Made by a program: the position numbers and the translations under genes
Part shown: positions 1 through 64,000 of the stretch, one piece after another
Position numbering within the stretch: position 1 is the first letter of the stretch
Layout: every line of letters begins with the position of its first letter
The notes under the pieces: generated by a model
What the model was told of the DNA's origin: nothing
The model's input: the letters and a program-made list of their open reading frames with translations, nothing else
The model's database searches: none
Assembly (NCBI RefSeq): GCF_006546625.1
Contig: NZ_VIAR01000008.1
Span: 1 to 64,000 of the forward strand
Length of the DNA stretch: 64,000 nucleotides
Direction: 5' to 3'
Source of the DNA: Haloflavibacter putidus
GTDB lineage: Bacteria; Bacteroidota; Bacteroidia; Flavobacteriales; Flavobacteriaceae

Positions 1-26
1 ATACCGATAGTTTCTTTTGTTTCCAT
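1..26 (-). CDS. 5' end of a minus-strand gene (truncated by window)
   Basis: An ATG at 26-24 on the minus strand opens a frame reading METKETIG that runs off the window. Eight codons cannot identify the product. The upstream region holds a Phe-rich leader peptide and a terminator-like hairpin reading in the same direction. By analogy with known amino-acid attenuators, the gene may therefore belong to phenylalanine biosynthesis or use (pheA, aroF or pheS type). That is inference from context only. Confidence 0.45.
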
Positions 27-109
27 AATTTAGTGGTTTTAAATGGTTGCTTTGACTAACACCTTTACTAGGTAAATTGCTAAAATTCTATTTGGTCCTT
101 GCAACCAGG

Positions 110-187
110 TTAATAAAGAACGGGGACTAATACGGGACTAAGGCCATTAGCCTAGAGGCTTCGGAAGTTCACCCCGTTCTTTTTTTG
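110..187 (-). terminator. Leader terminator / candidate attenuator hairpin
   Basis: On the minus strand AGAACGGGG (180-172) pairs perfectly with CCCCGTTCT (125-117). It is preceded by an A-run and followed by the U-rich stretch TTTATTAA. The roughly 46-nt interior holds smaller helices (GGCC and GCCT arms near 141-160) that could form alternatives. The hairpin sits about 30 nt after the stop of a Phe-rich leader ORF and about 85 nt before the next minus-strand start, the usual order leader peptide, terminator, structural gene. The plus strand is also followed by a T-run, so bidirectional use is possible. Confidence 0.5.
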
Positions 188-209
188 TTTATCAACAAAT
201 TTAGACTTA

Positions 210-254
210 TCAACAAAGAAAAAAAGAAGCAAAAAAAGAAATTTTCATCATCAT
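210..254 (-). CDS. Phe-rich leader peptide (candidate)
   Basis: A 14-codon ORF on the minus strand reads MMMKISFFASFFLC and then TGA. It has two Phe-Phe pairs, all TTT codons, close to the stop. This resembles enterobacterial pheL and pheM leaders, which have runs of Phe before a terminator. The purine stretch AAAAAGGATGA lies just upstream. The three successive ATGs leave the exact start open. It is followed by the terminator hairpin at 110-187. The function, attenuation by charged tRNA-Phe, is inferred. An AT-rich chance ORF is the alternative, because TTT is common in this genome. Confidence 0.45.
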   Translation of the reverse strand: MMMKISFFASFFLC

Positions 255-294
255 TATCATCCTTTTTAAAATAAGTAAATTTATGTATTGCAAA

Positions 295-613
295 CCTAAA
301 GGACGCTTCGGGATTTGTCAATGAAAAAAATGAACAAACAAATTTTATTGAAAATAACTATTGTTGATTTTAAGTGCAAGTTTTTTTAATCGGGCAGTAA
401 TCTATTTAAGTATAATTTCTAAATGGTAAAAACGGTATTGTTTTCAATAAAGAAGAATCAATTTTTCTAAACTAAGGATATATTTGCCTCTTTGCTAACT
501 AATGAGCGATCCAATTTAAGGGAATTCAATTAGTATATACTATATTGTAAGAGTCCACATTCAAAAAAACAATATTTTTATCTTAAAATAAATATAATAA
601 TTTGCTTTCTTTT
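295..613. other. AT-rich intergenic region
   Basis: No ORF with protein-like composition is seen. A short Lys/Asn-rich reading from about 320 on the plus strand looks like noise. The box TATATTTG at 479-486 matches the Bacteroidetes -7 element, but no TTG lies at the right distance. Confidence 0.4.
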
Positions 614-616
614 TTG

Positions 617-647
617 TTGTAGGGTAGAAGTATAATGAATACTTTTG
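617..647 (+). promoter_or_regulatory. Bacteroidetes-type promoter
   Basis: TTG at 617-619 is followed after 20 nt by TACTTTTG at 640-647. This matches the TTG-N19/20-TAnnTTTG housekeeping consensus of this phylum. It would start transcription about 30 nt before the TTG codon at 686. Confidence 0.5.
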
Positions 648-685
648 CAAAAGTTTTACAGATGGAATTATAGAAATTATATCCT

Positions 686-1945
686 TTGAAAAAAACGCAC
701 AACCTAATATTACTACTCCTAATGTCTCTAGCATTCTATGCTTGCAAAGACGATAAAAAGGAGCCGAAACAAATCACCAAAGCGGAGATAGAAAAACCGG
801 CTCCAATCCGCAAAGAATACGGCTTCACGTTAAACCAATACGATATTGTTAAAGATACGGTTAGGCCCGGAGATTTTTTTGGTGGTATTATGGATACCAA
901 TGGCGTTTCTCCCGCCCAAGTTTATAAAATTGTACAAAAGGTAAAAGATAGTTTTGATGTTGCCCGCCTTCGTGCCGGGAGACCTTATACTATTTTAAAA
1001 GAAAAAGATTCTGCCAAAAGTATAAAAGCTTTTATTTACGAAAACGACCGGGTAAATTATACTGTAATCAATTTAGAAGACTCTATCACTGCATACCGCG
1101 CCAAAAAACCCGTAACTATTAAGCGCAAAAAAGCTTCGGGTATTATAACATCTTCGCTTTCTGCGGCTATGGATAATGCCGGGTTAAGTATTTTATTGGC
1201 AGATAAACTGGCAGACATTTTTCAGTGGAAAGTAGATTTCTTTAAAATTCAAAAAGGAGACCGTTTTAAATTAATTTATAACGAAAAATATATCAACGAT
1301 ACGGTTTATGCCGGATTGGCCAATATAGAAGCAGCTGTTTTATCGCATTACGGCAACGATTATTATGCTTTTCAATACGGCAACGACAGTATTAGCGGTT
1401 TTCCCGAATATTATGATGATGAAGCAGAATCTTTACAAAGTTTCTTTTTAAAAGCTCCGTTAAAATTTAGCCGTATTTCTTCGCGTTATACTAAACGCCG
1501 CTTTCACCCCGTACAAAAAAGGTGGAAAGCGCACAAAGGAACAGATTATGCCGCACCCACGGGAACGCCAATTTGGTCTACTGCAGACGGCGTGGTAATA
1601 AAATCTAGTTACACGCGCGGAAACGGCAATTATGTAAAAGTAAGACATAGTGAAAAATATACAACGCAATATTTACACATGTCTAAACGCAATGCAAAAG
1701 TTGGACAACGCGTTAAACAAGGAGATATAATAGGTTTTGTAGGAAGTACCGGCTTGGCAACCGGTCCGCATGTTTGTTACAGGTTTTGGGTTTACGGAAG
1801 ACAAGTAGACCCGTATAAACAAAATTTACCTAGTTCTGAGCCTTTAAAAGAATCTTTAAAACCAGATTATTTTATGGCTATAGAACCTTTAAAGAAAGAA
1901 TTGGATAATATAAAGAGTATAGATAAAAAAGCTTTAGGCGTTTAG
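686..1945 (+). CDS. M23 family peptidoglycan endopeptidase, lipoprotein
   Basis: Predicted zinc metallopeptidase that cleaves peptidoglycan cross-links, anchored as a periplasmic lipoprotein. The TTG start is chosen because it gives a proper signal: two Lys, a hydrophobic run and the lipobox LAFYAC with Cys20. Residues 45-260 form an OapA/LysM-like N-terminal part. The M23 (LytM) fold spans about 265-390. Visible metal and catalytic residues are H283 and D287 in HKGTD, H331, and H362 in GPHVC. The last position of the usual HxH is Cys364 rather than His, so the third zinc ligand would be a Cys. This variant may be common in Bacteroidota homologues (from memory). The protein has 419 residues. 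A promoter lies at 617-647. Confidence 0.88.
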   Translation: MKKTHNLILLLLMSLAFYACKDDKKEPKQITKAEIEKPAPIRKEYGFTLNQYDIVKDTVRPGDFFGGIMDTNGVSPAQVYKIVQKVKDSFDVARLRAGRPYTILKEKDSAKSIKAFIYENDRVNYTVINLEDSITAYRAKKPVTIKRKKASGIITSSLSAAMDNAGLSILLADKLADIFQWKVDFFKIQKGDRFKLIYNEKYINDTVYAGLANIEAAVLSHYGNDYYAFQYGNDSISGFPEYYDDEAESLQSFFLKAPLKFSRISSRYTKRRFHPVQKRWKAHKGTDYAAPTGTPIWSTADGVVIKSSYTRGNGNYVKVRHSEKYTTQYLHMSKRNAKVGQRVKQGDIIGFVGSTGLATGPHVCYRFWVYGRQVDPYKQNLPSSEPLKESLKPDYFMAIEPLKKELDNIKSIDKKALGV

Positions 1946-2095
1946 TTCCTAAGGCTTTTTTTATAAAAACATTGTTCAGTAAATAAAAAGTAAAGAAATA
2001 ACTTAAACTTAATTTAATGTTTAGGTAAACAACAAACAGTAAAAAAATATTTTTTTTGCTGTGATAACCAAAAACAAATTTTAACAATTATTGAA

Positions 2096-4759
2096 ATGAA
2101 AAAAGCCTTTTTGATGATCTTGTTTTTAACAACAAGTTTCATTTATGCTCAAACTACTATTACCGGAACGGTAAAAGATGCCGATATGGGTACACCTTTA
2201 CCAGGTGCCAATGTAATGGTAAAAGGAACATCTGCTGGTACAACCACAGATTTTGACGGGAATTTCTCTTTAGAGGTAAACCAATTATCTGGAGAAATTG
2301 AGATAACTTATGTTGGCTTTAAAGCCAAAACAGTTGGCTATAGCGTACAGCAAAACCAAACACAAAATTTAGGCAGCATAGACTTAATGCCAGATGCAAG
2401 TGCTTTGGGGGAAATTGTTCTAGTAGGTCGTGGGGTAATAGATTTGGAAGATGATCGTAAAACTCCAATTGCCGTTTCTACCATTACTAAAGCTGAAATT
2501 CAGCAGCGGGCAGTGGGTAACGTAGAGTTTCCACAAATTATGAAAAATACGCCTTCTGTGTATGTTTCTAATGAGTCAGGAGGTTTTGGAGATTCTCAAA
2601 TGTACGTTCGTGGTTTTGATCAAACCAATACAGCTTTCTTGTTAAACGGGCAACCAATTAACGGGATGGAAGACGGTAAAATGTACTGGTCTAACTGGGC
2701 AGGTTTATCAGATATCGCTAATGCGGTGCAAGTACAAAGAGGTCTAGGTTCTTCTAAATTGGCTATTTCTTCTGTTGGTGGTACCATAAACATTGTTACC
2801 AAAGCAACCAACCGTTCAGAAGGTGGTTTTGCAAGATTTTTAGTAGGAAACGATAGCTACTTTAAAGGTACAGTTTCTTACGATACCGGTTTAAGCGAAA
2901 GCGGCTGGGGCTTTTCTTTCTTGTTAGATTACTGGCAAGCACACGCCAAATATGCAAAAGGTACCAGAGGCCAAGGGCAAAACTATTTCTTTTCTGTAGG
3001 GAAAAAAGCCGGCGATCACAACTTCAACTTCTTGTTGACCGGTGCGCCACAATGGCACGATCAAAACTTCTCTAAAGATCAAGAACTTTATGATAAATAC
3101 GGTATTAAATACAACAATAACTATGGTTATAACAACGGTGAGTATTTAAGCTTGCGTAGAAACTATTACCACAAACCGGTTATGAACTTAAACTGGGACT
3201 GGAATATTTCTGAAAAATCAGACTTATCTACCGTAGTATATGCTTCTTTTGGTAGAGGTGGTGGTACCGGCGATTACGGTAACGGTGTTCGTTACGTAGA
3301 TTATGCTCCCGCTCCAGAAAATCCGTTACAAGGCGGTGCCTACATTCCGTCTAACGGAGAAATAGATTGGACGTATATTCAAAATGTAGCTAACGCAGCC
3401 ATAGAGCCAGACGAAAACGGTAACCGTTATAGTAAAGGTTACGACGGTACGCTTTTAAGAGCTTCTGTAAATAACCACGCTTGGTATGGTTCTGTAATTA
3501 ACTACGAGTACGATACACTTAAAAACCTTACTTTCAACGTAGGTGCAGATGTACGTTTTTACGAAGGTACTCACTTTAGACAATTAACAGATTTATTAGG
3601 TCTAGATGGTCGTGTAGAAGAGTTTGGCGGAGATCCAAACCATACAGTAACCAGCACTTTTAATCCAGACCCTTGGGCTGCTTTGTTTAACTACGCAGAC
3701 GAAGACGAGCGTATAGATTACGATTACTCGGAAAATATTAACTACCAAGGTGGTTTTGGTCAAGTAGAATGGGCAAACGATGAATTTTCTGTATTTTTTC
3801 AAGGTGCAATTTCTAACCAATCTTACAAAAGAGAAGATAGGGGGAATTTTGAAGGTACCAAAGAATCTGAAACCGTTAACAAAACAGGCTACAACATAAA
3901 AGGTGGAGCTTCTTGGAGATTTGCAGAAGGCCACGCTTTTTATGTAAACTCCGGAAAATATTCTAGACAACCCTTTTTAGATAATGTATTCCCTTCTTAT
4001 AGCGATAATACAGAATTAGCAGAACCTGCCGTAGATAACGAAGAGATTGTTGGTTTAGAAGCAGGTTATAAATTTGAAATGAATAACCTTCAAGTTAACT
4101 TAAACGGTTATTATACCAAGTGGGAAAACAGGTTCCAAAATGTTGGTGGGGAGTACGACCCTAATCCAGATGGCGACGGTGTACCGGAATTTGATAATGT
4201 ATCTTTCTTATTTACAGATATCGCGCAACTACACAAAGGTTTAGAATTAGATGCGCAATACCGTATTACAGATGACTTGCGATTAAAAGGTTATGTAACT
4301 GTAGGCGATTGGGAATACGACGGTACTTCTCCGGTGCGTATAAGAGACAATAACAATTCAGAGTTTATTGATGAGATTAGCGCAGACCTATCAGGAACCA
4401 AAGTAGGTGGAGCTCCGCAATTTACAGGAGGTTTAGGTGTTAATTACGATGTGATACCTAAAAAACTTAACTTTGATTTAAACTGGAATTACTACGGAGA
4501 GCTTTACGGAATTGTAGACGTAGAAGATGTTGCAGAATCTACTTTAGAAGACGAAACTTACCAATCTGAAAAGTTAAGCCCATATTCTTTATTTGATTTA
4601 GGCGCTGCTTATAACTTTAACTTTGGTGATAACCGAATTCAAGTTGTAGGTAACGTATACAACCTTTTAGACTATGAATATGTTGGTCAAAAAGATAACT
4701 ACGGTTATTACTACGGTAATGGTCTAACTTGGAACTTAGCTGTGAAATACCAGTTCTAA
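2096..4759 (+). CDS. TonB-dependent receptor with carboxypeptidase-like domain
   Basis: Outer-membrane active transporter of 887 residues. A signal peptide ends near Ala-Gln at residue 19. It is followed by a CarboxypepD_reg-like beta domain (about 20-105, GTVKDADMGTPLPGANV type), a plug (about 120-235, containing QMYVRGFDQTN and GGTINIVT), and a 22-strand barrel. The barrel ends in KYQF, the terminal Phe typical for BAM-inserted barrels. There is no SusD partner next to it. The ligand cannot be read from the sequence; the compact, SusD-less form suggests a siderophore, cofactor or metal complex. It is monocistronic, with a strong terminator at 4791-4819. Confidence 0.9.
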   Translation: MKKAFLMILFLTTSFIYAQTTITGTVKDADMGTPLPGANVMVKGTSAGTTTDFDGNFSLEVNQLSGEIEITYVGFKAKTVGYSVQQNQTQNLGSIDLMPDASALGEIVLVGRGVIDLEDDRKTPIAVSTITKAEIQQRAVGNVEFPQIMKNTPSVYVSNESGGFGDSQMYVRGFDQTNTAFLLNGQPINGMEDGKMYWSNWAGLSDIANAVQVQRGLGSSKLAISSVGGTINIVTKATNRSEGGFARFLVGNDSYFKGTVSYDTGLSESGWGFSFLLDYWQAHAKYAKGTRGQGQNYFFSVGKKAGDHNFNFLLTGAPQWHDQNFSKDQELYDKYGIKYNNNYGYNNGEYLSLRRNYYHKPVMNLNWDWNISEKSDLSTVVYASFGRGGGTGDYGNGVRYVDYAPAPENPLQGGAYIPSNGEIDWTYIQNVANAAIEPDENGNRYSKGYDGTLLRASVNNHAWYGSVINYEYDTLKNLTFNVGADVRFYEGTHFRQLTDLLGLDGRVEEFGGDPNHTVTSTFNPDPWAALFNYADEDERIDYDYSENINYQGGFGQVEWANDEFSVFFQGAISNQSYKREDRGNFEGTKESETVNKTGYNIKGGASWRFAEGHAFYVNSGKYSRQPFLDNVFPSYSDNTELAEPAVDNEEIVGLEAGYKFEMNNLQVNLNGYYTKWENRFQNVGGEYDPNPDGDGVPEFDNVSFLFTDIAQLHKGLELDAQYRITDDLRLKGYVTVGDWEYDGTSPVRIRDNNNSEFIDEISADLSGTKVGGAPQFTGGLGVNYDVIPKKLNFDLNWNYYGELYGIVDVEDVAESTLEDETYQSEKLSPYSLFDLGAAYNFNFGDNRIQVVGNVYNLLDYEYVGQKDNYGYYYGNGLTWNLAVKYQF

Positions 4760-4790
4760 GCACTATAGTTTATTAATTAAGCCAAAAAAA

Positions 4791-4819
4791 GTCGCTACCA
4801 TTTAGGTAGCGACTTTTTG
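4791..4819 (+). terminator. Intrinsic terminator
   Basis: GTCGCTACC (4791-4799) pairs with GGTAGCGAC (4805-4813) across a 5-nt loop. An A-run precedes it and five Ts follow. It ends the TonB receptor transcript. Confidence 0.85.
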
Positions 4820-4855
4820 TTTTAAAAAAGGTATCTTTGCGCAAAAACTAATATT

Positions 4856-5296
4856 ATGTATACAGCATTTCTTCACTTACATTCTTTTTGGGCCTATTTG
4901 GTATTGTTACTTATAATTTTGGCAACCTTTAATGCTATATTTGGTTGGGCCGGTAAACGCTCTTATGCACCAAAAGATTTTAGAATCTCCTTGTTTGCTT
5001 TAATCGCAACACATATTCAGCTATTATTGGGTTTAATTTTATTCTTTGTTTCTCCGCAAGTAAGATGGTTTTCGGGAAATGTAGATATGGGAAGCATAAT
5101 GAGCAATCCTACTTTACGCTTATACAATGTAGAACATCCGTTGTTAATGATTGTTGCAGTTATCTTAATAACAATTGGATACTCGCGTCATAAAAAGAAA
5201 TTAGCTTCAAATCCTAAGTTTAAAAGCTTAAGTATTTTTTATAGCCTTGCGTTACTAGCTACATTAGCAATGATTCCGTGGGCGGCTTGGTTGTAA
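4856..5296 (+). CDS. Four-helix integral membrane protein
   Basis: A 146-residue protein with four hydrophobic segments (about 10-30, 45-65, 95-115, 125-145). His residues sit at helix ends (HLHS near the N-terminus, ATHIQ, VEHPL, SRHKK). Flavobacterial proteins of this type are often labelled cytochrome b-like. The paired histidines would fit haem binding, but no diagnostic motif confirms it. The -7 box TATCTTTG lies at 4832-4839, 17 nt before the start. It is a stand-alone gene between two terminators. Function unknown. Confidence 0.65.
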   Translation: MYTAFLHLHSFWAYLVLLLIILATFNAIFGWAGKRSYAPKDFRISLFALIATHIQLLLGLILFFVSPQVRWFSGNVDMGSIMSNPTLRLYNVEHPLLMIVAVILITIGYSRHKKKLASNPKFKSLSIFYSLALLATLAMIPWAAWL

Positions 5297-5323
5297 AACC
5301 ATCTGTAAATAAAAACAAAAAAA

Positions 5324-5348
5324 GGGAGCAATTTTGCTTCCTTTTTTG
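5324..5348 (+). terminator. Intrinsic terminator
   Basis: GGGAGCAA (5324-5331) pairs with TTGCTTCC (5335-5342, one G-T pair), flanked by an A-run and a T-run. It probably works in both directions. Confidence 0.75.
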
Positions 5349-5500
5349 TTTTTATATCTACTATGAAATCTGTTTTACCATAAGGTTCCCAAAACAAAAG
5401 AATTTAATTTTTGAACTGAAAAAAGGTTATTCCTATTGAAGAAATGGTGAATTTTTTTTGTCTTTGAACAGACTTACTTTTTTGGGCGATATAAAATATA

Positions 5501-5567
5501 ACGGCTAATTTAAAGCTTCCGCTGAAGCGTGACAATCACACTGCGAAAAACAGTTTAAATTAGCCGT
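5501..5567 (-). repeat. 14-bp inverted repeat downstream of the nuclease gene
   Basis: ACGGCTAATTTAAA (5501-5514) and TTTAAATTAGCCGT (5554-5567) are exact inverse complements, 39 nt apart. A smaller palindrome, GCTTCCGCTGAAGC, lies inside at 5515-5528. The element sits 30 nt past the stop of the minus-strand nuclease gene, so it may end or stabilise that mRNA. It lacks a clean U-tract. The inner palindrome recurs in perfect form at 11241-11254. The rest of 5349-5596 shows nothing else. Confidence 0.6.
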
Positions 5568-5596
5568 CTTGGCTGTTAGATTTATAAACCTAAATT

Positions 5597-6658
5597 TTAA
5601 TTTACCTCTTTAATCACGTAAATGTAAACCGGAAAGTGGTCGCTATAACCGCCTGTAAAACCGCCGCCACTAAAACTTCTAAAAGGATAACCTTTATACT
5701 TACCGCGAGGATTAACCAAATAATTTGGGTTAAAAACACCGGCTTTATAATATTGATAAGTGCTGTAATCTTCTTTTAAGAAAGCTTGAGAAATAATTAT
5801 TTGGTCAAATAAATCCCAACTGTCGCGATAAGCTATTGTGCCAATACCTTGCTTTTTCTGCATATTTTCCATAGGGTTATACAATTCTTTTACTTTGGTA
5901 TCTTCTTTTTCGGCTTTTGCGCCCAACACTTCTTTAATGCTTGTGTTATAAGGACCATCATTAAAATCTCCCATTGTAACAATCTTAGAATAAGGATCTA
6001 TAGCCATTAAAGAATCTATAATTTTTACATTAAGAGCAGCAGCTTTTTCACGTTTAGAACGGCTAGCAGCCTCGCCACCACTTCTAGAAGGCCAGTGGTT
6101 TACAATAAAATGCATTTCATCGCCGTCTAAAAGTCCGCTAACCAAGAGTTGATCTCTGGTGTGGTCTCTTTTTTCGGGATTGTTTTTACGGAAAAGTTTT
6201 AACGTGTGCGAAGAAACAGATTTTGGTTTAAAAACATCTTTACGGTAAAGCAGCGCAACGTCTATACCACGCTCGTCTGGAGAATCTTCGTGAATAATAC
6301 CATAATTCTTGTCGCGCAAAACCGGTTCGTTTACTAAGTCTTCCAGCACTTTACGGTTTTCTACCTCGGCCACGCCAATAATTGCGGGAGCGTTCTTGGT
6401 AACATCTGCACCAATTTCGGCAATTACCTTGGCCATGTTTTTTAATTTCTTAGGGTAAACCTCTTCGCGCAAAGCCGCAGACATTTCCATCATTGGGCTT
6501 GCCTCGTCATATTTGGTAGGATCGTTTTCCGTATCAAAAAGGTTTTCTACATTATAAAAAGCAATGGTGTTTACTTTATAGGTTTTTTTACTTTGAGCAA
6601 AACTTAGAGAAGTAATGCAAATAAAAATTAATAATAAGGTGGTGTTTAGTTTATTCAT
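5597..6658 (-). CDS. Secreted endonuclease/exonuclease/phosphatase (EEP) family protein
   Basis: Exported metal-dependent phosphodiesterase or nuclease of 353 residues. The signal peptide ends in SLSFAQ (residue 22). EEP motifs in order: YNVENLFD (Asn for metal), GVAEVENR (metal Glu), RGIDVALLYR, FIVNHWPSR (catalytic His), GDFNDGP (Asp/Asn) and a final SDHFPVY (Asp-His pair). All expected catalytic positions are present. It is transcribed divergently from a TonB receptor and DUF5689 lipoprotein pair. This layout suggests extracellular or periplasmic breakdown of nucleic acid or phosphodiesters coupled to uptake. Substrate not determined. Confidence 0.88.
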   Translation of the reverse strand: MNKLNTTLLLIFICITSLSFAQSKKTYKVNTIAFYNVENLFDTENDPTKYDEASPMMEMSAALREEVYPKKLKNMAKVIAEIGADVTKNAPAIIGVAEVENRKVLEDLVNEPVLRDKNYGIIHEDSPDERGIDVALLYRKDVFKPKSVSSHTLKLFRKNNPEKRDHTRDQLLVSGLLDGDEMHFIVNHWPSRSGGEAASRSKREKAAALNVKIIDSLMAIDPYSKIVTMGDFNDGPYNTSIKEVLGAKAEKEDTKVKELYNPMENMQKKQGIGTIAYRDSWDLFDQIIISQAFLKEDYSTYQYYKAGVFNPNYLVNPRGKYKGYPFRSFSGGGFTGGYSDHFPVYIYVIKEVN

Positions 6659-6779
6659 CTTTTTTATGATATGTTAAATAAAGTTTAAAACAAATGCTAC
6701 GCCAAAAGTAATTATTGTAGAGAAATAATGTAACTTTGCGGGCGGAAATTTAATTTTTCTTAACTCAAATTAAGTAGTA

Positions 6780-9569
6780 ATGAATATTTTAAAAATGAAA
6801 AAAAGATTTTTTCTTTTAGCATTTTTACTTTGCTCAGTGGGTAATTTGCTTGCGCAACAAACTCAGGTTAAAGGTAAGGTAATTGATGCTACTACCAATG
6901 AAAATCTTCCGGATGTTGAAGTTTCTATAGAAAACTCGGCATTTAGCGTAAAAACCGCCGCAGACGGAAGTTTTAATTTTAATGCTTTTAATCTTCCTTT
7001 AGGAGAGCAAGTTATTGCTTTGCAGAAGGCCGGTTTTGTTCAAAAGCGTTTTCCTGTTACTATTAACGAAGGCGAGGTTTTAGATTTAGAAACCTTACCT
7101 TTAGAAGTAGACATTAACGAAGAAAATTATCAGATAGGCACAATTAGTCTTTCTGATAACGAGTTAGACAACGAAGAAAGCTCTGCAGATAACCTCTCTG
7201 GTTTATTGCAAGCTTCTAAAGACGTTTTCTTAAACGCTGCTGCTTATGATTTTAGCGCAACTTTCTTTAACCCGCGTGGATACGATTCTGAAAACGGAAA
7301 AGTATTAATTAACGGTATAGAAATGAACAAAATGTACAACGGTCGCCCACAATGGAGCAACTGGGGTGGTTTAAACGATGCCCAGCGTAACCAGGTTTTT
7401 TCTATGGGTTTATCTGCCAACGATTATAACTTTGGAGACTTGGCCGGTACAACCAATATAATAATGCGTGCTACCCAATACCAACAAGGCGGACGTGTTT
7501 CTTATGCTTCTTCCAACCGTAGTTACAGAGGTCGTGTTATGGCTTCGTACAATACCGGTATGATGGAAGGCGGCTGGGCATTTAGCTTTTTAGCGTCCAG
7601 ACGTTTTGGCGAAGAAGGTTACCGCGATGGTTCTTTATACGATGCAAACTCTTTCTTTGCATCTGTAGAAAAGAAACTGGGAGAAAACCACAGTTTAAAC
7701 CTTACCGCATTCTATACGCCCAACCGAAGAGGGAAAACTTCTGCCAATACGCAAGAGGTTTACGACCTAAAAGATACACAGTATAACTCTTATTGGGGTT
7801 ATCAAGATGGTGAGATTAGAAATTCGCGCGTACGTACTATAGAAGAGCCGGTTATTATGCTTAACCATTACTGGGATATTAACGATAAAACCCAATTAAA
7901 CACCAACGTTGGTTACCAATTTGGTGAGATTGGCAACAGTCGTTTAGGCTATGACAATGCGCCAAACCCAGATCCTTCTTACTACCAATCTTTACCAAGT
8001 TACCATTTAGCAAATCCGGAAGGACCTAATTATGCAAGTGCTTTCTTGGCAGAACGAGAATTTCGTCAAGACGGCCAAATAGATTGGTACAACCTTTACG
8101 AAACCAATGTTTTATATGGTGGTACATCGCGTTATTACTTATATGAAGATCGTAACGATGATAAACAGTTAATGGTTAATACCATTTTAACATCAGATAT
8201 TAACGATAATATCCGTGTAAACGGAACGCTTAGTTACCGTAACTTAAACTCACACAATTTTGCAAATATGTTAGACTTGTTGGGAGGTAACGGTTATTTA
8301 GATGTAGATACATATAACCAAGGAGACGACGCACAAAGTGATTTAAATAATCCTAACCGCGTAGTTGGCGAAGGTGACACTATGAAGTATAACTACGAGT
8401 TAGATGCATCAGAATATAATGCGTTTGCACAGGGACAATTCCGTTACAACAAAGTAGATTTTTACGTTGGTGCTAACGTAGGCAAAACTACTTACCAACG
8501 AAACGGTTTGTATAAAAACGGAAGCTATCCAGATAACTCTTTAGGCAAAAGTGAAGAATTAAACTTTACTACCTATGGTGCCAAAGTTGGTGCTACCTAC
8601 AAAATTACCGGAAGACATATGATAGATGTAAATGCGGCATATATGACAGATGCGCCAACTTTACGAAGCTCTTTCTCTAACTCGCGTCAAAATAATATGA
8701 CGGTAGATGGGTTAACCGAAGAGATTAGTCAAAATATAGATGCAAGTTATATTTACAGATCACCAACTATAAAAGGTAGGTTAACGGGGTATTATACTAA
8801 AATGCAAGATGCAACAGAAATTTCTTTCTTTTATGCCGATGGTATTTCTGGGGCAGGAAGAAACCAAACCACTGCTTTTGTGCAAGAAGTTTTAAGCGGA
8901 ATAGATAAACGTCATGTGGGTGCAGAATTGGGAATAGAAGCTCAAATAACTCCAACTATTAAGTTAAAAGGAGCTGCAGCGTATGGCCAGTATACCTATG
9001 ATAACAATCCTGACTTATACTTAACATCCGATGATTTTGAACTAGAGGAAGTAGGTCCCGACGGACAAAACGATTTAGGAAAATCGTATTTAAAAGATTA
9101 TAAAATTGCCGGTGGGCCGCAACAAGCTTACCAGATTGGCTTTGAATATCGTGATCCTGATTACTGGTGGTTTGGCGCAACTAGCAACTTTTTCTCTAAT
9201 GCGTATGTAGATGTTTCACCAATTACCCGCTCTCAGAACTTTTATTTAGATACAGATGGAATACCATTCGGCGATTATAATGAAGAAACCGCGCGCGAGT
9301 TGTTAAAACAAGAAGAATTTGACGACTACATGCTTGTAAATGTGGTGGGTGGTAAATCTTGGAAAGTAGGAGATTACTTTGTAGGTTTCTTTGCAACCAT
9401 CAATAACATTTTTGATGAAAAATATAAAACCGGTGGTTATGAGCAAGGTAGAAATGCCAACTATCAAAACTTGGTAGAAGACAATAGCCAAGATACCCGG
9501 GTTTTTGGACCTAAATACTGGTACGGTTATGGTACCACTTATTACTTAAACGTATACCTTAGATTTTAA
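6780..9569 (+). CDS. TonB-dependent receptor paired with a DUF5689 lipoprotein
   Basis: A 929-residue outer-membrane receptor. The signal peptide ends near LLAQQ (residue 26) and is followed by a carboxypeptidase-like regulatory domain (about 28-110), plug and barrel ending in YLRF. A second in-frame ATG at 6795 (MKKRFF) would give a shorter, more usual signal peptide. The box TAACTTTG at 6731-6738 matches the -7 element. The next gene starts 29 nt downstream and encodes a surface lipoprotein, which may act as a SusD-like partner. With the divergent EEP nuclease it forms a likely nucleic-acid or phosphate scavenging locus. Ligand is inferred. Confidence 0.88.
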   Translation: MNILKMKKRFFLLAFLLCSVGNLLAQQTQVKGKVIDATTNENLPDVEVSIENSAFSVKTAADGSFNFNAFNLPLGEQVIALQKAGFVQKRFPVTINEGEVLDLETLPLEVDINEENYQIGTISLSDNELDNEESSADNLSGLLQASKDVFLNAAAYDFSATFFNPRGYDSENGKVLINGIEMNKMYNGRPQWSNWGGLNDAQRNQVFSMGLSANDYNFGDLAGTTNIIMRATQYQQGGRVSYASSNRSYRGRVMASYNTGMMEGGWAFSFLASRRFGEEGYRDGSLYDANSFFASVEKKLGENHSLNLTAFYTPNRRGKTSANTQEVYDLKDTQYNSYWGYQDGEIRNSRVRTIEEPVIMLNHYWDINDKTQLNTNVGYQFGEIGNSRLGYDNAPNPDPSYYQSLPSYHLANPEGPNYASAFLAEREFRQDGQIDWYNLYETNVLYGGTSRYYLYEDRNDDKQLMVNTILTSDINDNIRVNGTLSYRNLNSHNFANMLDLLGGNGYLDVDTYNQGDDAQSDLNNPNRVVGEGDTMKYNYELDASEYNAFAQGQFRYNKVDFYVGANVGKTTYQRNGLYKNGSYPDNSLGKSEELNFTTYGAKVGATYKITGRHMIDVNAAYMTDAPTLRSSFSNSRQNNMTVDGLTEEISQNIDASYIYRSPTIKGRLTGYYTKMQDATEISFFYADGISGAGRNQTTAFVQEVLSGIDKRHVGAELGIEAQITPTIKLKGAAAYGQYTYDNNPDLYLTSDDFELEEVGPDGQNDLGKSYLKDYKIAGGPQQAYQIGFEYRDPDYWWFGATSNFFSNAYVDVSPITRSQNFYLDTDGIPFGDYNEETARELLKQEEFDDYMLVNVVGGKSWKVGDYFVGFFATINNIFDEKYKTGGYEQGRNANYQNLVEDNSQDTRVFGPKYWYGYGTTYYLNVYLRF

Positions 9570-9598
9570 TAAAATATAAATTAGAATAACACTTAATT

Positions 9599-10945
9599 AT
9601 GAAAACAGTAAAGAACCTTAAAATTTTAAGCATCCTTTTTTTAGGATTGTTTGCTACGTCTTGTGTGCAAGACGACGATTTCGATACGCCGCCAATCAAT
9701 TTTGATGAGCCAGATAAAGACGTGAATTTTACAATTCAGGCAGTAAAAGATTTGGCAGAAGATTCTCCGGTACCGGTAGAAATTGTTGCCGGCGAAGATT
9801 CTGACCTAGAATTGTATATAGAAGGTTACGTTATCTCTAACGATGAGCCGGGTAACTTTTATAAAACTTTAATTATTCAAGATGCTCCGGAAAACCCAAC
9901 AGCAGGAATTGCTATTTCTACAGAAGCGTCAGATTTGTATACACGTTTTGAGCCGGGAAGAAAAATTTACTTCCGCGTAGACGGTTTATATAGTGGCGAT
10001 TATGCAAACTTGCCAACCATTGGTACACAAGATGGTGACCAAGTTGGTAGAATAAGCGTTACAGAATTTGAAGATAGAATAGCGCGCTCTGGTACAAAAG
10101 AAGAATTGGTGCCTACTGTAATTAGTATTGACCAGATTGGTGACGAGTATTTGAACACCTTAGTTAAATTTGAAAATGTACAATTTGTAGAAAGTCTTAT
10201 TGGTGAATCTTACGGAAACACTAACGATACTTTTAACGTAAACCGTACTGTAGAGAACTGTGATGGCGAAACTGTTATTATGCGAAACAGCGGTTACTCT
10301 AATTTTAAAAATATGTTGTTACCAACCAAAAATGGCGAATTAACCGCTGTTATGAGTTTGTTTGGTAGTACTTACCAACTTACTATTAGAGGTCCCGAAG
10401 ATGTAAACTTTACGGAACCACGTTGTGGCGCTATCTTTAAGCAAAACTTTGAAGGAGACGATGTAAATCCTGGTACAGACATCCAGATAGAAGGGTGGAC
10501 AAACCTAAACGCAAATGGTGGTAGCAGAGTTTGGCAAACCAGAGAATTTAGTGGTAATAGTTATGCACAAACCAGTGCTTTTGGTTCTGGCGAAGATCCT
10601 TACGAAGCTTGGTTAATAACTCCTGCAGTAAGTCTTGCAGATCTTAGTGAAGCTACTTTTAACTTTACTTCTAACGACGGTTATTACAACGGCGATGCGT
10701 TGACTGTTTTGGTATCTTCAGATTTTAACGGAGATGTAGATGCTGCTACTTGGACAGACGTAACCGCTCAAGCAACTATTGCCAGCGGCGACGAAAACGG
10801 CTACGGAAGCTTTATCCCTTCAGGAGATATAGATATTTCTAGCTTTGTTGGTCAAGACGTTTATATTGCCTTTAAATATTTGGGCAGTGCAAACGGTGTA
10901 AGCACTACTTACCAAATAGATAACATTCGTGTGTTAGGCCAATAA
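9599..10945 (+). CDS. DUF5689 lipoprotein with choice-of-anchor J-like domain
   Basis: Surface or periplasmic lipoprotein of 448 residues. The lipobox FATSC puts the lipidated Cys at residue 22. The Asp-rich stretch VQDDDFD right after it resembles the lipoprotein export signal of Bacteroidota. Residues about 45-280 form the DUF5689 region (OB-fold-like: VISNDEPGNFYKTLIIQD, VEFENVQF-type strands). Residues about 285-448 form a jelly-roll, cleaved-adhesin-type domain (TPAVSLADLSEATFNF, TYQIDNIRVLG). It is co-transcribed with the upstream TonB receptor (gap 29 nt). It probably binds ligand for the receptor; family function is not established. Confidence 0.82.
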   Translation: MKTVKNLKILSILFLGLFATSCVQDDDFDTPPINFDEPDKDVNFTIQAVKDLAEDSPVPVEIVAGEDSDLELYIEGYVISNDEPGNFYKTLIIQDAPENPTAGIAISTEASDLYTRFEPGRKIYFRVDGLYSGDYANLPTIGTQDGDQVGRISVTEFEDRIARSGTKEELVPTVISIDQIGDEYLNTLVKFENVQFVESLIGESYGNTNDTFNVNRTVENCDGETVIMRNSGYSNFKNMLLPTKNGELTAVMSLFGSTYQLTIRGPEDVNFTEPRCGAIFKQNFEGDDVNPGTDIQIEGWTNLNANGGSRVWQTREFSGNSYAQTSAFGSGEDPYEAWLITPAVSLADLSEATFNFTSNDGYYNGDALTVLVSSDFNGDVDAATWTDVTAQATIASGDENGYGSFIPSGDIDISSFVGQDVYIAFKYLGSANGVSTTYQIDNIRVLGQ

Positions 10946-10975
10946 GAATTTTGTTTAGAAATAAACAATAATATA

Positions 10976-11003
10976 AAAACCCGCTTGTAAAAGGCGGGTT
11001 TTT
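10976..11003 (+). terminator. Intrinsic terminator
   Basis: CCCGC (10980-10984) pairs with GCGGG (10994-10998), extended by A/T pairs and ending in a T-run. It closes the TonB receptor/DUF5689 operon. Confidence 0.85.
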
Positions 11004-11186
11004 GTTTGCCGAAGGTTAGTAAAAGCCTTACAACTTTAGTTTGTTGAAAGAATAGAAAAGCTTTGTTCGTTTTTATTGAAAAAAATTTCTTAGAAAAAAT
11101 ACTTTTATTCAGATAGCTAAGAGACTTGTGTTGCTTGATATAAAATGTTTAAGTCAACTCGAGTTTGCAAATAGTTGTTTGCATAA
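11004..11186. other. Intergenic, no gene seen
   Basis: AT-rich spacer between converging transcripts. I see no ORF, RNA or clear promoter in it. Confidence 0.4.
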
Positions 11187-11220
11187 AAAAATCCTTCCTG
11201 AAGTTTCAAGAAGGATTTTT
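11187..11220 (-). terminator. Bidirectional terminator, 3' of ahcY
   Basis: AAAAATCCTTC (11187-11197) pairs with GAAGGATTTTT (11210-11220) over a 12-nt loop. Both ends are A/T tracts, so it can stop transcripts from either side. It lies 39 nt past the ahcY stop. Confidence 0.8.
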
Positions 11221-11240
11221 ATATTTGGAATAGTTTTTAA

Positions 11241-11254
11241 GCTTCCGCGGAAGC
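11241..11254. repeat. Perfect palindrome GCTTCCGCGGAAGC
   Basis: A 14-bp perfect palindrome right after the ahcY stop. A one-mismatch copy lies at 5515-5528, also in a minus-strand 3' region. It may be a small dispersed palindromic repeat of this genome. Confidence 0.6.
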
Positions 11255-11258
11255 AATA

Positions 11259-12575
11259 TTAGTAACGGTAATAATCGGGTTTAAACGGCCCTTTTACTTC
11301 CACACCAATATATTCTGCTTGGTCTTGATTTAACTCGGTTAATTCTACTCCAATTTTCTTTAAGTGTAATTTTGCAACCTTTTCATCTAAATGTTTAGGT
11401 AACATATACACTTCGTTTTTATAATTTTCAGAACGGTTCCATAATTCTATCTGTGCCAAAGTTTGGTTGGTAAACGAGTTACTCATTACAAAACTTGGGT
11501 GGCCGGTGGCACATCCTAAATTTACCAATCTACCTTCTGCCAATAAAATAATGTCGTTGCCGTTTACGGTATATTTATCTACCTGTGGCTTTATTTCGTC
11601 TTTGGTGTCGCCGTGGTTGTCGTTTAACCAAGCAACAGCAATTTCGTTATCAAAATGCCCTATGTTACAAACAATTGTTTTGTCTTTCATAGCTTCAAAA
11701 TGCTCGCCGCGTACAATATCTTTATTACCGGTTGTGGTAATTACAATATCTGCTTTTGGCAATACGGTTTCTAATTTCTTTACTTCAAAACCATCCATTG
11801 CAGCTTGTAGTGCACAAATAGGATCAATTTCTGTAACGGTAACTATAGAGCCGGCTCCTCTAAAAGAAGCTGCGGTACCTTTACCAACATCTCCGTAACC
11901 GCAAACTACAACACGTTTTCCTGCCAACATTACATCTGTGGCTCGCCTTATGGCATCTACAGCGCTTTCTCTACAGCCGTATTTATTATCAAATTTAGAT
12001 TTGGTAACAGAATCGTTTACGTTAATGGCGGGCATGGGCAAAGTGCCATTTTTCATACGTTCGTATAAACGGTGTACGCCGGTAGTTGTTTCTTCCGAAA
12101 GACCTTTAACGTCTTTTGCTAACTCCGGATAGTTATCTAAAACCATATTGGTTAAATCGCCACCATCGTCTAAAATCATATTAAGTGGTTGGCGGTCTTC
12201 GCCAAAAAACAAAGTTTGTTCTATACACCAATTAAACTCTTCTTCGGTCATTCCTTTCCAAGCATAAACAGGAATTCCTGCGGCTGCTATTGCTGCAGCT
12301 GCGTGATCTTGTGTAGAGAATATATTACAAGAACTCCAGGTTACATCTGCACCTAATTCTACCAAGGTTTCTATCAAAACAGCAGTTTGCACGGTCATAT
12401 GCAAACACCCGGCAATACGAGCACCTTTTAAAGGTTGTTCGTTTTTGTATTCTTTCCGTAAAGCCATTAAACCCGGCATCTCTGCCTGTGCTAATTCTAT
12501 TTCTTTTCGTCCCCAATCTGCAAGCGAAATATCTTTCACTTTATAGGCCACATAATTCTCAGTTTTCGTACTCAT
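11259..12575 (-). CDS. ahcY: Adenosylhomocysteinase (SAH hydrolase)
   Basis: Cytosolic NAD-dependent enzyme that splits S-adenosylhomocysteine into adenosine and homocysteine, relieving product inhibition of methyltransferases. The 438-residue length is normal for the family. Visible motifs are [28 protein letters not shown], the Rossmann GYGDVGKG for NAD binding, NIGHFDNEI, and the C-terminal PFKPDYYRY that reaches the neighbouring subunit. It is divergent from the phosphopantetheinyl transferase gene, whose first in-frame ATG touches this start codon. Confident. Confidence 0.97.
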
Positions 12576-12638
12576 ATGCTTATATTTGTTATATTCTACT
12601 TAAGTAAATGCAAAAATAAACATTATCTACCAAAACCT

Positions 12639-13271
12639 ATGGCTCTTTACAAAACAATAACAGTTGATAAAGACACTAAAGTCCTCATTTGGAAAATAGA
12701 AGAGACCTACGATTGGTTAGAAAAAGACATGCAACTTACCGAACATTGCCAAAATAGGGTAGGCAGCATGAAGTCAGAAATACATAAACGCGGCTTTATG
12801 AGTATCAGACATTTGCTGGCAGAAGCGGGTTATACCGATCATGATTTGTATTATGACGAAACCGGAAAACCGCATTTACGCGATAATAATTATATTTCTA
12901 TCACGCATTCTTTTGAGTTTAGCGGAATAATTATCAGTAAAAATCCTATAGGTATTGATATTGAAAAACAACGCAATAAAATCTTAAAAATAGCCCATAA
13001 ATTTACGCCTTTAGAAGAATATTATACGGTGGCCAATGAAGATGCTTTAATACGAAAACTTACCATAGTTTGGGGCGCTAAAGAATCTATTTATAAATTG
13101 GTAAACATACCCGGTTTGCTATTTTTGCACCATATTAATGTAAAAGATTTTGATTTTGAAGCTACCACAACCACGGCAAAAGTGCGTTGTCAAGCTACAA
13201 AAAAAGAATTCCGTTTGCATTTTTTAGAGTTCGAAGGTTTTACGTGTGTCTACGCGCTTCCTTTAGCTTAA
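12639..13271 (+). CDS. 4'-phosphopantetheinyl transferase superfamily protein
   Basis: Transfers phosphopantetheine from CoA to carrier proteins. Sfp/AcpS superfamily motifs are ISITHS, GIDIEKQR (Mg-binding Asp and Glu) and WGAKESIYKL (metal Glu and Lys). I place the start at ATG 12639 (MALYKTI, 210 residues). The earlier in-frame ATG at 12576 would add a 21-residue non-conserved tail lying in the divergent promoter region. It begins a plus-strand run; the next gene starts 16 nt later. Confidence 0.85.
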   Translation: MALYKTITVDKDTKVLIWKIEETYDWLEKDMQLTEHCQNRVGSMKSEIHKRGFMSIRHLLAEAGYTDHDLYYDETGKPHLRDNNYISITHSFEFSGIIISKNPIGIDIEKQRNKILKIAHKFTPLEEYYTVANEDALIRKLTIVWGAKESIYKLVNIPGLLFLHHINVKDFDFEATTTTAKVRCQATKKEFRLHFLEFEGFTCVYALPLA

Positions 13272-13287
13272 ACATTAATTTCTTAAT

Positions 13288-14046
13288 ATGGTAAAGCAAA
13301 ACAACTTTCTAAAAGATCTTAGGTTAAACCGAAATTTATTGGGCATTTTGGTAGATCCCGATAAGTTACCACTAGAAGATGTTGGTTTATTGCTACAAAA
13401 TTTACCCGAAAACACTACGCATTTATTGGTAGGTGGCAGTACGGTAGAAAACGATAAAACCCAACTTTTGGTAAAGGCCATAAAAGCTGCAAGCATGTTG
13501 CCGGTGATAATTTTTCCGGGAGATTATTCTCAAATTGCACCGCAGGCAGATGCCTTGTTGTTTTTATCTTTACTTTCTGGCAGAAACCCCGAATATTTAA
13601 TTGGTCAACAAATAAAAGCGGTAAAATATTTACAAAAAACCAAGCTGGAAGTAATTCCTACCGGATATATTTTGATAGATGGCGGCAAAACCACAGCGGT
13701 AGAAAAAGTAAGCCAAACCAAACCAATGCCACAAGAAAATTGTAAGGCAATTGTAGAAACTGCTTTGACTGCAGAATATCTAGGCAAAACCTTAATTTAT
13801 TTAGAAGCCGGTAGTGGAGCCAAAAATTGCGTAAACCCAACTATTGTTAAGGCTGTTGCCGAAGCGGTAAAAATTCCTGTAATAGTGGGTGGTGGTATAA
13901 AAACCCAAGAACAACTAGCGGCGGTTTATAAAGCCGGTGGAAAAATGGCCGTTATAGGAACGGCTTTCGAAAACGATTTAAAAACTGTAAAAAATAAAAA
14001 CAATGAAAATATCTGTAGAACTTACACTTACTCCCATCCAAGATGA
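13288..14046 (+). CDS. Geranylgeranylglyceryl/heptaprenylglyceryl phosphate synthase
   Basis: A PcrB/GGGPS family TIM-barrel prenyltransferase that joins a polyprenyl diphosphate to sn-glycerol-1-phosphate. Visible signatures are LLGILVDPDK near the start, HLLVGGST, IPTGYILIDGG, YLEAGSGAKNCV and the phosphate-binding VGGGIKTQEQ. The 252 residues are usual for Bacteroidota members. Its 3' end overlaps the next gene by 44 nt in another frame, indicating translational coupling. The physiological role of such ether lipids in Bacteroidota is unclear. Confidence 0.9.
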   Translation: MVKQNNFLKDLRLNRNLLGILVDPDKLPLEDVGLLLQNLPENTTHLLVGGSTVENDKTQLLVKAIKAASMLPVIIFPGDYSQIAPQADALLFLSLLSGRNPEYLIGQQIKAVKYLQKTKLEVIPTGYILIDGGKTTAVEKVSQTKPMPQENCKAIVETALTAEYLGKTLIYLEAGSGAKNCVNPTIVKAVAEAVKIPVIVGGGIKTQEQLAAVYKAGGKMAVIGTAFENDLKTVKNKNNENICRTYTYSHPR

Positions 14047-14263
14047 TTATGAGCCGGCTATAAAAACTTTTATAAAAAGGTTGCGGGCTTCTGGTTTAAA
14101 GGTAATCGAGAATCCGTTAAGTACACAAGTTTATGGAGACTACGATAGCGTAATGCAATTGCTTACCACAGAGGTAGAATCTGCCTTAGAATCTGTAGAA
14201 AGAGGCTTGATACATATAAAGATTGTAAAAACGGACAGAAGTAATTATGAACCAGGTTTTTGA
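14003..14263 (+). CDS. MTH1187/YkoF-type thiamine-binding protein
   Basis: An 86-residue ferredoxin-like protein of the DUF77/thiamine-binding family: MKISVELTLTPI, then GLKVIENPLSTQVYGDYDSVM and a C-terminal HIKIVK strand. Family members bind hydroxymethylpyrimidine or thiamine in related structures. It overlaps the upstream gene by 44 nt and the downstream PnuC-like transporter by 17 nt. That physical link suggests a shared vitamin-related task. No riboswitch is seen in front of this run. Confidence 0.78.
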   Translation: MKISVELTLTPIQDDYEPAIKTFIKRLRASGLKVIENPLSTQVYGDYDSVMQLLTTEVESALESVERGLIHIKIVKTDRSNYEPGF

Positions 14264-14879
14264 TTGGGTTTTTAGTCAGTATTACGAAGTTCCTACTCAC
14301 TTAATTGTTTTAGAACTCATAGCCGTTTTATTTGGTGTGTTGAGTGTTGTATACGCCAAAAAAGATAATATTTGGGTTTATCCAACAGGCATGATAAGCA
14401 CAATTATATTTGTTTATATTTTGGCGGTTTACGGCTTGCTGGGAGATATGCTTATAAACGCATATTATTTTGGTATGAGTATTTACGGTTGGTATTTGTG
14501 GACGCGAAAAGTAGATGCCAACCATTATACCCCAATAACTAGAACCACAAAAAAAGAGAAAAAACAATCTGTTTATATTTTCTTGGCCACCATAGCTAGT
14601 GTAGCACTTATTTATCAGGTTTTTGACAAGTGGGAAAGCTGGATTTCGTATACCGATATCTTGACCACTTCTATATTTTTTGTAGGAATGTGGCTTATGG
14701 CGAAGAAAAAATTAGAAAACTGGACGTATTGGATTATTGGCGATATAATCTCTATTCCGCTTTACTTTTTTAAAGGACTTGCTTTTAGCGCGATACTTTA
14801 TATCTTGCTCACCATTATTGCAATTTATGGTTATATTTCATGGAAAAAACGCTTGAACAAACTCCCGCAAACTGTTTAA
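14247..14879 (+). CDS. pnuC: PnuC family vitamin-precursor transporter
   Basis: Integral membrane carrier of 210 residues with about seven hydrophobic segments, matching the PnuC fold. Typical stretches are VYPTGMISTIIF, GDMLINAYYFGMSIYGWYLW and WTYWIIGDIISIPLYFFK. PnuC imports nicotinamide riboside and close relatives (PnuT) import thiamine. The downstream NadR-like kinase favours nicotinamide riboside, while the upstream thiamine-binding gene favours thiamine. Specificity is therefore open. It overlaps both neighbours (17 and 40 nt), so all three are probably co-translated. Confidence 0.85.
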   Translation: MNQVFDWVFSQYYEVPTHLIVLELIAVLFGVLSVVYAKKDNIWVYPTGMISTIIFVYILAVYGLLGDMLINAYYFGMSIYGWYLWTRKVDANHYTPITRTTKKEKKQSVYIFLATIASVALIYQVFDKWESWISYTDILTTSIFFVGMWLMAKKKLENWTYWIIGDIISIPLYFFKGLAFSAILYILLTIIAIYGYISWKKRLNKLPQTV

Positions 14880-15406
14880 AAATAGTGCTTTTTGGTCCGG
14901 AGTCTACCGGAAAAACAAGTCTGGCAAAACAACTGGCAGAATATTATAAAACCAATTGGGTGCCGGAGTTTGCCCGAGATTATTTACAGAAAAAATACGA
15001 CGATTCTGGTATTATCTGTGAGCCACACGATTTGGTTCCTATTGCAAAAGGACAAATAGCTACAGAAAACAAATTGGCCAAAACAGCCAATAAAGTTTTG
15101 TTTTGCGATACTAATGTTTTGCAAACTTATGGCTACGGTCAAGTATATTATCTTAATTTTGAAAACGAAATTTTAAAAAAAGCGATAGAAAGACATCATT
15201 ACGACTTGTATTTGCTAACCAATATAGACATTCCTTGGCAGGAAGACGATTTGCGCGATAAGCCGGACGAAAGAGAAGAAATGTATGCACATTTTAAAAA
15301 TGTTTTAAAGAAAAGACAACTTCCATTTATTTCCGTAAAGGGAAATAAAGAAGAACGTTTGCAACAAGCCGTAAATGCCATAAACAAATTAATGCCTAAT
15401 CAATGA
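14840..15406 (+). CDS. nadR: NadR-like AAA kinase (probable ribosylnicotinamide kinase)
   Basis: A 188-residue P-loop protein resembling the kinase domain of NadR alone. It has Walker A GPESTGKTS (about 20-28), VPEFARDYL, and FCDTNVLQTYGYGQ near the Walker B position. It would phosphorylate nicotinamide riboside brought in by the adjacent PnuC, trapping it in the cell. There is no nucleotidyltransferase or HTH domain, unlike enterobacterial NadR. It overlaps pnuC by 40 nt and the DUF4301 gene by 4 nt. Thiamine kinase activity cannot be excluded given the thiamine-binding neighbour. Confidence 0.8.
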   Translation: MEKTLEQTPANCLKIVLFGPESTGKTSLAKQLAEYYKTNWVPEFARDYLQKKYDDSGIICEPHDLVPIAKGQIATENKLAKTANKVLFCDTNVLQTYGYGQVYYLNFENEILKKAIERHHYDLYLLTNIDIPWQEDDLRDKPDEREEMYAHFKNVLKKRQLPFISVKGNKEERLQQAVNAINKLMPNQ

Positions 15407-16935
15407 AAGAATATAAATTTACCGAAGCAGACTTAGAACAAATTGAAAAACACGGCCTAAAACGTCCGGTAGTAGAAAAACAATTGCAGACCTTTCGGGA
15501 AGGTATTCCTTTTGTCGAGTTGGTTGGTGCTGCGGGTATAGATAACGGTATTTTACGATTAGACGAAAAACAAACAGACTTTTACCAACAGATTTTTGAT
15601 AACACCAAGACTAAAAAACTAAAATTTGTGCCGGCAAGTGGGGCGGCCTCCAGAATGTTTAAGCTGCTATTTGCCTTTGTAAAAGAATACGACTATACAA
15701 AGGAAAACTTACAAGACTTTTTAAAGCAAGAGCAATTTCTTCCGCTGCAAGCGTTTACAAAAAACATAAAAACCTATGCTTTCTATCCGGAAGTAGAAAA
15801 AGCGGTAAAAGAAGAACATCCCGATTTTGAAAATTTACCCCAAGACCAGCAATTTTATCTTTTGGTAAATACTTTGCTTTTCCATAAAAAATTAAAATAT
15901 GCTGCCTTGCCAAAAGGCCTGGTGCCGTTTCACAGATATGAAAATATAGCGGTTTCGGCTTTTGAAGAGCATTTATACGAAGCGGCAAATTATGCACGCC
16001 AAGACAAAACGGCCTTTTTACATTTTACCGTTGCAAAAGAACATCTTCCGGCTTTTGAGAAAAGATTTACGCAAATAAAAGACAGGGTAGAAAACGAAAC
16101 CCAAACCACTTTTGAAATAGATTATTCTTTTCAGGAAAAATCTACAGACACTATTGCCGTAAATTTCGATAACTCTCCATTTAGGCAAACAGACAAAAGT
16201 TTGCTATTTAGACCGGGTGGTCACGGCGCATTAATCGAAAATTTAAACAACGTAGATGCCGATTTAATTTTTATAAAAAACATAGACAATGTACCCGTTC
16301 GTAAACATCTTAACGAGGTTTGTTACTATAAAAAAGTTTTAGGCGGAATTTTGCTGGAAGTGCAAAACGAAATTTTTGATATTCTAACCAGTTTAGACAA
16401 ACAAGGATTTAGCAACTTCCTTTTAAAGCGCGCCAATAAATTAGTACAAGAAAAATTAAGTTTGCCGGTAAAGTTAACTACAGAAGAAGAAATTAAAAAC
16501 TATTTAAACAGGCCCATTCGCGTTTGCGGAATGGTAAAAAATCAAGGCGCTCCGGGCGGCGGTCCTTTCTGGGTAAAAGATGGTAAGGGCGAAATTTCTT
16601 TGCAAATAGTAGAAGGAGCGCAAATTGACCCAAACAATGCATCGCAACAAAAAATTGTAAAAGACGCAACGCATTTTAATCCGGTAGATATTGTTTGCGG
16701 CGTTAAAGATTACAAAGGTCAAAAGTTTGATCTGCACCAATTTATTAATCCCAACAAAGGTTTTATTACCAAAAAATCTAAAAACGGGCAACAACTAAAA
16801 GCTTTAGAACTTCCCGGCTTGTGGAACGGTGCAATGGCTTACTGGAATACCATTTTTGTAGAAACGCCTTTGCTTAGTTTTAATCCGGTAAAAACCGTTT
16901 TAGATTTGGGCAAATCCAGCCACCAAACCAACTAG
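15403..16935 (+). CDS. DUF4301 family protein
   Basis: A 510-residue cytoplasmic protein of the Bacteroidota DUF4301 family; no signal peptide or membrane segment. The conserved stretch FVPASGAASRMFK near residue 70 and LLFRPGGHGALIENL in the middle resemble nucleotide-binding loops of nucleotidyltransferase-like folds. ARF4-like GGPFWVKD appears late. The biochemical role is not known to me. It starts 4 nt inside the NadR-like gene and is followed after 3 nt by arfB, so it belongs to the same transcript. Confidence 0.8.
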   Translation: MKEYKFTEADLEQIEKHGLKRPVVEKQLQTFREGIPFVELVGAAGIDNGILRLDEKQTDFYQQIFDNTKTKKLKFVPASGAASRMFKLLFAFVKEYDYTKENLQDFLKQEQFLPLQAFTKNIKTYAFYPEVEKAVKEEHPDFENLPQDQQFYLLVNTLLFHKKLKYAALPKGLVPFHRYENIAVSAFEEHLYEAANYARQDKTAFLHFTVAKEHLPAFEKRFTQIKDRVENETQTTFEIDYSFQEKSTDTIAVNFDNSPFRQTDKSLLFRPGGHGALIENLNNVDADLIFIKNIDNVPVRKHLNEVCYYKKVLGGILLEVQNEIFDILTSLDKQGFSNFLLKRANKLVQEKLSLPVKLTTEEEIKNYLNRPIRVCGMVKNQGAPGGGPFWVKDGKGEISLQIVEGAQIDPNNASQQKIVKDATHFNPVDIVCGVKDYKGQKFDLHQFINPNKGFITKKSKNGQQLKALELPGLWNGAMAYWNTIFVETPLLSFNPVKTVLDLGKSSHQTN

Positions 16936-16938
16936 ATT

Positions 16939-17343
16939 ATGTTTTCTGCAAAGCAGCTTTTACAAGAAGTTACCCACTCGGCTACTTTAAGCGGCGGTCC
17001 CGGCGGGCAACATGCTAATAAGGCCAGCACCAAAGTTGTTTTGCAATGGAATTTGGAGACTTCTGCTGTCTTTACGGAAAAGCAAAAAGAGCGTTTACGA
17101 CAAAAATTACAAAACCGACTTACCAAAAATAACCAACTGCAATTAGCGGCAGATAGTTCTAGAAGTCAGCATAAAAATAAGAAATTGGTTAATAAGCGAT
17201 TTTTGAAGCTGATAGAAAATGCGCTAAAAGAACCCAAGAAGCGTAAAAAAACCAAACCCTCTAAAGCGCAAAAACTAAAGCGTTTAAAAGCCAAAAAACA
17301 ACATTCCGAAAAGAAAAATCGCAGAAAAACCCCAGATTTTTAA
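16939..17343 (+). CDS. arfB: Alternative ribosome-rescue factor / peptidyl-tRNA hydrolase ArfB
   Basis: A 134-residue release-factor-like hydrolase that frees peptidyl-tRNA from stalled ribosomes. It carries the catalytic GGQ in SGGPGGQHANK near residue 25. The long Lys/Arg-rich tail (about 95-134) is the part that enters the empty mRNA channel in known ArfB structures. Length and layout are normal. Last gene of the run from 12639; the 203-nt gap after it contains no obvious terminator. Confidence 0.92.
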   Translation: MFSAKQLLQEVTHSATLSGGPGGQHANKASTKVVLQWNLETSAVFTEKQKERLRQKLQNRLTKNNQLQLAADSSRSQHKNKKLVNKRFLKLIENALKEPKKRKKTKPSKAQKLKRLKAKKQHSEKKNRRKTPDF

Positions 17344-17501
17344 TAATTGGCATAGCGCAATTTGTGGTAATATTCCACAGCTAATGTGTAGAAATTTAAA
17401 ATTCTCTACACTTTTGTCATTTTCGTAATTTAATCAGCTATATTCTTTAAGACACTGATATGTATATGATTAAGTGGTTATCTGAAGTGTTTTGTAAGGG
17501 C

Positions 17502-17520
17502 TGGCATAGAATTCTCATTA
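17502..17520 (+). promoter_or_regulatory. Weak sigma-54-like site (tentative)
   Basis: TGGCATAGAATTCTCATT resembles the -24 half (TGGCA) of a sigma-54 promoter, but the -12 GC is missing. It lies 45 nt before a small secreted-protein gene and close to an NtrC-type activator gene, the only reason to list it. Confidence 0.2.
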
Positions 17521-17546
17521 CCTTCCGTAAAGAAAACCACTAAACC

Positions 17547-17867
17547 ATGAAAAAGTTTACGATAACCGCCTTTATAGCATTAGCTTTTTTAAGCTTTACG
17601 GAAATGAAAGCACAAGAAAACAAGCTTACTAAATCTGTAGCGGCCAAAAGTAGCAATAGTTTAGCGCAAAAAACGTATAAGCCCATTTCTCAAAACGACT
17701 TGCCAAAATTTATTAAAGAAAAAGTAGCAAGTAACTATGAAGAAGCCAAAATAAAAGAGGTTTATCAAGACAACCAAAAAAATTATAAAATTGTATTAAG
17801 GCTAGAAGATGTAAACGCCAGCAATACAATCTATCTTAACCAAAAAGGAGAAATGCTCCGCAAATAG
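17547..17867 (+). CDS. Small secreted protein, PepSY-like (copy 1)
   Basis: A 106-residue exported protein. The signal peptide MKKFTITAFIALAFLSF ends near KAQ (residue 23). The mature part has SQNDLPKFIKEKVASNYEEAKIKEVYQ followed by KNYKIVLRLED and a short beta strand ending at LRK. This helix-plus-sheet pattern recalls PepSY/beta-lactamase-inhibitor-like domains. The next gene encodes a paralogue with the same layout. Both precede an NtrC-type regulator and a sensor kinase, so they may be targets or ligands of that pathway. Function unknown. Confidence 0.65.
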   Translation: MKKFTITAFIALAFLSFTEMKAQENKLTKSVAAKSSNSLAQKTYKPISQNDLPKFIKEKVASNYEEAKIKEVYQDNQKNYKIVLRLEDVNASNTIYLNQKGEMLRK

Positions 17868-17923
17868 TCTATTTTCAACCATTAACACAACCAACACTTA
17901 TTAACCCCAACCAAAAACCAACA

Positions 17924-18247
17924 ATGATGAAGAAGCAAACAATAACCGCCATTTTAGCATGTGCATTAATCGGTTTTCCGCTGGTTAAAGTACAAGGCGG
18001 CCAAGCAGAAGTTGCAAAACCACTTAGCATAATTTTAGTTAACGAGTTTCAACCTATTAAAACCACAAAAGTACCTACTGCCGTTAAAAAAGCCATTGCC
18101 GAAGATTTTTCTGGCGCAACACTAACCAAAGCTTTTAGTAACGATAGTGAAGAGTATAAATTGGTTTTAAAGTTGAATGGTCAATCGCAGGCCAAAACAG
18201 TATTTGCGAACCAAAACGGTAAGTGGATAAGAAGACCCCAAGTCTAA
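17924..18247 (+). CDS. Small secreted protein, PepSY-like (copy 2)
   Basis: A 107-residue exported paralogue of the gene 56 nt upstream. Signal peptide about 1-25, then VPTAVKKAIAEDFSGATLTKAFSNDSEEYKL and KTVFANQNGKWIRR, aligning with the same helix and strands in the first copy. The tandem arrangement points to local duplication followed by strong divergence. It is probably in one transcript ending at the terminator 18297-18330. Function unknown. Confidence 0.62.
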   Translation: MMKKQTITAILACALIGFPLVKVQGGQAEVAKPLSIILVNEFQPIKTTKVPTAVKKAIAEDFSGATLTKAFSNDSEEYKLVLKLNGQSQAKTVFANQNGKWIRRPQV

Positions 18248-18296
18248 ATTTAGTTTTTAAGCTCTAATAAAAAGCTTAGTATTTGGTTAAGATTGG

Positions 18297-18330
18297 AAAA
18301 GACTGTCAAAATTTTTTGACAGTCTTTTTT
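18297..18330 (+). terminator. Intrinsic terminator
   Basis: GACTGTCAAAA (18301-18311) pairs with TTTTGACAGTC (18313-18323), followed by a T-run. It separates the small secreted genes from the regulator gene. Confidence 0.85.
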
Positions 18331-18389
18331 CTTGTATTATTGTACCTTAGCGAGAAGAGTAATTCGTAAATTTGTAAAAACAGAGTCGG

Positions 18390-19727
18390 GTGAATAATAT
18401 TTTGTTAGTGGAAGATGATGTAGCGTTTTGCAAAATGCTCGAGAACTTTTTAACCAAAAAAGGTTATGCAGTAGATTCTTGTTTCTCTACAGAAGAAGCC
18501 TTAAACCTATTAGAAGAAAACACCTATCAACTTATTTTAACAGACGTACGCCTTCCCGAAAAAGAAGGAACAGCCGTTTTAGATCTGGTAAACCGCAAAG
18601 GTTTAAAAACGCCGGTAATTTTAATGACTAGTTACGCCGAAGTAGACAAAGCTGTTGAGGTAATGAAAAAAGGCGCATTAGATTATATATCTAAACCCAT
18701 AAACCCGGAAAAACTTTTAAATCTTGTAGAAAAAGCCACGCAAACTACACCAGCAGAACCAAAAAAAAGTTCTGTCTCTCAAAGAGAGAAAACAGCAACT
18801 TCTGTACATTTTGTAGAATGTGTGAGCGATGCTTCCAAAAAACTCAACAATTATATCAGGTTGGTGGCGCCAACGCCTATGTCTGTTTTAATTATTGGTG
18901 AGAGCGGTACGGGAAAAGAATATGTTGCTAAAAAAATACATAAGCAAAGCAAGCGCAAAGAAGAGGCTTTTATTGCAGTAGATTGTGGCGCAATTCCTAA
19001 AGAAATAGCTTCGAGTGAGTTTTTTGGCCATATAAAAGGAAGTTTTACCGGCGCCATTCAGGATAAAATAGGACATTTTAAAGCAGCAGACAAAGGTACT
19101 TTGTTTTTAGACGAAATAGGAAACTTAAACTACGATTTGCAAATGCAATTATTGCGCGCTTTGCAAGAGCGAAAAATAAAACCCGTTGGCAGTAACCAAG
19201 AAATAGAAGTAGACATTCGGGTGATTACCGCTACCAACGAAGATTTGAAAAAAGCTGTGGAAGCTGGCAATTTTAGGCAAGATTTGTACCACCGCCTTAA
19301 CGAATTTTCTATAGAAGTACCGGCACTAAAAAACAGAAAAGAAGATTTGCCGCTGTTTGCTAACTATTTTTTAGAAAAAGCAAATGCAGAATTAGATAAA
19401 AATATTATTGGCTTTACGGAAGAAGCTCTGGCTGTTTTTAGTACCTATGCTTGGCCGGGCAACTTACGCGAAATGCAAAATAGCATTAAACGAGCCGTTT
19501 TACTTACCGAAGAAAAACTTATTAGTAAAGAAAACTTACCACAGGAATTGTTGCAAAACAACGCGCCAAAAGAAAGCTACGGACTTTTTAAAAACAAAAA
19601 TGAGGAAACCTTAATTTTGCAAGCCTTAGAACAAGCAGATGGTAATAAAAGTAAAGCTGCACGTCTTTTAGAGATAGACAGAAAAACACTCTACAATAAA
19701 CTTAAGCAATACGATATAGATTTGTAA
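18390..19727 (+). CDS. NtrC-family sigma-54-dependent response regulator
   Basis: Three-domain activator of 445 residues. The receiver domain (1-115) has phospho-acceptor D52 in LTDVRLP. The AAA+ sigma-54 interaction domain (about 140-370) has Walker A GESGTGKE (170-177), Walker B LFLDEIGN and the sigma-contact loop GSFTGA (217-222; consensus GAFTGA). The Fis-type HTH is at about 400-445 (KSKAARLLEIDRKTLYNKL). The start is GTG at 18390, preceded by TAAATTTG (18367-18374), which fits a -7 element. The hybrid kinase at 20638-23079 is the likely phosphodonor. Confidence 0.92.
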   Translation: MNNILLVEDDVAFCKMLENFLTKKGYAVDSCFSTEEALNLLEENTYQLILTDVRLPEKEGTAVLDLVNRKGLKTPVILMTSYAEVDKAVEVMKKGALDYISKPINPEKLLNLVEKATQTTPAEPKKSSVSQREKTATSVHFVECVSDASKKLNNYIRLVAPTPMSVLIIGESGTGKEYVAKKIHKQSKRKEEAFIAVDCGAIPKEIASSEFFGHIKGSFTGAIQDKIGHFKAADKGTLFLDEIGNLNYDLQMQLLRALQERKIKPVGSNQEIEVDIRVITATNEDLKKAVEAGNFRQDLYHRLNEFSIEVPALKNRKEDLPLFANYFLEKANAELDKNIIGFTEEALAVFSTYAWPGNLREMQNSIKRAVLLTEEKLISKENLPQELLQNNAPKESYGLFKNKNEETLILQALEQADGNKSKAARLLEIDRKTLYNKLKQYDIDL

Positions 19728-19796
19728 GAATAAAAGTTTTTTTAATTAAAATAATGCTATTTTTTCACTATTTTTCATTATTAAAAGTCTTTTATT

Positions 19797-20651
19797 ATGC
19801 AAAATCTACTTTTTCTTGTCATTTTCTTATTGGTTTCTCTGCACAATCAAGCACAAACCACCGCTATACCCGATCCGTATTTTGAGCAAGCTTTAATCGA
19901 TTTACAAATAGATTCTGACGGGCAGTTAAACGGGCAGGTATTAACTGCAGATATTAGCACGCTAAGCGTTTTGGAGATTAGCGGCAAAGGCATACAAGAT
20001 TTAACCGGAATTGCGGCTTTTTCTGCCTTAGAAATTTTAAATTGTACAGACAATAATTTGTCTGCATTAGACCTAAACGCTAACGCGCAGCTTAAAGAAT
20101 TGTACGCCGGCAATCCCGGAGAACTGCCCGAAAACACCTTTTCTTCTTTAGATCTTAGCAACAATAATTTACTGGAGATTGTAGAGTTAGAAAACATCCC
20201 CGCTTTAGAATTTATCAATTTAAAAAACGGGAACAATACTATTTTATCCCAAGTCAAGACAACTTGTTTTATAGAAGGCGCGGCTTGCAATAACGCTCTT
20301 TGTATAGAAGTAGATAATGCCCAGGCCGCCAATAATAACCAAGCGCCATATTCTTCTTGGGCAAGTGGTACTGGTGTCGCTTACGCGGAAGATTGTAATC
20401 TAAAAGTAACCGGTCAGGCTATAAAAACCATAAAATTTTTTCCCAATCCCACCACGGGAAAAGTTTTTTTGACTACCAAGAAAAACAATATACAAAAACT
20501 ACAGATTTTTGGTATGGAAGGAAAGTTGCTACAAGAAATTTCGTTTAAAGATGCCTCTGAGTTTTCTCTAGAACAGCATCCGGCCGGTATTTATTTTATT
20601 AAATATTGGCAAAGCAATACTTTTAAAATACAAAAAATTATAAAGCGTTAG
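19797..20651 (+). CDS. Secreted leucine-rich-repeat protein with T9SS type A sorting domain
   Basis: A 284-residue exported protein. The signal peptide ends near NQAQ (residue 20). The core has leucine-rich-repeat elements (LEILNCTDNNLSALDL, KELYAGN, LDLSNNNLLEIVEL). The C-terminal ~80 residues match a Por/T9SS type A signal (KFFPNPTTGKVFL, LQIFGMEGKLL, PAGIYFIKYW). The protein would be carried to the cell surface by the type IX system. It lies between the response regulator and the kinase and overlaps the convergent kinase gene by 14 nt. Confidence 0.82.
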   Translation: MQNLLFLVIFLLVSLHNQAQTTAIPDPYFEQALIDLQIDSDGQLNGQVLTADISTLSVLEISGKGIQDLTGIAAFSALEILNCTDNNLSALDLNANAQLKELYAGNPGELPENTFSSLDLSNNNLLEIVELENIPALEFINLKNGNNTILSQVKTTCFIEGAACNNALCIEVDNAQAANNNQAPYSSWASGTGVAYAEDCNLKVTGQAIKTIKFFPNPTTGKVFLTTKKNNIQKLQIFGMEGKLLQEISFKDASEFSLEQHPAGIYFIKYWQSNTFKIQKIIKR

Positions 20652-23079
20652 TTTCGGTTTTTAAGTCTTCTAATAACTTTTCTATTTCTGTAACGCCGGC
20701 TTCTACCAATTTAAGTATTTCTTGGTTTTCCAAATTCAGTTCGTGTTGACGTTCTAAAGGTTCTACGTTTTTAATAACATTTTCTGCTTTTAACTGTCTA
20801 AACATCGGTAGCATTTTATGAGCGGTAAAAGCAATTTTTTGGTACTCTTTTTTCTTAGCTGCCGCTTTAAGGTTCTTACAGTTATCGCGTGTGTTGTCTA
20901 TAAAAGTTTGTAATAATAACTTTAAGGCATCGGCATCGTTATCAGTAAAAATTTTTAAATCTTTTAAGGAGTAATTTTGTGCATTGTTTTTACTGAAAGT
21001 TTTTCGGTTTATTTTTTCGGTAGTGGTAGGTAAATCTAAAACTTTGGCAATGGTTCTAAGCAATTCATTAGCGTGAAAAGGTTTTATTAAATTGGTTGCA
21101 AAGCCTTTTTTAATGTAAATTTTCGCAGGAACTTCAATCCTTCCCGAAAGGGCAATTATCGGAATGTCTTTAGCGTATTTTTTGTCTTTTAACTTCCTAA
21201 GCAATTTAAAACCATTTAATCCCGGCATCTGAATATCGGTCAAAATCAAATCGAATTTTTCTTTTTTAACCAGTTTTATAGCTTCTTTTGGGTTTTGTGT
21301 GGCTATAAAACTAAAGCCGGCTTGTTTTAAAATTTCACTGTTTAAAGCAAGTTGGGTTTCTTCATCGTCTATTAGCAATAGCTTTTTATTGCGGGTATTG
21401 GGAATTTTAATTTTGTTTTCTTCGTTATCTGTATAGGTACGTTTGGCATTTTCTACCGGAATAAAAATGCTAAAAATACTGCCTTCTCCTTCTTTGCTTT
21501 CCAACTCTATACTACCGCCCAAAAGGTTTACCAATCTTTTGGTAATGGCCAAACCAAGACCGGAACCGCCATATTTTTTCTCTATAGAAGTGCCGGCTTG
21601 CGAAAACTCGTTAAAAATTATTTTTTGTTTTGCTTTGCTAATGCCAATTCCGGTATCTGCAATGCTAATTTTTAGTTTGTCGCCGCTTACAGCGCTGGTA
21701 TCTAAATTTGCTGTTATGGTTATGGTACCGTTTTCCGTAAACTTATAAGCGTTGCCAATCAGGTTCATCAAGATTTGTTTAATCCTAAACGGATCGCTAA
21801 AATAATTCTTATCTAAGGCATCGCTACTGGTAAAATCTACGTGTACGTTTTTTTCGTTTTCAGAAGGAATAACGCCGTCTATGCTGTCTTTAAGTAAGTT
21901 TTTAGGATTAAAGGGTAGTTTTTCTATCTGCACCTTGCCAGATTCCAGTTTAGAAAACTCCAATAAATCGTTTACCAAATGCAAGATATAAACAGAAGAT
22001 TTTTGCAACTGCTGCAAATAATGTTCTTGCTTTTCGGTCAAGCTGGTATTTTTCAGTAAATCTGCATAGCCGCTAAGCGTGTTTAGCGGGGTGCGTAAAT
22101 CGTGGGTAACGGTTGCCATAAATTGCTCGCGGCGCTTTAAAAGTAATTCCGCGTAAGCTTTTGCTTTTTCTAACTCTTTTCGGTATTGTTGGCTGCGGTT
22201 GGTATCTTTTAAAATGAGCAGTACAAATACAAAAACAGTAATTACACAGGCAATGGCCAGAAGAACAATTATGGTAGAGGTTTCTTCAATTATTTTTTGC
22301 GATTTGTTGAATTGGGCGACAGACTGTTGTATCTCATCCCGTTCTATTTCTGCCCTAATTTTACGCAGTTGTAACGATAATTCTTGATCGTTTTTAATGA
22401 GGTCGTTTATTTTTACCAAAACCTCTTCGCGGTAACGCTCTTCTTCTACTTCCATCTCGCTCAAAACCGTTTTTAATGTATTTACAAGAGAGTCGGCAGA
22501 TTGTTGAGTAAGGCGTTCTGCATTATCTTTTTTTGCATATTCTAGCCATTTTACCAATGCACGACGTGCATGCGGATTGTAATTTTTAAGTAATTTGTTG
22601 TAATCCTGACTTTCAAAAATATAATTTACCTCTTGCAAGCGGTTTAAAACCCGGTCGTAATAATTGTTGCTGGCATTTTTTTCTCTTACTTCCAACAAAT
22701 CCAACAAGTTTTGTTTTTTTAAGCTTAAAAGTTTTTGCAAACTGTCTAATTCTACTTTAATTTCTCTTTCGGTATAAAGGTTTTTTAAAGAATCCACCAG
22801 ACTGCCAATAGTATCTAATTGCCGATTGAATTTTGGCAAATTTTCTTTTTCATTATTTTGTATAATGCTGCGCCCAATAGACTCTGTAGTATACAAACTG
22901 GTAACCGCTTTACTAATTAAAAGCAGCTTTTGCTGGCTTGTAGTATTAAGACGGTTTGCCTCGTTAAGCGCTAAAGTCTTATTGTAAATAAACCACACCG
23001 AAGCTCCGGCAAAAACCGTTAATAAAATATAGCCAATTACCACTTTTAAGGCAATAGATTGTTTGGTGTTTTTAGACAT
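20638..23079 (-). CDS. Hybrid sensor histidine kinase with REC and HPt domains
   Basis: Inner-membrane sensor of 813 residues. TM1 is at about 13-32, a largely helical periplasmic region at 33-265, and TM2 at 268-291. HisKA has phospho-His326 in THDLRTPLN. The ATPase domain has N-box NLIGNAYKF, G1 DTGIGIS and G2 GSGLGLAIT. The REC domain (about 566-680) has Asp615 in LTDIQMPG. The C-terminal HPt has His754 in FTAHKMLP. A full His-Asp-His relay is thus on one chain, with the last step free for the NtrC-like regulator next to it (Asp52). The signal sensed is unknown. Confidence 0.92.
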   Translation of the reverse strand: MSKNTKQSIALKVVIGYILLTVFAGASVWFIYNKTLALNEANRLNTTSQQKLLLISKAVTSLYTTESIGRSIIQNNEKENLPKFNRQLDTIGSLVDSLKNLYTEREIKVELDSLQKLLSLKKQNLLDLLEVREKNASNNYYDRVLNRLQEVNYIFESQDYNKLLKNYNPHARRALVKWLEYAKKDNAERLTQQSADSLVNTLKTVLSEMEVEEERYREEVLVKINDLIKNDQELSLQLRKIRAEIERDEIQQSVAQFNKSQKIIEETSTIIVLLAIACVITVFVFVLLILKDTNRSQQYRKELEKAKAYAELLLKRREQFMATVTHDLRTPLNTLSGYADLLKNTSLTEKQEHYLQQLQKSSVYILHLVNDLLEFSKLESGKVQIEKLPFNPKNLLKDSIDGVIPSENEKNVHVDFTSSDALDKNYFSDPFRIKQILMNLIGNAYKFTENGTITITANLDTSAVSGDKLKISIADTGIGISKAKQKIIFNEFSQAGTSIEKKYGGSGLGLAITKRLVNLLGGSIELESKEGEGSIFSIFIPVENAKRTYTDNEENKIKIPNTRNKKLLLIDDEETQLALNSEILKQAGFSFIATQNPKEAIKLVKKEKFDLILTDIQMPGLNGFKLLRKLKDKKYAKDIPIIALSGRIEVPAKIYIKKGFATNLIKPFHANELLRTIAKVLDLPTTTEKINRKTFSKNNAQNYSLKDLKIFTDNDADALKLLLQTFIDNTRDNCKNLKAAAKKKEYQKIAFTAHKMLPMFRQLKAENVIKNVEPLERQHELNLENQEILKLVEAGVTEIEKLLEDLKTETNAL

Positions 23080-23122
23080 AGAGCAAAAGTAAGTCGTGTA
23101 GGTTTAATTGTCTGATTATATG

Positions 23123-23152
23123 TTGCAAATTACATATTATTTAATAGATTTG
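23123..23152 (+). promoter_or_regulatory. Promoter of the TPP-riboswitch transcript
   Basis: TTG at 23123-23125 and TAGATTTG at 23145-23152, 19 nt apart, match the Bacteroidetes consensus. The predicted start lies a few nt before the aptamer. Confidence 0.65.
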
Positions 23153-23165
23153 CGGCAAATCTCAA

Positions 23166-23311
23166 AAGGGGTGCCTCAAATTTAGAGGCTGAGATCATAC
23201 CCAAAGAACCTGGGCAGGTAATGCTGCCAAGGGACAGAAAGCTAGCTAGCGGCTTTCTAACGTATGCACTCCTGGTAAAAACTTAAAGAAGAGTTTTATC
23301 AGGATTTTTTA
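23166..23311 (+). promoter_or_regulatory. TPP riboswitch (THI element) with terminator platform
   Basis: The conserved core is plain: GGGGTGCC (23168-23175), GGCTGAGA (23187-23194), ACCC (23199-23202), GAACCTG, GGTAATGCTGCC and AAGGGA (to 23234). A variable hairpin AGAAAGC/GCTTTCT follows. Downstream, 23270-23280 pairs with 23294-23304 to form a terminator with a T-run at 23305-23310. GGGGTGC can instead pair with GCACTCC (23266-23272), which shares three bases with the terminator stem; this would act as antiterminator when TPP is absent. TPP binding should therefore switch the downstream receptor off. Confidence 0.95.
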
Positions 23312-23371
23312 TTTTATGTATAAACCAAAAATGAATAATCGCCCCTTTTATTCGTGAAAATTGTATTACGA

Positions 23372-25774
23372 ATGAAAAATGTATTATTTATTGCCACCTT
23401 TTTATTGAGTGGTATTTTTAGTTTTGCGCAAAACACTTTTACCCTTTCGGGGAAGGTCACCAGCGGGCAAGAAACTTTGACGGGAGTTAGTGTTCATATA
23501 GAAAATTTGGGCAAGGGAACGCTCACCAATATGCAAGGCGAGTACCAATTAGAACTCACAGAAGGTAAACACAACCTGTTATTTACTTACGGAAACACCA
23601 AAAAAGTGCCGGTAGAAATCTCTAAAGATACCGTACTCAACGTAGATATGGCCAAGGTTATAGAAAATCTAGAAGAAGTATTTTTATCTTCCATCCGGGT
23701 AGACGCAGATTCTCCCATCACGCACAGCAATTTGACCAAAGAAGAAATAGAAGGCCGCAATTTGGGGCAGGATATCCCAACTTTAATGAATTATTTGCCT
23801 TCTGTAGTAACTACTTCAGATGCCGGAGCAGGAATTGGATATAGCGGAATGCGTGTCCGCGGAAGCGATGGTACCAGAATAAATGTTACTATAAACGGCG
23901 TTCCCTATAACGATGCCGAAAGTCAAGGTGCTTTTTGGGTAAATCTGGGTGATATTGCTTCTTCTGTAGAAAATTTGCAATTGCAACGCGGTGTAGGAAC
24001 TTCTACCAACGGAGCGGGCGCTTTTGGTGCAAGTCTAAACATATTAACAGACAAGTATAATAAAGAGGCTTACGCCGAAGTTGCTAATAGCTTTGGTTCG
24101 TACAACACGCATAAGCATACGGCAAAATTTAGTACTGGTTTGTTTAACCAGCATTGGGAATTTTCCGGAAGAGCTTCTTTAATAGAAAGTGATGGTTATG
24201 TAGATCGCGCTGCAACAGAGCTTAAATCGTATTATTTGCACGGCGCTTATGTAAAAGATAACACCTTGATAAAAGCGGTAATGTTTGGCGGCACAGAGCA
24301 AACTTATATGGCTTGGGATGGTATTACAAAAAAGCAATTAAAAGAAGACAGAACGTATAACCCTGCCGGGGAATATACCGATGAAGACGGAAATATAAAA
24401 TACTACGAAAACCAAACCGATAATTACCAACAAGATCATTACCAATTATTGTGGGACCAGCGTTATAACAACTATTGGTCTTCTAATGTGGCTTTGCATT
24501 ATACCAGAGGTAAAGGTTATTACGAGCAATACCAGGAAGATGCCGCTTTAAGCGATTACGGAATGCAGCCGTTTATTGCCAATGGCGAAGAAATAACCAC
24601 TTCAGATTTGGTTAACCGAAAATGGTTGGACAATCATTTTTATGGTACCACGTTTAGCTTAAACTATAAAAAAGATAAAGTAGATGCCATTTTAGGCGGC
24701 GGCTGGAATAAGTACGAAGGCGATCACTTTGGCGATGTTATTTATACCAGATTTGCACAAAACAACGATCCGTACGAGCCTTATTACTTTAATAGCGCTA
24801 CCAAAACAGATTTTAATATCTACACTAAATTAACCTATGCCTTGAGTGATAATTTGGCCGCTTATGGCGATTTGCAATTGCGCAATATCAAGTATGATGC
24901 TGCCGGACCATTAGAAGAAGGTATTCCTTTTCCTATAGACGATTCGTTTAGTTTTTTTAATCCAAAATTTGGGTTGACATACGAGTTGAATAAACAAAAC
25001 CAATTGTACGCTTCTTTGGCGGTGGCACACAGAGAACCTTCGCGCGCAGATTATGAAAATGCGCTATTCAGTAACAACGAAAACTTAAAAGAAGAAAAGT
25101 TAACAGATTATGAGTTGGGTTACCGCTTAAATTCCGAAAACATACAACTAAATGCCAATTTGTATTATATGGATTATAAAGACCAATTGGTTTTAACCGG
25201 AGAAATTGATGCAGAAGGAGCCCAAGTAAGAGAAAACAGTGGCGATTCTTACAGATTAGGTTTAGAGCTGGATGCCACCATAAAAGTAACCGATAAGCTT
25301 TTTGTGAAACCCAATGTGGCTTTAAGCCGAAATAAAAACAAAGATTTTACCGCTCGCTATAATGGCGAACAAAAGAACTTTGGGGATACAGAAATTTCTT
25401 ACTCGCCATCTGTTGTAGCCGGAAATATTATTAGCTATTTGCCGATAAAAAATTTAGAACTTAGCTTGCTTAGCAAATATGTAGGAGAGCAATATATGAG
25501 CAATATAGAAGCCGAAGGCTCTAAACTGGAAAGCTATTTTACTACAGATTTAAATTTGCAATACCGCTGGAAAACAGCGCCTTGGTTTAAAGAAATAGTT
25601 TTTACCGGCTTAATAAATAATATTTTTGATGAAGAATATATATCAAATGGTTATTTTTACACCTATGAAATAGAAAACCCAAATTTGCCTTCCGGTTTAG
25701 AGACCGTTGGCGGCGCAGGTTACTATCCGCAGGCTACAATAAATTTTTTAGCCGGCGTTACCCTGAAATTTTAA
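23372..25774 (+). CDS. TPP-riboswitch-controlled TonB-dependent receptor (thiamin uptake)
   Basis: Outer-membrane receptor of 800 residues. The ATG at 23372 (MKNVLFIATF) gives a standard signal peptide ending FSFAQ; a GTG at 23354 would add six residues. A carboxypeptidase-like domain (about 22-100) is followed by plug (GMRVRGSDGTRINVTINGVP) and barrel, ending in TLKF. The TPP riboswitch directly upstream implies thiamin or a precursor as ligand, as proposed for riboswitch-linked TonB receptors of Bacteroidota. No other thiamin gene follows it. Confidence 0.9.
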   Translation: MKNVLFIATFLLSGIFSFAQNTFTLSGKVTSGQETLTGVSVHIENLGKGTLTNMQGEYQLELTEGKHNLLFTYGNTKKVPVEISKDTVLNVDMAKVIENLEEVFLSSIRVDADSPITHSNLTKEEIEGRNLGQDIPTLMNYLPSVVTTSDAGAGIGYSGMRVRGSDGTRINVTINGVPYNDAESQGAFWVNLGDIASSVENLQLQRGVGTSTNGAGAFGASLNILTDKYNKEAYAEVANSFGSYNTHKHTAKFSTGLFNQHWEFSGRASLIESDGYVDRAATELKSYYLHGAYVKDNTLIKAVMFGGTEQTYMAWDGITKKQLKEDRTYNPAGEYTDEDGNIKYYENQTDNYQQDHYQLLWDQRYNNYWSSNVALHYTRGKGYYEQYQEDAALSDYGMQPFIANGEEITTSDLVNRKWLDNHFYGTTFSLNYKKDKVDAILGGGWNKYEGDHFGDVIYTRFAQNNDPYEPYYFNSATKTDFNIYTKLTYALSDNLAAYGDLQLRNIKYDAAGPLEEGIPFPIDDSFSFFNPKFGLTYELNKQNQLYASLAVAHREPSRADYENALFSNNENLKEEKLTDYELGYRLNSENIQLNANLYYMDYKDQLVLTGEIDAEGAQVRENSGDSYRLGLELDATIKVTDKLFVKPNVALSRNKNKDFTARYNGEQKNFGDTEISYSPSVVAGNIISYLPIKNLELSLLSKYVGEQYMSNIEAEGSKLESYFTTDLNLQYRWKTAPWFKEIVFTGLINNIFDEEYISNGYFYTYEIENPNLPSGLETVGGAGYYPQATINFLAGVTLKF

Positions 25775-25791
25775 GTGTTTAAATGTAAGAT

Positions 25792-25819
25792 AGCCCCGAT
25801 TGTTCGGGGCTGTTTTTTT
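25792..25819 (+). terminator. Intrinsic terminator
   Basis: AGCCCCGA (25792-25799) pairs with TCGGGGCT (25804-25811) and is followed by G and seven Ts. It also touches the 3' end of the convergent lipoprotein gene. Confidence 0.85.
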
Positions 25820-26252
25820 AATTGGTAATTACTAATGTTCCTTGACCGGTTTTTTGTACGCGATAAGCATAAAGCGTGTAGCGTAAATCTTCGCCTTCTT
25901 CAAAAGTTCCGGTAAATAAATTATAGGTGTTGCCTTCGCAATCGCAAATAAGTTTTATGCCTTCTCGTTGCATAGCAGGACAATTATTATCGCGCGGATG
26001 GTTAGGATCTGCACCATCGTAAGCTACATAAGCATCGCCGCCGGTATTCATAACATAAATACCACCATTGCCGTAATTAGCAATATACACGGGGCTTGAT
26101 ACAAAGTTTAAGCTATTATACTGCGGCAAACTTAAGTCTAACTGTAAGTTTACATTTACATCGAGTAGGTTAGGATTACTAATGCGGTTATCGTCACTGC
26201 TGCATCCGTAAAGTAAAAGTAAACAAACTGCAAAAGAAAAAAATACTTTCAT
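25818..26252 (-). CDS. Lipoprotein with degenerate Rieske-like fold
   Basis: A 144-residue lipoprotein; lipobox LLYGC gives Cys17. The segment LICDCEGNTYNLFTG lines up with the second Rieske motif CPCHGSxFDLxTG, but the metal His is replaced by Glu. The first CxH motif is reduced to a lone Cys in NNCPAM. It therefore looks like a Rieske scaffold that can no longer hold a 2Fe-2S cluster in the normal way. Similar lipoproteins appear widespread in flavobacteria (from memory). It is next to greA, divergently transcribed. Role unknown. Confidence 0.6.
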   Translation of the reverse strand: MKVFFSFAVCLLLLYGCSSDDNRISNPNLLDVNVNLQLDLSLPQYNSLNFVSSPVYIANYGNGGIYVMNTGGDAYVAYDGADPNHPRDNNCPAMQREGIKLICDCEGNTYNLFTGTFEEGEDLRYTLYAYRVQKTGQGTLVITN

Positions 26253-26286
26253 AAAAAATTAAAATTTGGTTTGCAAGATAACATGA

Positions 26287-26317
26287 TTGTCAAGCTTGGT
26301 AAAATTTATTATCTTTG
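26287..26317 (+). promoter_or_regulatory. greA promoter
   Basis: TTG at 26287-26289 and TATCTTTG at 26310-26317 are separated by 20 nt. This fits the Bacteroidetes promoter consensus, 57 nt before the greA start. Confidence 0.65.
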
Positions 26318-26373
26318 TTTAAAGCCGAATCCCACTTGTTGGGATTCTTTTTGTATATATAAACGACAATGTT

Positions 26374-26850
26374 ATGAGTAAAGTATCTTATTATACCGCA
26401 GAAGGTTTGAAAAAACTAAAAAGCGAGTTGTCTCAATTAAAAGACGTAGAACGGCCAAAAGCTTCACAAGCCATTGCCGACGCTAGAGATAAGGGAGATT
26501 TAAGTGAGAATGCCGAGTATGATGCGGCGAAAGAAGCCCAAGGTTTGTTAGAGTTAAAAATATCTAAGTTAGAAGAAGTAGTAGCCAACGCCAGAGTAAT
26601 AGACGAATCGCAATTAGATACTTCTAAAGTGTTAATTCATAGTACGGTAAAAATAAAAAATCTCGCTAACAAAATGGAAGTTACCTATAAATTGGTAGCG
26701 CAAAGCGAAGCTAACTTAAAAGCAGGAAAAATATCTGTAGATTCTCCTATAGGAAAAGGACTTTTAGGAAAAAAAGTGGGCGAACAAGCCGAAATTCAAG
26801 TGCCAAACGGCACGATGACGTTTGAAGTTTTAGATATAAGTCGCGATTAA
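26374..26850 (+). CDS. greA: Transcription elongation factor GreA
   Basis: Rescues backtracked RNA polymerase by stimulating transcript cleavage. The 158 residues form an N-terminal coiled coil (about 1-75) whose tip carries the acidic pair in DLSENAEYDAAKEAQG, and a C-terminal FKBP-like domain with SPIGKGLLGKKVGEQAEI. Length and motifs are typical. Own promoter upstream and terminator downstream. Confidence 0.96.
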   Translation: MSKVSYYTAEGLKKLKSELSQLKDVERPKASQAIADARDKGDLSENAEYDAAKEAQGLLELKISKLEEVVANARVIDESQLDTSKVLIHSTVKIKNLANKMEVTYKLVAQSEANLKAGKISVDSPIGKGLLGKKVGEQAEIQVPNGTMTFEVLDISRD

Positions 26851-26908
26851 AGTAGAAATTTAATTACTAAAATAAATTAAGTCTCTACTTATGAGGCTTT
26901 TTTTTATT

Positions 26909-26950
26909 AAGAGAGGCTGTTGCAATATTTTGCGACAGCCTCTCTTTTTA
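26909..26950 (+). terminator. Strong hairpin terminator between converging genes
   Basis: GAGAGGCTGTTGCAA (26911-26925) pairs with TTGCGACAGCCTCTC (26930-26944) with one G-T pair, followed by a T-run. A weaker GAGGC/T8 structure precedes it. Confidence 0.85.
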
Positions 26951-26966
26951 AGTAGGTAATTTAAGT

Positions 26967-29900
26967 TTAGCGCTTTAGGGTTATGTGCGAAGTATAGGTT
27001 TCTTTATTGCCTTCGTAAATAAACTCTACCCTAAACCAATAATCGTTAGAAGGTAAGTTTTTACTATTTAAGGTGCCGTCCCAACCTCTGGAATTTGGTT
27101 TAAGACCGGTTATTAATTTTCCGTAGCGGTCAAAAATATAGATTTTAGCATTTGGATGCTCTTTTAAATCTGTAATATTCCAGGTGTCGTTAATACCGTC
27201 GTGGTTTGGCGTAAAATACTTCGGGTGTTTTATAACCGTTACTTTAGTAGTTGTTACGCCACAAGAACCGGTTATTCCGCGCACTTTTACGGTATGTACA
27301 CCAGCCGGTACGTTGTAAAAATTATTTTCGTATTGCCAAGGACCGTCGTTCAACTGGTATTTGTAATTACCGTAACCTTTGGTAACATTTACCGTAATTT
27401 CGGCAATATCTTCAAAAGGTTGGGTTACTTCTGCATCTACAAGAGCTTGCGAAGATTCAAAAACCCTAATTTCTTCTGACGCATAATTACAATGGTTAGC
27501 GTTTTCTGCGCTTAGCATTTCGGTTTCTACCGTGTAAACACCGGGCTGCTCGGTTTGTAATTCCGGTCCGCTATGTACCAACTCACCATCGTAATACCAA
27601 TTTATAACATAAGCATTTGGGTCTACGCCCGAAACTAAAACCGCTGGTGCAATAACTTCTCCGGTTCTTACATCTCTACAAAGTGTTGTATTGTTTATGT
27701 TTAATTGCGGACGCTCATAAATATGTAAGCTAAATTGCTGTTTTACCCTGCAAGCCATTTCGGTATCGTCTTGCGCTACTACAAAAAGTGAATAGTCACC
27801 AGCCTGCGAAATGTTTAAATTGGTAAGAGGTTCTTGCTCATTAGCGTCCCAATAATAATAAAGTGGGTAACCTTGCGTGTTTTCTTCGGGTAAAGTATAA
27901 TTGCCGCAGCTTTCTATGCTTTCAAAACTGCTCAAATCTGGCAAACCGTTAATGTTTACCGTAAAACTACGCTCGTTTTCGCATACAAAACGCGTTCCTA
28001 CAATAGAGTACACAAAGATTTCTTGGGTGCTTGTTATTACATCACCCGCAAAAAGTTGTATTCCTTGTCCGCCACTTTCCGTAAAGTAATTACCTTTTTC
28101 CAATTCTGGTAAAGTATATTCTACGCAAGCATCTATATCTTCAAAATCCGGTAGTAAAACTCCGTCAAAATAAACGGTAAATGAATCTTCTTTTACACAC
28201 GAGCTGAGGTCTTCGTATTGGGCGTAAATATAAATGGTTTGCGTGCTGGAAATTAAATCTCCGGCATATAACTCTGTGCCTTCTGCGTGCGGCTGGGTAA
28301 AATACCTGCCGTATTGCAATTGGGGCAATTCGTAAGGTTCGCACACATGCATATCTATAAAGTTTTCTACGTGTGGCAAGGGTCTTATTTCTACTTCAAA
28401 AGAAGATTGATTACTACATGCGTTTGCAAAATTATAAATGTAAATAGTTTGCGATTGTTCTATTATATCTCCTGCTTGCAATTGTGTGCCGTTAGCGTTT
28501 TCTTCCGTAAAGTAATTACCATTATTTAAGGGTGGTAAAGTATAGGTTTCTGTTTCGCAGAGTAACACATTTTCCAGCTCGTCTACTTCAGGCAAGGGTG
28601 TAATAGTTACCGTAAAAGATTTGTCTAGTGTGCAATTAGGTTGCGTGGTGGTTTCGGCATAAAAATATACGGTTTGCGAAGTGGTTAAAATTTCTTGCGG
28701 TTCAAAAAGCTCGCCTTGACCGTTTGGCTGCGTATAAAATCCGCCAATTTCTACAGTCGGTAAAGTAAAGTCGCCACAAGCCGTTACGTCTTGATAATCT
28801 GGAATAATTATTATATCAAAAGCATGCTCGTTTACGCAAAGGCTGTCGTCGTTGAAAATATAAACGGTTGTGGAAGAAGTAATTTCGTCTCCGGCAGCTA
28901 AAGCTTGGCCGCTGGCAAAAGAATCTGAAAAATACTGTCCGTTTTCCAAAGTTGGTAATGTATAACTCTGGCAGGTAACCACATCTTCCGGTTGATCTAC
29001 TTCCGGTAATGGCAAAATATTTATAGGAAATTCTTCGTCTTTACAAACTTGGCCGTCTATTTCTGCATAATAATGCAAAATGGTATTTTCATAAAAAGCA
29101 GTGCCGGGTAAAATCTCTTCTCCGTTACCATTTGGTCCGCCCGGAGCGGTATAAAATGCGCCAGCCGGTGGACTCGGAACATTAAAACCACCGCAATGGT
29201 TTTCTTTAATATTAAAATCTTCTATTAAAATAACCGAAAAACTAGATTGGTTGCTACAACCGGTTTCTTCTGAAATGCTGTAAATATAATAAGTGCCCGA
29301 TTCGTCTATAATATCGCCGGGGAAATAAGCATCTCCCTCTCCGTTAGATTCTGAAAAGTAAGAGCCGTTATTTATTTCCGGAAGAATATACGCACTACAT
29401 TCTATAACATCCGGAAGGGTGTCTACCAAAGGCGACGGATTTTTATTTATATCGAAACTTTCTATCGCAAAACAAGCCGCATTGGAAGTATTGTCTACGC
29501 GTACCCAAATTGTTTGGCTATTTATATTTTCTGGCGGATTGTAATTTTGAGGTGTTTCTATGGCATTTTCCTGGTTTAATGCATCGTTTTCTGCTTCATA
29601 AAAACTGAAATTATAGCTGTTTTCATTACTCAGCAATTGACTTATTACTTGGGTAAGGTTTACCGAAGTAGGTTCTTCCGGAAAGGTACAGAAATCTATA
29701 TTAGAAGGTGCTGTCACACTTATACCTTCGCTTACCAAAAGTTGAAAGCTGCGTGTAGTGGTACAACTGCTTTCGTTTTGACTGTTATTTATCTGAATAA
29801 AAACTTCTTGGTTTCCTGCACTTTCATAATTCTCTAATTGGCTCTGCGGAATTACGGTCCCGGCCTGTAAATCTTCTAAAGACGCATAATAATGTAGCTG

Positions 29901-31049
29901 ATACATTTCTGGGTCCAAACCTAATTGTTCTGCATTATTGGCGGTAAGATTGTAGTAATAAGTCTCTGCGCCACTGTTACAAACGCTAAGGTTTTGGGCT
30001 TCGCCAATGTTTAACGGACTAATTATAATTTCGTCTGTAAAAGAGCAATTAGTAGAATTTTGAGAAATTTGTACTGAATATTCTCCCGGATTATCTGCAA
30101 AAATTTGATTGTTATTCTCGCCATTTATTTCTTGACCGTTATAAAACCAAGTATGTTCGTAAACTTGGGGATTTAAACCGGTTTCTATCAATATAGAACC
30201 GCCATCGCAAATACTGGCATCTGGTCCTAAATCTAAACCGGTATCAAAACTGCCACCGGATAAAAAGATAGCCGAATCAAAATTAGCATCTGTTGCATCT
30301 GCAATTACCAGCCGTATTTTATAAGGCTTCCCAGATTCTACTGTGGCTGCAGCCGTCATAACCTTTGTATAACCACGCATATTTAATACCGAATTATCTT
30401 CGAAAGGTTGGTAGCTGTCAAACAATTCTGCATTATCAGAACCACAAGTAGAATTATAGGTTTGGTCTTTTATTTCCTTTACGGAAATTGGGGTGTTGGT
30501 TCCCGGTAGCACGGCAAGGTTGGTAGTTTCGCCGGTGGTTAAATCTGTTAGAAGAAAGGCAAAAACATCGCTAGAGACACATTGCCACTCGCCGTACTCG
30601 TTGGAAGCAAAAATAAAATCGAAATTTAAATTGCCGGAAAGCGGTGTAAACTCAAATTCTAAAAATGCAATATCAAGTAGGTCTGTGGGTTGGTCTGCTT
30701 GTGCATTAATACTTTCTAAATAAGGGTCTGTGTTGGTATTTAAATGATCGCTTAAATGGTTTCCGGTATAATTTCCGGCACTGTGTAAAGCGTCTCCTGT
30801 TCTAATCAACACACCATTTTCTAACGGAAAAGCGCCGTTGTTGTTGGTAAAATGCGCTACCGAATTTCCGGTAGATATGGCCGAATTAGAAATCTCGGCG
30901 CAGGCATTATTCAATAAGCTGTAAACTAATTCTTCTGATTGATTGGCGGTCTGGCTTACGCTTACTTGTTGCGCAAAGCCAGAAACACCAATAAATAAAA
31001 AAATGAGAAAACACTTAAAACTCATTTGCTTCGTAAAAAATCTCGACAT
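26967..31049 (-). CDS. Large T9SS type B surface protein with choice-of-anchor L domain and ~75-residue repeats
   Basis: A 1360-residue secreted protein. ATG 31049 is used; a TTG lies one codon earlier, and ATG 31025 would give a cleaner signal peptide (MSFKCFLIF). Order: signal peptide; choice-of-anchor L domain (about 40-270); PKD/Ig-like parts; seven divergent repeats (about 595-1110) with the pattern C..YTLP.L.NG.YFTE...G..L.AGD.I..SQTIYIY....C....SF.V; further Ig-like parts; and a gliding-motility-associated C-terminal domain (FTPNHDGINDTWNI, YIFDRYGKLI, GWDGTLN). It is probably exported and attached to the surface; adhesion is likely but unproven. Confidence 0.88.
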   Translation of the reverse strand: MSRFFTKQMSFKCFLIFLFIGVSGFAQQVSVSQTANQSEELVYSLLNNACAEISNSAISTGNSVAHFTNNNGAFPLENGVLIRTGDALHSAGNYTGNHLSDHLNTNTDPYLESINAQADQPTDLLDIAFLEFEFTPLSGNLNFDFIFASNEYGEWQCVSSDVFAFLLTDLTTGETTNLAVLPGTNTPISVKEIKDQTYNSTCGSDNAELFDSYQPFEDNSVLNMRGYTKVMTAAATVESGKPYKIRLVIADATDANFDSAIFLSGGSFDTGLDLGPDASICDGGSILIETGLNPQVYEHTWFYNGQEINGENNNQIFADNPGEYSVQISQNSTNCSFTDEIIISPLNIGEAQNLSVCNSGAETYYYNLTANNAEQLGLDPEMYQLHYYASLEDLQAGTVIPQSQLENYESAGNQEVFIQINNSQNESSCTTTRSFQLLVSEGISVTAPSNIDFCTFPEEPTSVNLTQVISQLLSNENSYNFSFYEAENDALNQENAIETPQNYNPPENINSQTIWVRVDNTSNAACFAIESFDINKNPSPLVDTLPDVIECSAYILPEINNGSYFSESNGEGDAYFPGDIIDESGTYYIYSISEETGCSNQSSFSVILIEDFNIKENHCGGFNVPSPPAGAFYTAPGGPNGNGEEILPGTAFYENTILHYYAEIDGQVCKDEEFPINILPLPEVDQPEDVVTCQSYTLPTLENGQYFSDSFASGQALAAGDEITSSTTVYIFNDDSLCVNEHAFDIIIIPDYQDVTACGDFTLPTVEIGGFYTQPNGQGELFEPQEILTTSQTVYFYAETTTQPNCTLDKSFTVTITPLPEVDELENVLLCETETYTLPPLNNGNYFTEENANGTQLQAGDIIEQSQTIYIYNFANACSNQSSFEVEIRPLPHVENFIDMHVCEPYELPQLQYGRYFTQPHAEGTELYAGDLISSTQTIYIYAQYEDLSSCVKEDSFTVYFDGVLLPDFEDIDACVEYTLPELEKGNYFTESGGQGIQLFAGDVITSTQEIFVYSIVGTRFVCENERSFTVNINGLPDLSSFESIESCGNYTLPEENTQGYPLYYYWDANEQEPLTNLNISQAGDYSLFVVAQDDTEMACRVKQQFSLHIYERPQLNINNTTLCRDVRTGEVIAPAVLVSGVDPNAYVINWYYDGELVHSGPELQTEQPGVYTVETEMLSAENANHCNYASEEIRVFESSQALVDAEVTQPFEDIAEITVNVTKGYGNYKYQLNDGPWQYENNFYNVPAGVHTVKVRGITGSCGVTTTKVTVIKHPKYFTPNHDGINDTWNITDLKEHPNAKIYIFDRYGKLITGLKPNSRGWDGTLNSKNLPSNDYWFRVEFIYEGNKETYTSHITLKR

Positions 31050-31052
31050 CAA

Positions 31053-31524
31053 TCTCTGTCCTTTTTAAGTTGTTTTGTTGGGACAAATGTAACACTTTAT
31101 CGATAAAAAAACACTTTTAAACGTTAAAATGTAAAATTTTGTTAAAAATTATGCTAATGAATTTGCCTTACCGAAATCAAGAGCTCCGCAAAAACGGCAT
31201 TATAGAAGCGATACGAGAGAAAGAATATTTTTATGATTATACAAAAAAATATTTTTTTTAACTTCGAAAAGTGTTTTTAAACGTTGAAAATGAACCAAAT
31301 ACTGGTTGTAATTCTTAAATTTTCCTTAATAAAAGTTCTATAATGACCAAAGTAATTATTTGAAAGACGAGAGTTTTGTATAAACAAGCATTTTTAGAAG
31401 TAAATAATTAAAGTTTAAATATTTAGCTTTAACAGCGCAAAAAAAAATCCGTAAAGCAAATACTACCTATATTTTGGAGGTATTGTTATAGTATAAGCTT
31501 TTGCCTAGCTGTAGTAAAAATTGA
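31053..31524. other. 472-bp intergenic region with a direct repeat
   Basis: No gene is seen. The words TTTTAAACGTTAAAATG (around 31115-31131) and TTTTTAAACGTTGAAAATG (around 31273-31291) repeat about 158 bp apart, each around an AAACGTT core. They could be binding sites for a regulator of the large surface-protein gene. That reading is tentative in such AT-rich DNA. Confidence 0.35.
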
Positions 31525-31887
31525 TCAAAATATTAATTGTTCTAATTTTTCTTTGGTAATTGGTTTGGTAAGTATGCCTTTTACGATCTCATAATCTTTG
31601 GCTTTTTTTTGGTCTTGGTAATCTATAGAAGAGGTGGCAATATAGACGTGTGCATTGGGTAAGATGTTTTTATCCTGCATTTCTTTTAAAAGTTCCCAAC
31701 CATTTATTCTAGGCATATTAAGGTCTACCAAAACAATATCGTAGGTAGGTTTATCTTCTGTAAAATGCTGAAGCGCTTCTTGGCCGTCTAACAGGCTTTT
31801 TAGTTTAACGTGCCCATTAAGCATTTTAAACATTTTTTTTATAAGTAATTGGTAAATTTTATCGTCGTCTATAATGCAAACTCTCAT
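31525..31887 (-). CDS. Single-domain response regulator
   Basis: A 120-residue receiver domain without an output domain. Acidic pocket IIDDDK near the N-terminus, phospho-Asp in VLVDLNMPR (about residue 55), Thr/Ser switch in IATSS and conserved Lys in LTKPITKEKL. Its start overlaps the stop of the kinase gene by 4 nt (ATGA type), so it is translationally coupled and should take phosphate from that kinase. It may act through protein contact or as a phosphate sink. Confidence 0.9.
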   Translation of the reverse strand: MRVCIIDDDKIYQLLIKKMFKMLNGHVKLKSLLDGQEALQHFTEDKPTYDIVLVDLNMPRINGWELLKEMQDKNILPNAHVYIATSSIDYQDQKKAKDYEIVKGILTKPITKEKLEQLIF

Positions 31888-34214
31888 ATCTCTTTACTAA
31901 AATAAAGTGTAAATGTGCTGCCTTCGCCTAAGCTACTTTCTACTTTTATTGAGCCGCCCATTGCTTCTATTTGGTTTTTGCTTACAAACAAGCCCAGGCC
32001 GCGCGCGTCTTTGTGATCTGTAAATTTTTTATACATGCCAAAAATATCTTTACGGTATCTCTGTAAATCTATACCAATGCCATTGTCTTTAATGTAAATA
32101 ATTTTATAGCTAGCGTCTTCTTCAAATGTGATGTGTATTACTGGGTAACGTTTTGGATGGCGATATTTTATCGCATTAGAAATTAAATTTAAAAAAATAC
32201 TTTCTAAATAAGCTGGATTAAAATCTATTTTCAAATCTTCTGGTAAGTTTTCTATAATTTTTGCTTTACTAGAAGTTATCTCTTTATGCAAGATTTTTTT
32301 TGCTTTAGAAATATACTCTTTTATAGCTAAGGTTTGAATAAATACATTTTTATTATTTTGAATGTTTATAACCTCGTTGAGGTCGTTTAAGGTTTCGTCT
32401 AAAGAATTAGTGACCTCGCGCAATAAACCATACATTTCTATACGTTCTGGTTTTTGTAAGTCTTCTTGCAAAAGCGATAATATACCTTGTATATTACTGG
32501 TGTGCGAACGTAAATTGTGAGAAACGATATAGGAGAAGTTAAGCAGGCGTTTGTTTTGTGCTAAAACTGTTTGATAGCTGTTTTGTAACTCGCGTTCTAC
32601 TTTTTTCTCTTGGGTGATGTCCATAGTTATGCCTCGTAATCTTGTGACCTCGCCAATTTGATTTGTACGGCATTCTACACGGGTTAAAAGGTGCTTTATT
32701 TCTTTGGCAGAATTAATAATTCGGAACTCAAAGGTGGAGGTGCCCGAGGATTTTATTATTTTATCTAGTTCTTTCTTGTATAGCGCAAGATCGTTAGGAT
32801 GTATAAACTCGTTAATGAATTCACGATTTAAAACTGTGGAAGAATCTATCCCGAAAATTTCAAATAATCTGTCTGACCAGATAGAAGAATCGCTAGCCAG
32901 GTTATATTCCCAAAAACCTAGTTTAGAAATCCTAATGGCCATTCCCATTAATTTCTGTAAATCTATTAGGCGTTGTTCTGCTTTGCGTTTTTCGGTTATG
33001 TCTTCAATTATGGCAATGTGTGTTTTTTTGTGTTGTAAAGTGTTTAATGGTGAGTTGGTTATTTTCGCTGTAATGCGCTTTTTCTCACAATTGGTTTTTA
33101 AGTCACAAATAAATTTGTTTTTACTTTTATGAATTAATTTTTTATGCGCTATGTCTATGCATAAATCTTGAAGTACGAGATCTTGTAATTCTGTTTTGTT
33201 TTTACCCAGCATTTCTGCCAGGCGCTTATTGGCTAGTTTTATTTGCCCGGTACTTGAATTTACTAAAGCAATTCCTAAACCTGCTTGTTCAAAAATAGAT
33301 TTAAATTTAATTTCAGAATCTAATAATTTACTAGCTTGATCGCTAATACGTTTTTGCAATTTAGCCGGTTTTTTTAATAATTTCTGAACCAAAAATCCGC
33401 AAAGTAAAGCCAATAAAAAACCACTTACAAAATAAGGTATAGTTTCTGCCCAAGCAAAATTATAGTTGTTGTGCCATACATATAAACTCCAATTGGTTCG
33501 TTTAATGTCTAATTTTTGGGCGTGGTCATAATTTATTTTGGTAGAGGAATCTAAAAGATAAATTGGCTGTTTAGAAACAAGGTGCGGACTCACGATCTGC
33601 AAATGCATTTTTTCGCCATTAAAATGCGGAATCCCGGCAGTTTCAATAAGTTTTTCTAAACGTATAACTACTGCGGTAAAGCCCCAAAACTTTCCTTTTC
33701 TAGAAATTGGTAATCGCGCTATAATTCCTTTACCGCCTTGTACCAAATCTATAGGACCTACAAAATAAACATCATTTTTCTCTATGGCATTTTCTGCACT
33801 TATGCGATCAAATGTTTCATCAAAAAGATTGTAGTTATACGCAGCTTCGTTTTTATGTAACGGATAGATATGTTTAATTACACCATTTGGCACCAATTGG
33901 GTTACACTAAGATTTGGATTAGCCTTTAGGAGTTTTTTAGAAATTTCTTCAAACTCTTTTACTTCGCCATTTTCTTCAATACTAATAGATAAAGTTAGCA
34001 CGGCAGAGTAGGCGGCATTTAAAGATTGTTCTATGTTTTGCTTAATAACTGTAGCTATTTGCTCCTCTTTAGTAAGTCTAAGCGCTTTGGTGTTTTTAAA
34101 TTTTAAAAAACTAATAATCAAGGCAATAAGTAACATAAATAAAAAGGCAGATAATCCCGCTTTAGCAGGATTTTTTAAAAACCAAGTATTTACCTTTTTA
34201 AAAAAAGTTCTCAT
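31884..34214 (-). CDS. CHASE/PAS sensor histidine kinase
   Basis: Membrane sensor kinase of 776 residues. TM1 is at about 20-38. A periplasmic CHASE domain (about 45-250) has VTQLVPNGVIKHIYP and IARLPISRKGKFWGF. TM2 is near 265-280, followed by two or three PAS domains (FKSIFEQAGLGIALVNSST; GFWEYNLASDSSIWSD). The HisKA-like helix has phospho-His in SYIVSHNLRSHTSN, then the ATPase domain (NLISNAIKY, DNGIGIDLQ, GLGLFVSK). It lacks REC and HPt domains; the coupled single-domain regulator fills that role. CHASE ligands are typically small molecules; this one is unknown. Confidence 0.9.
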   Translation of the reverse strand: MRTFFKKVNTWFLKNPAKAGLSAFLFMLLIALIISFLKFKNTKALRLTKEEQIATVIKQNIEQSLNAAYSAVLTLSISIEENGEVKEFEEISKKLLKANPNLSVTQLVPNGVIKHIYPLHKNEAAYNYNLFDETFDRISAENAIEKNDVYFVGPIDLVQGGKGIIARLPISRKGKFWGFTAVVIRLEKLIETAGIPHFNGEKMHLQIVSPHLVSKQPIYLLDSSTKINYDHAQKLDIKRTNWSLYVWHNNYNFAWAETIPYFVSGFLLALLCGFLVQKLLKKPAKLQKRISDQASKLLDSEIKFKSIFEQAGLGIALVNSSTGQIKLANKRLAEMLGKNKTELQDLVLQDLCIDIAHKKLIHKSKNKFICDLKTNCEKKRITAKITNSPLNTLQHKKTHIAIIEDITEKRKAEQRLIDLQKLMGMAIRISKLGFWEYNLASDSSIWSDRLFEIFGIDSSTVLNREFINEFIHPNDLALYKKELDKIIKSSGTSTFEFRIINSAKEIKHLLTRVECRTNQIGEVTRLRGITMDITQEKKVERELQNSYQTVLAQNKRLLNFSYIVSHNLRSHTSNIQGILSLLQEDLQKPERIEMYGLLREVTNSLDETLNDLNEVINIQNNKNVFIQTLAIKEYISKAKKILHKEITSSKAKIIENLPEDLKIDFNPAYLESIFLNLISNAIKYRHPKRYPVIHITFEEDASYKIIYIKDNGIGIDLQRYRKDIFGMYKKFTDHKDARGLGLFVSKNQIEAMGGSIKVESSLGEGSTFTLYFSKEI

Positions 34215-34325
34215 TTAGATAGATTAGTTGGGTGGAAGTTACATAATTTTTAGCATAGATATTAAAAAGAATTTAACAAGCAACCATTTTTTAATGGCTA
34301 CATTAGTTTTAAAAATAAACTAAAA

Positions 34326-34661
34326 ATGGCGAAAAATTATTACAATCCTTCAGATTTAAGAAAATTTAGTAAAATAAAAGACTGGAATGAAGACTTAGGC
34401 GATAAATTCTTTACTTATTACGAGAAAGTGTTTGAAGAAGGTGCACTCTCTGCTCGAGAAAAATCGTTAATAGCCTTGGCGGTATCGCACGTGGTTAAAT
34501 GTCCTTATTGTATAGACGCCTATACGCAAGACGGTTTAAAGCGCGGTATAACCAAAGAAGAAATGATGGAAGCAGTACACGCCGGTGCTGCAATAGAAAG
34601 TGGTGCGACTCTGGTACATGGTGTACAAATGATGAATAAATACGATAAACTTTCTATGTAA
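34326..34661 (+). CDS. AhpD-like protein associated with arsenosugar biosynthesis
   Basis: A 111-residue carboxymuconolactone decarboxylase/AhpD-fold protein. The redox motif CPYC sits in HVVKCPYCIDAYTQDG, with the supporting Glu and His residues of AhpD-type peroxidases nearby. In Bacteroidota such proteins sit next to ArsS and are labelled arsenosugar biosynthesis-associated peroxidase-like. Here the ArsS gene follows after 47 nt. A role in redox handling of the arsenical intermediate is inferred. Confidence 0.82.
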   Translation: MAKNYYNPSDLRKFSKIKDWNEDLGDKFFTYYEKVFEEGALSAREKSLIALAVSHVVKCPYCIDAYTQDGLKRGITKEEMMEAVHAGAAIESGATLVHGVQMMNKYDKLSM

Positions 34662-34708
34662 ATTAATAATTAAGAAATCTACTACTTTACTAAATCTTTA
34701 TAACCCCT

Positions 34709-35764
34709 ATGGCTACAAAATCGCTAAAAGCGCGAAAAAACGATTGGTCCAATCCTACAAAACAACTGGAGTTTTTAAGCAACGGTATATTTGCAGAAGG
34801 AGAGCTGCCTACTTTTCAACAAAAATTAAAAAAGACCACTACTTTTCCGCTACAGCCTAAAAAGTTAGAAATACTACAAATTAATTTAGGGTATATGTGC
34901 AACCAAGTTTGCTCACATTGTCACGTAGATGCCGGTCCAGACAGAAAAGAAATTATGACTGTGGAAACTATGCAATATTGTCTAGATGCAATTAAAAAAA
35001 GCGGCGCACATACGCTAGATTTAACCGGTGGCGCGCCAGAGATGAATCCTAACTTTAGATGGTTTGTAAAAGAAGCAGCAAAGATTGGCGTGCAAGATTT
35101 TATAGTACGCTCCAATCTTACTATTATAGTTGCTAATAAAAAATACCACGATTTACCGGAATTTTTTAAAGAATATAACGTTCACGTGGTTTCTTCTTTA
35201 CCGTTTTATAAACGCGAAAAAACAGATAAACAACGCGGAAAAGGGGTTTTTGATGCTTCTATAAAAGCTTTAAAAATGCTAAGTAAAGTTGGCTACGGAA
35301 AACCCGATAGCGGTTTGTTGTTAGATCTAGTGTACAACCCGGCAGGAGCATTTTTACCTAGCGGTCAAAAAGCAATGGAGCAAGATTTTAAAAAAGCCTT
35401 ATGGGAAGATTTTCAAATAGAATTTAACCAACTTTTTGCCATTACCAATTTGCCAATAAGCAGGTTTTTAGAATTTTTAATCGCTTCAGAAAATTACGAA
35501 GATTATATGTACGCTTTGGTAGACGCTTACAATCCTAAGGCGGTACAAGATGTTATGTGTCGCAATACGCTTTCTGTAAGTTGGGACGGTTATCTTTATG
35601 ACTGTGATTTTAACCAAATGTTAGCCTTAAAAGTGGCCAGTAAAGTACAACACATCAAAGAGTATAACGAAACCACTTTACAAAACCGCAATATAATAAC
35701 TTCGCAACATTGTTACGGCTGTACGGCCGGCGCCGGCAGTAGTTGTCAAGGTAGTTTGGGGTAA
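34709..35764 (+). CDS. arsS: Arsenosugar biosynthesis radical SAM protein ArsS
   Basis: A 351-residue radical SAM enzyme. The cluster motif CNQVCSHC puts the three Cys at 64, 68 and 71. GGAPE for SAM binding follows (DLTGGAPEMNP), and a Cys-rich tail (CYGCTAGAGSSCQG) probably binds an auxiliary cluster. ArsS homologues join a 5'-deoxyadenosyl group to methylated arsenic, giving dimethylarsinoyl-deoxyadenosine. The neighbours match the usual arsenosugar set. No arsM or arsR is visible in the window. Confidence 0.9.
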   Translation: MATKSLKARKNDWSNPTKQLEFLSNGIFAEGELPTFQQKLKKTTTFPLQPKKLEILQINLGYMCNQVCSHCHVDAGPDRKEIMTVETMQYCLDAIKKSGAHTLDLTGGAPEMNPNFRWFVKEAAKIGVQDFIVRSNLTIIVANKKYHDLPEFFKEYNVHVVSSLPFYKREKTDKQRGKGVFDASIKALKMLSKVGYGKPDSGLLLDLVYNPAGAFLPSGQKAMEQDFKKALWEDFQIEFNQLFAITNLPISRFLEFLIASENYEDYMYALVDAYNPKAVQDVMCRNTLSVSWDGYLYDCDFNQMLALKVASKVQHIKEYNETTLQNRNIITSQHCYGCTAGAGSSCQGSLG

Positions 35765-35946
35765 TCTTACTTTATAACAAGTTTTTTTAAGTTTATAAAA
35801 TCTTTCCCTTACGGGGGAAATGAATGATGCTAAGTTTCCGTAAAGTTATTATTTTTATAGTGTGTTAGAACATTGCGTTTTTTCAAAAATCATAGAAAAC
35901 AACAGGGTAAAAATAATTAGTGTTAAGTTAGAAATGTTTGCGATTT

Positions 35947-36555
35947 ATGAAGAATAAAAGATTACTGCTTATTTTTACCAAAAATCCAATATTAGGTAAA
36001 TGTAAAACCCGCTTGGCAAAAGCTGTAGGAGAAAAATTGGCTTTAGAGATTTACCATTATCTGTTAAAACATACCGCTAATGTGGCGCAAAAAGTAGAAG
36101 CAGATAAGTGTGTATATTATTCTGAGAATGTAGAGAAAAACGATTATTTTTCAGAAAGTGAATTTCAGAAAAAAATTCAGTATGGGGGTAATTTGGGAGA
36201 GCGTATGCACAATGCTTTTCAAGAGGGCTTTACGGAAAAATATTCGCAAATTATAATCATTGGTAGCGATATGCTAGCTATTTCTGCGCAAGAAATAAAC
36301 CGTGCTTTTAAGCATTTAGAAAAGTATAAATACGTAATTGGACCAGCGCAAGATGGCGGATATTATTTATTGGGTATGCGGCAATTGCACCCCACAGTTT
36401 TTAGAAACAAAAAATGGAGCAGTTCTTCTGTTTTTAAAGAAACTATGCGCAATTTGCCAACAGCAGAAACCGCAGTATTAGAAGTAAAAAACGATATTGA
36501 TACCATAGAAGACATAGACGAAAATTCTGTCTTACAAAAATTTATAAACGTATGA
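35947..36555 (+). CDS. TIGR04282-type arsenosugar biosynthesis glycosyltransferase
   Basis: A 203-residue GT-A-like transferase of the DUF2064/TIGR04282 family: LLIFTKNPILGKCKTRLA at the N-terminus for nucleotide binding, IIIGSDMLAIS (DxD-like Asp) and GPAQDGGYYLLGM. ATG 35947 is used; a TTG at 35938 would add three residues. It is separated from arsS by 182 nt that contain one copy of the CTTTACGGAA word. It overlaps the phosphorylase gene by 4 nt. Together they may convert the arsenical nucleoside to an arsenosugar. Confidence 0.85.
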   Translation: MKNKRLLLIFTKNPILGKCKTRLAKAVGEKLALEIYHYLLKHTANVAQKVEADKCVYYSENVEKNDYFSESEFQKKIQYGGNLGERMHNAFQEGFTEKYSQIIIIGSDMLAISAQEINRAFKHLEKYKYVIGPAQDGGYYLLGMRQLHPTVFRNKKWSSSSVFKETMRNLPTAETAVLEVKNDIDTIEDIDENSVLQKFINV

Positions 36556-37370
36556 AATATATTGAACAAACCGTTAGTTATTTACAAAATAAAGGTTTTG
36601 AAAACCCCGAAGTAGGAATCATTTTAGGAACCGGCTTGGGTAAATTATTAGATGAGGTTAAAATACTTGCCAACGTAAGTTATAACCATATTCCTAACTT
36701 TCCTACCGCAACGGTAGAGTTTCATAAAGGTCATTTAATCTATGGCGAGTTGCAAGGAAAAAAAGTGGTTATCATGCAAGGTCGCTTTCATTTATATGAA
36801 GGTTATAACTTTCGCGACGTTACCTTCCCCGTAAGGATAATGAAACGTTTGGGCATAAAAAAATTACTGGTTTCTAACGCGTCCGGTGCGATAAACACCA
36901 ATTTTAAAAAGGGCGAATTAATGCTTATAGAAGATCATATTAATCTATTGGGTGGCTCGCCTTTAGCCTTTAAAGGTGTTTCGCAATACGGCCAGCGCTT
37001 TGTAGATATGAGTTGCCCGTACGATACCAAGATGCGTGAAAAAATAGGAAAGATAGCCAAAGAAAAATCTATTGTTTTGCATAAAGGGGTGTATGTCTCG
37101 GTAATTGGACCACAATTAGAAACCCGCGCAGAATATAAGTTTTTAAAGATAATTGGTGCAGACGCTGTAGGAATGAGCACCGTGCCAGAAGTTATTGTAG
37201 CCAATCATTTGCAATTACCCGTGGTGGCAGTTTCGGTTCTAACAGACGAGTGCGATCCTGAAAATTTAGAACCGGTAAAAGTAGAAGATATAATGGCAAT
37301 GGCGGCCAAAGCCGAACCAAATATGATTGCACTTTTTAAAGATTTAATAGCAGAAATTGAAGTAGAATAA
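36552..37370 (+). CDS. Purine-nucleoside phosphorylase
   Basis: A 272-residue trimeric-type PNP that swaps the base of purine nucleosides for phosphate. Signatures are ILGTGLG (phosphate loop), VEFHKGHLIYGELQGK, MQGRFHLYEGY, SNASGAIN, GVYVSVIGPQLETRAEY and VGMSTVPEVIVANH. It starts inside the glycosyltransferase stop (ATGA), so it is coupled to the arsenosugar genes. A plausible extra job is releasing adenine from the arsenical nucleoside made by ArsS. General purine salvage remains the baseline role. Confidence 0.93.
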   Translation: MKYIEQTVSYLQNKGFENPEVGIILGTGLGKLLDEVKILANVSYNHIPNFPTATVEFHKGHLIYGELQGKKVVIMQGRFHLYEGYNFRDVTFPVRIMKRLGIKKLLVSNASGAINTNFKKGELMLIEDHINLLGGSPLAFKGVSQYGQRFVDMSCPYDTKMREKIGKIAKEKSIVLHKGVYVSVIGPQLETRAEYKFLKIIGADAVGMSTVPEVIVANHLQLPVVAVSVLTDECDPENLEPVKVEDIMAMAAKAEPNMIALFKDLIAEIEVE

Positions 37371-37565
37371 CGCTAATTTTTTGCTTTACGGAAAATAGGA
37401 ATACTTGAAATTTTCTTACCTATTAAACACTATTAAAATTTTGCAATAGAATAGGATGTTTTTAAAAAGAATCTTTATTTCTTTTATGTTTTTTAGAATT
37501 GCACCCTATGTAGCACCCTTTTCGATTCTAAACTTTCTGCAACACTTATCAAAATAACCCGTCTT
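37371..37565. other. Spacer before the element, with arm-like repeats
   Basis: No gene is seen. TTGCACCC (37499-37506) and TAGCACCC (37511-37518) repeat with 12-bp spacing. They resemble the TTGTACCC arm-type repeats inside the element, but lie outside its left attachment site. Confidence 0.35.
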
Positions 37566-37633
37566 TCAAGTATAACAAGGCATAAAACAAAAAACCCCGA
37601 TCGTAAGATCGAGGTTTCTGGTGGTGCCTCCAG
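37566..37633. repeat. attL: displaced tRNA-Phe 3' end and terminator
   Basis: Matches 54563-54631 with a few differences: TCAAGTATA, AAAACAAAAAACCCCGATC, AAGATCGAGGTTT and GGTGGTGCCTCCAG (37620-37633) are shared. On the minus strand it reads tRNA 3' arm, an encoded CCA, then a hairpin terminator. Because the tRNA is transcribed leftwards, this copy should be the original chromosomal 3' end pushed away by integration. Confidence 0.85.
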
Positions 37634-37761
37634 TACTGTTTAAGTCTTAACTAAAATATACTAAATTTACTTATACCTTACTTAAACCCTTTATTTATAA
37701 GGGTTTTTTTAATTTCTGTAATAAGAAATAATTAACTAAGTAATGTATAAATAAATACTTA

Positions 37762-37782
37762 TTTGTACCCTAAATTGTACCC
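37762..37782. repeat. Integrase arm-type repeats, left
   Basis: TTTGTACCC (37762-37770) and AATTGTACCC (37773-37782) are spaced by 11-12 bp, 33 nt before the integrase start. The same word pair occurs inside the right end at 54494-54514. This is the layout expected of arm sites for a tyrosine recombinase. Confidence 0.6.
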
Positions 37783-37814
37783 TTTTTTGTATCTTTATAG
37801 TAAAGGTAATAATT

Positions 37815-39125
37815 ATGATAGCAGTAGATAGAGCAAAGGGTACCGCTAGATTCGCATTCAAAAGTAAGCGAAAAGCAGAAGAAAACAAAAAGGAAAATTT
37901 TATTATTTATTTGTTTTTCACTTATGGTAATAAACGACTAAAATACTCTTCGGGTATTAAAGTAGGTTTTAACGATTGGGATTTCAATAAGCAAAGAGTA
38001 AAAAACAAGAACACAGTTAAGTTTAAAGACCATTACAACAGTAAACTTAATAAGCTTGAAAACGCTATTACAGAAGTTTATGAAGAGCTTCAAGAAGAAA
38101 GTGATAGTATTTCTCCACAGTTTCTTAAAAACCGCTTAGAGCTTAAATTACGAAATGAAGATGCCCCGGGTAAAACTCAAGAAAAACTAACATTTTCAGA
38201 ATTAATTCAAAAATTTATTGATTATAAAGATGGCAATATTGCAGAGGTCACTTTGCGCTCCTATAAACAAGCTAAGTCTCATATTCTAAGCTTCGAAAAA
38301 CAATTAGGTAGGAAATTAGAACTAGATGAAATTGACTCTTCATTTCATAAAAAGTTTACCGAATACCTTCAAAAAGAAAAGCAGTTTAGTAAAAATACCA
38401 TAGGCAAACATTTCAAAACGATTAAGACCTTTATGAACTATGCAGTAAGTGAAGGTTACACCAATAATCAAAAATTCAAATCCTCAGATTTTAAGGTTAC
38501 TAAAGAAATTACCACCGAGGTTTATTTAACTGAAGAAGAAATTCAAGCCTTTTACGATAAAGACCTTTCAAAATATCCTAAGCTTTCACACGCTAGAGAT
38601 ATATTTCTTATTGGCTGCTATACAGGTCAGCGAGTAAGTGATTTCAACAGCTTTAAAGAAGAGGATATTCAAATTATTGACGGGCAAGAATACTTCGTAA
38701 TTGTTCAAAAGAAAAATAAAAAGAGAGGTCGTAAAGTGTACTGTCCCATAACTAAGGAGATTAAAAACATAATGAATAGCCGCCATAACGGTAAACCACC
38801 AAAAAGAATACCCGATAAAGATTTAAACGACTACATTAAGCAAATAGGGCAGATGCTAGAACTTGATTCTTTAGAGGTAAAAATTAAATGCGAATACACG
38901 AAAGCAGGAAAACAAGAGGTAGATTATATTGAAAAATACAATTTAGTAAAATCACATACTGCAAGACGAAGCTTTGCGACTAATAAATATAAAGCAGGTA
39001 TGCCAGTTTATGATATAATGCATTTTACAGGACATACCACCGAAAAAGAATTTTATAAGTATATTCGAATCAAAGATGAAGAAAGAGCTACTCATATATT
39101 AAAGAGCGGTTTTTTTAATGTTTAA
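37815..39125 (+). CDS. int: Tyrosine-type site-specific recombinase / integrase
   Basis: A 436-residue integrase of the Bacteroidota phage/transposon type. It has an N-terminal arm-binding domain (about 1-115), a SAM-like core-binding domain (about 125-225) and a catalytic domain with Arg273 (CYTGQRVSD), His381 and Arg384 (HTARRSF), His407 (FTGHT) and nucleophile Tyr414 or Tyr416 (EFYKYI). It is complete. It sits at the tRNA-distal end facing inwards and is probably responsible for insertion at tRNA-Phe. Confidence 0.95.
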   Translation: MIAVDRAKGTARFAFKSKRKAEENKKENFIIYLFFTYGNKRLKYSSGIKVGFNDWDFNKQRVKNKNTVKFKDHYNSKLNKLENAITEVYEELQEESDSISPQFLKNRLELKLRNEDAPGKTQEKLTFSELIQKFIDYKDGNIAEVTLRSYKQAKSHILSFEKQLGRKLELDEIDSSFHKKFTEYLQKEKQFSKNTIGKHFKTIKTFMNYAVSEGYTNNQKFKSSDFKVTKEITTEVYLTEEEIQAFYDKDLSKYPKLSHARDIFLIGCYTGQRVSDFNSFKEEDIQIIDGQEYFVIVQKKNKKRGRKVYCPITKEIKNIMNSRHNGKPPKRIPDKDLNDYIKQIGQMLELDSLEVKIKCEYTKAGKQEVDYIEKYNLVKSHTARRSFATNKYKAGMPVYDIMHFTGHTTEKEFYKYIRIKDEERATHILKSGFFNV

Positions 39126-39134
39126 AATAATTCT

Positions 39135-40022
39135 ATGAGAGATCAGGAAGTAATTAATAGATTAAAATTAGGTGTTCTTAATACAATTATCAAATCTAAA
39201 AATGCTGAGTATGCATACAGAATTTTAAATTCTAACGATAATAGAAAAGGGTCTATAGTTAAAATACCTAGTCACAGTGGTAAAATTTCTATAGATTCTG
39301 TAAATGCTATTAATAGAGAACAAAAGAAAAATCGAATTCTAAAAAATAATAAAACTAGAGTTTCTCGAATTTTAGAAAAAATGTATGATTACGAAGAATT
39401 TACGTTAGATTATTTCGATTTACGTTTTGATCTATATGCTAAAGAATTAAATGCTAAAAAAGAAAGATTTTTAAAAAAATATCCAGGCTTTGAAGAGAAA
39501 GATTTTTTTAAGTCAGAAATTAATTATTTCCAAAACCCAGAATCTAACAGATATTTTTTAGATAGCCAGCAAAATAAAATCTCTTACCATAAATATCTAG
39601 AGAATGATACCCATATTCTTGATTTGCACCAAAATAAAAAAATAGAATTTCTTAAAGAAAAACTTCAAAATAAGCCTGAAAGTGATAATGTAAAAACTTC
39701 TCAATCCCAATCACAAAAACAAGATTTAGAAAACAATGAGTATCCTCCAATTTTTAAATCCTATGAATGCTATCAAAAATTTATTTCACTTGCTGAGTTT
39801 ATGGAGATAAAATTAGATAATATCAACGCACGGAATAACCAAGCAAAACTCAATGGTATATGGCAAAGTAATAATGGTCAAAAGCTATTTTTGAAACATA
39901 CTGAAAAGCCAGAATATTTAGCTTTTTTAAATAAAAATTATAACTCAGAGTTTGAGACACGTTCTATGTCCTCTGGTAAAAAATACACGAATAGAGTTGA
40001 TGAGTATTTATCTTCTATTTAG
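39135..40022 (+). CDS. Hypothetical protein of the element
   Basis: A 295-residue, Lys/Asn/Glu-rich cytoplasmic protein that starts 9 nt after the integrase, hence probably co-transcribed. The middle (about 190-215) is a Gln/Ser-rich linker. The C-terminal ~85 residues (from PPIFKSYECYQKF to VDEYLSSI) look like a separate compact helical domain. No motif is recognised. Position suggests an integration or excision accessory protein, but this is a guess. Confidence 0.6.
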   Translation: MRDQEVINRLKLGVLNTIIKSKNAEYAYRILNSNDNRKGSIVKIPSHSGKISIDSVNAINREQKKNRILKNNKTRVSRILEKMYDYEEFTLDYFDLRFDLYAKELNAKKERFLKKYPGFEEKDFFKSEINYFQNPESNRYFLDSQQNKISYHKYLENDTHILDLHQNKKIEFLKEKLQNKPESDNVKTSQSQSQKQDLENNEYPPIFKSYECYQKFISLAEFMEIKLDNINARNNQAKLNGIWQSNNGQKLFLKHTEKPEYLAFLNKNYNSEFETRSMSSGKKYTNRVDEYLSSI

Positions 40023-40034
40023 TTATTTCTAGAG

Positions 40035-40092
40035 CGCATACATACCGCATATTTATCCACACATCTCGCATACCTTCCATATTTTCTGCATA
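40035..40092. repeat. Helically phased CGCATA repeats with a DnaA box
   Basis: CGCATA occurs at 40035-40040, 40046-40051 and 40067-40072, with TGCATA at 40087-40092. Spacings are 11, 21 and 20 bp, close to whole DNA turns. A perfect consensus DnaA box TTATCCACA lies among them at 40053-40061. This could be an iteron-type replication origin of an excised circle, or an operator for the HTH gene 46 nt downstream. Confidence 0.45.
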
Positions 40093-40137
40093 TAACTAAT
40101 TTATTTTCTTGCGATAGAATTTAAAAATCATACAACT

Positions 40138-40434
40138 ATGTCGCAGAAAATTATGACAGAAATCCACGGGATCTCTCCCGAAGAATTAAAAGAAAGCATC
40201 TTAACAGATGTAAAAAAAGAACTAGTAAACCTAGTCGAAAAACTCAACCTTTTTAACAAGCCTCAGGAAGAATTCTTGACAAGGAAAGAAGCAGCTAAAT
40301 TGCTTAAAATTTCCTTAGTTACAATTACCGATTGGAATAAAAAAGGAATTCTCAACCCCTACCGTTTAGGAAATTTAATTCGCTATAAGAAAAGTGAGTT
40401 AGAAGAAGCTATGGTTCAAATTAATCAAGAGTAA
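40138..40434 (+). CDS. Excisionase-family helix-turn-helix protein (1)
   Basis: A 98-residue protein. An N-terminal helical part (about 1-42) is followed by a MerR/HTH_17-type domain: FLTRKEAAKLLKISLVTITDWNKKGILNPYRLGN. Such proteins act as excisionases or regulators in Bacteroidota elements. The phased repeats at 40035-40092 lie directly upstream and are a natural binding site. The next gene starts 4 nt later and encodes a second HTH protein. Confidence 0.85.
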   Translation: MSQKIMTEIHGISPEELKESILTDVKKELVNLVEKLNLFNKPQEEFLTRKEAAKLLKISLVTITDWNKKGILNPYRLGNLIRYKKSELEEAMVQINQE

Positions 40435-40438
40435 TAGT

Positions 40439-40753
40439 ATGGGGAAGTTAGAAGAATTTTCCATCAACGAATGGAAGCAAATTAAAGCAGACTTAGAAAG
40501 TGTATTACAAGAACTTAAAAATGCAATACAAAACGACCCTAAGCTTATCATTATTGATAATGCGGACTTAATGAAAATCTTTAAAATAAGTCCAAGAACC
40601 GCACAACGATGGCGAGACCTTAACCTTATTGGCTATTCTAAAATTAGCGGTAACATTTTTTACACAATGCAAGATGTAATGAATCTTTACCAAGAAAACT
40701 ATGAAGAGCCGCGAAGTAAAATGAACCAAATTATAAAGGATAGGAAAAGCTAA
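40439..40753 (+). CDS. Excisionase-family helix-turn-helix protein (2)
   Basis: A 104-residue protein with a helical N-terminal part and an HTH_17-like domain (IDNADLMKIFKISPRTAQRWRDLNLIGYSKISG). Translationally coupled to the first HTH gene (4-nt gap). Tandem small HTH genes of this type are common in Bacteroidota mobile elements, where they control excision or replication genes. The hairpin-rich region that follows is a likely target. Confidence 0.82.
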   Translation: MGKLEEFSINEWKQIKADLESVLQELKNAIQNDPKLIIIDNADLMKIFKISPRTAQRWRDLNLIGYSKISGNIFYTMQDVMNLYQENYEEPRSKMNQIIKDRKS

Positions 40754-40773
40754 ATTCTAATGTTTATAAACAG

Positions 40774-40884
40774 ATATCAGTCTAAATTCACTGATATATA
40801 CACAATCAAGTTAGCCTAGTCAGGCAAGCTAATTCCATTATTTAATATCAATACCGCAAAGCGATTAAAAATCATCGCTAGGCT
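40774..40884. repeat. Hairpin-rich region before the polymerase-like gene
   Basis: Three inverted repeats occur within 110 bp: ATATCAGT/ACTGATAT (40774-40781, 40790-40797), TTAGC/GCTAA enclosing GCCT/AGGC (40811-40832), and AGCGAT/ATCGCT (40860-40865, 40874-40879). AGCCTAG near 40813 also recurs inverted as CTAGGCT near 40879. The block lies between the HTH genes and the polymerase-like gene, so an operator or replication start site is likely. Confidence 0.45.
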
Positions 40885-40910
40885 ACGTATTGTCTAAACT
40901 CAAATGAAAA

Positions 40911-42272
40911 ATGAAAGAATATTATATAATTAAACCCAGTACTTTAAATTTAGAACAACGATTAGAAAAATTCCCACCCGACTTTAAATTCTGTAAAGAC
41001 TATGCCTTATGGTTAATTAGTGAAATCATAAAAAAAATAGCCTATAAATTAGAAAATGAAGAGGTAGAAATATGGGTGCCATTATGTTCTATGATCGCTA
41101 AAAAGCATCCTTATAGCTATCGAAAACATTTAAGGTATTTATGTAATAACTTCCCTAATGTAGGTAATGTACTTTTTAGAAAAGAGTACACTAAAGGAAG
41201 TTGTTATTCTTATAGATTGTCACCTCATTTTTTCGGTCAAGAAGTAGAGACTAAAAAAATAACCGATAAAAAATTGCTTAACCATTTGAGACGTGATAAT
41301 TACCTGATGAGCAATAACGCATTCAGGAAAAATTACAAATTTCTAGGCAAGTATTTTAACGCAAAGTTGTCTATTCAAACTACCGAAGCGAACGAAAAAA
41401 ATAAAGCCTTGTTTGGTAATGAGTTTGATTACAGAAAACACTTATTTAATGCAGTACAAATTTGCGATATCGCTAATAAAGAATTTTGTATAAGCTATAC
41501 TTACAAGACAGATGGTAGATTGCATCATCAATTAACAAGGCTATCAAAACCATTTCGACAGTTTTTAAGATACGACGGTAAAAAACTAGCCGAATGTGAT
41601 GTGTCAGCTTCAGTACCAACGATATTAAGTTACTTGTTAAGCAATATGGTAATAGGTAGTAATCATCTAGATAATGTAATTAATTCTAATAAGTATTATT
41701 ATCGTCATTATATGTTCTGTAAAAGGGCGGTAGAGCCTATAAATAGTGAGATTGCTCTTTTCGCTCAACAAGTATTGTCGGGTAAATTTTATGAGCTGTT
41801 TATTGAAGATATGCAGAAACTTAATCATTTCAAAGTAACTATAAAAAAAGGTGAATATTGTTTTGAAAAAATAGATGATGATTCTGAAGTAGAAGAGGAT
41901 AAACAAAATTTAAGAAAAATTGTAAAAAAACAAATTTTGGCTATGTTTAATGCAAGACCCTCATATCATTTAAAAGCAGAAGCTGTTTTTAATCATCATT
42001 TTCCAACCATTCTAAAATGGTTAAAAACCTTTAAAAAAAGTAACCATAAATATTTTTCATATCTAACTCTACAGCTAGAAAGCTATTTTATGCTGAATAT
42101 CGTAGCAAGAAAATTCAATAAAAAGTTCAGAGGTAAGAAGCCGTTATTCACACTTCACGATTGTTTAATTACTACAGAAGATAATATTGATGAGTTACAT
42201 CACTTTATGAAAGAAACGCTTTCAGAAGCCTTATATTTTACTCCTATACTTAAAGTTGAAGTATGGGAGTAA
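40911..42272 (+). CDS. Putative family A polymerase-like replication protein
   Basis: A 453-residue protein without an obvious annotated domain, but with the ordered signature of the family A (PolA/T7) palm and fingers. TDGR at 200-203 matches the TGR motif. AECDVSAS (227-234, Asp230) matches motif A. R335-x3-K339-x6-F346-N347 matches the motif B pattern Rx3Kx6YG. LHD (His416, Asp417) matches motif C. Spacing is compatible with a minimal polymerase. No exonuclease domain is seen; the first ~195 residues are unlike PolA. Probably it copies the element's DNA or makes primers. Single-subunit RNA polymerase activity is the alternative. Confidence 0.6.
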   Translation: MKEYYIIKPSTLNLEQRLEKFPPDFKFCKDYALWLISEIIKKIAYKLENEEVEIWVPLCSMIAKKHPYSYRKHLRYLCNNFPNVGNVLFRKEYTKGSCYSYRLSPHFFGQEVETKKITDKKLLNHLRRDNYLMSNNAFRKNYKFLGKYFNAKLSIQTTEANEKNKALFGNEFDYRKHLFNAVQICDIANKEFCISYTYKTDGRLHHQLTRLSKPFRQFLRYDGKKLAECDVSASVPTILSYLLSNMVIGSNHLDNVINSNKYYYRHYMFCKRAVEPINSEIALFAQQVLSGKFYELFIEDMQKLNHFKVTIKKGEYCFEKIDDDSEVEEDKQNLRKIVKKQILAMFNARPSYHLKAEAVFNHHFPTILKWLKTFKKSNHKYFSYLTLQLESYFMLNIVARKFNKKFRGKKPLFTLHDCLITTEDNIDELHHFMKETLSEALYFTPILKVEVWE

Positions 42273-42346
42273 TAAACAAAAAAGGTTTAGCTAATAGAAT
42301 GATTTAAAAAATCTTAAATTTGAAACAAATACACCATAACTAAAGA

Positions 42347-45016
42347 ATGACCTCTACAGAAATTCAAGAAAAAGTACAGGAATTGGTAAACAACTTTAAT
42401 CCTGAAACTTTTATATACGACTTATTACGTGCCTATGGCATTTCTAAAGCTTCGATAACACGCTTGCAAAAGGGAGATTTTAACCTTGCTAAAAATGAAG
42501 GTGAAATCTTATATAAAAAGAAACTGTTATTTAAAGAAGCGAGTGAAGATGAGTTAATGGCATTGGTAGAAGATTTAAGCCAAGAAGAAAACCTAAAGCA
42601 TAATCCTAGGTTTGTCATTACTACCAATTACAAAGAGATAGCAGCAAAAGATACGCGTACAGGTAAAAACCTGCACGTTCCTATTGTAGATTTGCCCAAA
42701 AACCATAGCTTTTTCTTGCCCTGGGCAGGCCAAGAAGTGTATCAAGCCACGAATGAGAATGAAGCCGACCGTAAAGCTTCTTATCGTATGGCTAAGCTAT
42801 ACGATATTCTTATTGAAGAAAATCCAAACATTCTGGAAAATGGAGTGCACGATCTCAACCTATTCTTTTCACGTTTGCTGTTTTGTTTCTTTGCAGAGGA
42901 CACCAGTATCTTTCCCGAAGAAGGAATGTTTACCAATACCCTAATGCAGCATACCCAAAACGACGGCAGCGATGTCCACCTTTTTTTAGACGAGCTTTTT
43001 CAGGTGTTGAACCTAAAAGAAACCGAACGTAAAAATGTACCTGCACATTTAGACCAATTTCCTTATGTGAATGGAGGCTTATTTAAAGATAATTTAAGTG
43101 TGCCTAAATTTAATAAAGAGGCACGCAATATTTTAGAAGAAAGTGGTGATTTAGATTGGAGCCATATTAACCCCGATATTTTTGGCTCTATGATTCAAGC
43201 GGTGGTTAACCCAGACCAGCGTGGAAATTTAGGAATGCATTATACCTCTGTGCCTAACATAATGAAGGTCATTAAACCTTTGTTTTTAGATGAATTTTAT
43301 GACGAATTAGAAAACGCTAGAGGTAACGCCAAAAAGCTAAGAAAATTAGTAGAACGCATTAGCAAGCTAAAAATTTTTGATCCTGCTTGTGGTAGCGGTA
43401 ACTTTTTAATTATTGCCTATAAAGAACTCCGTAAATTGGAAATAGAAATTTGGCAAGCCATATTAGAAACCGAGAGCCAACAGAGTTTTATTTATTCTGA
43501 AATACAACTCACCCAATTTTACGGCATAGAAATAGACGACTTTGCCCACGAAATCGCAAAACTTTCCTTATGGTTAGCAGAACACCAAATGAATAAATAT
43601 TTCGAAAACCAACTAGAACTCGGGAAGTCTAACCCCATTTTACCTTTAAAAGCTTCTGGTAATATCACTTGTGCCAACGCCACCCGAATAGACTGGGAAG
43701 AAGTTTGCCCAAAACAAAAAGATGATGAAATTTATTTGCTAGGAAATCCGCCTTATTTGGGTTATGCTCGCCAAGATAAAGACCAAAAAGAAGATATGAA
43801 AGTGGTTTTTTCTTCATATAAAAGCTATAAAAAATTAGATTACATAAGCTGTTGGTTTTTAAAAGGTGCAAATTTTATTTGTCACACTCAAAATAAATTA
43901 GCCTTTGTGACGACTAACTCAATTACACAAGGTGAGCAAGTTGCTATTTTATGGCCATCTATTTTTAAAAAAGAAATAGAGATTGGTTTTGCGCATACCT
44001 CATTTAAATGGGAAAATAATGCTAAAGGTAATGCAGGAGTTTCCGTGGTTATAATAGGGTTACAAAATGAAAATAGTCCCACAGATAAATTTATCTATAC
44101 TGGATCAACAAAACTAGAGGCTAAAAGTATAAATCCATACTTAGTTGAAGCAAAAAATGTTTATGTCGAATCTAGAAATAATTCTATTTCATCCTTACCT
44201 AAAATGATTAAAGGTTGTTCTCCAGGCGATAACGGTAGTTTACTTTTAAGTACTGAAGAGAAGAATAAATTACTTGCAGATTTTCCAGAAGCTTCAAAAT
44301 TTATAAAGAAATATATAGGTGCCAGAGAATTTATGAAAGGCTTGGATAGGTATTGTATATTAGTAAATGATGAAGATTACGAAGAAGCTAGTAAAATTAA
44401 GGCTTTAAAAGAGCGTTTTCAAAAAGTAAAAGAGTTTAGGCTTTCAAGTAAAAAAGCAGCAACACAAAAAAAAGCAAAAACTCCATATAAGTTTGATGAA
44501 GATAAGTACGAACCTTTTGATTCTATTTTAATCCCGCAAACAGGTTCTGAAAGGAGAGAATATCTACCATTGGGTTATCTTAACAAGGATTATGTTATTT
44601 CTAATGCAGCCAGAATAATATATAATCCAGCTGTTTGGATATTTGGTGTATTATCTTCTAAAATGCATATGACCTGGGTCAGAGCGGTAGCAGGAAGACT
44701 TAAAATGGATATGCAATATAGTAATACTCTTTGCTACAACACTTTCCCTTTCCCTAAGATTAGCAAAGTCAAAAAAGCACAAATAGAAGAAAATGTTTTT
44801 GCGGTGTTGGAAGAGCGTGAAAAGCACCCCGAGAAAACAATGGCACAACTCTACGACCCCGATAAAATGCCGGCAGGCTTACGCCAAGCCCATATAGATT
44901 TAGATGCCGCCGTAGAACGCTGCTACCGCCTACAACCTTTCGATAACGACACCCAACGTTTAGAATATTTGTTTAAAGAATATGAGAAAATGGTGAAGGA
45001 GAATAAAGGGAAATAA
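42347..45016 (+). CDS. MmeI-like adenine-specific DNA methyltransferase lacking nuclease
   Basis: An 889-residue protein laid out like type IIL MmeI: N-terminal domain (about 1-160), helical spacer (LYDILIEENPN to MIQAVVNP), N6-adenine methylase with motif I FDPACGSGNF (344-353) and motif IV NPPY (467-470), target-recognition region (about 600-800) and a C-terminal helical domain. MmeI has a PD-ExK nuclease near residue 70-90; here that stretch (GEILYKKKLLFKEASEDE) has no ExK pair. It probably only methylates. Cutting would fall to the helicase/GIY-YIG pair downstream. TAAATTTG at 42315-42322 fits a -7 box. Confidence 0.82.
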   Translation: MTSTEIQEKVQELVNNFNPETFIYDLLRAYGISKASITRLQKGDFNLAKNEGEILYKKKLLFKEASEDELMALVEDLSQEENLKHNPRFVITTNYKEIAAKDTRTGKNLHVPIVDLPKNHSFFLPWAGQEVYQATNENEADRKASYRMAKLYDILIEENPNILENGVHDLNLFFSRLLFCFFAEDTSIFPEEGMFTNTLMQHTQNDGSDVHLFLDELFQVLNLKETERKNVPAHLDQFPYVNGGLFKDNLSVPKFNKEARNILEESGDLDWSHINPDIFGSMIQAVVNPDQRGNLGMHYTSVPNIMKVIKPLFLDEFYDELENARGNAKKLRKLVERISKLKIFDPACGSGNFLIIAYKELRKLEIEIWQAILETESQQSFIYSEIQLTQFYGIEIDDFAHEIAKLSLWLAEHQMNKYFENQLELGKSNPILPLKASGNITCANATRIDWEEVCPKQKDDEIYLLGNPPYLGYARQDKDQKEDMKVVFSSYKSYKKLDYISCWFLKGANFICHTQNKLAFVTTNSITQGEQVAILWPSIFKKEIEIGFAHTSFKWENNAKGNAGVSVVIIGLQNENSPTDKFIYTGSTKLEAKSINPYLVEAKNVYVESRNNSISSLPKMIKGCSPGDNGSLLLSTEEKNKLLADFPEASKFIKKYIGAREFMKGLDRYCILVNDEDYEEASKIKALKERFQKVKEFRLSSKKAATQKKAKTPYKFDEDKYEPFDSILIPQTGSERREYLPLGYLNKDYVISNAARIIYNPAVWIFGVLSSKMHMTWVRAVAGRLKMDMQYSNTLCYNTFPFPKISKVKKAQIEENVFAVLEEREKHPEKTMAQLYDPDKMPAGLRQAHIDLDAAVERCYRLQPFDNDTQRLEYLFKEYEKMVKENKGK

Positions 45017-45172
45017 CTAAAATTATATAAATGGAAACCACACAAACAAAACTATTAAAAACTTTACAGGAAGAAGAAAGGATAAAAAGAGTTTAAAGCA
45101 ACATTTTATACTGGCAACAAAAAAAGAAGTCTTAAATGATAAGAATATAATCTACTCAAAATTAGTTAGAAG
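45017..45172. other. Decayed spacer after the methyltransferase
   Basis: A short reading from ATG 45031 (METTQTKLLKTLQEEE) stops after 21 codons. Other frames carry protein-like pieces with stops. Probably remnants of a lost small gene. Confidence 0.35.
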
Positions 45173-45421
45173 ATGAAAATAAGTAGTATTCCAGGAACAA
45201 ACGATAAAACAATAATAGTAAGCGATATGGTAGAAACAACACTATATTCCTATAATACAAAGGTAACTGAATATGATGAAATGAATTGTGAGATGAAGGT
45301 TTTTGGTTGGTTTTCCGAAGAAACAGCACACCATATTAACCTGTTTTTATAAATGTTTGGTTATGATAGAATGAGTAAAGAAGAATTGATTGAGGAGTTT
45401 AATTTAACAGAAAATATTTAA
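45173..45421 (+). pseudogene. Small gene split by one in-frame stop
   Basis: ATG 45173 opens 59 codons ending VFGWFSEETAHHINLFL, then TAA at 45350-45352. The same frame continues at once with ATG and 21 more codons (FGYDRMSKEELIEEF) to TAA at 45419-45421. The two parts read as one 82-residue protein: a WFS..TA.HIN.FL..FG helix followed by MSKEELI. I recall similar small proteins from Bacteroidota mobile elements. A nonsense mutation is the simplest reading; two tiny coupled genes are the alternative. Confidence 0.5.
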
Positions 45422-45523
45422 AATTGAGCTATAAAAATTAGAATTAGCTTAATGCGAATAGGTTTAGTACTGATTAATTGTTTTATTGCACAAAACAAAG
45501 AAAATTTACAATAGTCAATTTCT
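45422..45523. other. Spacer upstream of the AlbA_2 gene
   Basis: AT-rich, no ORF. Contains TATTGCAC at 45484-45491, a half-site copy of the operator downstream. Confidence 0.3.
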
Positions 45524-45553
45524 TATTGCAAAAAAGTGCTATATTTTGCAATA
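45524..45553. promoter_or_regulatory. Palindromic operator TATTGCAAAA-N10-TTTTGCAATA
   Basis: A perfect 10-bp inverted repeat (45524-45533 and 45544-45553), 23 nt before the AlbA_2 gene. A half-site lies at 45484-45491, and TTTTG with an upstream TA (45542-45548) may be the promoter -7 box inside it. The position suggests autoregulation by the downstream DNA-binding protein. Confidence 0.55.
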
Positions 45554-45575
45554 GTGATTTAATAGATGCAAAATA

Positions 45576-47228
45576 ATGCAGCAAGAAGATAAAAATAGAG
45601 AATACAAAAGCATCAAAAAAGTTTTTGGTAAGAGTGCAGATTTAAAATCGTTGGCAGAGACCTGTGTGTGTTTGGCAAATGCACAAGGTGGGCAAATATT
45701 TATAGGCGTTGAAGACAAAACACTAAATCCACCAGAAAGCCAAAAGATAGATGTTCAAGACATAAATAAAGCATTAAAAAGATTACGCGATTTGACAGAT
45801 GGTGTAGGAATAGTTAATCAAGAAACAGTTATTGCAGAAAATGGAGGTGAATATTTAATTTTAAAAATATTGCCTTCGATGAAAACTATTGCTACAACTT
45901 CTTCAGGTAAAGTTTTTATAAGAGTTTCTGATAATTGTTTTTCAGTAAGTAGTGATGAGTTAACACATTTAGCAGCAGAAAAAAATGCTTTTCAATGGGA
46001 ATTGGTAGTTTCTCAAAAAATAAGATTGGATGAAGCAGATCCAGAAAAACTCAATTCAGTTCTTCTAGATATTCAAAAATCAGATAAGGTTTCAGATTTC
46101 ATTAAAAACAAGGAGCATTTTGAAATTTTAGAATTTTATCAATTAATAGATGCAGAGGGTTTTTTGACAAATCTTGGTGTTTTATGGCTTGGTAAACCTT
46201 CTCAACGCGCTCGATTGAGTTATCCTGTAACAGTCCAGTATATTGTATATAATGAGAAGGAAGAAAAAATTCGAAAAAAAAGTTGGCATTTCCATCAGTA
46301 TAATCCTAAAGAATTAGTTTTAGACATTGAAAAAGAGGCAGTAGAATTAGCGTATAGTTCAGAATTACCAGACGGTCTTTTTAGAAAAAATATAAGGCAG
46401 TATCCTAAAGAAGTTATTAGAGAGCTTTTGATTAATGCTATTGCTCATAAAAAATATACAATGTCAGGTGATATTTTTATTGAAGTTTATCCTGAAAAAT
46501 TAGTTATCACCAACCCTGGGGGTTTGCCATTGGGTGTCACGCCAAATAATATTCTACACGAAAGGCATAGAAGAAATCCACATCTAATACAAATATTGTC
46601 AGATTTAAACTTAATGGAAGGTGAGGGTTCAGGATATGATTTAGTTTTTGAAAAATTAGCTAGAGATGCTAAACCTTTACCTAATATAGAGAGTTCTTAC
46701 TCTAAGTTGTCGGTTACTGTATCTTCAATGACAATTAACCCTGATGCAGTATCGGTATTAGATTATATAGATAAACATTTTGATTTATCACAAAAAGAAT
46801 ATATAGCTTTGGGAGTAATAGCAACAGAAAAGAAAATTTTATCTACACAACTTGCTAGTAAATTACAATTGTCAGAAGAAGATAAAATGCGTTCTTGGGT
46901 AAATGGTTTATTAAGTAATAAAATAATCATAACGCAAGGCAAAAGAAAAGGTACTTCATATCTCTTAAATCCAGATTTATTTGCACAAGCTAAATTAGAT
47001 ATTACTCCTTCTCTTAAAACCTTAGAGCCTCATAAGATTGAGGCTTTAATTGTGGAAGATTTAAGATATAATGGTGAGAGTAAAATGTCTGAAATAAGAT
47101 CAAGAATACCAGAAATAGATTCAAAAGAATTACAGAAAACTGTTTACAAGCTAGTTAAAAATGAAATTTTAGATAAAAAGGGGTCAAAAAAAGACAGAAC
47201 TTATTTTTGTTCAAAAAAAAATAAATGA
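45576..47228 (+). CDS. AlbA_2 (Schlafen-type) ATP-binding regulator
   Basis: A 550-residue protein. The N-terminal AlbA_2 domain (about 1-120) has REYKSIKKVF and ETCVCLANAQGGQIFIGVEDK. The middle has a divergent HATPase-like region (VIRELLINAIAHKKYTMSGDIFIEVYPEKLVITNPGGLP, GEGSGYDLVFEK). The C-terminal part (from about 400) has winged-helix-like segments. Such proteins often sit in defence islands, many as regulators. It lies between the methyltransferase and the helicase and follows a perfect palindrome that it may bind. Confidence 0.82.
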   Translation: MQQEDKNREYKSIKKVFGKSADLKSLAETCVCLANAQGGQIFIGVEDKTLNPPESQKIDVQDINKALKRLRDLTDGVGIVNQETVIAENGGEYLILKILPSMKTIATTSSGKVFIRVSDNCFSVSSDELTHLAAEKNAFQWELVVSQKIRLDEADPEKLNSVLLDIQKSDKVSDFIKNKEHFEILEFYQLIDAEGFLTNLGVLWLGKPSQRARLSYPVTVQYIVYNEKEEKIRKKSWHFHQYNPKELVLDIEKEAVELAYSSELPDGLFRKNIRQYPKEVIRELLINAIAHKKYTMSGDIFIEVYPEKLVITNPGGLPLGVTPNNILHERHRRNPHLIQILSDLNLMEGEGSGYDLVFEKLARDAKPLPNIESSYSKLSVTVSSMTINPDAVSVLDYIDKHFDLSQKEYIALGVIATEKKILSTQLASKLQLSEEDKMRSWVNGLLSNKIIITQGKRKGTSYLLNPDLFAQAKLDITPSLKTLEPHKIEALIVEDLRYNGESKMSEIRSRIPEIDSKELQKTVYKLVKNEILDKKGSKKDRTYFCSKKNK

Positions 47229-47326
47229 AAAATAAAATAGAAAATAAAAAAGGCTAAACCCTTGATTTTATTGATGTTGTTTATTTTCGTTTTATTTTCA
47301 TACTTATTTTCTAATAAAAAAAACAA

Positions 47327-49297
47327 ATGCCAGATTTAGTAAAGGTCTATTATAAACAGACAGGAAAGAGTAAAAAAACCAATGAGTTGGGTATGCGAGA
47401 AATGCAAGAAAGAGCATTTGAGGCAAGAACAGCACAATATTTATTGATAAAAGCTCCTCCTGCATCAGGGAAATCTAGAGCATTAATGTTTATTGGCTTA
47501 GATAAATTGCGTAACCAAGATATTAAAAAAGTAATTGTAGCGGTTCCTGAACGTTCTATTGGTAGTTCTTTCGCACCAACAGAATTAAAAAAATACGGTT
47601 TTTTTGAAGATTGGCAGCCAAATCCTAAATACAACCTTTGTACGCCTGGCGGTGAAAAGTCTAAAGTAGATGCCTTCATTAACTTTATGAATAGTAAGGA
47701 AGAAATTCTTATTTGCACACACGCTACACTGCGTTTTGCATTTGATGCTATTGATGAAAAACATTTTAATGATACCTTGATTGCTATAGATGAATTTCAT
47801 CACGTATCAGCCGAAGGTACAAATAGGCTTGGGAGTGTATTAAGTTCTATTATGGCAAAATCAACCGCTCATATAGTTGCAATGACAGGTTCTTATTTTA
47901 GAGGAGATAGCATTCCTATTCTATTGCCCGAAGTAGAAGCACAGTTTATAAAAGTTAAATACGATTATTACGAACAGCTTAATGGTTACGAATATTTAAA
48001 ATCTTTAGGAATAGGTTATCATTTTTACCAAAGAAAATATACAACTGCCATTCACGAAGTTTTAGATGAAAATAAAAAAACCATTATTCATATTCCTAGT
48101 GTAAATTCTGGAGAATCTACCAAAGAGAAATATGAAGAGGTTGGTAAGATAATAGATACACTGGGCGATATAGAATACCAAGACCCTAAAACTGGGGTGA
48201 TTTACGTAAAATCGCATAAAACAGGCAATCTTATAAAAGTAGCTGATTTAGTAAATGACGATCAAAAATCGAGAGATAAAATTCAAAACTATTTACGCAA
48301 TGTAAATGCTCCAGAAGATATCGATATTATCATAGCTTTAGGGATGGCAAAAGAAGGTTTTGATTGGCCATATTGCGAGCAAGCCTTAACGGTAGGTTAT
48401 AGGGGTTCATTAACAGAGATTATTCAAATCATCGGTAGGGCTACAAGAGATAGCGACAATAAAACACACGCTCAATTCACCAATTTAATCGCTCAACCCG
48501 ATGCCCAAGATGATGAGGTAAAACTTTCAGTCAATAATATGCTAAAAGCAATTACCGCTTCTTTATTAATGGAGCAGGTGTTAGCGCCTAATTTTAAATT
48601 TAAAGCGAAATACCCTGAAGTAGAAGATAATGAATATGAAGTAGATCGTGAAGATGGAACACAGGCAAATGAAGAGGAAAACACTATACACATCAGAGGC
48701 TTTAAAGAACCTTCAACAGCAAGAGTAGAGCAAATTATCGAATCAGACTTAAACGATTTAAAAGCAAAAATTTTGCAAGATAATGATATGCTCAAAGCAA
48801 TGCCGAGTGAGACTTTAGAACCAGAGGTAATTAATCAGGTGTTAATACCTAAAATTATTAAAGAAACCTATCCTGAACTTTCAGATGATGAAGTAGAAGA
48901 AGTAAGACAACATATTGTAGTAGATTCAGTTATTAAAAATGGAAGTATTGAAGAGCAAGGAGATAGAAGGTTTATCAAAATGGCAGATACCTTTGTGAAT
49001 ATAGATGAAATACATATCGATTTAATAGATAGTGTAAACCCGTTTCAAAAAGCATTTGAAATATTATCCAAATCAGTAACAGCACCTGTTTTAAGAACTA
49101 TCCAAGAAACCATAGATGCGTCTAGAATTCAAATGACGGAACAGGAAGCTATTATCTTGTGGCCCAAAATAAAAGCCTGGGTGCAAAAAACAGGTAAAAA
49201 TCCTGATATTAAATCTTTAGAGCCAAAAGAAAAAAGAATGGCTGAAGCAGTGATTTTCTTAAAAGAACTAAAGCGTAAACAAAAACAAAATGTCTAA
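47327..49297 (+). CDS. DEFH-box superfamily 2 helicase
   Basis: A 656-residue ATP-dependent nucleic-acid motor. Walker A APPASGKS (43-50), motif II DEFH (155-158), motif III MTGSYFRG, helicase C with LGMAKEGFDWPYC and motif VI QIIGRATRDS (367-376). From about 400 the protein is acidic and helical, and it ends in a Lys-rich tail. The layout resembles translocases of restriction and DISARM-like systems rather than Cas3. Its stop overlaps the GIY-YIG gene by 8 nt, so the two proteins are made together and probably form a complex. Confidence 0.88.
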   Translation: MPDLVKVYYKQTGKSKKTNELGMREMQERAFEARTAQYLLIKAPPASGKSRALMFIGLDKLRNQDIKKVIVAVPERSIGSSFAPTELKKYGFFEDWQPNPKYNLCTPGGEKSKVDAFINFMNSKEEILICTHATLRFAFDAIDEKHFNDTLIAIDEFHHVSAEGTNRLGSVLSSIMAKSTAHIVAMTGSYFRGDSIPILLPEVEAQFIKVKYDYYEQLNGYEYLKSLGIGYHFYQRKYTTAIHEVLDENKKTIIHIPSVNSGESTKEKYEEVGKIIDTLGDIEYQDPKTGVIYVKSHKTGNLIKVADLVNDDQKSRDKIQNYLRNVNAPEDIDIIIALGMAKEGFDWPYCEQALTVGYRGSLTEIIQIIGRATRDSDNKTHAQFTNLIAQPDAQDDEVKLSVNNMLKAITASLLMEQVLAPNFKFKAKYPEVEDNEYEVDREDGTQANEEENTIHIRGFKEPSTARVEQIIESDLNDLKAKILQDNDMLKAMPSETLEPEVINQVLIPKIIKETYPELSDDEVEEVRQHIVVDSVIKNGSIEEQGDRRFIKMADTFVNIDEIHIDLIDSVNPFQKAFEILSKSVTAPVLRTIQETIDASRIQMTEQEAIILWPKIKAWVQKTGKNPDIKSLEPKEKRMAEAVIFLKELKRKQKQNV

Positions 49298-50492
49298 AGA
49301 TAAATTAAGCATAGAGGATATTTTTGAAGATGACGATTTAGGTATTTTAAAAGATACTTCAAAGCAGTCGAACGTAAAATCTACAGATCAACGTTTAATT
49401 GAATCTTTTGAAGAAATCAATGTTTTTGTAGATGAAAAAGAAAGAGAACCAGAACAAGGTAATGGTATTTCAGAAATGCGTTTGTATTTACGCTTAAAAG
49501 GCTTTAGAGAAAATGATAAAAAGAAATTTGCATTAAAAGATGTTGATAGGCATAATTTATTGTTTGAGCCTAAAAAAGTTGAATCTGTAGCCGATATTTT
49601 AGAAGATGATGATTTCGGTTTGTTAGCAGATGATGAAGGAGACGCTAGTATTTTTGACTTTAAACATACTCCTAAAGAAAAAAAAGAAGCCGATTTTGTA
49701 GCCCAACGTAAAGCAATGTCAGAATCAGAATTCGAAAAATATGACAAGCAGTTTAAAAGAGTACACCAAGAAATCAAATTAGGTTTACGCAGTTTAAAAC
49801 CCTTTAAAAATGCAGAAAAAAACTTAAAAGAAGGAAAATACTATATTCTTGATGGTGTTTTATTGTACCTAGAAGTAGGCGATATTTCAGAGGCAGTTAG
49901 AGAATTAGGAGACAGAGTTAGAAAAGACGTAAGAACAAGAACTGTTTTTGATAATGGCACGTATAGCAATATGCTTTACAGGTCTTTAGCGAAACAATTA
50001 TATAATAATGGTAAAGTAGTAACTGATTTAGAAAAAGATAGCGAGAAAGAGCTATTTTCAAATGTAGAACAGTTAGAAGATGATGATAAGGAAACTGGTT
50101 GGATTTACGTATTGAAATCTAAATCAACTCACTCAGAAATAAGTAAGCTTAAGAACTTATATAAAATAGGTTTCTCGACAGTTCCCGTTCAAAAAAGAGT
50201 TCTTAATGCTAGAAATGAAGCAACTTATCTCAATGCAGAAGTAGAAGTAGTAGCAACTTTTAAATGTATAAATGTAAATACTCAAAAGTTTGAAAATTTA
50301 ATCCACCGCTTTTTTAGTCAAGCACAATTACAAATAGATATTTACGATAAAAATAAAAACAGAATAACCCCAAGAGAATGGTTTGTGGTACCATATCCAA
50401 TCATCGAAAGAGCAATAGGATTATTTAATACAGGAGAAATTATCAACTATCACTACGATTTTCAAAAAGAAAGGATTATTAAAAACAGCTAA
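49290..50492 (+). CDS. GIY-YIG (T5orf172-type) nuclease partner of the helicase
   Basis: A 400-residue protein. The C-terminal GIY-YIG fold (about 268-375) has WIYVLKS and YKIGFS for the GIY and YIG strands, a following Arg (KRVLNAR), Glu/His in FENLIHRFF and REWF. The N-terminal ~130 residues are acidic and hold two copies of a short motif, DIFEDDDLGIL (10-20) and DILEDDDFGLL (102-112), probably docking peptides. The gene overlaps the helicase gene by 8 nt. Likely the cutting subunit of the restriction cassette. Confidence 0.85.
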   Translation: MSKDKLSIEDIFEDDDLGILKDTSKQSNVKSTDQRLIESFEEINVFVDEKEREPEQGNGISEMRLYLRLKGFRENDKKKFALKDVDRHNLLFEPKKVESVADILEDDDFGLLADDEGDASIFDFKHTPKEKKEADFVAQRKAMSESEFEKYDKQFKRVHQEIKLGLRSLKPFKNAEKNLKEGKYYILDGVLLYLEVGDISEAVRELGDRVRKDVRTRTVFDNGTYSNMLYRSLAKQLYNNGKVVTDLEKDSEKELFSNVEQLEDDDKETGWIYVLKSKSTHSEISKLKNLYKIGFSTVPVQKRVLNARNEATYLNAEVEVVATFKCINVNTQKFENLIHRFFSQAQLQIDIYDKNKNRITPREWFVVPYPIIERAIGLFNTGEIINYHYDFQKERIIKNS

Positions 50493-50674
50493 TAATTACA
50501 ATTGTTCGTGACAAAAAATAATTTCAAAGGAGTGATAATTAACAAAAAGCATTTTTACGGAAATTTTATCAAGCTGATTATCAGCGCTTAAAAACATATA
50601 GGTGAATGTAGTTAAAAATTTAGGCGAGTGATAAAAAATATAATAAATAATATAAGTGCAGTGTGACAATTACT
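50493..50674. other. Spacer with a short palindrome
   Basis: No gene. GCTGAT/ATCAGC (50573-50578, 50580-50585) forms a tight inverted repeat. The only TTTACGGAA word of the whole element lies at 50554-50562. Confidence 0.35.
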
Positions 50675-52258
50675 ATGGCTAACTTAAATAAATATGATTC
50701 GTTTATTTTAAAAAAACTTGATAATAAAGAGATAAAAGTAAGTAGTGAATTATGCAAGCTTTTAGAAGATCATTTTAAAATTCAAAACAGTTACGCTCGT
50801 AAATTAGTACAGCGCGCAACTCAAAAAGGAATAATAATTTCTTCAACACCTTTAACTTTTGGTAAGGGGCAATACGCTTATTGTAAGCCTTCCACAAATT
50901 TTACGAAAGATAGAATAAAATCAGTTTGTAGTAATTATAGACCATCATTATATCGTTTACTTGTGGGCTTAGATATAAATGAGGGCATTTTATCATATTA
51001 CGAAGCATTAAAAATTACTGCCTCACCACTTACCAAAGGATTTTCCAAAGTTGATTATCTAGATGATTTGATATCAGTGTTATTAGATTTTGATATAGTT
51101 TATATTAGAGTAGATAAAAATTTAGTAAAGTACATTATTTTAAAAAATAAGAATGATGATGAAGAAAATTTAATGCAACTGCAATTTGCTAAGATGTCTT
51201 TGGATACGGCTTTTGTAAGAGATATAATAGATTGGTTGATAAAATCTAATTTGATAGATAATAAGAACATTATTTATAGGAATAAAAATAACCCATCAAA
51301 AGGAGCTAAACATAATAACTTAATTTGGGATGCATTTGGGTATACGAAAACAACAGGTTTAAATCCATCGCTAGCTATAGAATCGAATGTGCCAGCTAAA
51401 CAAACTTTAGTTGTATTAGATATTTTATTAAGTAGAGATTATGAACAAATTGATTTAGATGGTTTCTTAAAACGTATTCAAATAAACCTAAATTCAGTTT
51501 CAGAGGGGAAACGAAAAGTAATACCCATAATTGTCTATAGAAATTGCAAAAGCTCAATTCTAAATAAGATTAAAAGTCTCGGTTTTTTGAGTTATGACAT
51601 TGGTTCAATTTATGGCTCCAATATTTTCAGTGTTTTAGAAAATTTATCTAAACTTCAAATTAATAAGAAGTTGTTGGAGGAAGATGATTTTGAAAGAATC
51701 ATTAAAGATACTTTAGAAACTATTGATATTTCTGGCCAAGGTATCCAACTAAAAGCATTAAAAGGCACTTTGTTTGAAATTATGATGTATCAAGTTTTAA
51801 AACATCAATATCCTAATGCTGAAATACTTCCTAATTTCTATTATTCGAGAATAAATAAAAATTATGTTAAAGAAGGTTATGAATATGATTTTATAATAAA
51901 ATCTTCAAACCCAAAAGAAATTATAGTGGTTGAGGTTAAAGGGTATAAATCAACTTATGAAATACAAATCGGTGATTACAAAACAAAATATACAACAAAT
52001 TGGTTCTTCAAGAGAACTTTACCATTCGTCAAAAAAAGATTTGAAACAGAGTTAAGAAACGATTATAAATTCAGGGCTTGTTATATTGCATCTTGTAATT
52101 TTAGCGAAGAAGCAATAGAAGATTTAGAGAAATTAAATAGAGGTAGTTTTAAGCCTAAAAAAATGGATATGTATTACGACAGAAAAAAGCTACTTGGTTT
52201 TCTCTTAGATAATGACTTTAAAAATTTAGAGTCTATAATAAATAAATTCTACGCTTAA
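50675..52258 (+). CDS. PD-(D/E)xK nuclease-like protein with winged-helix-like N-terminus
   Basis: A 527-residue protein; ATG 50675 is preferred to the GTG at 50663. Residues about 1-75 look like a winged helix (ELCKLLEDHFKIQNSYARKLVQRATQKGIII). The C-terminal part holds a restriction-type core: Asp405 in YEYDFII, Glu420-Val-Lys422 in VVEVKGYK, preceded by the helix LFEIMMYQVLKHQYP. A further segment (around 185-330) is unassigned. It has its own 182-nt upstream region, so it may be a stand-alone defence gene rather than part of the methyltransferase cassette. Confidence 0.68.
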   Translation: MANLNKYDSFILKKLDNKEIKVSSELCKLLEDHFKIQNSYARKLVQRATQKGIIISSTPLTFGKGQYAYCKPSTNFTKDRIKSVCSNYRPSLYRLLVGLDINEGILSYYEALKITASPLTKGFSKVDYLDDLISVLLDFDIVYIRVDKNLVKYIILKNKNDDEENLMQLQFAKMSLDTAFVRDIIDWLIKSNLIDNKNIIYRNKNNPSKGAKHNNLIWDAFGYTKTTGLNPSLAIESNVPAKQTLVVLDILLSRDYEQIDLDGFLKRIQINLNSVSEGKRKVIPIIVYRNCKSSILNKIKSLGFLSYDIGSIYGSNIFSVLENLSKLQINKKLLEEDDFERIIKDTLETIDISGQGIQLKALKGTLFEIMMYQVLKHQYPNAEILPNFYYSRINKNYVKEGYEYDFIIKSSNPKEIIVVEVKGYKSTYEIQIGDYKTKYTTNWFFKRTLPFVKKRFETELRNDYKFRACYIASCNFSEEAIEDLEKLNRGSFKPKKMDMYYDRKKLLGFLLDNDFKNLESIINKFYA

Positions 52259-52359
52259 TAAACTTTATTCTCCCCAAGCAAATAAGTATAACTTCCATTG
52301 CATTACAGCTATACCTATTTTGCTTTCCGCGCAGTAAAAGCTATAATACTTTCATTACA

Positions 52360-52497
52360 TTACAGTATTACAGCCATTACTTTTTGCCTTTGCGCTTTTT
52401 CAAATCCGTTTTCAAAAGTATAATTATAACTCAAATCCATAATACGTGGCAGGTAATAAGGTGTGCCTCCGTCATTCTGTTTTGTTTCATAATACAT
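52360..52497 (-). pseudogene. Decayed protein fragment
   Basis: A 45-codon frame starting MYYETKQNDGGTPYYL and ending RQKVMAVIL has natural protein composition. Just upstream, KVGFIDDLK reads in a different frame, and one shift would join it to DLAAMYYE. Probably the C-terminal remnant of a lost gene, family not recognised. A functional small protein is less likely. Confidence 0.35.
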
Positions 52498-53528
52498 AGC
52501 TGCAAGGTCTTTAAATCATCAATAAAACCCACCTTAAAATAGCTTATACAATACATTTTTAGCATACAACATAATAAACCTTGCATCTACCATTCATACG
52601 CTTTTTACGCCTTCCGTCCTCAGGCTTCAAAAGCTATTCATTTGTAGTATTACACACACGCCATTCCTACAGCACCCGCAGCTACTCTTGCACCCAAACC
52701 CATAAAGATATGCTACGCAAGTATATAAGTTGGGTGCAACCGCTGCTTATTAATGTGCGAGCCTGCGATCACAACGGGCTAATAGGTTTGTCACAGTAAT
52801 TGAAACATCCATATTTGCATAAAGCTTATTTGTTTTACTCCCGATGCTCGTAAAAAAACAAGCCTTATTGCAAACCGCGCAAAAGAGCTGATTTTACACT
52901 TCATTACAAGCACTTCGCCCTGCACTAACCAATAGGTAAATATATCATTATAGTTATGTTTAATAAGGCAAATAAACAGGATAAAAATTCATTTCAAATC
53001 GTGCAAGCTCCGATGCTTTTCATTCCGTTGCAAAACAGCCCTTTCCTTCCCCAACAGATTCAATTACTGCGCCAAACCAGTGTAAACATAGCACTAGCGG
53101 TATTACATACCTCTAGCTAGTACACCCGTTGTTCAACTCGCAGTCGGCTCGCGCCTTTAGATTACCTGCCGAATGATAATAAGGTCTTATAAAAATTGAT
53201 GATTATTAATCCAGTTAAATTATATAACAATCTCAAACATAAAGCAAAGGTACAGGCGTGCGGATGCGAGAGCCACAAGGGTACGCTTTCGCCTGTTGAG
53301 CAAAAATCTCCACCCTTACGGGTAGTATTTTCACTCACAGCCCTTGCACCAATCGCACCGTTCCTGTGTAAACGGCAATATGTTTAATATTTTATATACA
53401 GCTCACATCTGCAACTGGTGGTTGCACGTGGGCACACGTTCAAAAGGCAATCCTTTTGGCATAAATGTAAATTATAAAGGCTATAAAGAGCTTTCAATAC
53501 GCATTTTTTGGCTAGAAGTTTGCCTTTC

Positions 53529-53559
53529 AGAGCTCCCATTTTAGGGGGCTCTTTTTTTT
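53529..53559 (+). terminator. Strong terminator ending the structured region
   Basis: AGAGCTCCC (53529-53537) pairs with GGGGGCTCT (53544-53552, one G-T pair), followed by a T-run. There is no ORF that it obviously terminates, which argues for an RNA transcript from the preceding region. Confidence 0.8.
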
Positions 53560-53795
53560 AATCTATTAAAAACCTTGAATTAATCAATTTGCATTATTTC
53601 TATCTTAACTTCCTCCTAAACTCTAAATAGCAATTTTTAAGTGAAATGACTTCTGATGAGACATAATGCCAATAGCAACCAAGAATAAACGAAAAAGACT
53701 CTTTATGCCGATATTTGCAAATAAGTATTCTAAGCCGAATTTTCTCCGTACCAACTCCTAATTAAATGCGTATTAACCTAAAAATTATAAATAAA

Positions 53796-54437
53796 ATGGG
53801 AAAAATTAATCAAGGAATTCTAGGTGGATTATCTGGAAAGGTCGGAAATGTAATTGGTGGTAGCTGGAAGGGCATCGATTACTTAAGAATTAAGCCATCT
53901 AGTGTAGCAAACCCGCGAACTAAGGGGCAAGTTAATCAACGTACAAAATTTGCGGTTACACTTCAGTTTTTACAAGCGGTAAAACCTTTCATCAAGGTCG
54001 GTTATAAAAAATTAGCCATAAAAAAAACAGAATTCAATGCTGCAATGTCATTTATTTTAAATAATGCGATTACAGGGATTGAGCCAAATTTTGAAATTGA
54101 TTATCAGAATGCTAAATTAAGTAGGGGTGCTTTATCTGAACCACTAAATGCGGCAACAGACCTGACTGTTCCAGGGCAAATTACATTTAACTGGGATGAT
54201 AACTCGGCTGAAGGTAATGCGAATGAAAACGATAAAGCGATGCTTTTAGCTTATAACCCTTTGAAACGCGAGTCAATTTCGCTCTTAAATGGTGCTCAGA
54301 GGGATGCAGGTGCAGAAATAATCACTATACCATCATCTTACTCAGGAGATGATTTGGAGCTGTTTATGGCTTTTATCTCAGAGGATGAAACAGAATTATC
54401 CAACAGTATATATTTAGGGTCTGGTACGGCTGCTTAG
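53796..54437 (+). CDS. DUF6266 family protein
   Basis: A 213-residue protein of a Bacteroidota-specific family. Recognised by the Gly-rich start MGKINQGILGGLSGKVGNV and IKPSSVANPRTKGQ. ATG 53796 is chosen because the family begins MGKI; an upstream ATG at 53766 adds ten unmatched residues. The remainder is beta-rich with a likely Ig-like domain (about 115-213) and no signal peptide. Last gene before the right attachment site, with its own terminator. Function unknown. Confidence 0.82.
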   Translation: MGKINQGILGGLSGKVGNVIGGSWKGIDYLRIKPSSVANPRTKGQVNQRTKFAVTLQFLQAVKPFIKVGYKKLAIKKTEFNAAMSFILNNAITGIEPNFEIDYQNAKLSRGALSEPLNAATDLTVPGQITFNWDDNSAEGNANENDKAMLLAYNPLKRESISLLNGAQRDAGAEIITIPSSYSGDDLELFMAFISEDETELSNSIYLGSGTAA

Positions 54438-54458
54438 GAAAAAAATATATACTGCTTT

Positions 54459-54488
54459 AACCGCTTCAAATTGGAGCGGTTTTTTTTG
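54459..54488 (+). terminator. Intrinsic terminator of the DUF6266 gene
   Basis: AACCGCT (54459-54465) pairs with AGCGGTT (54475-54481), extended by two more pairs, then seven Ts. Confidence 0.85.
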
Positions 54489-54493
54489 CTCTT

Positions 54494-54514
54494 AATTGTA
54501 CCCTTAATTGTACC
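54494..54514. repeat. Integrase arm-type repeats, right
   Basis: AATTGTACCC (54494-54503) and AATTGTACC (54506-54514), spaced by 12 bp, match the left pair at 37762-37782. Confidence 0.6.
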
Positions 54515-54562
54515 TTCATTAAAAAAAGATAGTATAAAATATTCCCAAAAAACCCTCAAAAG

Positions 54563-54631
54563 TCAAGTATAGTAGGGCTTAAAACAAAAAACCCCGATCA
54601 AAAGATCGAGGTTTTGCGGTGGTGCCTCCAG
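54563..54631. repeat. attR: tRNA-Phe 3' end and element-supplied terminator
   Basis: Counterpart of 37566-37633. The 14-bp identity GGTGGTGCCTCCAG is at 54618-54631, inside the tRNA acceptor/T arm. Differences from attL include the base after ACC in the tRNA tail (CCG here, CCA in attL). Confidence 0.85.
54584..54615 (-). terminator. tRNA-Phe terminator
   Basis: On the minus strand AACCTCGATC (54613-54604) pairs with GATCGGGGTT (54599-54590, one G-U pair) over a TTTT loop, followed by a T-run. A near copy is at attL. Confidence 0.8.
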
Positions 54632-54692
54632 GAATCGAACCAGGGACACAAGGATTTTCAGTCCTTTGCTCTACCAACTGAGCTAAGGCACC
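54620..54692 (-). tRNA. tRNA-Phe (GAA)
   Basis: The minus strand folds as a full cloverleaf. The acceptor stem GGTGCCT (54692-54686) pairs with AGGCACC (54627-54621), with discriminator A at 54620. The D-loop is AGCTCAGTTGGTAGAGC, the anticodon loop CTGAAAA gives GAA, and the T arm is CTGGTTCGATTCCTGG-like. The tail is CCG, so the terminal CCA is not fully encoded. It is the integration site of the 17-kb element. Confidence 0.97.
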
Positions 54693-54793
54693 AGTGCTTG
54701 TAAGCGGAGGCAAATATATATTCATTTTTACAATTGCACAAACAAAATTTAAAAAAATCCTATTTTGTATGTTTGTAAAATTAAAATTAACCT

Positions 54794-55528
54794 ATGAATT
54801 TGATTATAGATATTGGTAATACTTTTACCAAAATAGCTGTTTTTCAGGAGGCTACATTGCTCCAAAAACAACAAGCAATTACTGCGGATACAACACGATT
54901 AATTAAAGAGGTTTTACAAAACTTCCCAAAAATAGAACGTTCTATTTTGGCAGCGGTGGCAGATGTTTCACAAAGTACACTAGAAGTGCTCCAAAAAAAT
55001 ACCAAATTACTTTTATTGAATGCGCAAACTAAGGTTCCCTTCGCAAACAATTACCACAGCCAAGGTAGTTTGGGTATAGATAGAATTGCATTGGCAGCGG
55101 CGAGCGTTGCACAATTTCCGAAAAGAAACGTTTTGGTGATAGATGCCGGTACTTGTATTACATACGATCTAATTGAAAAAGATGCTATTTATCAAGGCGG
55201 TTCGATATCGCCAGGAATAAAAATGAGATACCTAGCTTTGCATAATTTTACGGCCAAGTTGCCGTTGTTAAATAAAGAAACTTTTGAGGTAAATAATTTT
55301 CCTGCAAAAACTACGGTAGAAAACATTCATCTTGGAGTAGTGCAAGGGGTTATTTTTGAAATTGATGGTTTTATTAATCAGTATAAAAATCAATTTTCTA
55401 ATTTAACAGTAATTTTTACAGGAGGAGACGCCGAATTTTTGTCTAAGAAGGTAAAAAATAGCATATTTGTGCCGCAAAATTTTCTATTACAAGGCTTAAA
55501 CCACATTTTAGAATATAACAACATTTAA
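54794..55528 (+). CDS. coaX: Type III pantothenate kinase
   Basis: First step of CoA synthesis, phosphorylating pantothenate. 244 residues of the ASKHA fold: MNLIIDIGNTFTK (phosphate-1 loop), GSLGIDRIAL, VLVIDAGTCITYDL (phosphate-2) and FTGGDAEFL (adenosine). The length is normal. The stop overlaps the next start by one base (TAATG), so it leads an operon with the membrane protein genes. Candidate -7 boxes TATTTTG and TATGTTTG lie at 54761-54775. Confidence 0.95.
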   Translation: MNLIIDIGNTFTKIAVFQEATLLQKQQAITADTTRLIKEVLQNFPKIERSILAAVADVSQSTLEVLQKNTKLLLLNAQTKVPFANNYHSQGSLGIDRIALAAASVAQFPKRNVLVIDAGTCITYDLIEKDAIYQGGSISPGIKMRYLALHNFTAKLPLLNKETFEVNNFPAKTTVENIHLGVVQGVIFEIDGFINQYKNQFSNLTVIFTGGDAEFLSKKVKNSIFVPQNFLLQGLNHILEYNNI

Positions 55529-56766
55529 TGGTCAAAAAATTTTTTATAGCGTTATTGCTCTCTATGCCAATGCTATTTCACGGTCAGGAAATTATTTCTT
55601 CTCCTTATTCTTATTTTGGAATAGGACTTAAAAGTTTTAAAGGAACCGCAGAAAATCGTTCTATGGGAGGTTTGAGTATAGCCTCAGATAGTATACATAT
55701 GAACTTGCAAAACCCTGCGGGATACGGTGCTTTAAAACTTACCACCTACACGCTGGGGGCAAGTTATAGCGAAACAAAAGTAGAAAACGATGAGGCTTCA
55801 GATAAGGTTTCTAATACTTCTATAGATTATTTAGGAATTGGAATTCCGGCCGGTAAATTAGGTTTTGGCCTTGGTTTGGTGCCTTATTCTGCAGTTGGTT
55901 ATGAATTACAAAACGAATCTGAAACCAGTTTAAATAGATTTACTGGTCGTGGCGGACTTAATAAATTGTTTTTAGCTGCCGGATATCAGCTAAACAAGCA
56001 ATTTAGAATTGGAGTAGAAGGAAGTTATAATTTTGGAAATATTCAGAATAAAAGCCTCTTTTTTCAAGAAAACGTACAATTTGGGACACGCGAAATTAAT
56101 CGCTCAGATTTAAGTGGTTTTAAAGTAAATTTTGGTGTGCAATACGAAAAGATGCTTAGTGATAAACTACAGTTAACCGGATCTTTAAATTATGCTCCGG
56201 CAACTAAGTTAACTTCAGAAAATACACGAGAGCTTGCTGCAATAACCGTTGTTAACGATCAAGAATTAGTTTCGGACACCCAAGAAGTTATTTTGGCAGA
56301 TACTAATTTTGATTTGCCGTCAGAGTTTGGAATAGGGGCAGGAATAGGAGAACCAAAGCATTGGTTTGCCGGTTTAGAATACCAACGTTTAGGAACAAGT
56401 AACTTTACCAACCGTTCTTTCACCCTAGATAATGTGCGTTTTGAAGATGCTGCAAGTTATAAATTAGGAGGCTATTATATTCCAGATTTCAATGATATTA
56501 CCAGTTACTTTAAACGCGTGGTATACAGGGCAGGAGCGCGTTATCAAGAGACCGGCTTAGTAGTTAACAACGAAGCCATAAATGAGTTTGGCATATCTTT
56601 TGGAGCTGGATTACCGGCAGGAAATATGTTAACCAATGTAAACCTTGGTTTTGAAATTGGAAAACGAGGAACTAAAACTGCTAACTTGATAGAAGAAAAC
56701 TTTTTCAATGTTTTTATAAGTTTATCGCTTAACGACAAATGGTTCCAAAAAAGAAAGTTTAATTAA
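55528..56766 (+). CDS. Outer-membrane beta-barrel protein
   Basis: A 412-residue exported protein with a signal peptide ending HGQE (about residue 20). SSPYSYFGIGL, RSMGGLSIA and NPAGYGALKLTTYTLGASY are typical of flavobacterial transport-like barrels, with alternating aromatic strands throughout and a final WFQKRKF. Substrate unknown. It is translationally coupled to coaX, with the TPR protein 18 nt downstream. Confidence 0.78.
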   Translation: MVKKFFIALLLSMPMLFHGQEIISSPYSYFGIGLKSFKGTAENRSMGGLSIASDSIHMNLQNPAGYGALKLTTYTLGASYSETKVENDEASDKVSNTSIDYLGIGIPAGKLGFGLGLVPYSAVGYELQNESETSLNRFTGRGGLNKLFLAAGYQLNKQFRIGVEGSYNFGNIQNKSLFFQENVQFGTREINRSDLSGFKVNFGVQYEKMLSDKLQLTGSLNYAPATKLTSENTRELAAITVVNDQELVSDTQEVILADTNFDLPSEFGIGAGIGEPKHWFAGLEYQRLGTSNFTNRSFTLDNVRFEDAASYKLGGYYIPDFNDITSYFKRVVYRAGARYQETGLVVNNEAINEFGISFGAGLPAGNMLTNVNLGFEIGKRGTKTANLIEENFFNVFISLSLNDKWFQKRKFN

Positions 56767-56784
56767 TTTACATTATACCTAACT

Positions 56785-58158
56785 ATGAAAACTAAATTTT
56801 TAATACTACTTACCGGAGTGTTTTTAAGTGCTGGAGTCTTAAATGCGCAGCAAGTCGACTGTAATACAGAGCTTTCACTTTTTTCGCAAAGCGCTAAGAT
56901 AAAAGATTATAAAACAGCAAAACCACATTATGATAAGTTAATACAAAATTGCCCAGATTCGCATATGGCAATTTACCAATATGGTGAGCGTATGTTTAAA
57001 GGTCTTTTAAAAAAGGGTGACGAAGCTAAAAAAGAAGCTTACGCAAAAGGTCTTATTGAAAATCATAAAAAACGCTTAGAGTATTTTCCTGCAAAAACAA
57101 AAAAAGGAGAAACTTACGCAGATATTGCACAGGTAATGTATGATAATAAAATTGGTACAAAAGAAGAGCAATACCAAGCTTTTGATAAAGCCTGGAAAGC
57201 AGATAAAGACTCTTTTAACAGTCCAAAAGCTTTGTATACGTACTTTTCTTTGTTGGTAGATTTGCAAGATGAAGGTGAAAAAGACTTAAAAGAGGTTTTC
57301 TTAAAATATGACGAATTAATTCAGAAAATAGAAAATCAAGAAATTGTTCGTGCAGAAGAAGCGCAACCTTTAATTGAAAAGCAGGAAATGAACGAAGAGT
57401 TAACTTCTGCTGAAAAACGCGTACTTAAAAACTCAGAGATTTACCTTACCAACTTCAGTAAAATTAAAGGAGGTATAAACCAGAAATTAGGTGAGCGTGC
57501 AGATTGCGAAAACTTAATTCCGCTTTATAACAAAGACTTTGACGAAAACAAAAACGATGTAGATTGGTTAAAACGTGCTGCGGCGAGACTTTCTGCAAAA
57601 GAATGTACAAAAGACCCGTTGTTCTTTAAATTGGTAGAAGCTTTACACCAAAAAGAACCTTCTGCAAAATCTGCTTTGTATCTTGGTCAATTAGCGTCTA
57701 AAGACGGTAATGCTTCTAAAGCTTTAGAGTATTATAACCAGTCTGCAGAGTTAGAAGATAACAATTTAGATAAAGCAAGGGTTTATAAAATGATAGCTGG
57801 TAATTATAAGAGCAGAGGTCAATATTCTTCTGCAAGAAAATATTATCGTAGAGCTTTAAAAGCGCAACCATCTTTGGGTAGTGCCTATTTGCAAATAGCT
57901 AGTATGTATGCAAAAAGTGCTAACGACTGTGGTGATAATATTTTTGAAAAAAGAGCGGTATATTGGTTAGCGGCAGATTATGCCAGAAGAGCTGGTCGTG
58001 TAAATCCTGCTATTAAAAGTTCTGCAGATCAGGCAGCCAATAGTTATATGGGTCGTGCCCCGCAAAAATCAGATATTTTTCAATACGATTATAAACCCGG
58101 TTCTAGAATTAACATCGGGTGTTGGATAGGAGAGAGCGTTACCGTTCCTTCTTTATAA
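56785..58158 (+). CDS. Exported tetratricopeptide-repeat protein
   Basis: A 457-residue protein with a signal peptide (MKTKFLILLTGVFLSAG, ending NAQQ) and TPR motifs, clearest at ASKALEYYNQSAELEDNNLDKARVY and YSSARKYYRRALKAQPSLGSAYLQIA in the last third. It is rich in Lys and Glu helices. Probably a periplasmic scaffold. Its place between the barrel gene and lptC suggests a role in envelope assembly, but this is inferred from context. Confidence 0.8.
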   Translation: MKTKFLILLTGVFLSAGVLNAQQVDCNTELSLFSQSAKIKDYKTAKPHYDKLIQNCPDSHMAIYQYGERMFKGLLKKGDEAKKEAYAKGLIENHKKRLEYFPAKTKKGETYADIAQVMYDNKIGTKEEQYQAFDKAWKADKDSFNSPKALYTYFSLLVDLQDEGEKDLKEVFLKYDELIQKIENQEIVRAEEAQPLIEKQEMNEELTSAEKRVLKNSEIYLTNFSKIKGGINQKLGERADCENLIPLYNKDFDENKNDVDWLKRAAARLSAKECTKDPLFFKLVEALHQKEPSAKSALYLGQLASKDGNASKALEYYNQSAELEDNNLDKARVYKMIAGNYKSRGQYSSARKYYRRALKAQPSLGSAYLQIASMYAKSANDCGDNIFEKRAVYWLAADYARRAGRVNPAIKSSADQAANSYMGRAPQKSDIFQYDYKPGSRINIGCWIGESVTVPSL

Positions 58159-58164
58159 GAAAAT

Positions 58165-58731
58165 ATGCAAATAACATATTCTAATATTATTAAAAGCATT
58201 GTTGTAATGATTTTTACAACAATGCTTTTTTCTTGTCAGAACCGTTTAAATCAAGTTAGAAGCTGGGATAAAGATGAGCTGGCCGCACAAACTTCTGGAG
58301 AGGGTATTAATCTTTTTTATACCGATAGCGGAAAAGTTAAAGCCAATTTACGCAGTCCGTTTATGTTAGATTTTAGTAACCAAGAATTTCCTTATCGGGA
58401 ATTTCCAAAAGGGCTAGAAGTAGATTTTTATGGCGAAGACAACAAAAAAAACACTGTAATTGCAGATTATGGTATTGTGTATCAAGAAACCGGCTTGGTA
58501 GATTTGCAAGGAAACGTAGAAATTGTAACTAGTGATAGTACCGTATTACACGCAAAGCAATTATACTGGGACCAAAAACAACAATGGGTTTTTTCTGATA
58601 TAGATTATAGTATAAAAATGAAAAGTGGCGCGTTAAATGAAGGAGAAGGCTTTGACGCCAACGAAAATTTTAATAAATTCAATTCTAGGTCCAATATTGG
58701 AACGCAATATATAGACAACGATAAAAAATGA
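58165..58731 (+). CDS. lptC: LPS export periplasmic protein LptC
   Basis: A 188-residue member of the LPS transport bridge between inner and outer membrane. The N-terminus is a lipoprotein-type signal with Cys24 (MLFSC), as in other Bacteroidota LptC. The beta-jellyroll region has FSNQEFPYREFPKGLEVDFYG, NTVIADYGIVYQETGLVDLQGNVEI and LHAKQLYWDQKQQWVFSD, the OstA/LptC repeat pattern. It begins 6 nt after the TPR gene and overlaps the next gene by 4 nt. Confidence 0.88.
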   Translation: MQITYSNIIKSIVVMIFTTMLFSCQNRLNQVRSWDKDELAAQTSGEGINLFYTDSGKVKANLRSPFMLDFSNQEFPYREFPKGLEVDFYGEDNKKNTVIADYGIVYQETGLVDLQGNVEIVTSDSTVLHAKQLYWDQKQQWVFSDIDYSIKMKSGALNEGEGFDANENFNKFNSRSNIGTQYIDNDKK

Positions 58732-58922
58732 TGAAATTTTATAAGTTTTTTGAATATGCCTATTTGGTAGTAGCCGCATTTTTTACCTACCAAGCCATTG
58801 TAAGTTGGGCAGACCAACGCGGCAGGGCAATTATGTTTGCTGCCTTTGTGGTAGTGGCAATATTTATGTATTTCTTTAAAAGACGTTTCCGTAAAAAAAT
58901 AGAGCAACATAAAGAAAAATAA
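58728..58922 (+). CDS. Small two-helix membrane protein
   Basis: A 64-residue protein with two hydrophobic segments (about 8-25 and 34-51) and a positively charged tail (KRRFRKKIEQHKEK). Its start overlaps lptC by 4 nt and its stop overlaps the CorC-like gene by 1 nt, which supports real translation. Similar small proteins occur between these genes in flavobacteria (from memory). Function unknown. Confidence 0.75.
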   Translation: MMKFYKFFEYAYLVVAAFFTYQAIVSWADQRGRAIMFAAFVVVAIFMYFFKRRFRKKIEQHKEK

Positions 58923-60208
58923 TGCAAGTAGATATACTTATAATAATTCTTTCTTTGTTATTTTCTGCTTTTTTTTCCGGAATGGAAATCGCTTACGTTT
59001 CTTCTAACAAAATACATATAGAAATAGAAAAAAAGCAAGAAGGTTTTTTGTCTAAAATTTTAAAAAAGCTTACCAAAAAACCTTCTAAATTTATAACCAC
59101 CATGTTGGTGGGAAATAATATTGCTTTGGTGGTTTACGGATTTTTCATGGGCGATTTAATCGTAAATTTGCTGGCAGATTTAAGCTTTGATAGCGCCTTA
59201 ATAAACTATTGGTTAACCAACGGTATTTTGCTTACCAAAACCATTATTTCTACAGTTATTATCTTGTTTACTGCAGAGTTTCTTCCAAAAGTATTTTTTC
59301 AAATTTATGCCAATTTCTTTTTAAAATTCTTTGCCTTACCCGCCTATTTATTTTACCTGCTTTTTAGTTTTATTTCAGACTTTGTAATTTGGATAAGTGA
59401 TGTGGTGCTAAAACTTTTCTTTAAAACCGAAGGGGATGAAGTGCAATTAGCCTTCAGTAAAGTAGAATTGGGTAACTACATTAGCGAGCAGATGGAAACC
59501 GTAGAAAGAGATGAAGAGGTAGATTCTGAAATACAAATTTTTAAGAACGCTTTAGAATTTTCCGAAGTTAAATCGCGCGAAGTTATGATACCGCGTAACG
59601 AAATTGTAGCAGTAGATGTGTCTGAATCTCCCCAAAATTTAGTAAAGCTCTTAACAGATACCGGTCTTTCAAAATTGTTGGTATATAAAGAAACCAACGA
59701 CGATATTATTGGGTATGTGCATAGTTTTGATTTGTTCAGAAAACCAAAAAACATTCGGGAAATCATGATGAAAGTGGTTTACGTGCCCGAGACTATGTTG
59801 GCAAAAGACGTATTAAACCTGCTTAGCAAAAAACGTAAAAGTATAGCCGTGGTTATAGATGAGTATGGCGGTACCAGCGGTATGATGACGGTAGAAGATA
59901 TTGTAGAAGAGTTATTTGGCGAGATAGAAGATGAGCACGACCCAATTGTTTTAATTGAAGAAGAATTACCGGAAAATCGTTATAAATTTTCTGCACGCTT
60001 AGAAGTAGATTATATAAACGAGCATTACCGCCTAAACCTTCCGGAAGGCGAAAATTATGAAACCTTAGGCGGTTTAATTACCAACCACACAGAAGAAATA
60101 CCAGAACAAGGCGGTCAAGTTATTATAGATAATTTTAAGTTTAGCATTTTAGAGGTTTCCAATACCAAAATAGAATTGGTGCAAATAGAAAAATTAGAAG
60201 AAGATTAG
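58922..60208 (+). CDS. CNNM/CorC-family membrane protein (hemolysin family)
   Basis: A 428-residue integral membrane protein. The N-terminal CNNM/DUF21 transmembrane domain (about 1-190) has AFFSGMEIAYVSSNK. Then come two CBS domains (about 210-340: SREVMIPRNEIVAVDV and SIAVVIDEYGGTSGMMTVEDI) and a CorC/HlyC FAD-like C-terminal domain (about 350-428). Members are linked to Mg or Co export and to gliding (GldE-like) in flavobacteria. The start codon overlaps the previous gene's stop. Confidence 0.88.
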   Translation: MQVDILIIILSLLFSAFFSGMEIAYVSSNKIHIEIEKKQEGFLSKILKKLTKKPSKFITTMLVGNNIALVVYGFFMGDLIVNLLADLSFDSALINYWLTNGILLTKTIISTVIILFTAEFLPKVFFQIYANFFLKFFALPAYLFYLLFSFISDFVIWISDVVLKLFFKTEGDEVQLAFSKVELGNYISEQMETVERDEEVDSEIQIFKNALEFSEVKSREVMIPRNEIVAVDVSESPQNLVKLLTDTGLSKLLVYKETNDDIIGYVHSFDLFRKPKNIREIMMKVVYVPETMLAKDVLNLLSKKRKSIAVVIDEYGGTSGMMTVEDIVEELFGEIEDEHDPIVLIEEELPENRYKFSARLEVDYINEHYRLNLPEGENYETLGGLITNHTEEIPEQGGQVIIDNFKFSILEVSNTKIELVQIEKLEED

Positions 60209-60419
60209 CCAAAACCAATCTAGAATTTTAAAGAAAGCTTAGCCCAAATTATGTTTGCTAAAAACTGCCATTCTCTTTGGTAGCTATACAAGTACTTTGA
60301 AAGTCTACGCAAAGAATAAATAAATTCAAAATATAAGTACAACTTTTTAAGAACTTTAATTTTATAATTTAAGTAATTATCTTATTTTCGCCCCCTATAT
60401 TTAGACAAATACAATAAAA

Positions 60420-62543
60420 ATGGCAGTATTAAATAAAATCCGGGAACGTTCTGTTTTTTTAATCATAATAATAGCCTTGGCGCTATTTTCATTTGTTTTG
60501 GCAGATGTGATTCGAAATGGTGGTTTTTCTTCACAAAAATCGCAAAACGTAATCGCAACCGTAAACGATGAACCTATAGATAGAGAAGAATTTGCGCGAC
60601 AAGTAGAATCTTACCAACGTAACTCTAGAGGTAACATTACAACAACGCAAGCTGTAAACCAAGTGTGGAACAGCATGTTAAACCAAGCTTTATTAAAAGA
60701 AGAGTTTGAAAAACTTGGTATAGAAGTAGGACAAGAGCAAATTAACAACGTATTGCGTCAGCAATTTGCAGGCAATCCTAATTTTACCAACGAGGCCGGT
60801 ATGTTCGACATAAACTTGATGCGCGAGTATATTGCCAATCTAAAAGCAACTTCTCCCGAAGCTTATAGCCAATGGATTGATGTAGAAGAGAATATTGCAG
60901 AGCAAGCAAAAGCCAATATTTACTATAATATGGTAAGAGCCGGTATTGGCGCTACCAATTTAGAAGGTAAACAAGCCTATAAATTAGAAAACGATAAAGT
61001 AGATTTTAAATTTGTTTACCTACCTTATGATACAGTAGAAGACGAAGAAATTTCTAAAAGCGAAATAAAAGATTATATTAATAAGCACAAAAAGCAATAC
61101 GAAACCGAGGCTACAAGAAATATTCAATATGTGTTTTTTGAAGAAAGCGCTTCTAAAGAAGATGAGCAAGCTGTAGAAGAAAATGTAACCCGCTTATTGC
61201 AACAGCGAGAAGTTTATAACGAGGTTTCTAAAATGAACGATACCTTAAAAGGCTTTAAGGATGTAGAAAATAACGAAGCTTTTTTGGTAGAAAATTCAGA
61301 TTTACCTTACCAAGAACGCTTTATGTTTAAAACAGATCTTCCGGCAGAAAACGCCAATAATATTTCTAACTTAAATCAAGGCGAAACTTTTGGTCCGTAC
61401 AAAGAAGGTGGTTTTTATAAAGTTTCTAAAGTAACAGCGGTAAAACAAATACCAGATTCAGTAAAAGCAAAAGATATTTTAATCTCTTACCAAGGTACGC
61501 CGGTAGGGCAAGAATTAACCAGAACCAAAGAAGAAGCCAAGCAATTGGCAGATAGTTTGGTAGAGGTGTTAAATAACGATACAAGTAAATTTGGTGAAAT
61601 TGCAGCCAACTATTCTAGCGATACTTCTACAAAAGATAACGGTGGTGATTTAGGTTGGATAACCTACAGCCAAGTAAGCCAAGACTCTGATGTAATTGAC
61701 TTTTTGTTTACCCAAGACGAAGGCAAAGTAGGAATTGTAGAAGACGAAGAGATTGGTTATTATATCTTATTGCCAGAAGAACAAACTGAAGCTAAAAAGG
61801 CTTTTAAAGTAGCAACCTTAGGAAAGGAAATAGAGCCTTCAGAAACTACCCAAAACAGATTATTTACAGAGGTCACCAAATTCGAAATTGCTTCGGGCGA
61901 AGGAGATTTTGTAAAACAAGCCGAAGAAAAAGGCTATGAAACTAAGCCGGTAAAAAGTATAAAAAATATGCAAGAAAACATTCCGGGTATTGGTAACCAA
62001 AGACAAATTGTACAATGGACTTTTTCTGAAGAAACGAAAGCTGGTGATATAAAAAGATTTGACACGCCAAACGGTTATGTGGTGGTGCAAGTTACTGCAG
62101 TAAACAAAAAGGGTTTGATGAGCGTAGAAGAAGCTTCGCCAAAAGTAACACCTGTATTGCGTAGAGAGAAAAAAGCAGAGAAAATAAAAGCGGAAATTAA
62201 CAGTAGCTCTTTAGCAGAAATTGCCAGCAGTCAAAATGCCTCTGTGCAAACCGCTAACGCTGTTACTAGAAAAAATCCAACTATTCCTGGGGCGTCTAGA
62301 GAGCCTAAAGTAGTAGGTGCTGCTTTTGCTTTAGAAACCGGAGAAACCAGCAAGCCTATTGCAGGCAGAAAAGGAGTTTATGTAGTAGAGGTAACTAACA
62401 AAACAGAAGCTCCAGAGCTAGGGTCTTATGCTACTTTTGCTAAGCAGGAAACACAAGCGAGTAATGCAAGAGTAACACAACGCCTGACAGAGAGTTTAAA
62501 AAATAGCGCAGAGATAGAAGATAACCGTGCTAATTTTTACTAA
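60420..62543 (+). CDS. PpiD-like periplasmic peptidylprolyl isomerase
   Basis: A 707-residue membrane-anchored foldase. One N-terminal transmembrane helix (VFLIIIIALALFSFVLADVI) is followed by a SurA-N-like helical domain (about 40-220), a first PPIase-like part, and a parvulin-type rotamase domain (about 350-455: AKDILISYQG, EIAANYSSDTSTKDNGGDLGWITY). A further PPIase-like segment lies near the C-terminus. It assists folding of exported outer-membrane proteins. A 211-nt spacer with TATTTTCG near 60381 precedes it. Confidence 0.9.
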   Translation: MAVLNKIRERSVFLIIIIALALFSFVLADVIRNGGFSSQKSQNVIATVNDEPIDREEFARQVESYQRNSRGNITTTQAVNQVWNSMLNQALLKEEFEKLGIEVGQEQINNVLRQQFAGNPNFTNEAGMFDINLMREYIANLKATSPEAYSQWIDVEENIAEQAKANIYYNMVRAGIGATNLEGKQAYKLENDKVDFKFVYLPYDTVEDEEISKSEIKDYINKHKKQYETEATRNIQYVFFEESASKEDEQAVEENVTRLLQQREVYNEVSKMNDTLKGFKDVENNEAFLVENSDLPYQERFMFKTDLPAENANNISNLNQGETFGPYKEGGFYKVSKVTAVKQIPDSVKAKDILISYQGTPVGQELTRTKEEAKQLADSLVEVLNNDTSKFGEIAANYSSDTSTKDNGGDLGWITYSQVSQDSDVIDFLFTQDEGKVGIVEDEEIGYYILLPEEQTEAKKAFKVATLGKEIEPSETTQNRLFTEVTKFEIASGEGDFVKQAEEKGYETKPVKSIKNMQENIPGIGNQRQIVQWTFSEETKAGDIKRFDTPNGYVVVQVTAVNKKGLMSVEEASPKVTPVLRREKKAEKIKAEINSSSLAEIASSQNASVQTANAVTRKNPTIPGASREPKVVGAAFALETGETSKPIAGRKGVYVVEVTNKTEAPELGSYATFAKQETQASNARVTQRLTESLKNSAEIEDNRANFY

Positions 62544-62564
62544 TTGGTAAAAATGAATAATATA

Positions 62565-62600
62565 AAAAAAAGCTTGTCTGTTTTAAGGCAAGCTTTTTTT
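62565..62600 (+). terminator. Bidirectional terminator between converging genes
   Basis: AAAAAAAGCTTGTC (62565-62578) pairs with GGCAAGCTTTTTTT (62587-62600). It overlaps the last codons of the minus-strand kinase gene. Confidence 0.85.
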
Positions 62601-63530
62601 GTTTAAAATCATTTGGTGGTAATCTAAAATGGTAGAATAGTTTTTACTTAAAAAGTAGTTCTTTTGTTTTTGGCTGCCGGTAGCCAAAATAAAATCGCCA
62701 CCCCAACCGCCTAAACTCTTTATACTGCCGGAATAATCGGGAAATAAGCGTTGTTTAACAGGGCGAATGTTTAAAGCCTTTGCTACAATTTCTTCGTGCA
62801 GATCTAGAAGTCTTTCAAAATCTGACAGATTTTTACATGCTAGGATTTTCTGCGTGACCTTATTTATTGCTTTTAAAGATTTTTGATGATTCTCCGGCTT
62901 TTGTTTGCGATAATGCGCAATAGCTTCTCTACTATCTTGTTTCTGATTAAGGTGTACAAAAAATAATTTTTCCGTAAAGGAAGGTTTAAAATCTACCGTT
63001 TTAATTATCGGTTTCTTATCTTTTAAAGCATATAAAATGGGCGTGTCGTGCATTGCACAGGCAATGTCATAACCGCTGCCGCCAAAACTGTTTTCCAATA
63101 GTTTATACGGATTTATATTTGCCCATTTTGCCAAATTAGCAATTAAAGTAGAAGAGCTGCCCAAACCCCAATCTCTATTAAAATCGAGATGGGTTGTAAA
63201 AGCTAAACTTTTATCGGTAAATAAATCTGGTTTTTCCTTTTTGAGGAAATTTAGAAGCTGTACAATTCTTTCGGCGGTTTTTTCTTCCGTAAAGTTTAAA
63301 TTGTTCTTCAACTTTAGCACGCCAGAATCGTTTTCTAGCTGTAGGGAGAACCAGCAATTTTTTTGGGCATCATAACTTTTCCAGCTAATAGTATTTTCTG
63401 CTTCCGTAAAGCTTTTAACGCGCAAATCCTGGCCGTAATTGCTTGGTAAAGCCAAGGCTGTGGCGCCATCTAAAACAAAATATTCTGCGGTTAAAAGCAA
63501 CTTGCCGTTACTGTAAAACTTATGCTCCAT
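62583..63530 (-). CDS. GYDIA-family GHMP kinase
   Basis: A 315-residue small-molecule kinase of the galacto/homoserine/mevalonate/phosphomevalonate superfamily. The GHMP phosphate loop is WGLGSSSTLIANLA (about residue 118-131). The family-naming motif SGYDIA follows (GGSGYDIACAMHD), and GGWGGDF is near the C-terminus. It overlaps the HMG-CoA reductase gene by 11 nt, so it probably serves the mevalonate pathway to isoprenoids, perhaps as mevalonate or phosphomevalonate kinase. The substrate is not fixed by sequence. Confidence 0.88.
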   Translation of the reverse strand: MEHKFYSNGKLLLTAEYFVLDGATALALPSNYGQDLRVKSFTEAENTISWKSYDAQKNCWFSLQLENDSGVLKLKNNLNFTEEKTAERIVQLLNFLKKEKPDLFTDKSLAFTTHLDFNRDWGLGSSSTLIANLAKWANINPYKLLENSFGGSGYDIACAMHDTPILYALKDKKPIIKTVDFKPSFTEKLFFVHLNQKQDSREAIAHYRKQKPENHQKSLKAINKVTQKILACKNLSDFERLLDLHEEIVAKALNIRPVKQRLFPDYSGSIKSLGGWGGDFILATGSQKQKNYFLSKNYSTILDYHQMILNKKSLP

Positions 63531-64000
63531 TTCTAATATTTTCTAGGACTTTTACTACAGAGCTATGCGAAACCGTATGTGATTTAAAGTATTCTATTAC
63601 TTTTTCTTTTTCTGAATTAGTGGCTTGAAACTGGTTTAAAATATTCATTAAATGCATTTTCATATGTCCTTCTTGAATGCCGGTGGTAACCAAACTTTTT
63701 AAAGCTGCAAAATTTTGGGCCAATCCGGCTACGGCAACAATCTGCATTAATTCTTTTGCAGAAGGTTTTCCTAACATTTCTAAAGCCAGTTTAACCAAGG
63801 GATGCAAGCTGGTTAAACCGCCAACGGTTCCTAGAGCTAAGGGCACTTCTATCCAGAATTTAAAAATACCATTTTCTATGCTTGCTTGCGTTAAACTGCT
63901 ATACTGGCCGTTGCGGGCAGCATAAGCGTGTACGCCGGCTTCTACTGCTCTAAAATCGTTTCCGGTGGCTAAGATTACCGCATCTATTCCGTTCATAATT
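63520..64000 (-). CDS. Hydroxymethylglutaryl-CoA reductase, C-terminal part (cut by window)
   Basis: The visible 160 codons are the C-terminal part of class II HMG-CoA reductase: NGIDAVILATGNDFRAVEAGVHAYAAR (catalytic Asp and coenzyme region), LGTVGGLTSLHPLVKLALEMLG and the His-containing tail GHMKMHLMNIL. The frame stays open to the window edge, so the start lies beyond 64000. It reduces HMG-CoA to mevalonate. Coupled to the downstream GHMP kinase. Confidence 0.92.
   Translation of the reverse strand, partial: IMNGIDAVILATGNDFRAVEAGVHAYAARNGQYSSLTQASIENGIFKFWIEVPLALGTVGGLTSLHPLVKLALEMLGKPSAKELMQIVAVAGLAQNFAALKSLVTTGIQEGHMKMHLMNILNQFQATNSEKEKVIEYFKSHTVSHSSVVKVLENIRNGA

Follow-up and report, generated by a model that had tools for sequence, protein, structure and literature searches.

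The window, by which we mean the whole stretch of 64,000 nucleotides of Haloflavibacter putidus DNA that was analysed, contains an integrative island of ~17 kb at a tRNA-Phe gene. Within the island lies an ORF of 453 aa (40911-42272, + strand), present in a single copy in its genome, that carries family A polymerase motifs. The features of the island are as follows.

37566-54631, no strand: integrative island, ~17 kb, at tRNA-Phe; direct repeat at both ends and an empty site
37566..37633, no strand: attL, direct repeat with a copy of the tRNA-Phe 3' end; repeat and empty site
37815..39125, + strand: tyrosine integrase, 436 aa; Pfam Phage_integrase 1.3e-10, Phage_int_SAM_5 1.8e-17
39135..40022, + strand: 295-aa ORF of no recognised family; without a match in Pfam, PHROG or PADLOC and without a homologue cluster
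40138..40434, + strand: small HTH_17 protein, excisionase/MerR-like; Pfam HTH_17 8.6e-11, cluster c3 (13 loci)
40439..40753, + strand: second small HTH_17-like protein; HTH_17 3.6e-5, under the Pfam cut-off
40753..40910, + strand: conserved non-coding block with predicted stem-loops at 40774-40797 and 40849-40892; conservation and DNA fold
40911..41264, + strand: residues 1-118 of the polymerase ORF, predicted winged-helix domain; AlphaFold2 model of residues 1-128 and fold matches
41295..42269, + strand: residues 129-453, family A polymerase part; D230, R335, K339, H416, D417, AlphaFold2 and VIA-align
42347..50492, + strand: exchangeable cargo, comprising an MmeI-type IIG restriction-methylation enzyme, an AlbA_2/HATPase protein, a DEAD helicase and a T5orf172 protein; Pfam/PADLOC
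52267..53181, no strand: right-end segment common to the Salegentibacter island L123, no ORF > 90 aa; 84% and 86% identity in two segments
54563..54631, no strand: attR, covering the 3' end of tRNA-Phe (54618-54692, - strand); repeat, tRNA and empty site

A reading made from the sequence alone had proposed an integrative element, and the ends of the island bear this out. The att repeats (37566-37633 and 54563-54631) are identical in 60 of 69 columns and involve the tRNA-Phe 3' end, and in a sister genome (G690, locus L179) the same flanks are joined over one repeat copy, an empty site. Short tandem repeats ending in TTGTACC lie near both ends, at 37758-37791 and 54491-54514, and are possibly arm-type integrase sites. 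The element had also been called non-conjugative. Consistent with this, no conjugation gene was found in the nine element proteins scanned with Pfam, a scan that lay outside the ORFs at 50663-52258 and 53766-54437.

The closest relative is found in Salegentibacter sp. R32 (L123), where the polymerase is 85% identical. By blastn against L123, att and the integrase match at 92%, a short piece of the 295-aa ORF at 78%, the HTH genes and the polymerase at 89%, and three right-end pieces at 84, 86 and 77%, while nothing matches between 42275 and 52267. At the cargo position, L123 carries a type III restriction-modification system and a DRT2-like reverse transcriptase. A homologue of the second small HTH_17-like protein sits in the same place in L123 (cluster c54), and the 295-aa ORF is, as far as seen, outside the conserved backbone. 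The island's right end has a stretch of ~1.5 kb (52260-53760), the segment 52267..53181 included, that contains no ORF > 90 aa and had no match in Rfam, yet is partly 84-86% identical to the Salegentibacter island.

This neighbourhood was compared across 53 polymerase loci, made up of 51 genome loci, the window and one plasmid. Of the 53, 47 contain the integrase cluster, which lies within 4 kb in 44 of them. In 33 loci it precedes the polymerase gene in the same orientation, in 11 it follows that gene on the other strand, and 3 loci have another arrangement. The six loci lacking the cluster are the plasmid (L031), two short contigs (L128 and L129), L165, L169 and L172. Small HTH clusters rank after the integrase (c2 in 20 loci, c3 in 13), being HTH_17 by the members tested. 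Among the large neighbours in nine other loci, restriction-modification was seen in six (L123, L124, L141, L145, L155, L157) and a ResIII/DEAD protein in L130, while the large neighbours in L147 and L154 are limited to an AcrB-type transporter and a TonB receptor and are probably chromosomal. Because the integrase, HTH and polymerase genes recur while the restriction/defence neighbours differ between islands, we regard these three as the backbone. The backbone genes that were scanned include no further recognisable replication gene. A D5_N helicase occurs in 2 of 30 genomes, those of L142 and L155; if contig C1 is the chromosome of L155, the distance there is ~1.4 Mb.

The polymerase gene had been described as lying between two origin-like repeat blocks, an arrangement that was not confirmed on either side. 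The upstream block (about 40023-40130) has CGCATA-like repeats and, among them, a perfect DnaA box at 40053; we considered this block as the island origin and rejected it, since L123, the nearest relative, lacks it. From base composition, 1.1 copies of TTATNCACA would be expected in the island, and two are present. On the downstream side, the gap between the polymerase gene and the next ORF is only 74 bp, and a repeat search of 39950-42400 found no block on that side of the gene.

The non-coding DNA directly before the gene is conserved. With 40736-40912 as query, L123 matches at 89% over 177 columns, and L124, whose protein is 60% identical, matches at 80% over the adjoining 101 columns before the gene; no such match was found in L125 or L126. 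The DNA fold of 40753-40910 (158 nt) has a z of -2.97, with 1 of 200 shuffles as stable, and in L124 the arms of the stem at 40849-40892 are kept, by eye, while its loop varies. This stem-loop block is a candidate for a binding site, an origin or a leader.

Motifs and predicted structure

In the 453-aa protein, the family A motifs are found where the sequence-only reading had put them: TDGR at 200-203, D230, R335-x3-K339, F346-N347 and LHD at 415-417. We aligned the window protein with 67 of 73 representatives (alignment A5, 68 rows; L037, L038, L040, L145, L170 and L171 left out). R203, D230, Y294, K339, E390, H416 and D417 are invariant in 68/68 rows, which argues that the motifs did not arise by chance; the polymerase reading, which had singled out D230, K339 and D417 for a check on homologues, was not refuted by it. 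Position 335 is R in 51 rows, K in 15 and another residue in 2. Four residues after the motif B Lys, 48 of the 68 rows have F or Y, and E. coli Pol I has F there. The spacing R-x3-K-x3-[FY]-x3-[FY] is the same as that of R754, K758 and Y766 in E. coli Pol I. Position 347 is F or Y in 62 rows; the window belongs to the 6 rows with N, so its N347 is the rarer state; N is found in the window's own clade where most relatives have F or Y.

In E. coli Pol I, E710 serves sugar selection. Equivalents of E710 and of E883, two Glu residues common to E. coli Pol I and T7 DNA polymerase, are absent from all 68 rows: the residue five after the motif A Asp, equivalent to E710, is Q in 58, I in 5, V in 4 and H in 1, and the residue after the motif C His-Asp is S in 55, C in 10, A in 2 and G in 1. 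Judged from the alignment, the absence of both would fit a relaxed choice of sugar.

Database searches returned little for this family. The window protein gave only sub-threshold chance matches in Pfam, PHROGs, PADLOC and PDB sequences, and none of the 68 family members matches Pfam DNA_pol_A (PF00476) at E 0.1. Pfam RNA_pol matches one of the 68 (0.0041), PHROG 4756, which is without function, matches seven, and the A5 profile gave a single chance match (0.012) among PDB sequences.

The whole protein was modelled by AlphaFold2 with a pLDDT of 89.8 and a pTM of 0.87. In VIA-align, residues 129-453 of the model superimpose on the apicoplast DNA polymerase (apPOL) with Z 15.1 over 256 residues at an rmsd of 3.7, followed by Klenow (Z 13.8), T7 DNA polymerase (13.7) and Pol theta (13.5). 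The best 50 VIA-align rows are DNA polymerases, below which RNA polymerases may rank. Foldseek agrees with a polymerase fold, but with low TM-scores of 0.2-0.4 over the whole chain, and mitochondrial RNA polymerases are present among its matches. This structural check had been set beforehand, and the predicted right-hand fold, matching apPOL, Klenow and T7 DNA polymerase, came through it. The right-hand fold is thus well supported as a model, and the ORF is, by sequence and predicted fold, a genuine family A polymerase.

The N-terminal ~195 residues had been described as unrelated; a winged helix is the better reading of this N-terminal part. Modelled alone, residues 1-128 reach a pLDDT of 91.7 and adopt an alpha/beta arrangement whose elements follow one another as in a winged helix. 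Among solved structures, the best matches are 4pql (Z 6.6), 4pt7 (6.2) and 5kbj (5.6), with ORC chains at 6.0-6.1, all below Z 8, where similarity can reflect nothing more than a shared arrangement; Foldseek E values against initiator domains are poor (0.57-1.2). The first three are N-terminal domains of plasmid initiators, presumably of the RepA_N family, and have the same winged-helix shape as residues 1-118, although the match is a weak one. These initiators are not known to carry a polymerase part. The model of residues 1-118 thus weakly resembles a winged helix, with plasmid-initiator domains ranking first. In the N-terminal alignment (A6), L103 was left out and L093 is too short in this region. 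The protein had further been said to lack an exonuclease domain, and as far as tested it does: there was no Pfam match to one and none in the structure match lists for residues 1-128, whose model matches winged helices.

Relatives in bacteria, plasmids and phages

In genomes of the same family, 25 of 299 passed E 0.01 and 22 of 299 hold a member by the family HMM, the difference being the loci L022, L024 and L025, which the HMM did not list (L025 has a phmmer E of 9.5e-5); the HMM was built from members, L025 left out, and so finds its own members by construction. In a phylum-wide sample, 16 of 395 genomes passed E 1e-5. The 51 loci in named genomes comprise, judged by their titles, 50 from Bacteroidota and one from a MAG of Rhodobacteraceae. 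In one genome (G269, L018/L026) the polymerase gene is split into two overlapping ORFs of 264 and 232 aa.

Members or similar proteins are also found on plasmids. A Hymenobacter plasmid (NZ_CP060788, L031/L185) has two modules, with an initiator and ParA, and with the polymerase near an annotated nucleotide-binding protein; we rejected this plasmid as proof of a replication role, given that it has its own initiator. Small plasmids of Calothrix (AP018296, L230) and Polaromonas (NZ_MG869621, L231) each carry a TV-Pol-like protein and a resolvase- or recombinase-type gene. The Calothrix ORF crosses the start of the record and has no matching gene in the annotation table, and the Polaromonas plasmid has its own initiator and ParA.

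Two queries against viral contigs gave 7 and 63 loci, partly on the same contigs, whereas the window protein alone found none. With a phage member as query, 50,697 phage records yielded six matches at E 1 or better, all in records of 595-735 kb. We examined 20 phage records with relatives, chosen mainly for length; near-identical proteins are included (L057, L100), and the IMG/VR contigs may be fragments. Sixteen of the 20 encode a family B polymerase, one further record (LR756511) has both a family A (PF00476) and a family C (PF07733) polymerase, and three, possibly fragments, have none of families A, B and C. Because a separate polymerase is usually present (17 of 20 records), the phage relatives look accessory. 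In LR756511, a 595-kb phage, the member (L033) adjoins a 428-aa DNA_pol_A protein (1.2e-19), at 7458-8618 and 8618-9901, and by their sequences the pair appears to be two compact family A polymerases side by side.

Two gene clusters accompany the phage enzyme, one of ~446 aa (cluster 2) and one of ~179 aa (cluster 3), each present at 42 of the 70 loci from viral and phage collections, a set in which one contig is represented more than once and a few loci are probably bacterial islands. Genes of both clusters flank the polymerase in the six maps examined (L062, L072, L076, L084, L087 and L095). The cluster representatives had no Pfam or PHROG match, and the proteins may be partners of the phage polymerase.

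Of the 68 sequences in a FastTree tree, 36 are labelled phage and 32 bacterial (the latter including L034, L035 and L039). One clade (0.998) unites 28 phage members, and the largest purely bacterial clade holds 22 (0.894). The window groups with eight sequences counted as bacterial (0.992).

Comparison with described family A polymerases

The sequence-only reading did not recognise this type of protein as described, and we likewise considered an undescribed polymerase type. This idea was rejected. Compact polymerases of family A from mobile elements and viruses, including those of Bacteroidetes, have been known since 2008 as TV-Pol, described by Iyer and colleagues (PMC2579912), and divPolA2 was described in tailed phages in 2024 (PMC11348598). 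A 2026 survey of bacterial polymerases divides family A into PolA1-3 and a minor group (PMC12926913). In a literature search that mostly excluded subscription journals, we recognised no paper that deals with this family, with its winged helix or with its occurrence in huge phages.

Profile comparison places divPolA2 nearest. Aligned by hhalign with five divPolA2 sequences (AUR84708 and four found with it), A5 reaches a probability of 97.3 and an E of 1.9e-11 over 353 columns, with the motifs in register. Against a TV-Pol-like set the probability is 38.1 and the E 3.3e-4 over 385 columns; this set comprises MAP_030, the pH8N and Calothrix proteins and a near-copy of MAP_030, its assignment to TV-Pol being partly judged by motif. 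Phage LMM01 is named as a TV-Pol carrier in the TV-Pol paper, the text of which does not give the gene (PMC2579912), and the plasmid proteins of Polaromonas and Calothrix in the set were found with MAP_030 of LMM01. The TV-Pol and divPolA2 sets reach 0.5 against each other. Among the controls, thirteen unrelated families did not exceed 0.8, and two reversed decoys reached 0.1. Against Pol I, A5 reaches 7.6 and against T7-type RNA polymerases 3.4, both low and from shallow profiles; these values say little, because the control comparison of Pol I with T7-type RNA polymerase also failed (0.1).

Single-sequence results were weaker. With Z set to 1000, the A5 HMM found Barba30A (1.5e-5), 2L372D (9.6e-5) and CoeS (3.8), and did not find AUR84708 or PH357 at E 10. 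Among TV-Pol-like proteins, it gave 0.016 for Calothrix and 0.027 for pH8N, while MAP_030 of LMM01 had an E of 1.3 in one run and was not listed at E 10 in another. Viral scans with the Polaromonas protein and with AUR84708 found no relatives. By these sequence comparisons, the closest described group is divPolA2, and TV-Pol appears less close.

The present protein shares with divPolA2 a family A palm with its catalytic residues, the lack of a 3' exonuclease, a length of ~430 aa, an N-terminal globular domain and, as regards its phage relatives, coexistence with PolB. The two differ in that divPolA2 was described in phages, whereas the window member sits in a bacterial island, and in that motif C of AUR84708 is FDE. 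For the divPolA2 N-terminal domain, its authors found no match, whereas here that domain models as a winged helix.

With TV-Pol, the protein shares lambda-type integrase neighbours, restriction-modification surroundings, an extra N-terminal domain (in a subset of TV-Pol), the hairpin Arg (R203, 68/68), the two palm Asp residues (D230 and D417, 68/68) and RxxxK in the fingers (K339 in 68/68; position 335 R in 51, K in 15). The model has beta-hairpin strands at 192-197 and 203-205, with R203 conserved in 68/68, and helices at 136-146, 157-171 and 174-188, the region relevant to the two-helix antiparallel thumb of TV-Pol. TV-Pol, however, has a conserved fingers Asp, whereas in A5 no Asp beyond D230 and D417 is invariant or 90% conserved, and we place the protein beside TV-Pol, not inside it, because this Asp was not found. 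The N-terminal domain of TV-Pol was predicted to be all-helical, in contrast to the alpha/beta model here. TV-Pol is further described as having either D5 helicase linkage or an N-terminal domain, the two being mutually exclusive (PMC2579912), and here a D5 helicase is found in only 2 of 30 genomes.

The CcPol polymerase of SCCmec, as Bebel and colleagues showed, primes in vitro together with its partner MP, an OB-fold protein that priming requires, and adjoins a helicase gene (PMC7581432); the CcPol-MP finding was extended by Rice to PolA-SSB pairs of Bacillota (PMC10061031). These systems, as there described, resemble ours in having an element-borne family A catalytic subunit, a recombinase in the element and restriction-modification cargo. 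CcPol differs in needing MP and in its helicase neighbour, whereas the upstream neighbours of the island polymerase are HTH_17 proteins; CcPol is likened here by description, not by sequence. E. coli DNA polymerase I and T7 DNA polymerase share the fold and the spacing R-x3-K-x7-[FY] with our protein, which differs in having no exonucleases and no equivalents of E710 and E883.

Possible roles of the polymerase

We favour, at about even confidence, the reading that the protein is the replication-starting polymerase of the ~17-kb island. This reading is drawn from the frequent company of an integrase and the absence of another recognised replication gene in the backbone, together with the initiator-like N-terminal domain, the conserved stem-loop block and the precedent of primases; the TV-Pol paper itself predicts priming plus synthesis (PMC2579912). 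Also in its favour are the predicted right-hand fold with its conserved catalytic residues, the exchange of cargo around a lasting backbone, the closeness to divPolA2 and TV-Pol and the missing equivalents of E710 and E883. In such a scheme, the integrase and a small HTH protein would excise the island from tRNA-Phe. The polymerase would then bind DNA via its N-terminal winged helix, perhaps at the stem-loop block upstream of its own gene, and its exonuclease-free family A palm would make and/or extend the first primer on the opened template, after which host helicase and replisome would complete the circle. We infer a replicative or primer-making role, priming included, as well as the enzymatic activity of the polymerase, its DNA target and the excision and replication of the island. 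Several observations speak against this reading or leave it open: the coexisting polymerases in phages, the initiators that the Hymenobacter and Polaromonas plasmids have of their own, and the missing helicase partner (D5_N in 2 of 30 genomes). Further points against it are the need of CcPol for an OB-fold partner in priming, the absence of the upstream block from L125 and L126, the winged-helix match below Z 8 and N347 in the window.

If the protein does not start replication, it might be a repair, gap-filling or lesion-bypass polymerase that aids survival of the element or phage. This is the role that the mostly accessory position of the phage relatives beside a family B polymerase (16 of 20 records) and the lack of a proofreading domain would suit, and repair is one option offered by the divPolA2 authors (PMC11348598). 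We nevertheless consider it unlikely: the usual partner in the islands is an integrase (47 of 53), a pairing seen more typically in a replication module, the host has a Pol I of its own, and a DNA-binding winged helix would be unexpected for gap filling. The same authors also considered an RNA polymerase role (PMC11348598), and a single-subunit enzyme transcribing the element, like T7 RNA polymerase, would account for the absence of Glu five residues after the motif A Asp, for HDS in place of HDE at motif C in 55 of 68 rows, for the mitochondrial RNA polymerases among the Foldseek matches and for the one member of 68 that matches Pfam RNA_pol (0.0041). The structural comparison points the other way, its best 50 VIA-align rows being DNA polymerases (RNA polymerases may rank lower), as do the F or Y four residues after the motif B Lys in 48 of 68 rows, where E. 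coli Pol I has F, and the hhalign value for T7-type RNA polymerase, 3.4 as compared with 7.6 for Pol I, both low and from shallow profiles. Transcription of the element is thus rather improbable in our view.

The surroundings of the gene raise a different thought, namely a defence effector polymerase comparable to anti-phage reverse transcriptases, given that the islands carry defence genes and one of them a DRT2-like reverse transcriptase. The polymerase, however, belongs to the backbone and not to the cargo, relatives are carried by phages, including six records of 595-735 kb, and PADLOC gave no match, so a defence role seems very improbable. Equally little speaks for a catalytically dead polymerase fold that serves solely as a DNA-binding initiator; the window has N at position 347, where 62 of 68 rows have F or Y, but R203, D230, K339, H416 and D417 are invariant in 68/68, and we would be surprised to find the fold inactive.

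The replication-start reading can be taken further, to a one-protein replication starter that joins an initiator-type winged helix to an exonuclease-free primase-polymerase, has its own origin at the stem-loop block and makes the first primer with no helicase or SSB protein dedicated to it; one and the same machine would operate in Bacteroidota defence islands and in some of the largest known phages. This bolder form is a tentative proposal that we rate as rather unlikely. If right, it would provide a testable mode of action for polymerases of the TV-Pol/divPolA2 kind, in which winged-helix origin recognition is fused to a family A palm, and the small islands, whose hosts are ordinary bacteria, could serve to test it. 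It would also bear on partner-free priming by family A polymerases, and defence-carrying Bacteroidota islands would be linked to phages of up to 735 kb by one replication-type gene.
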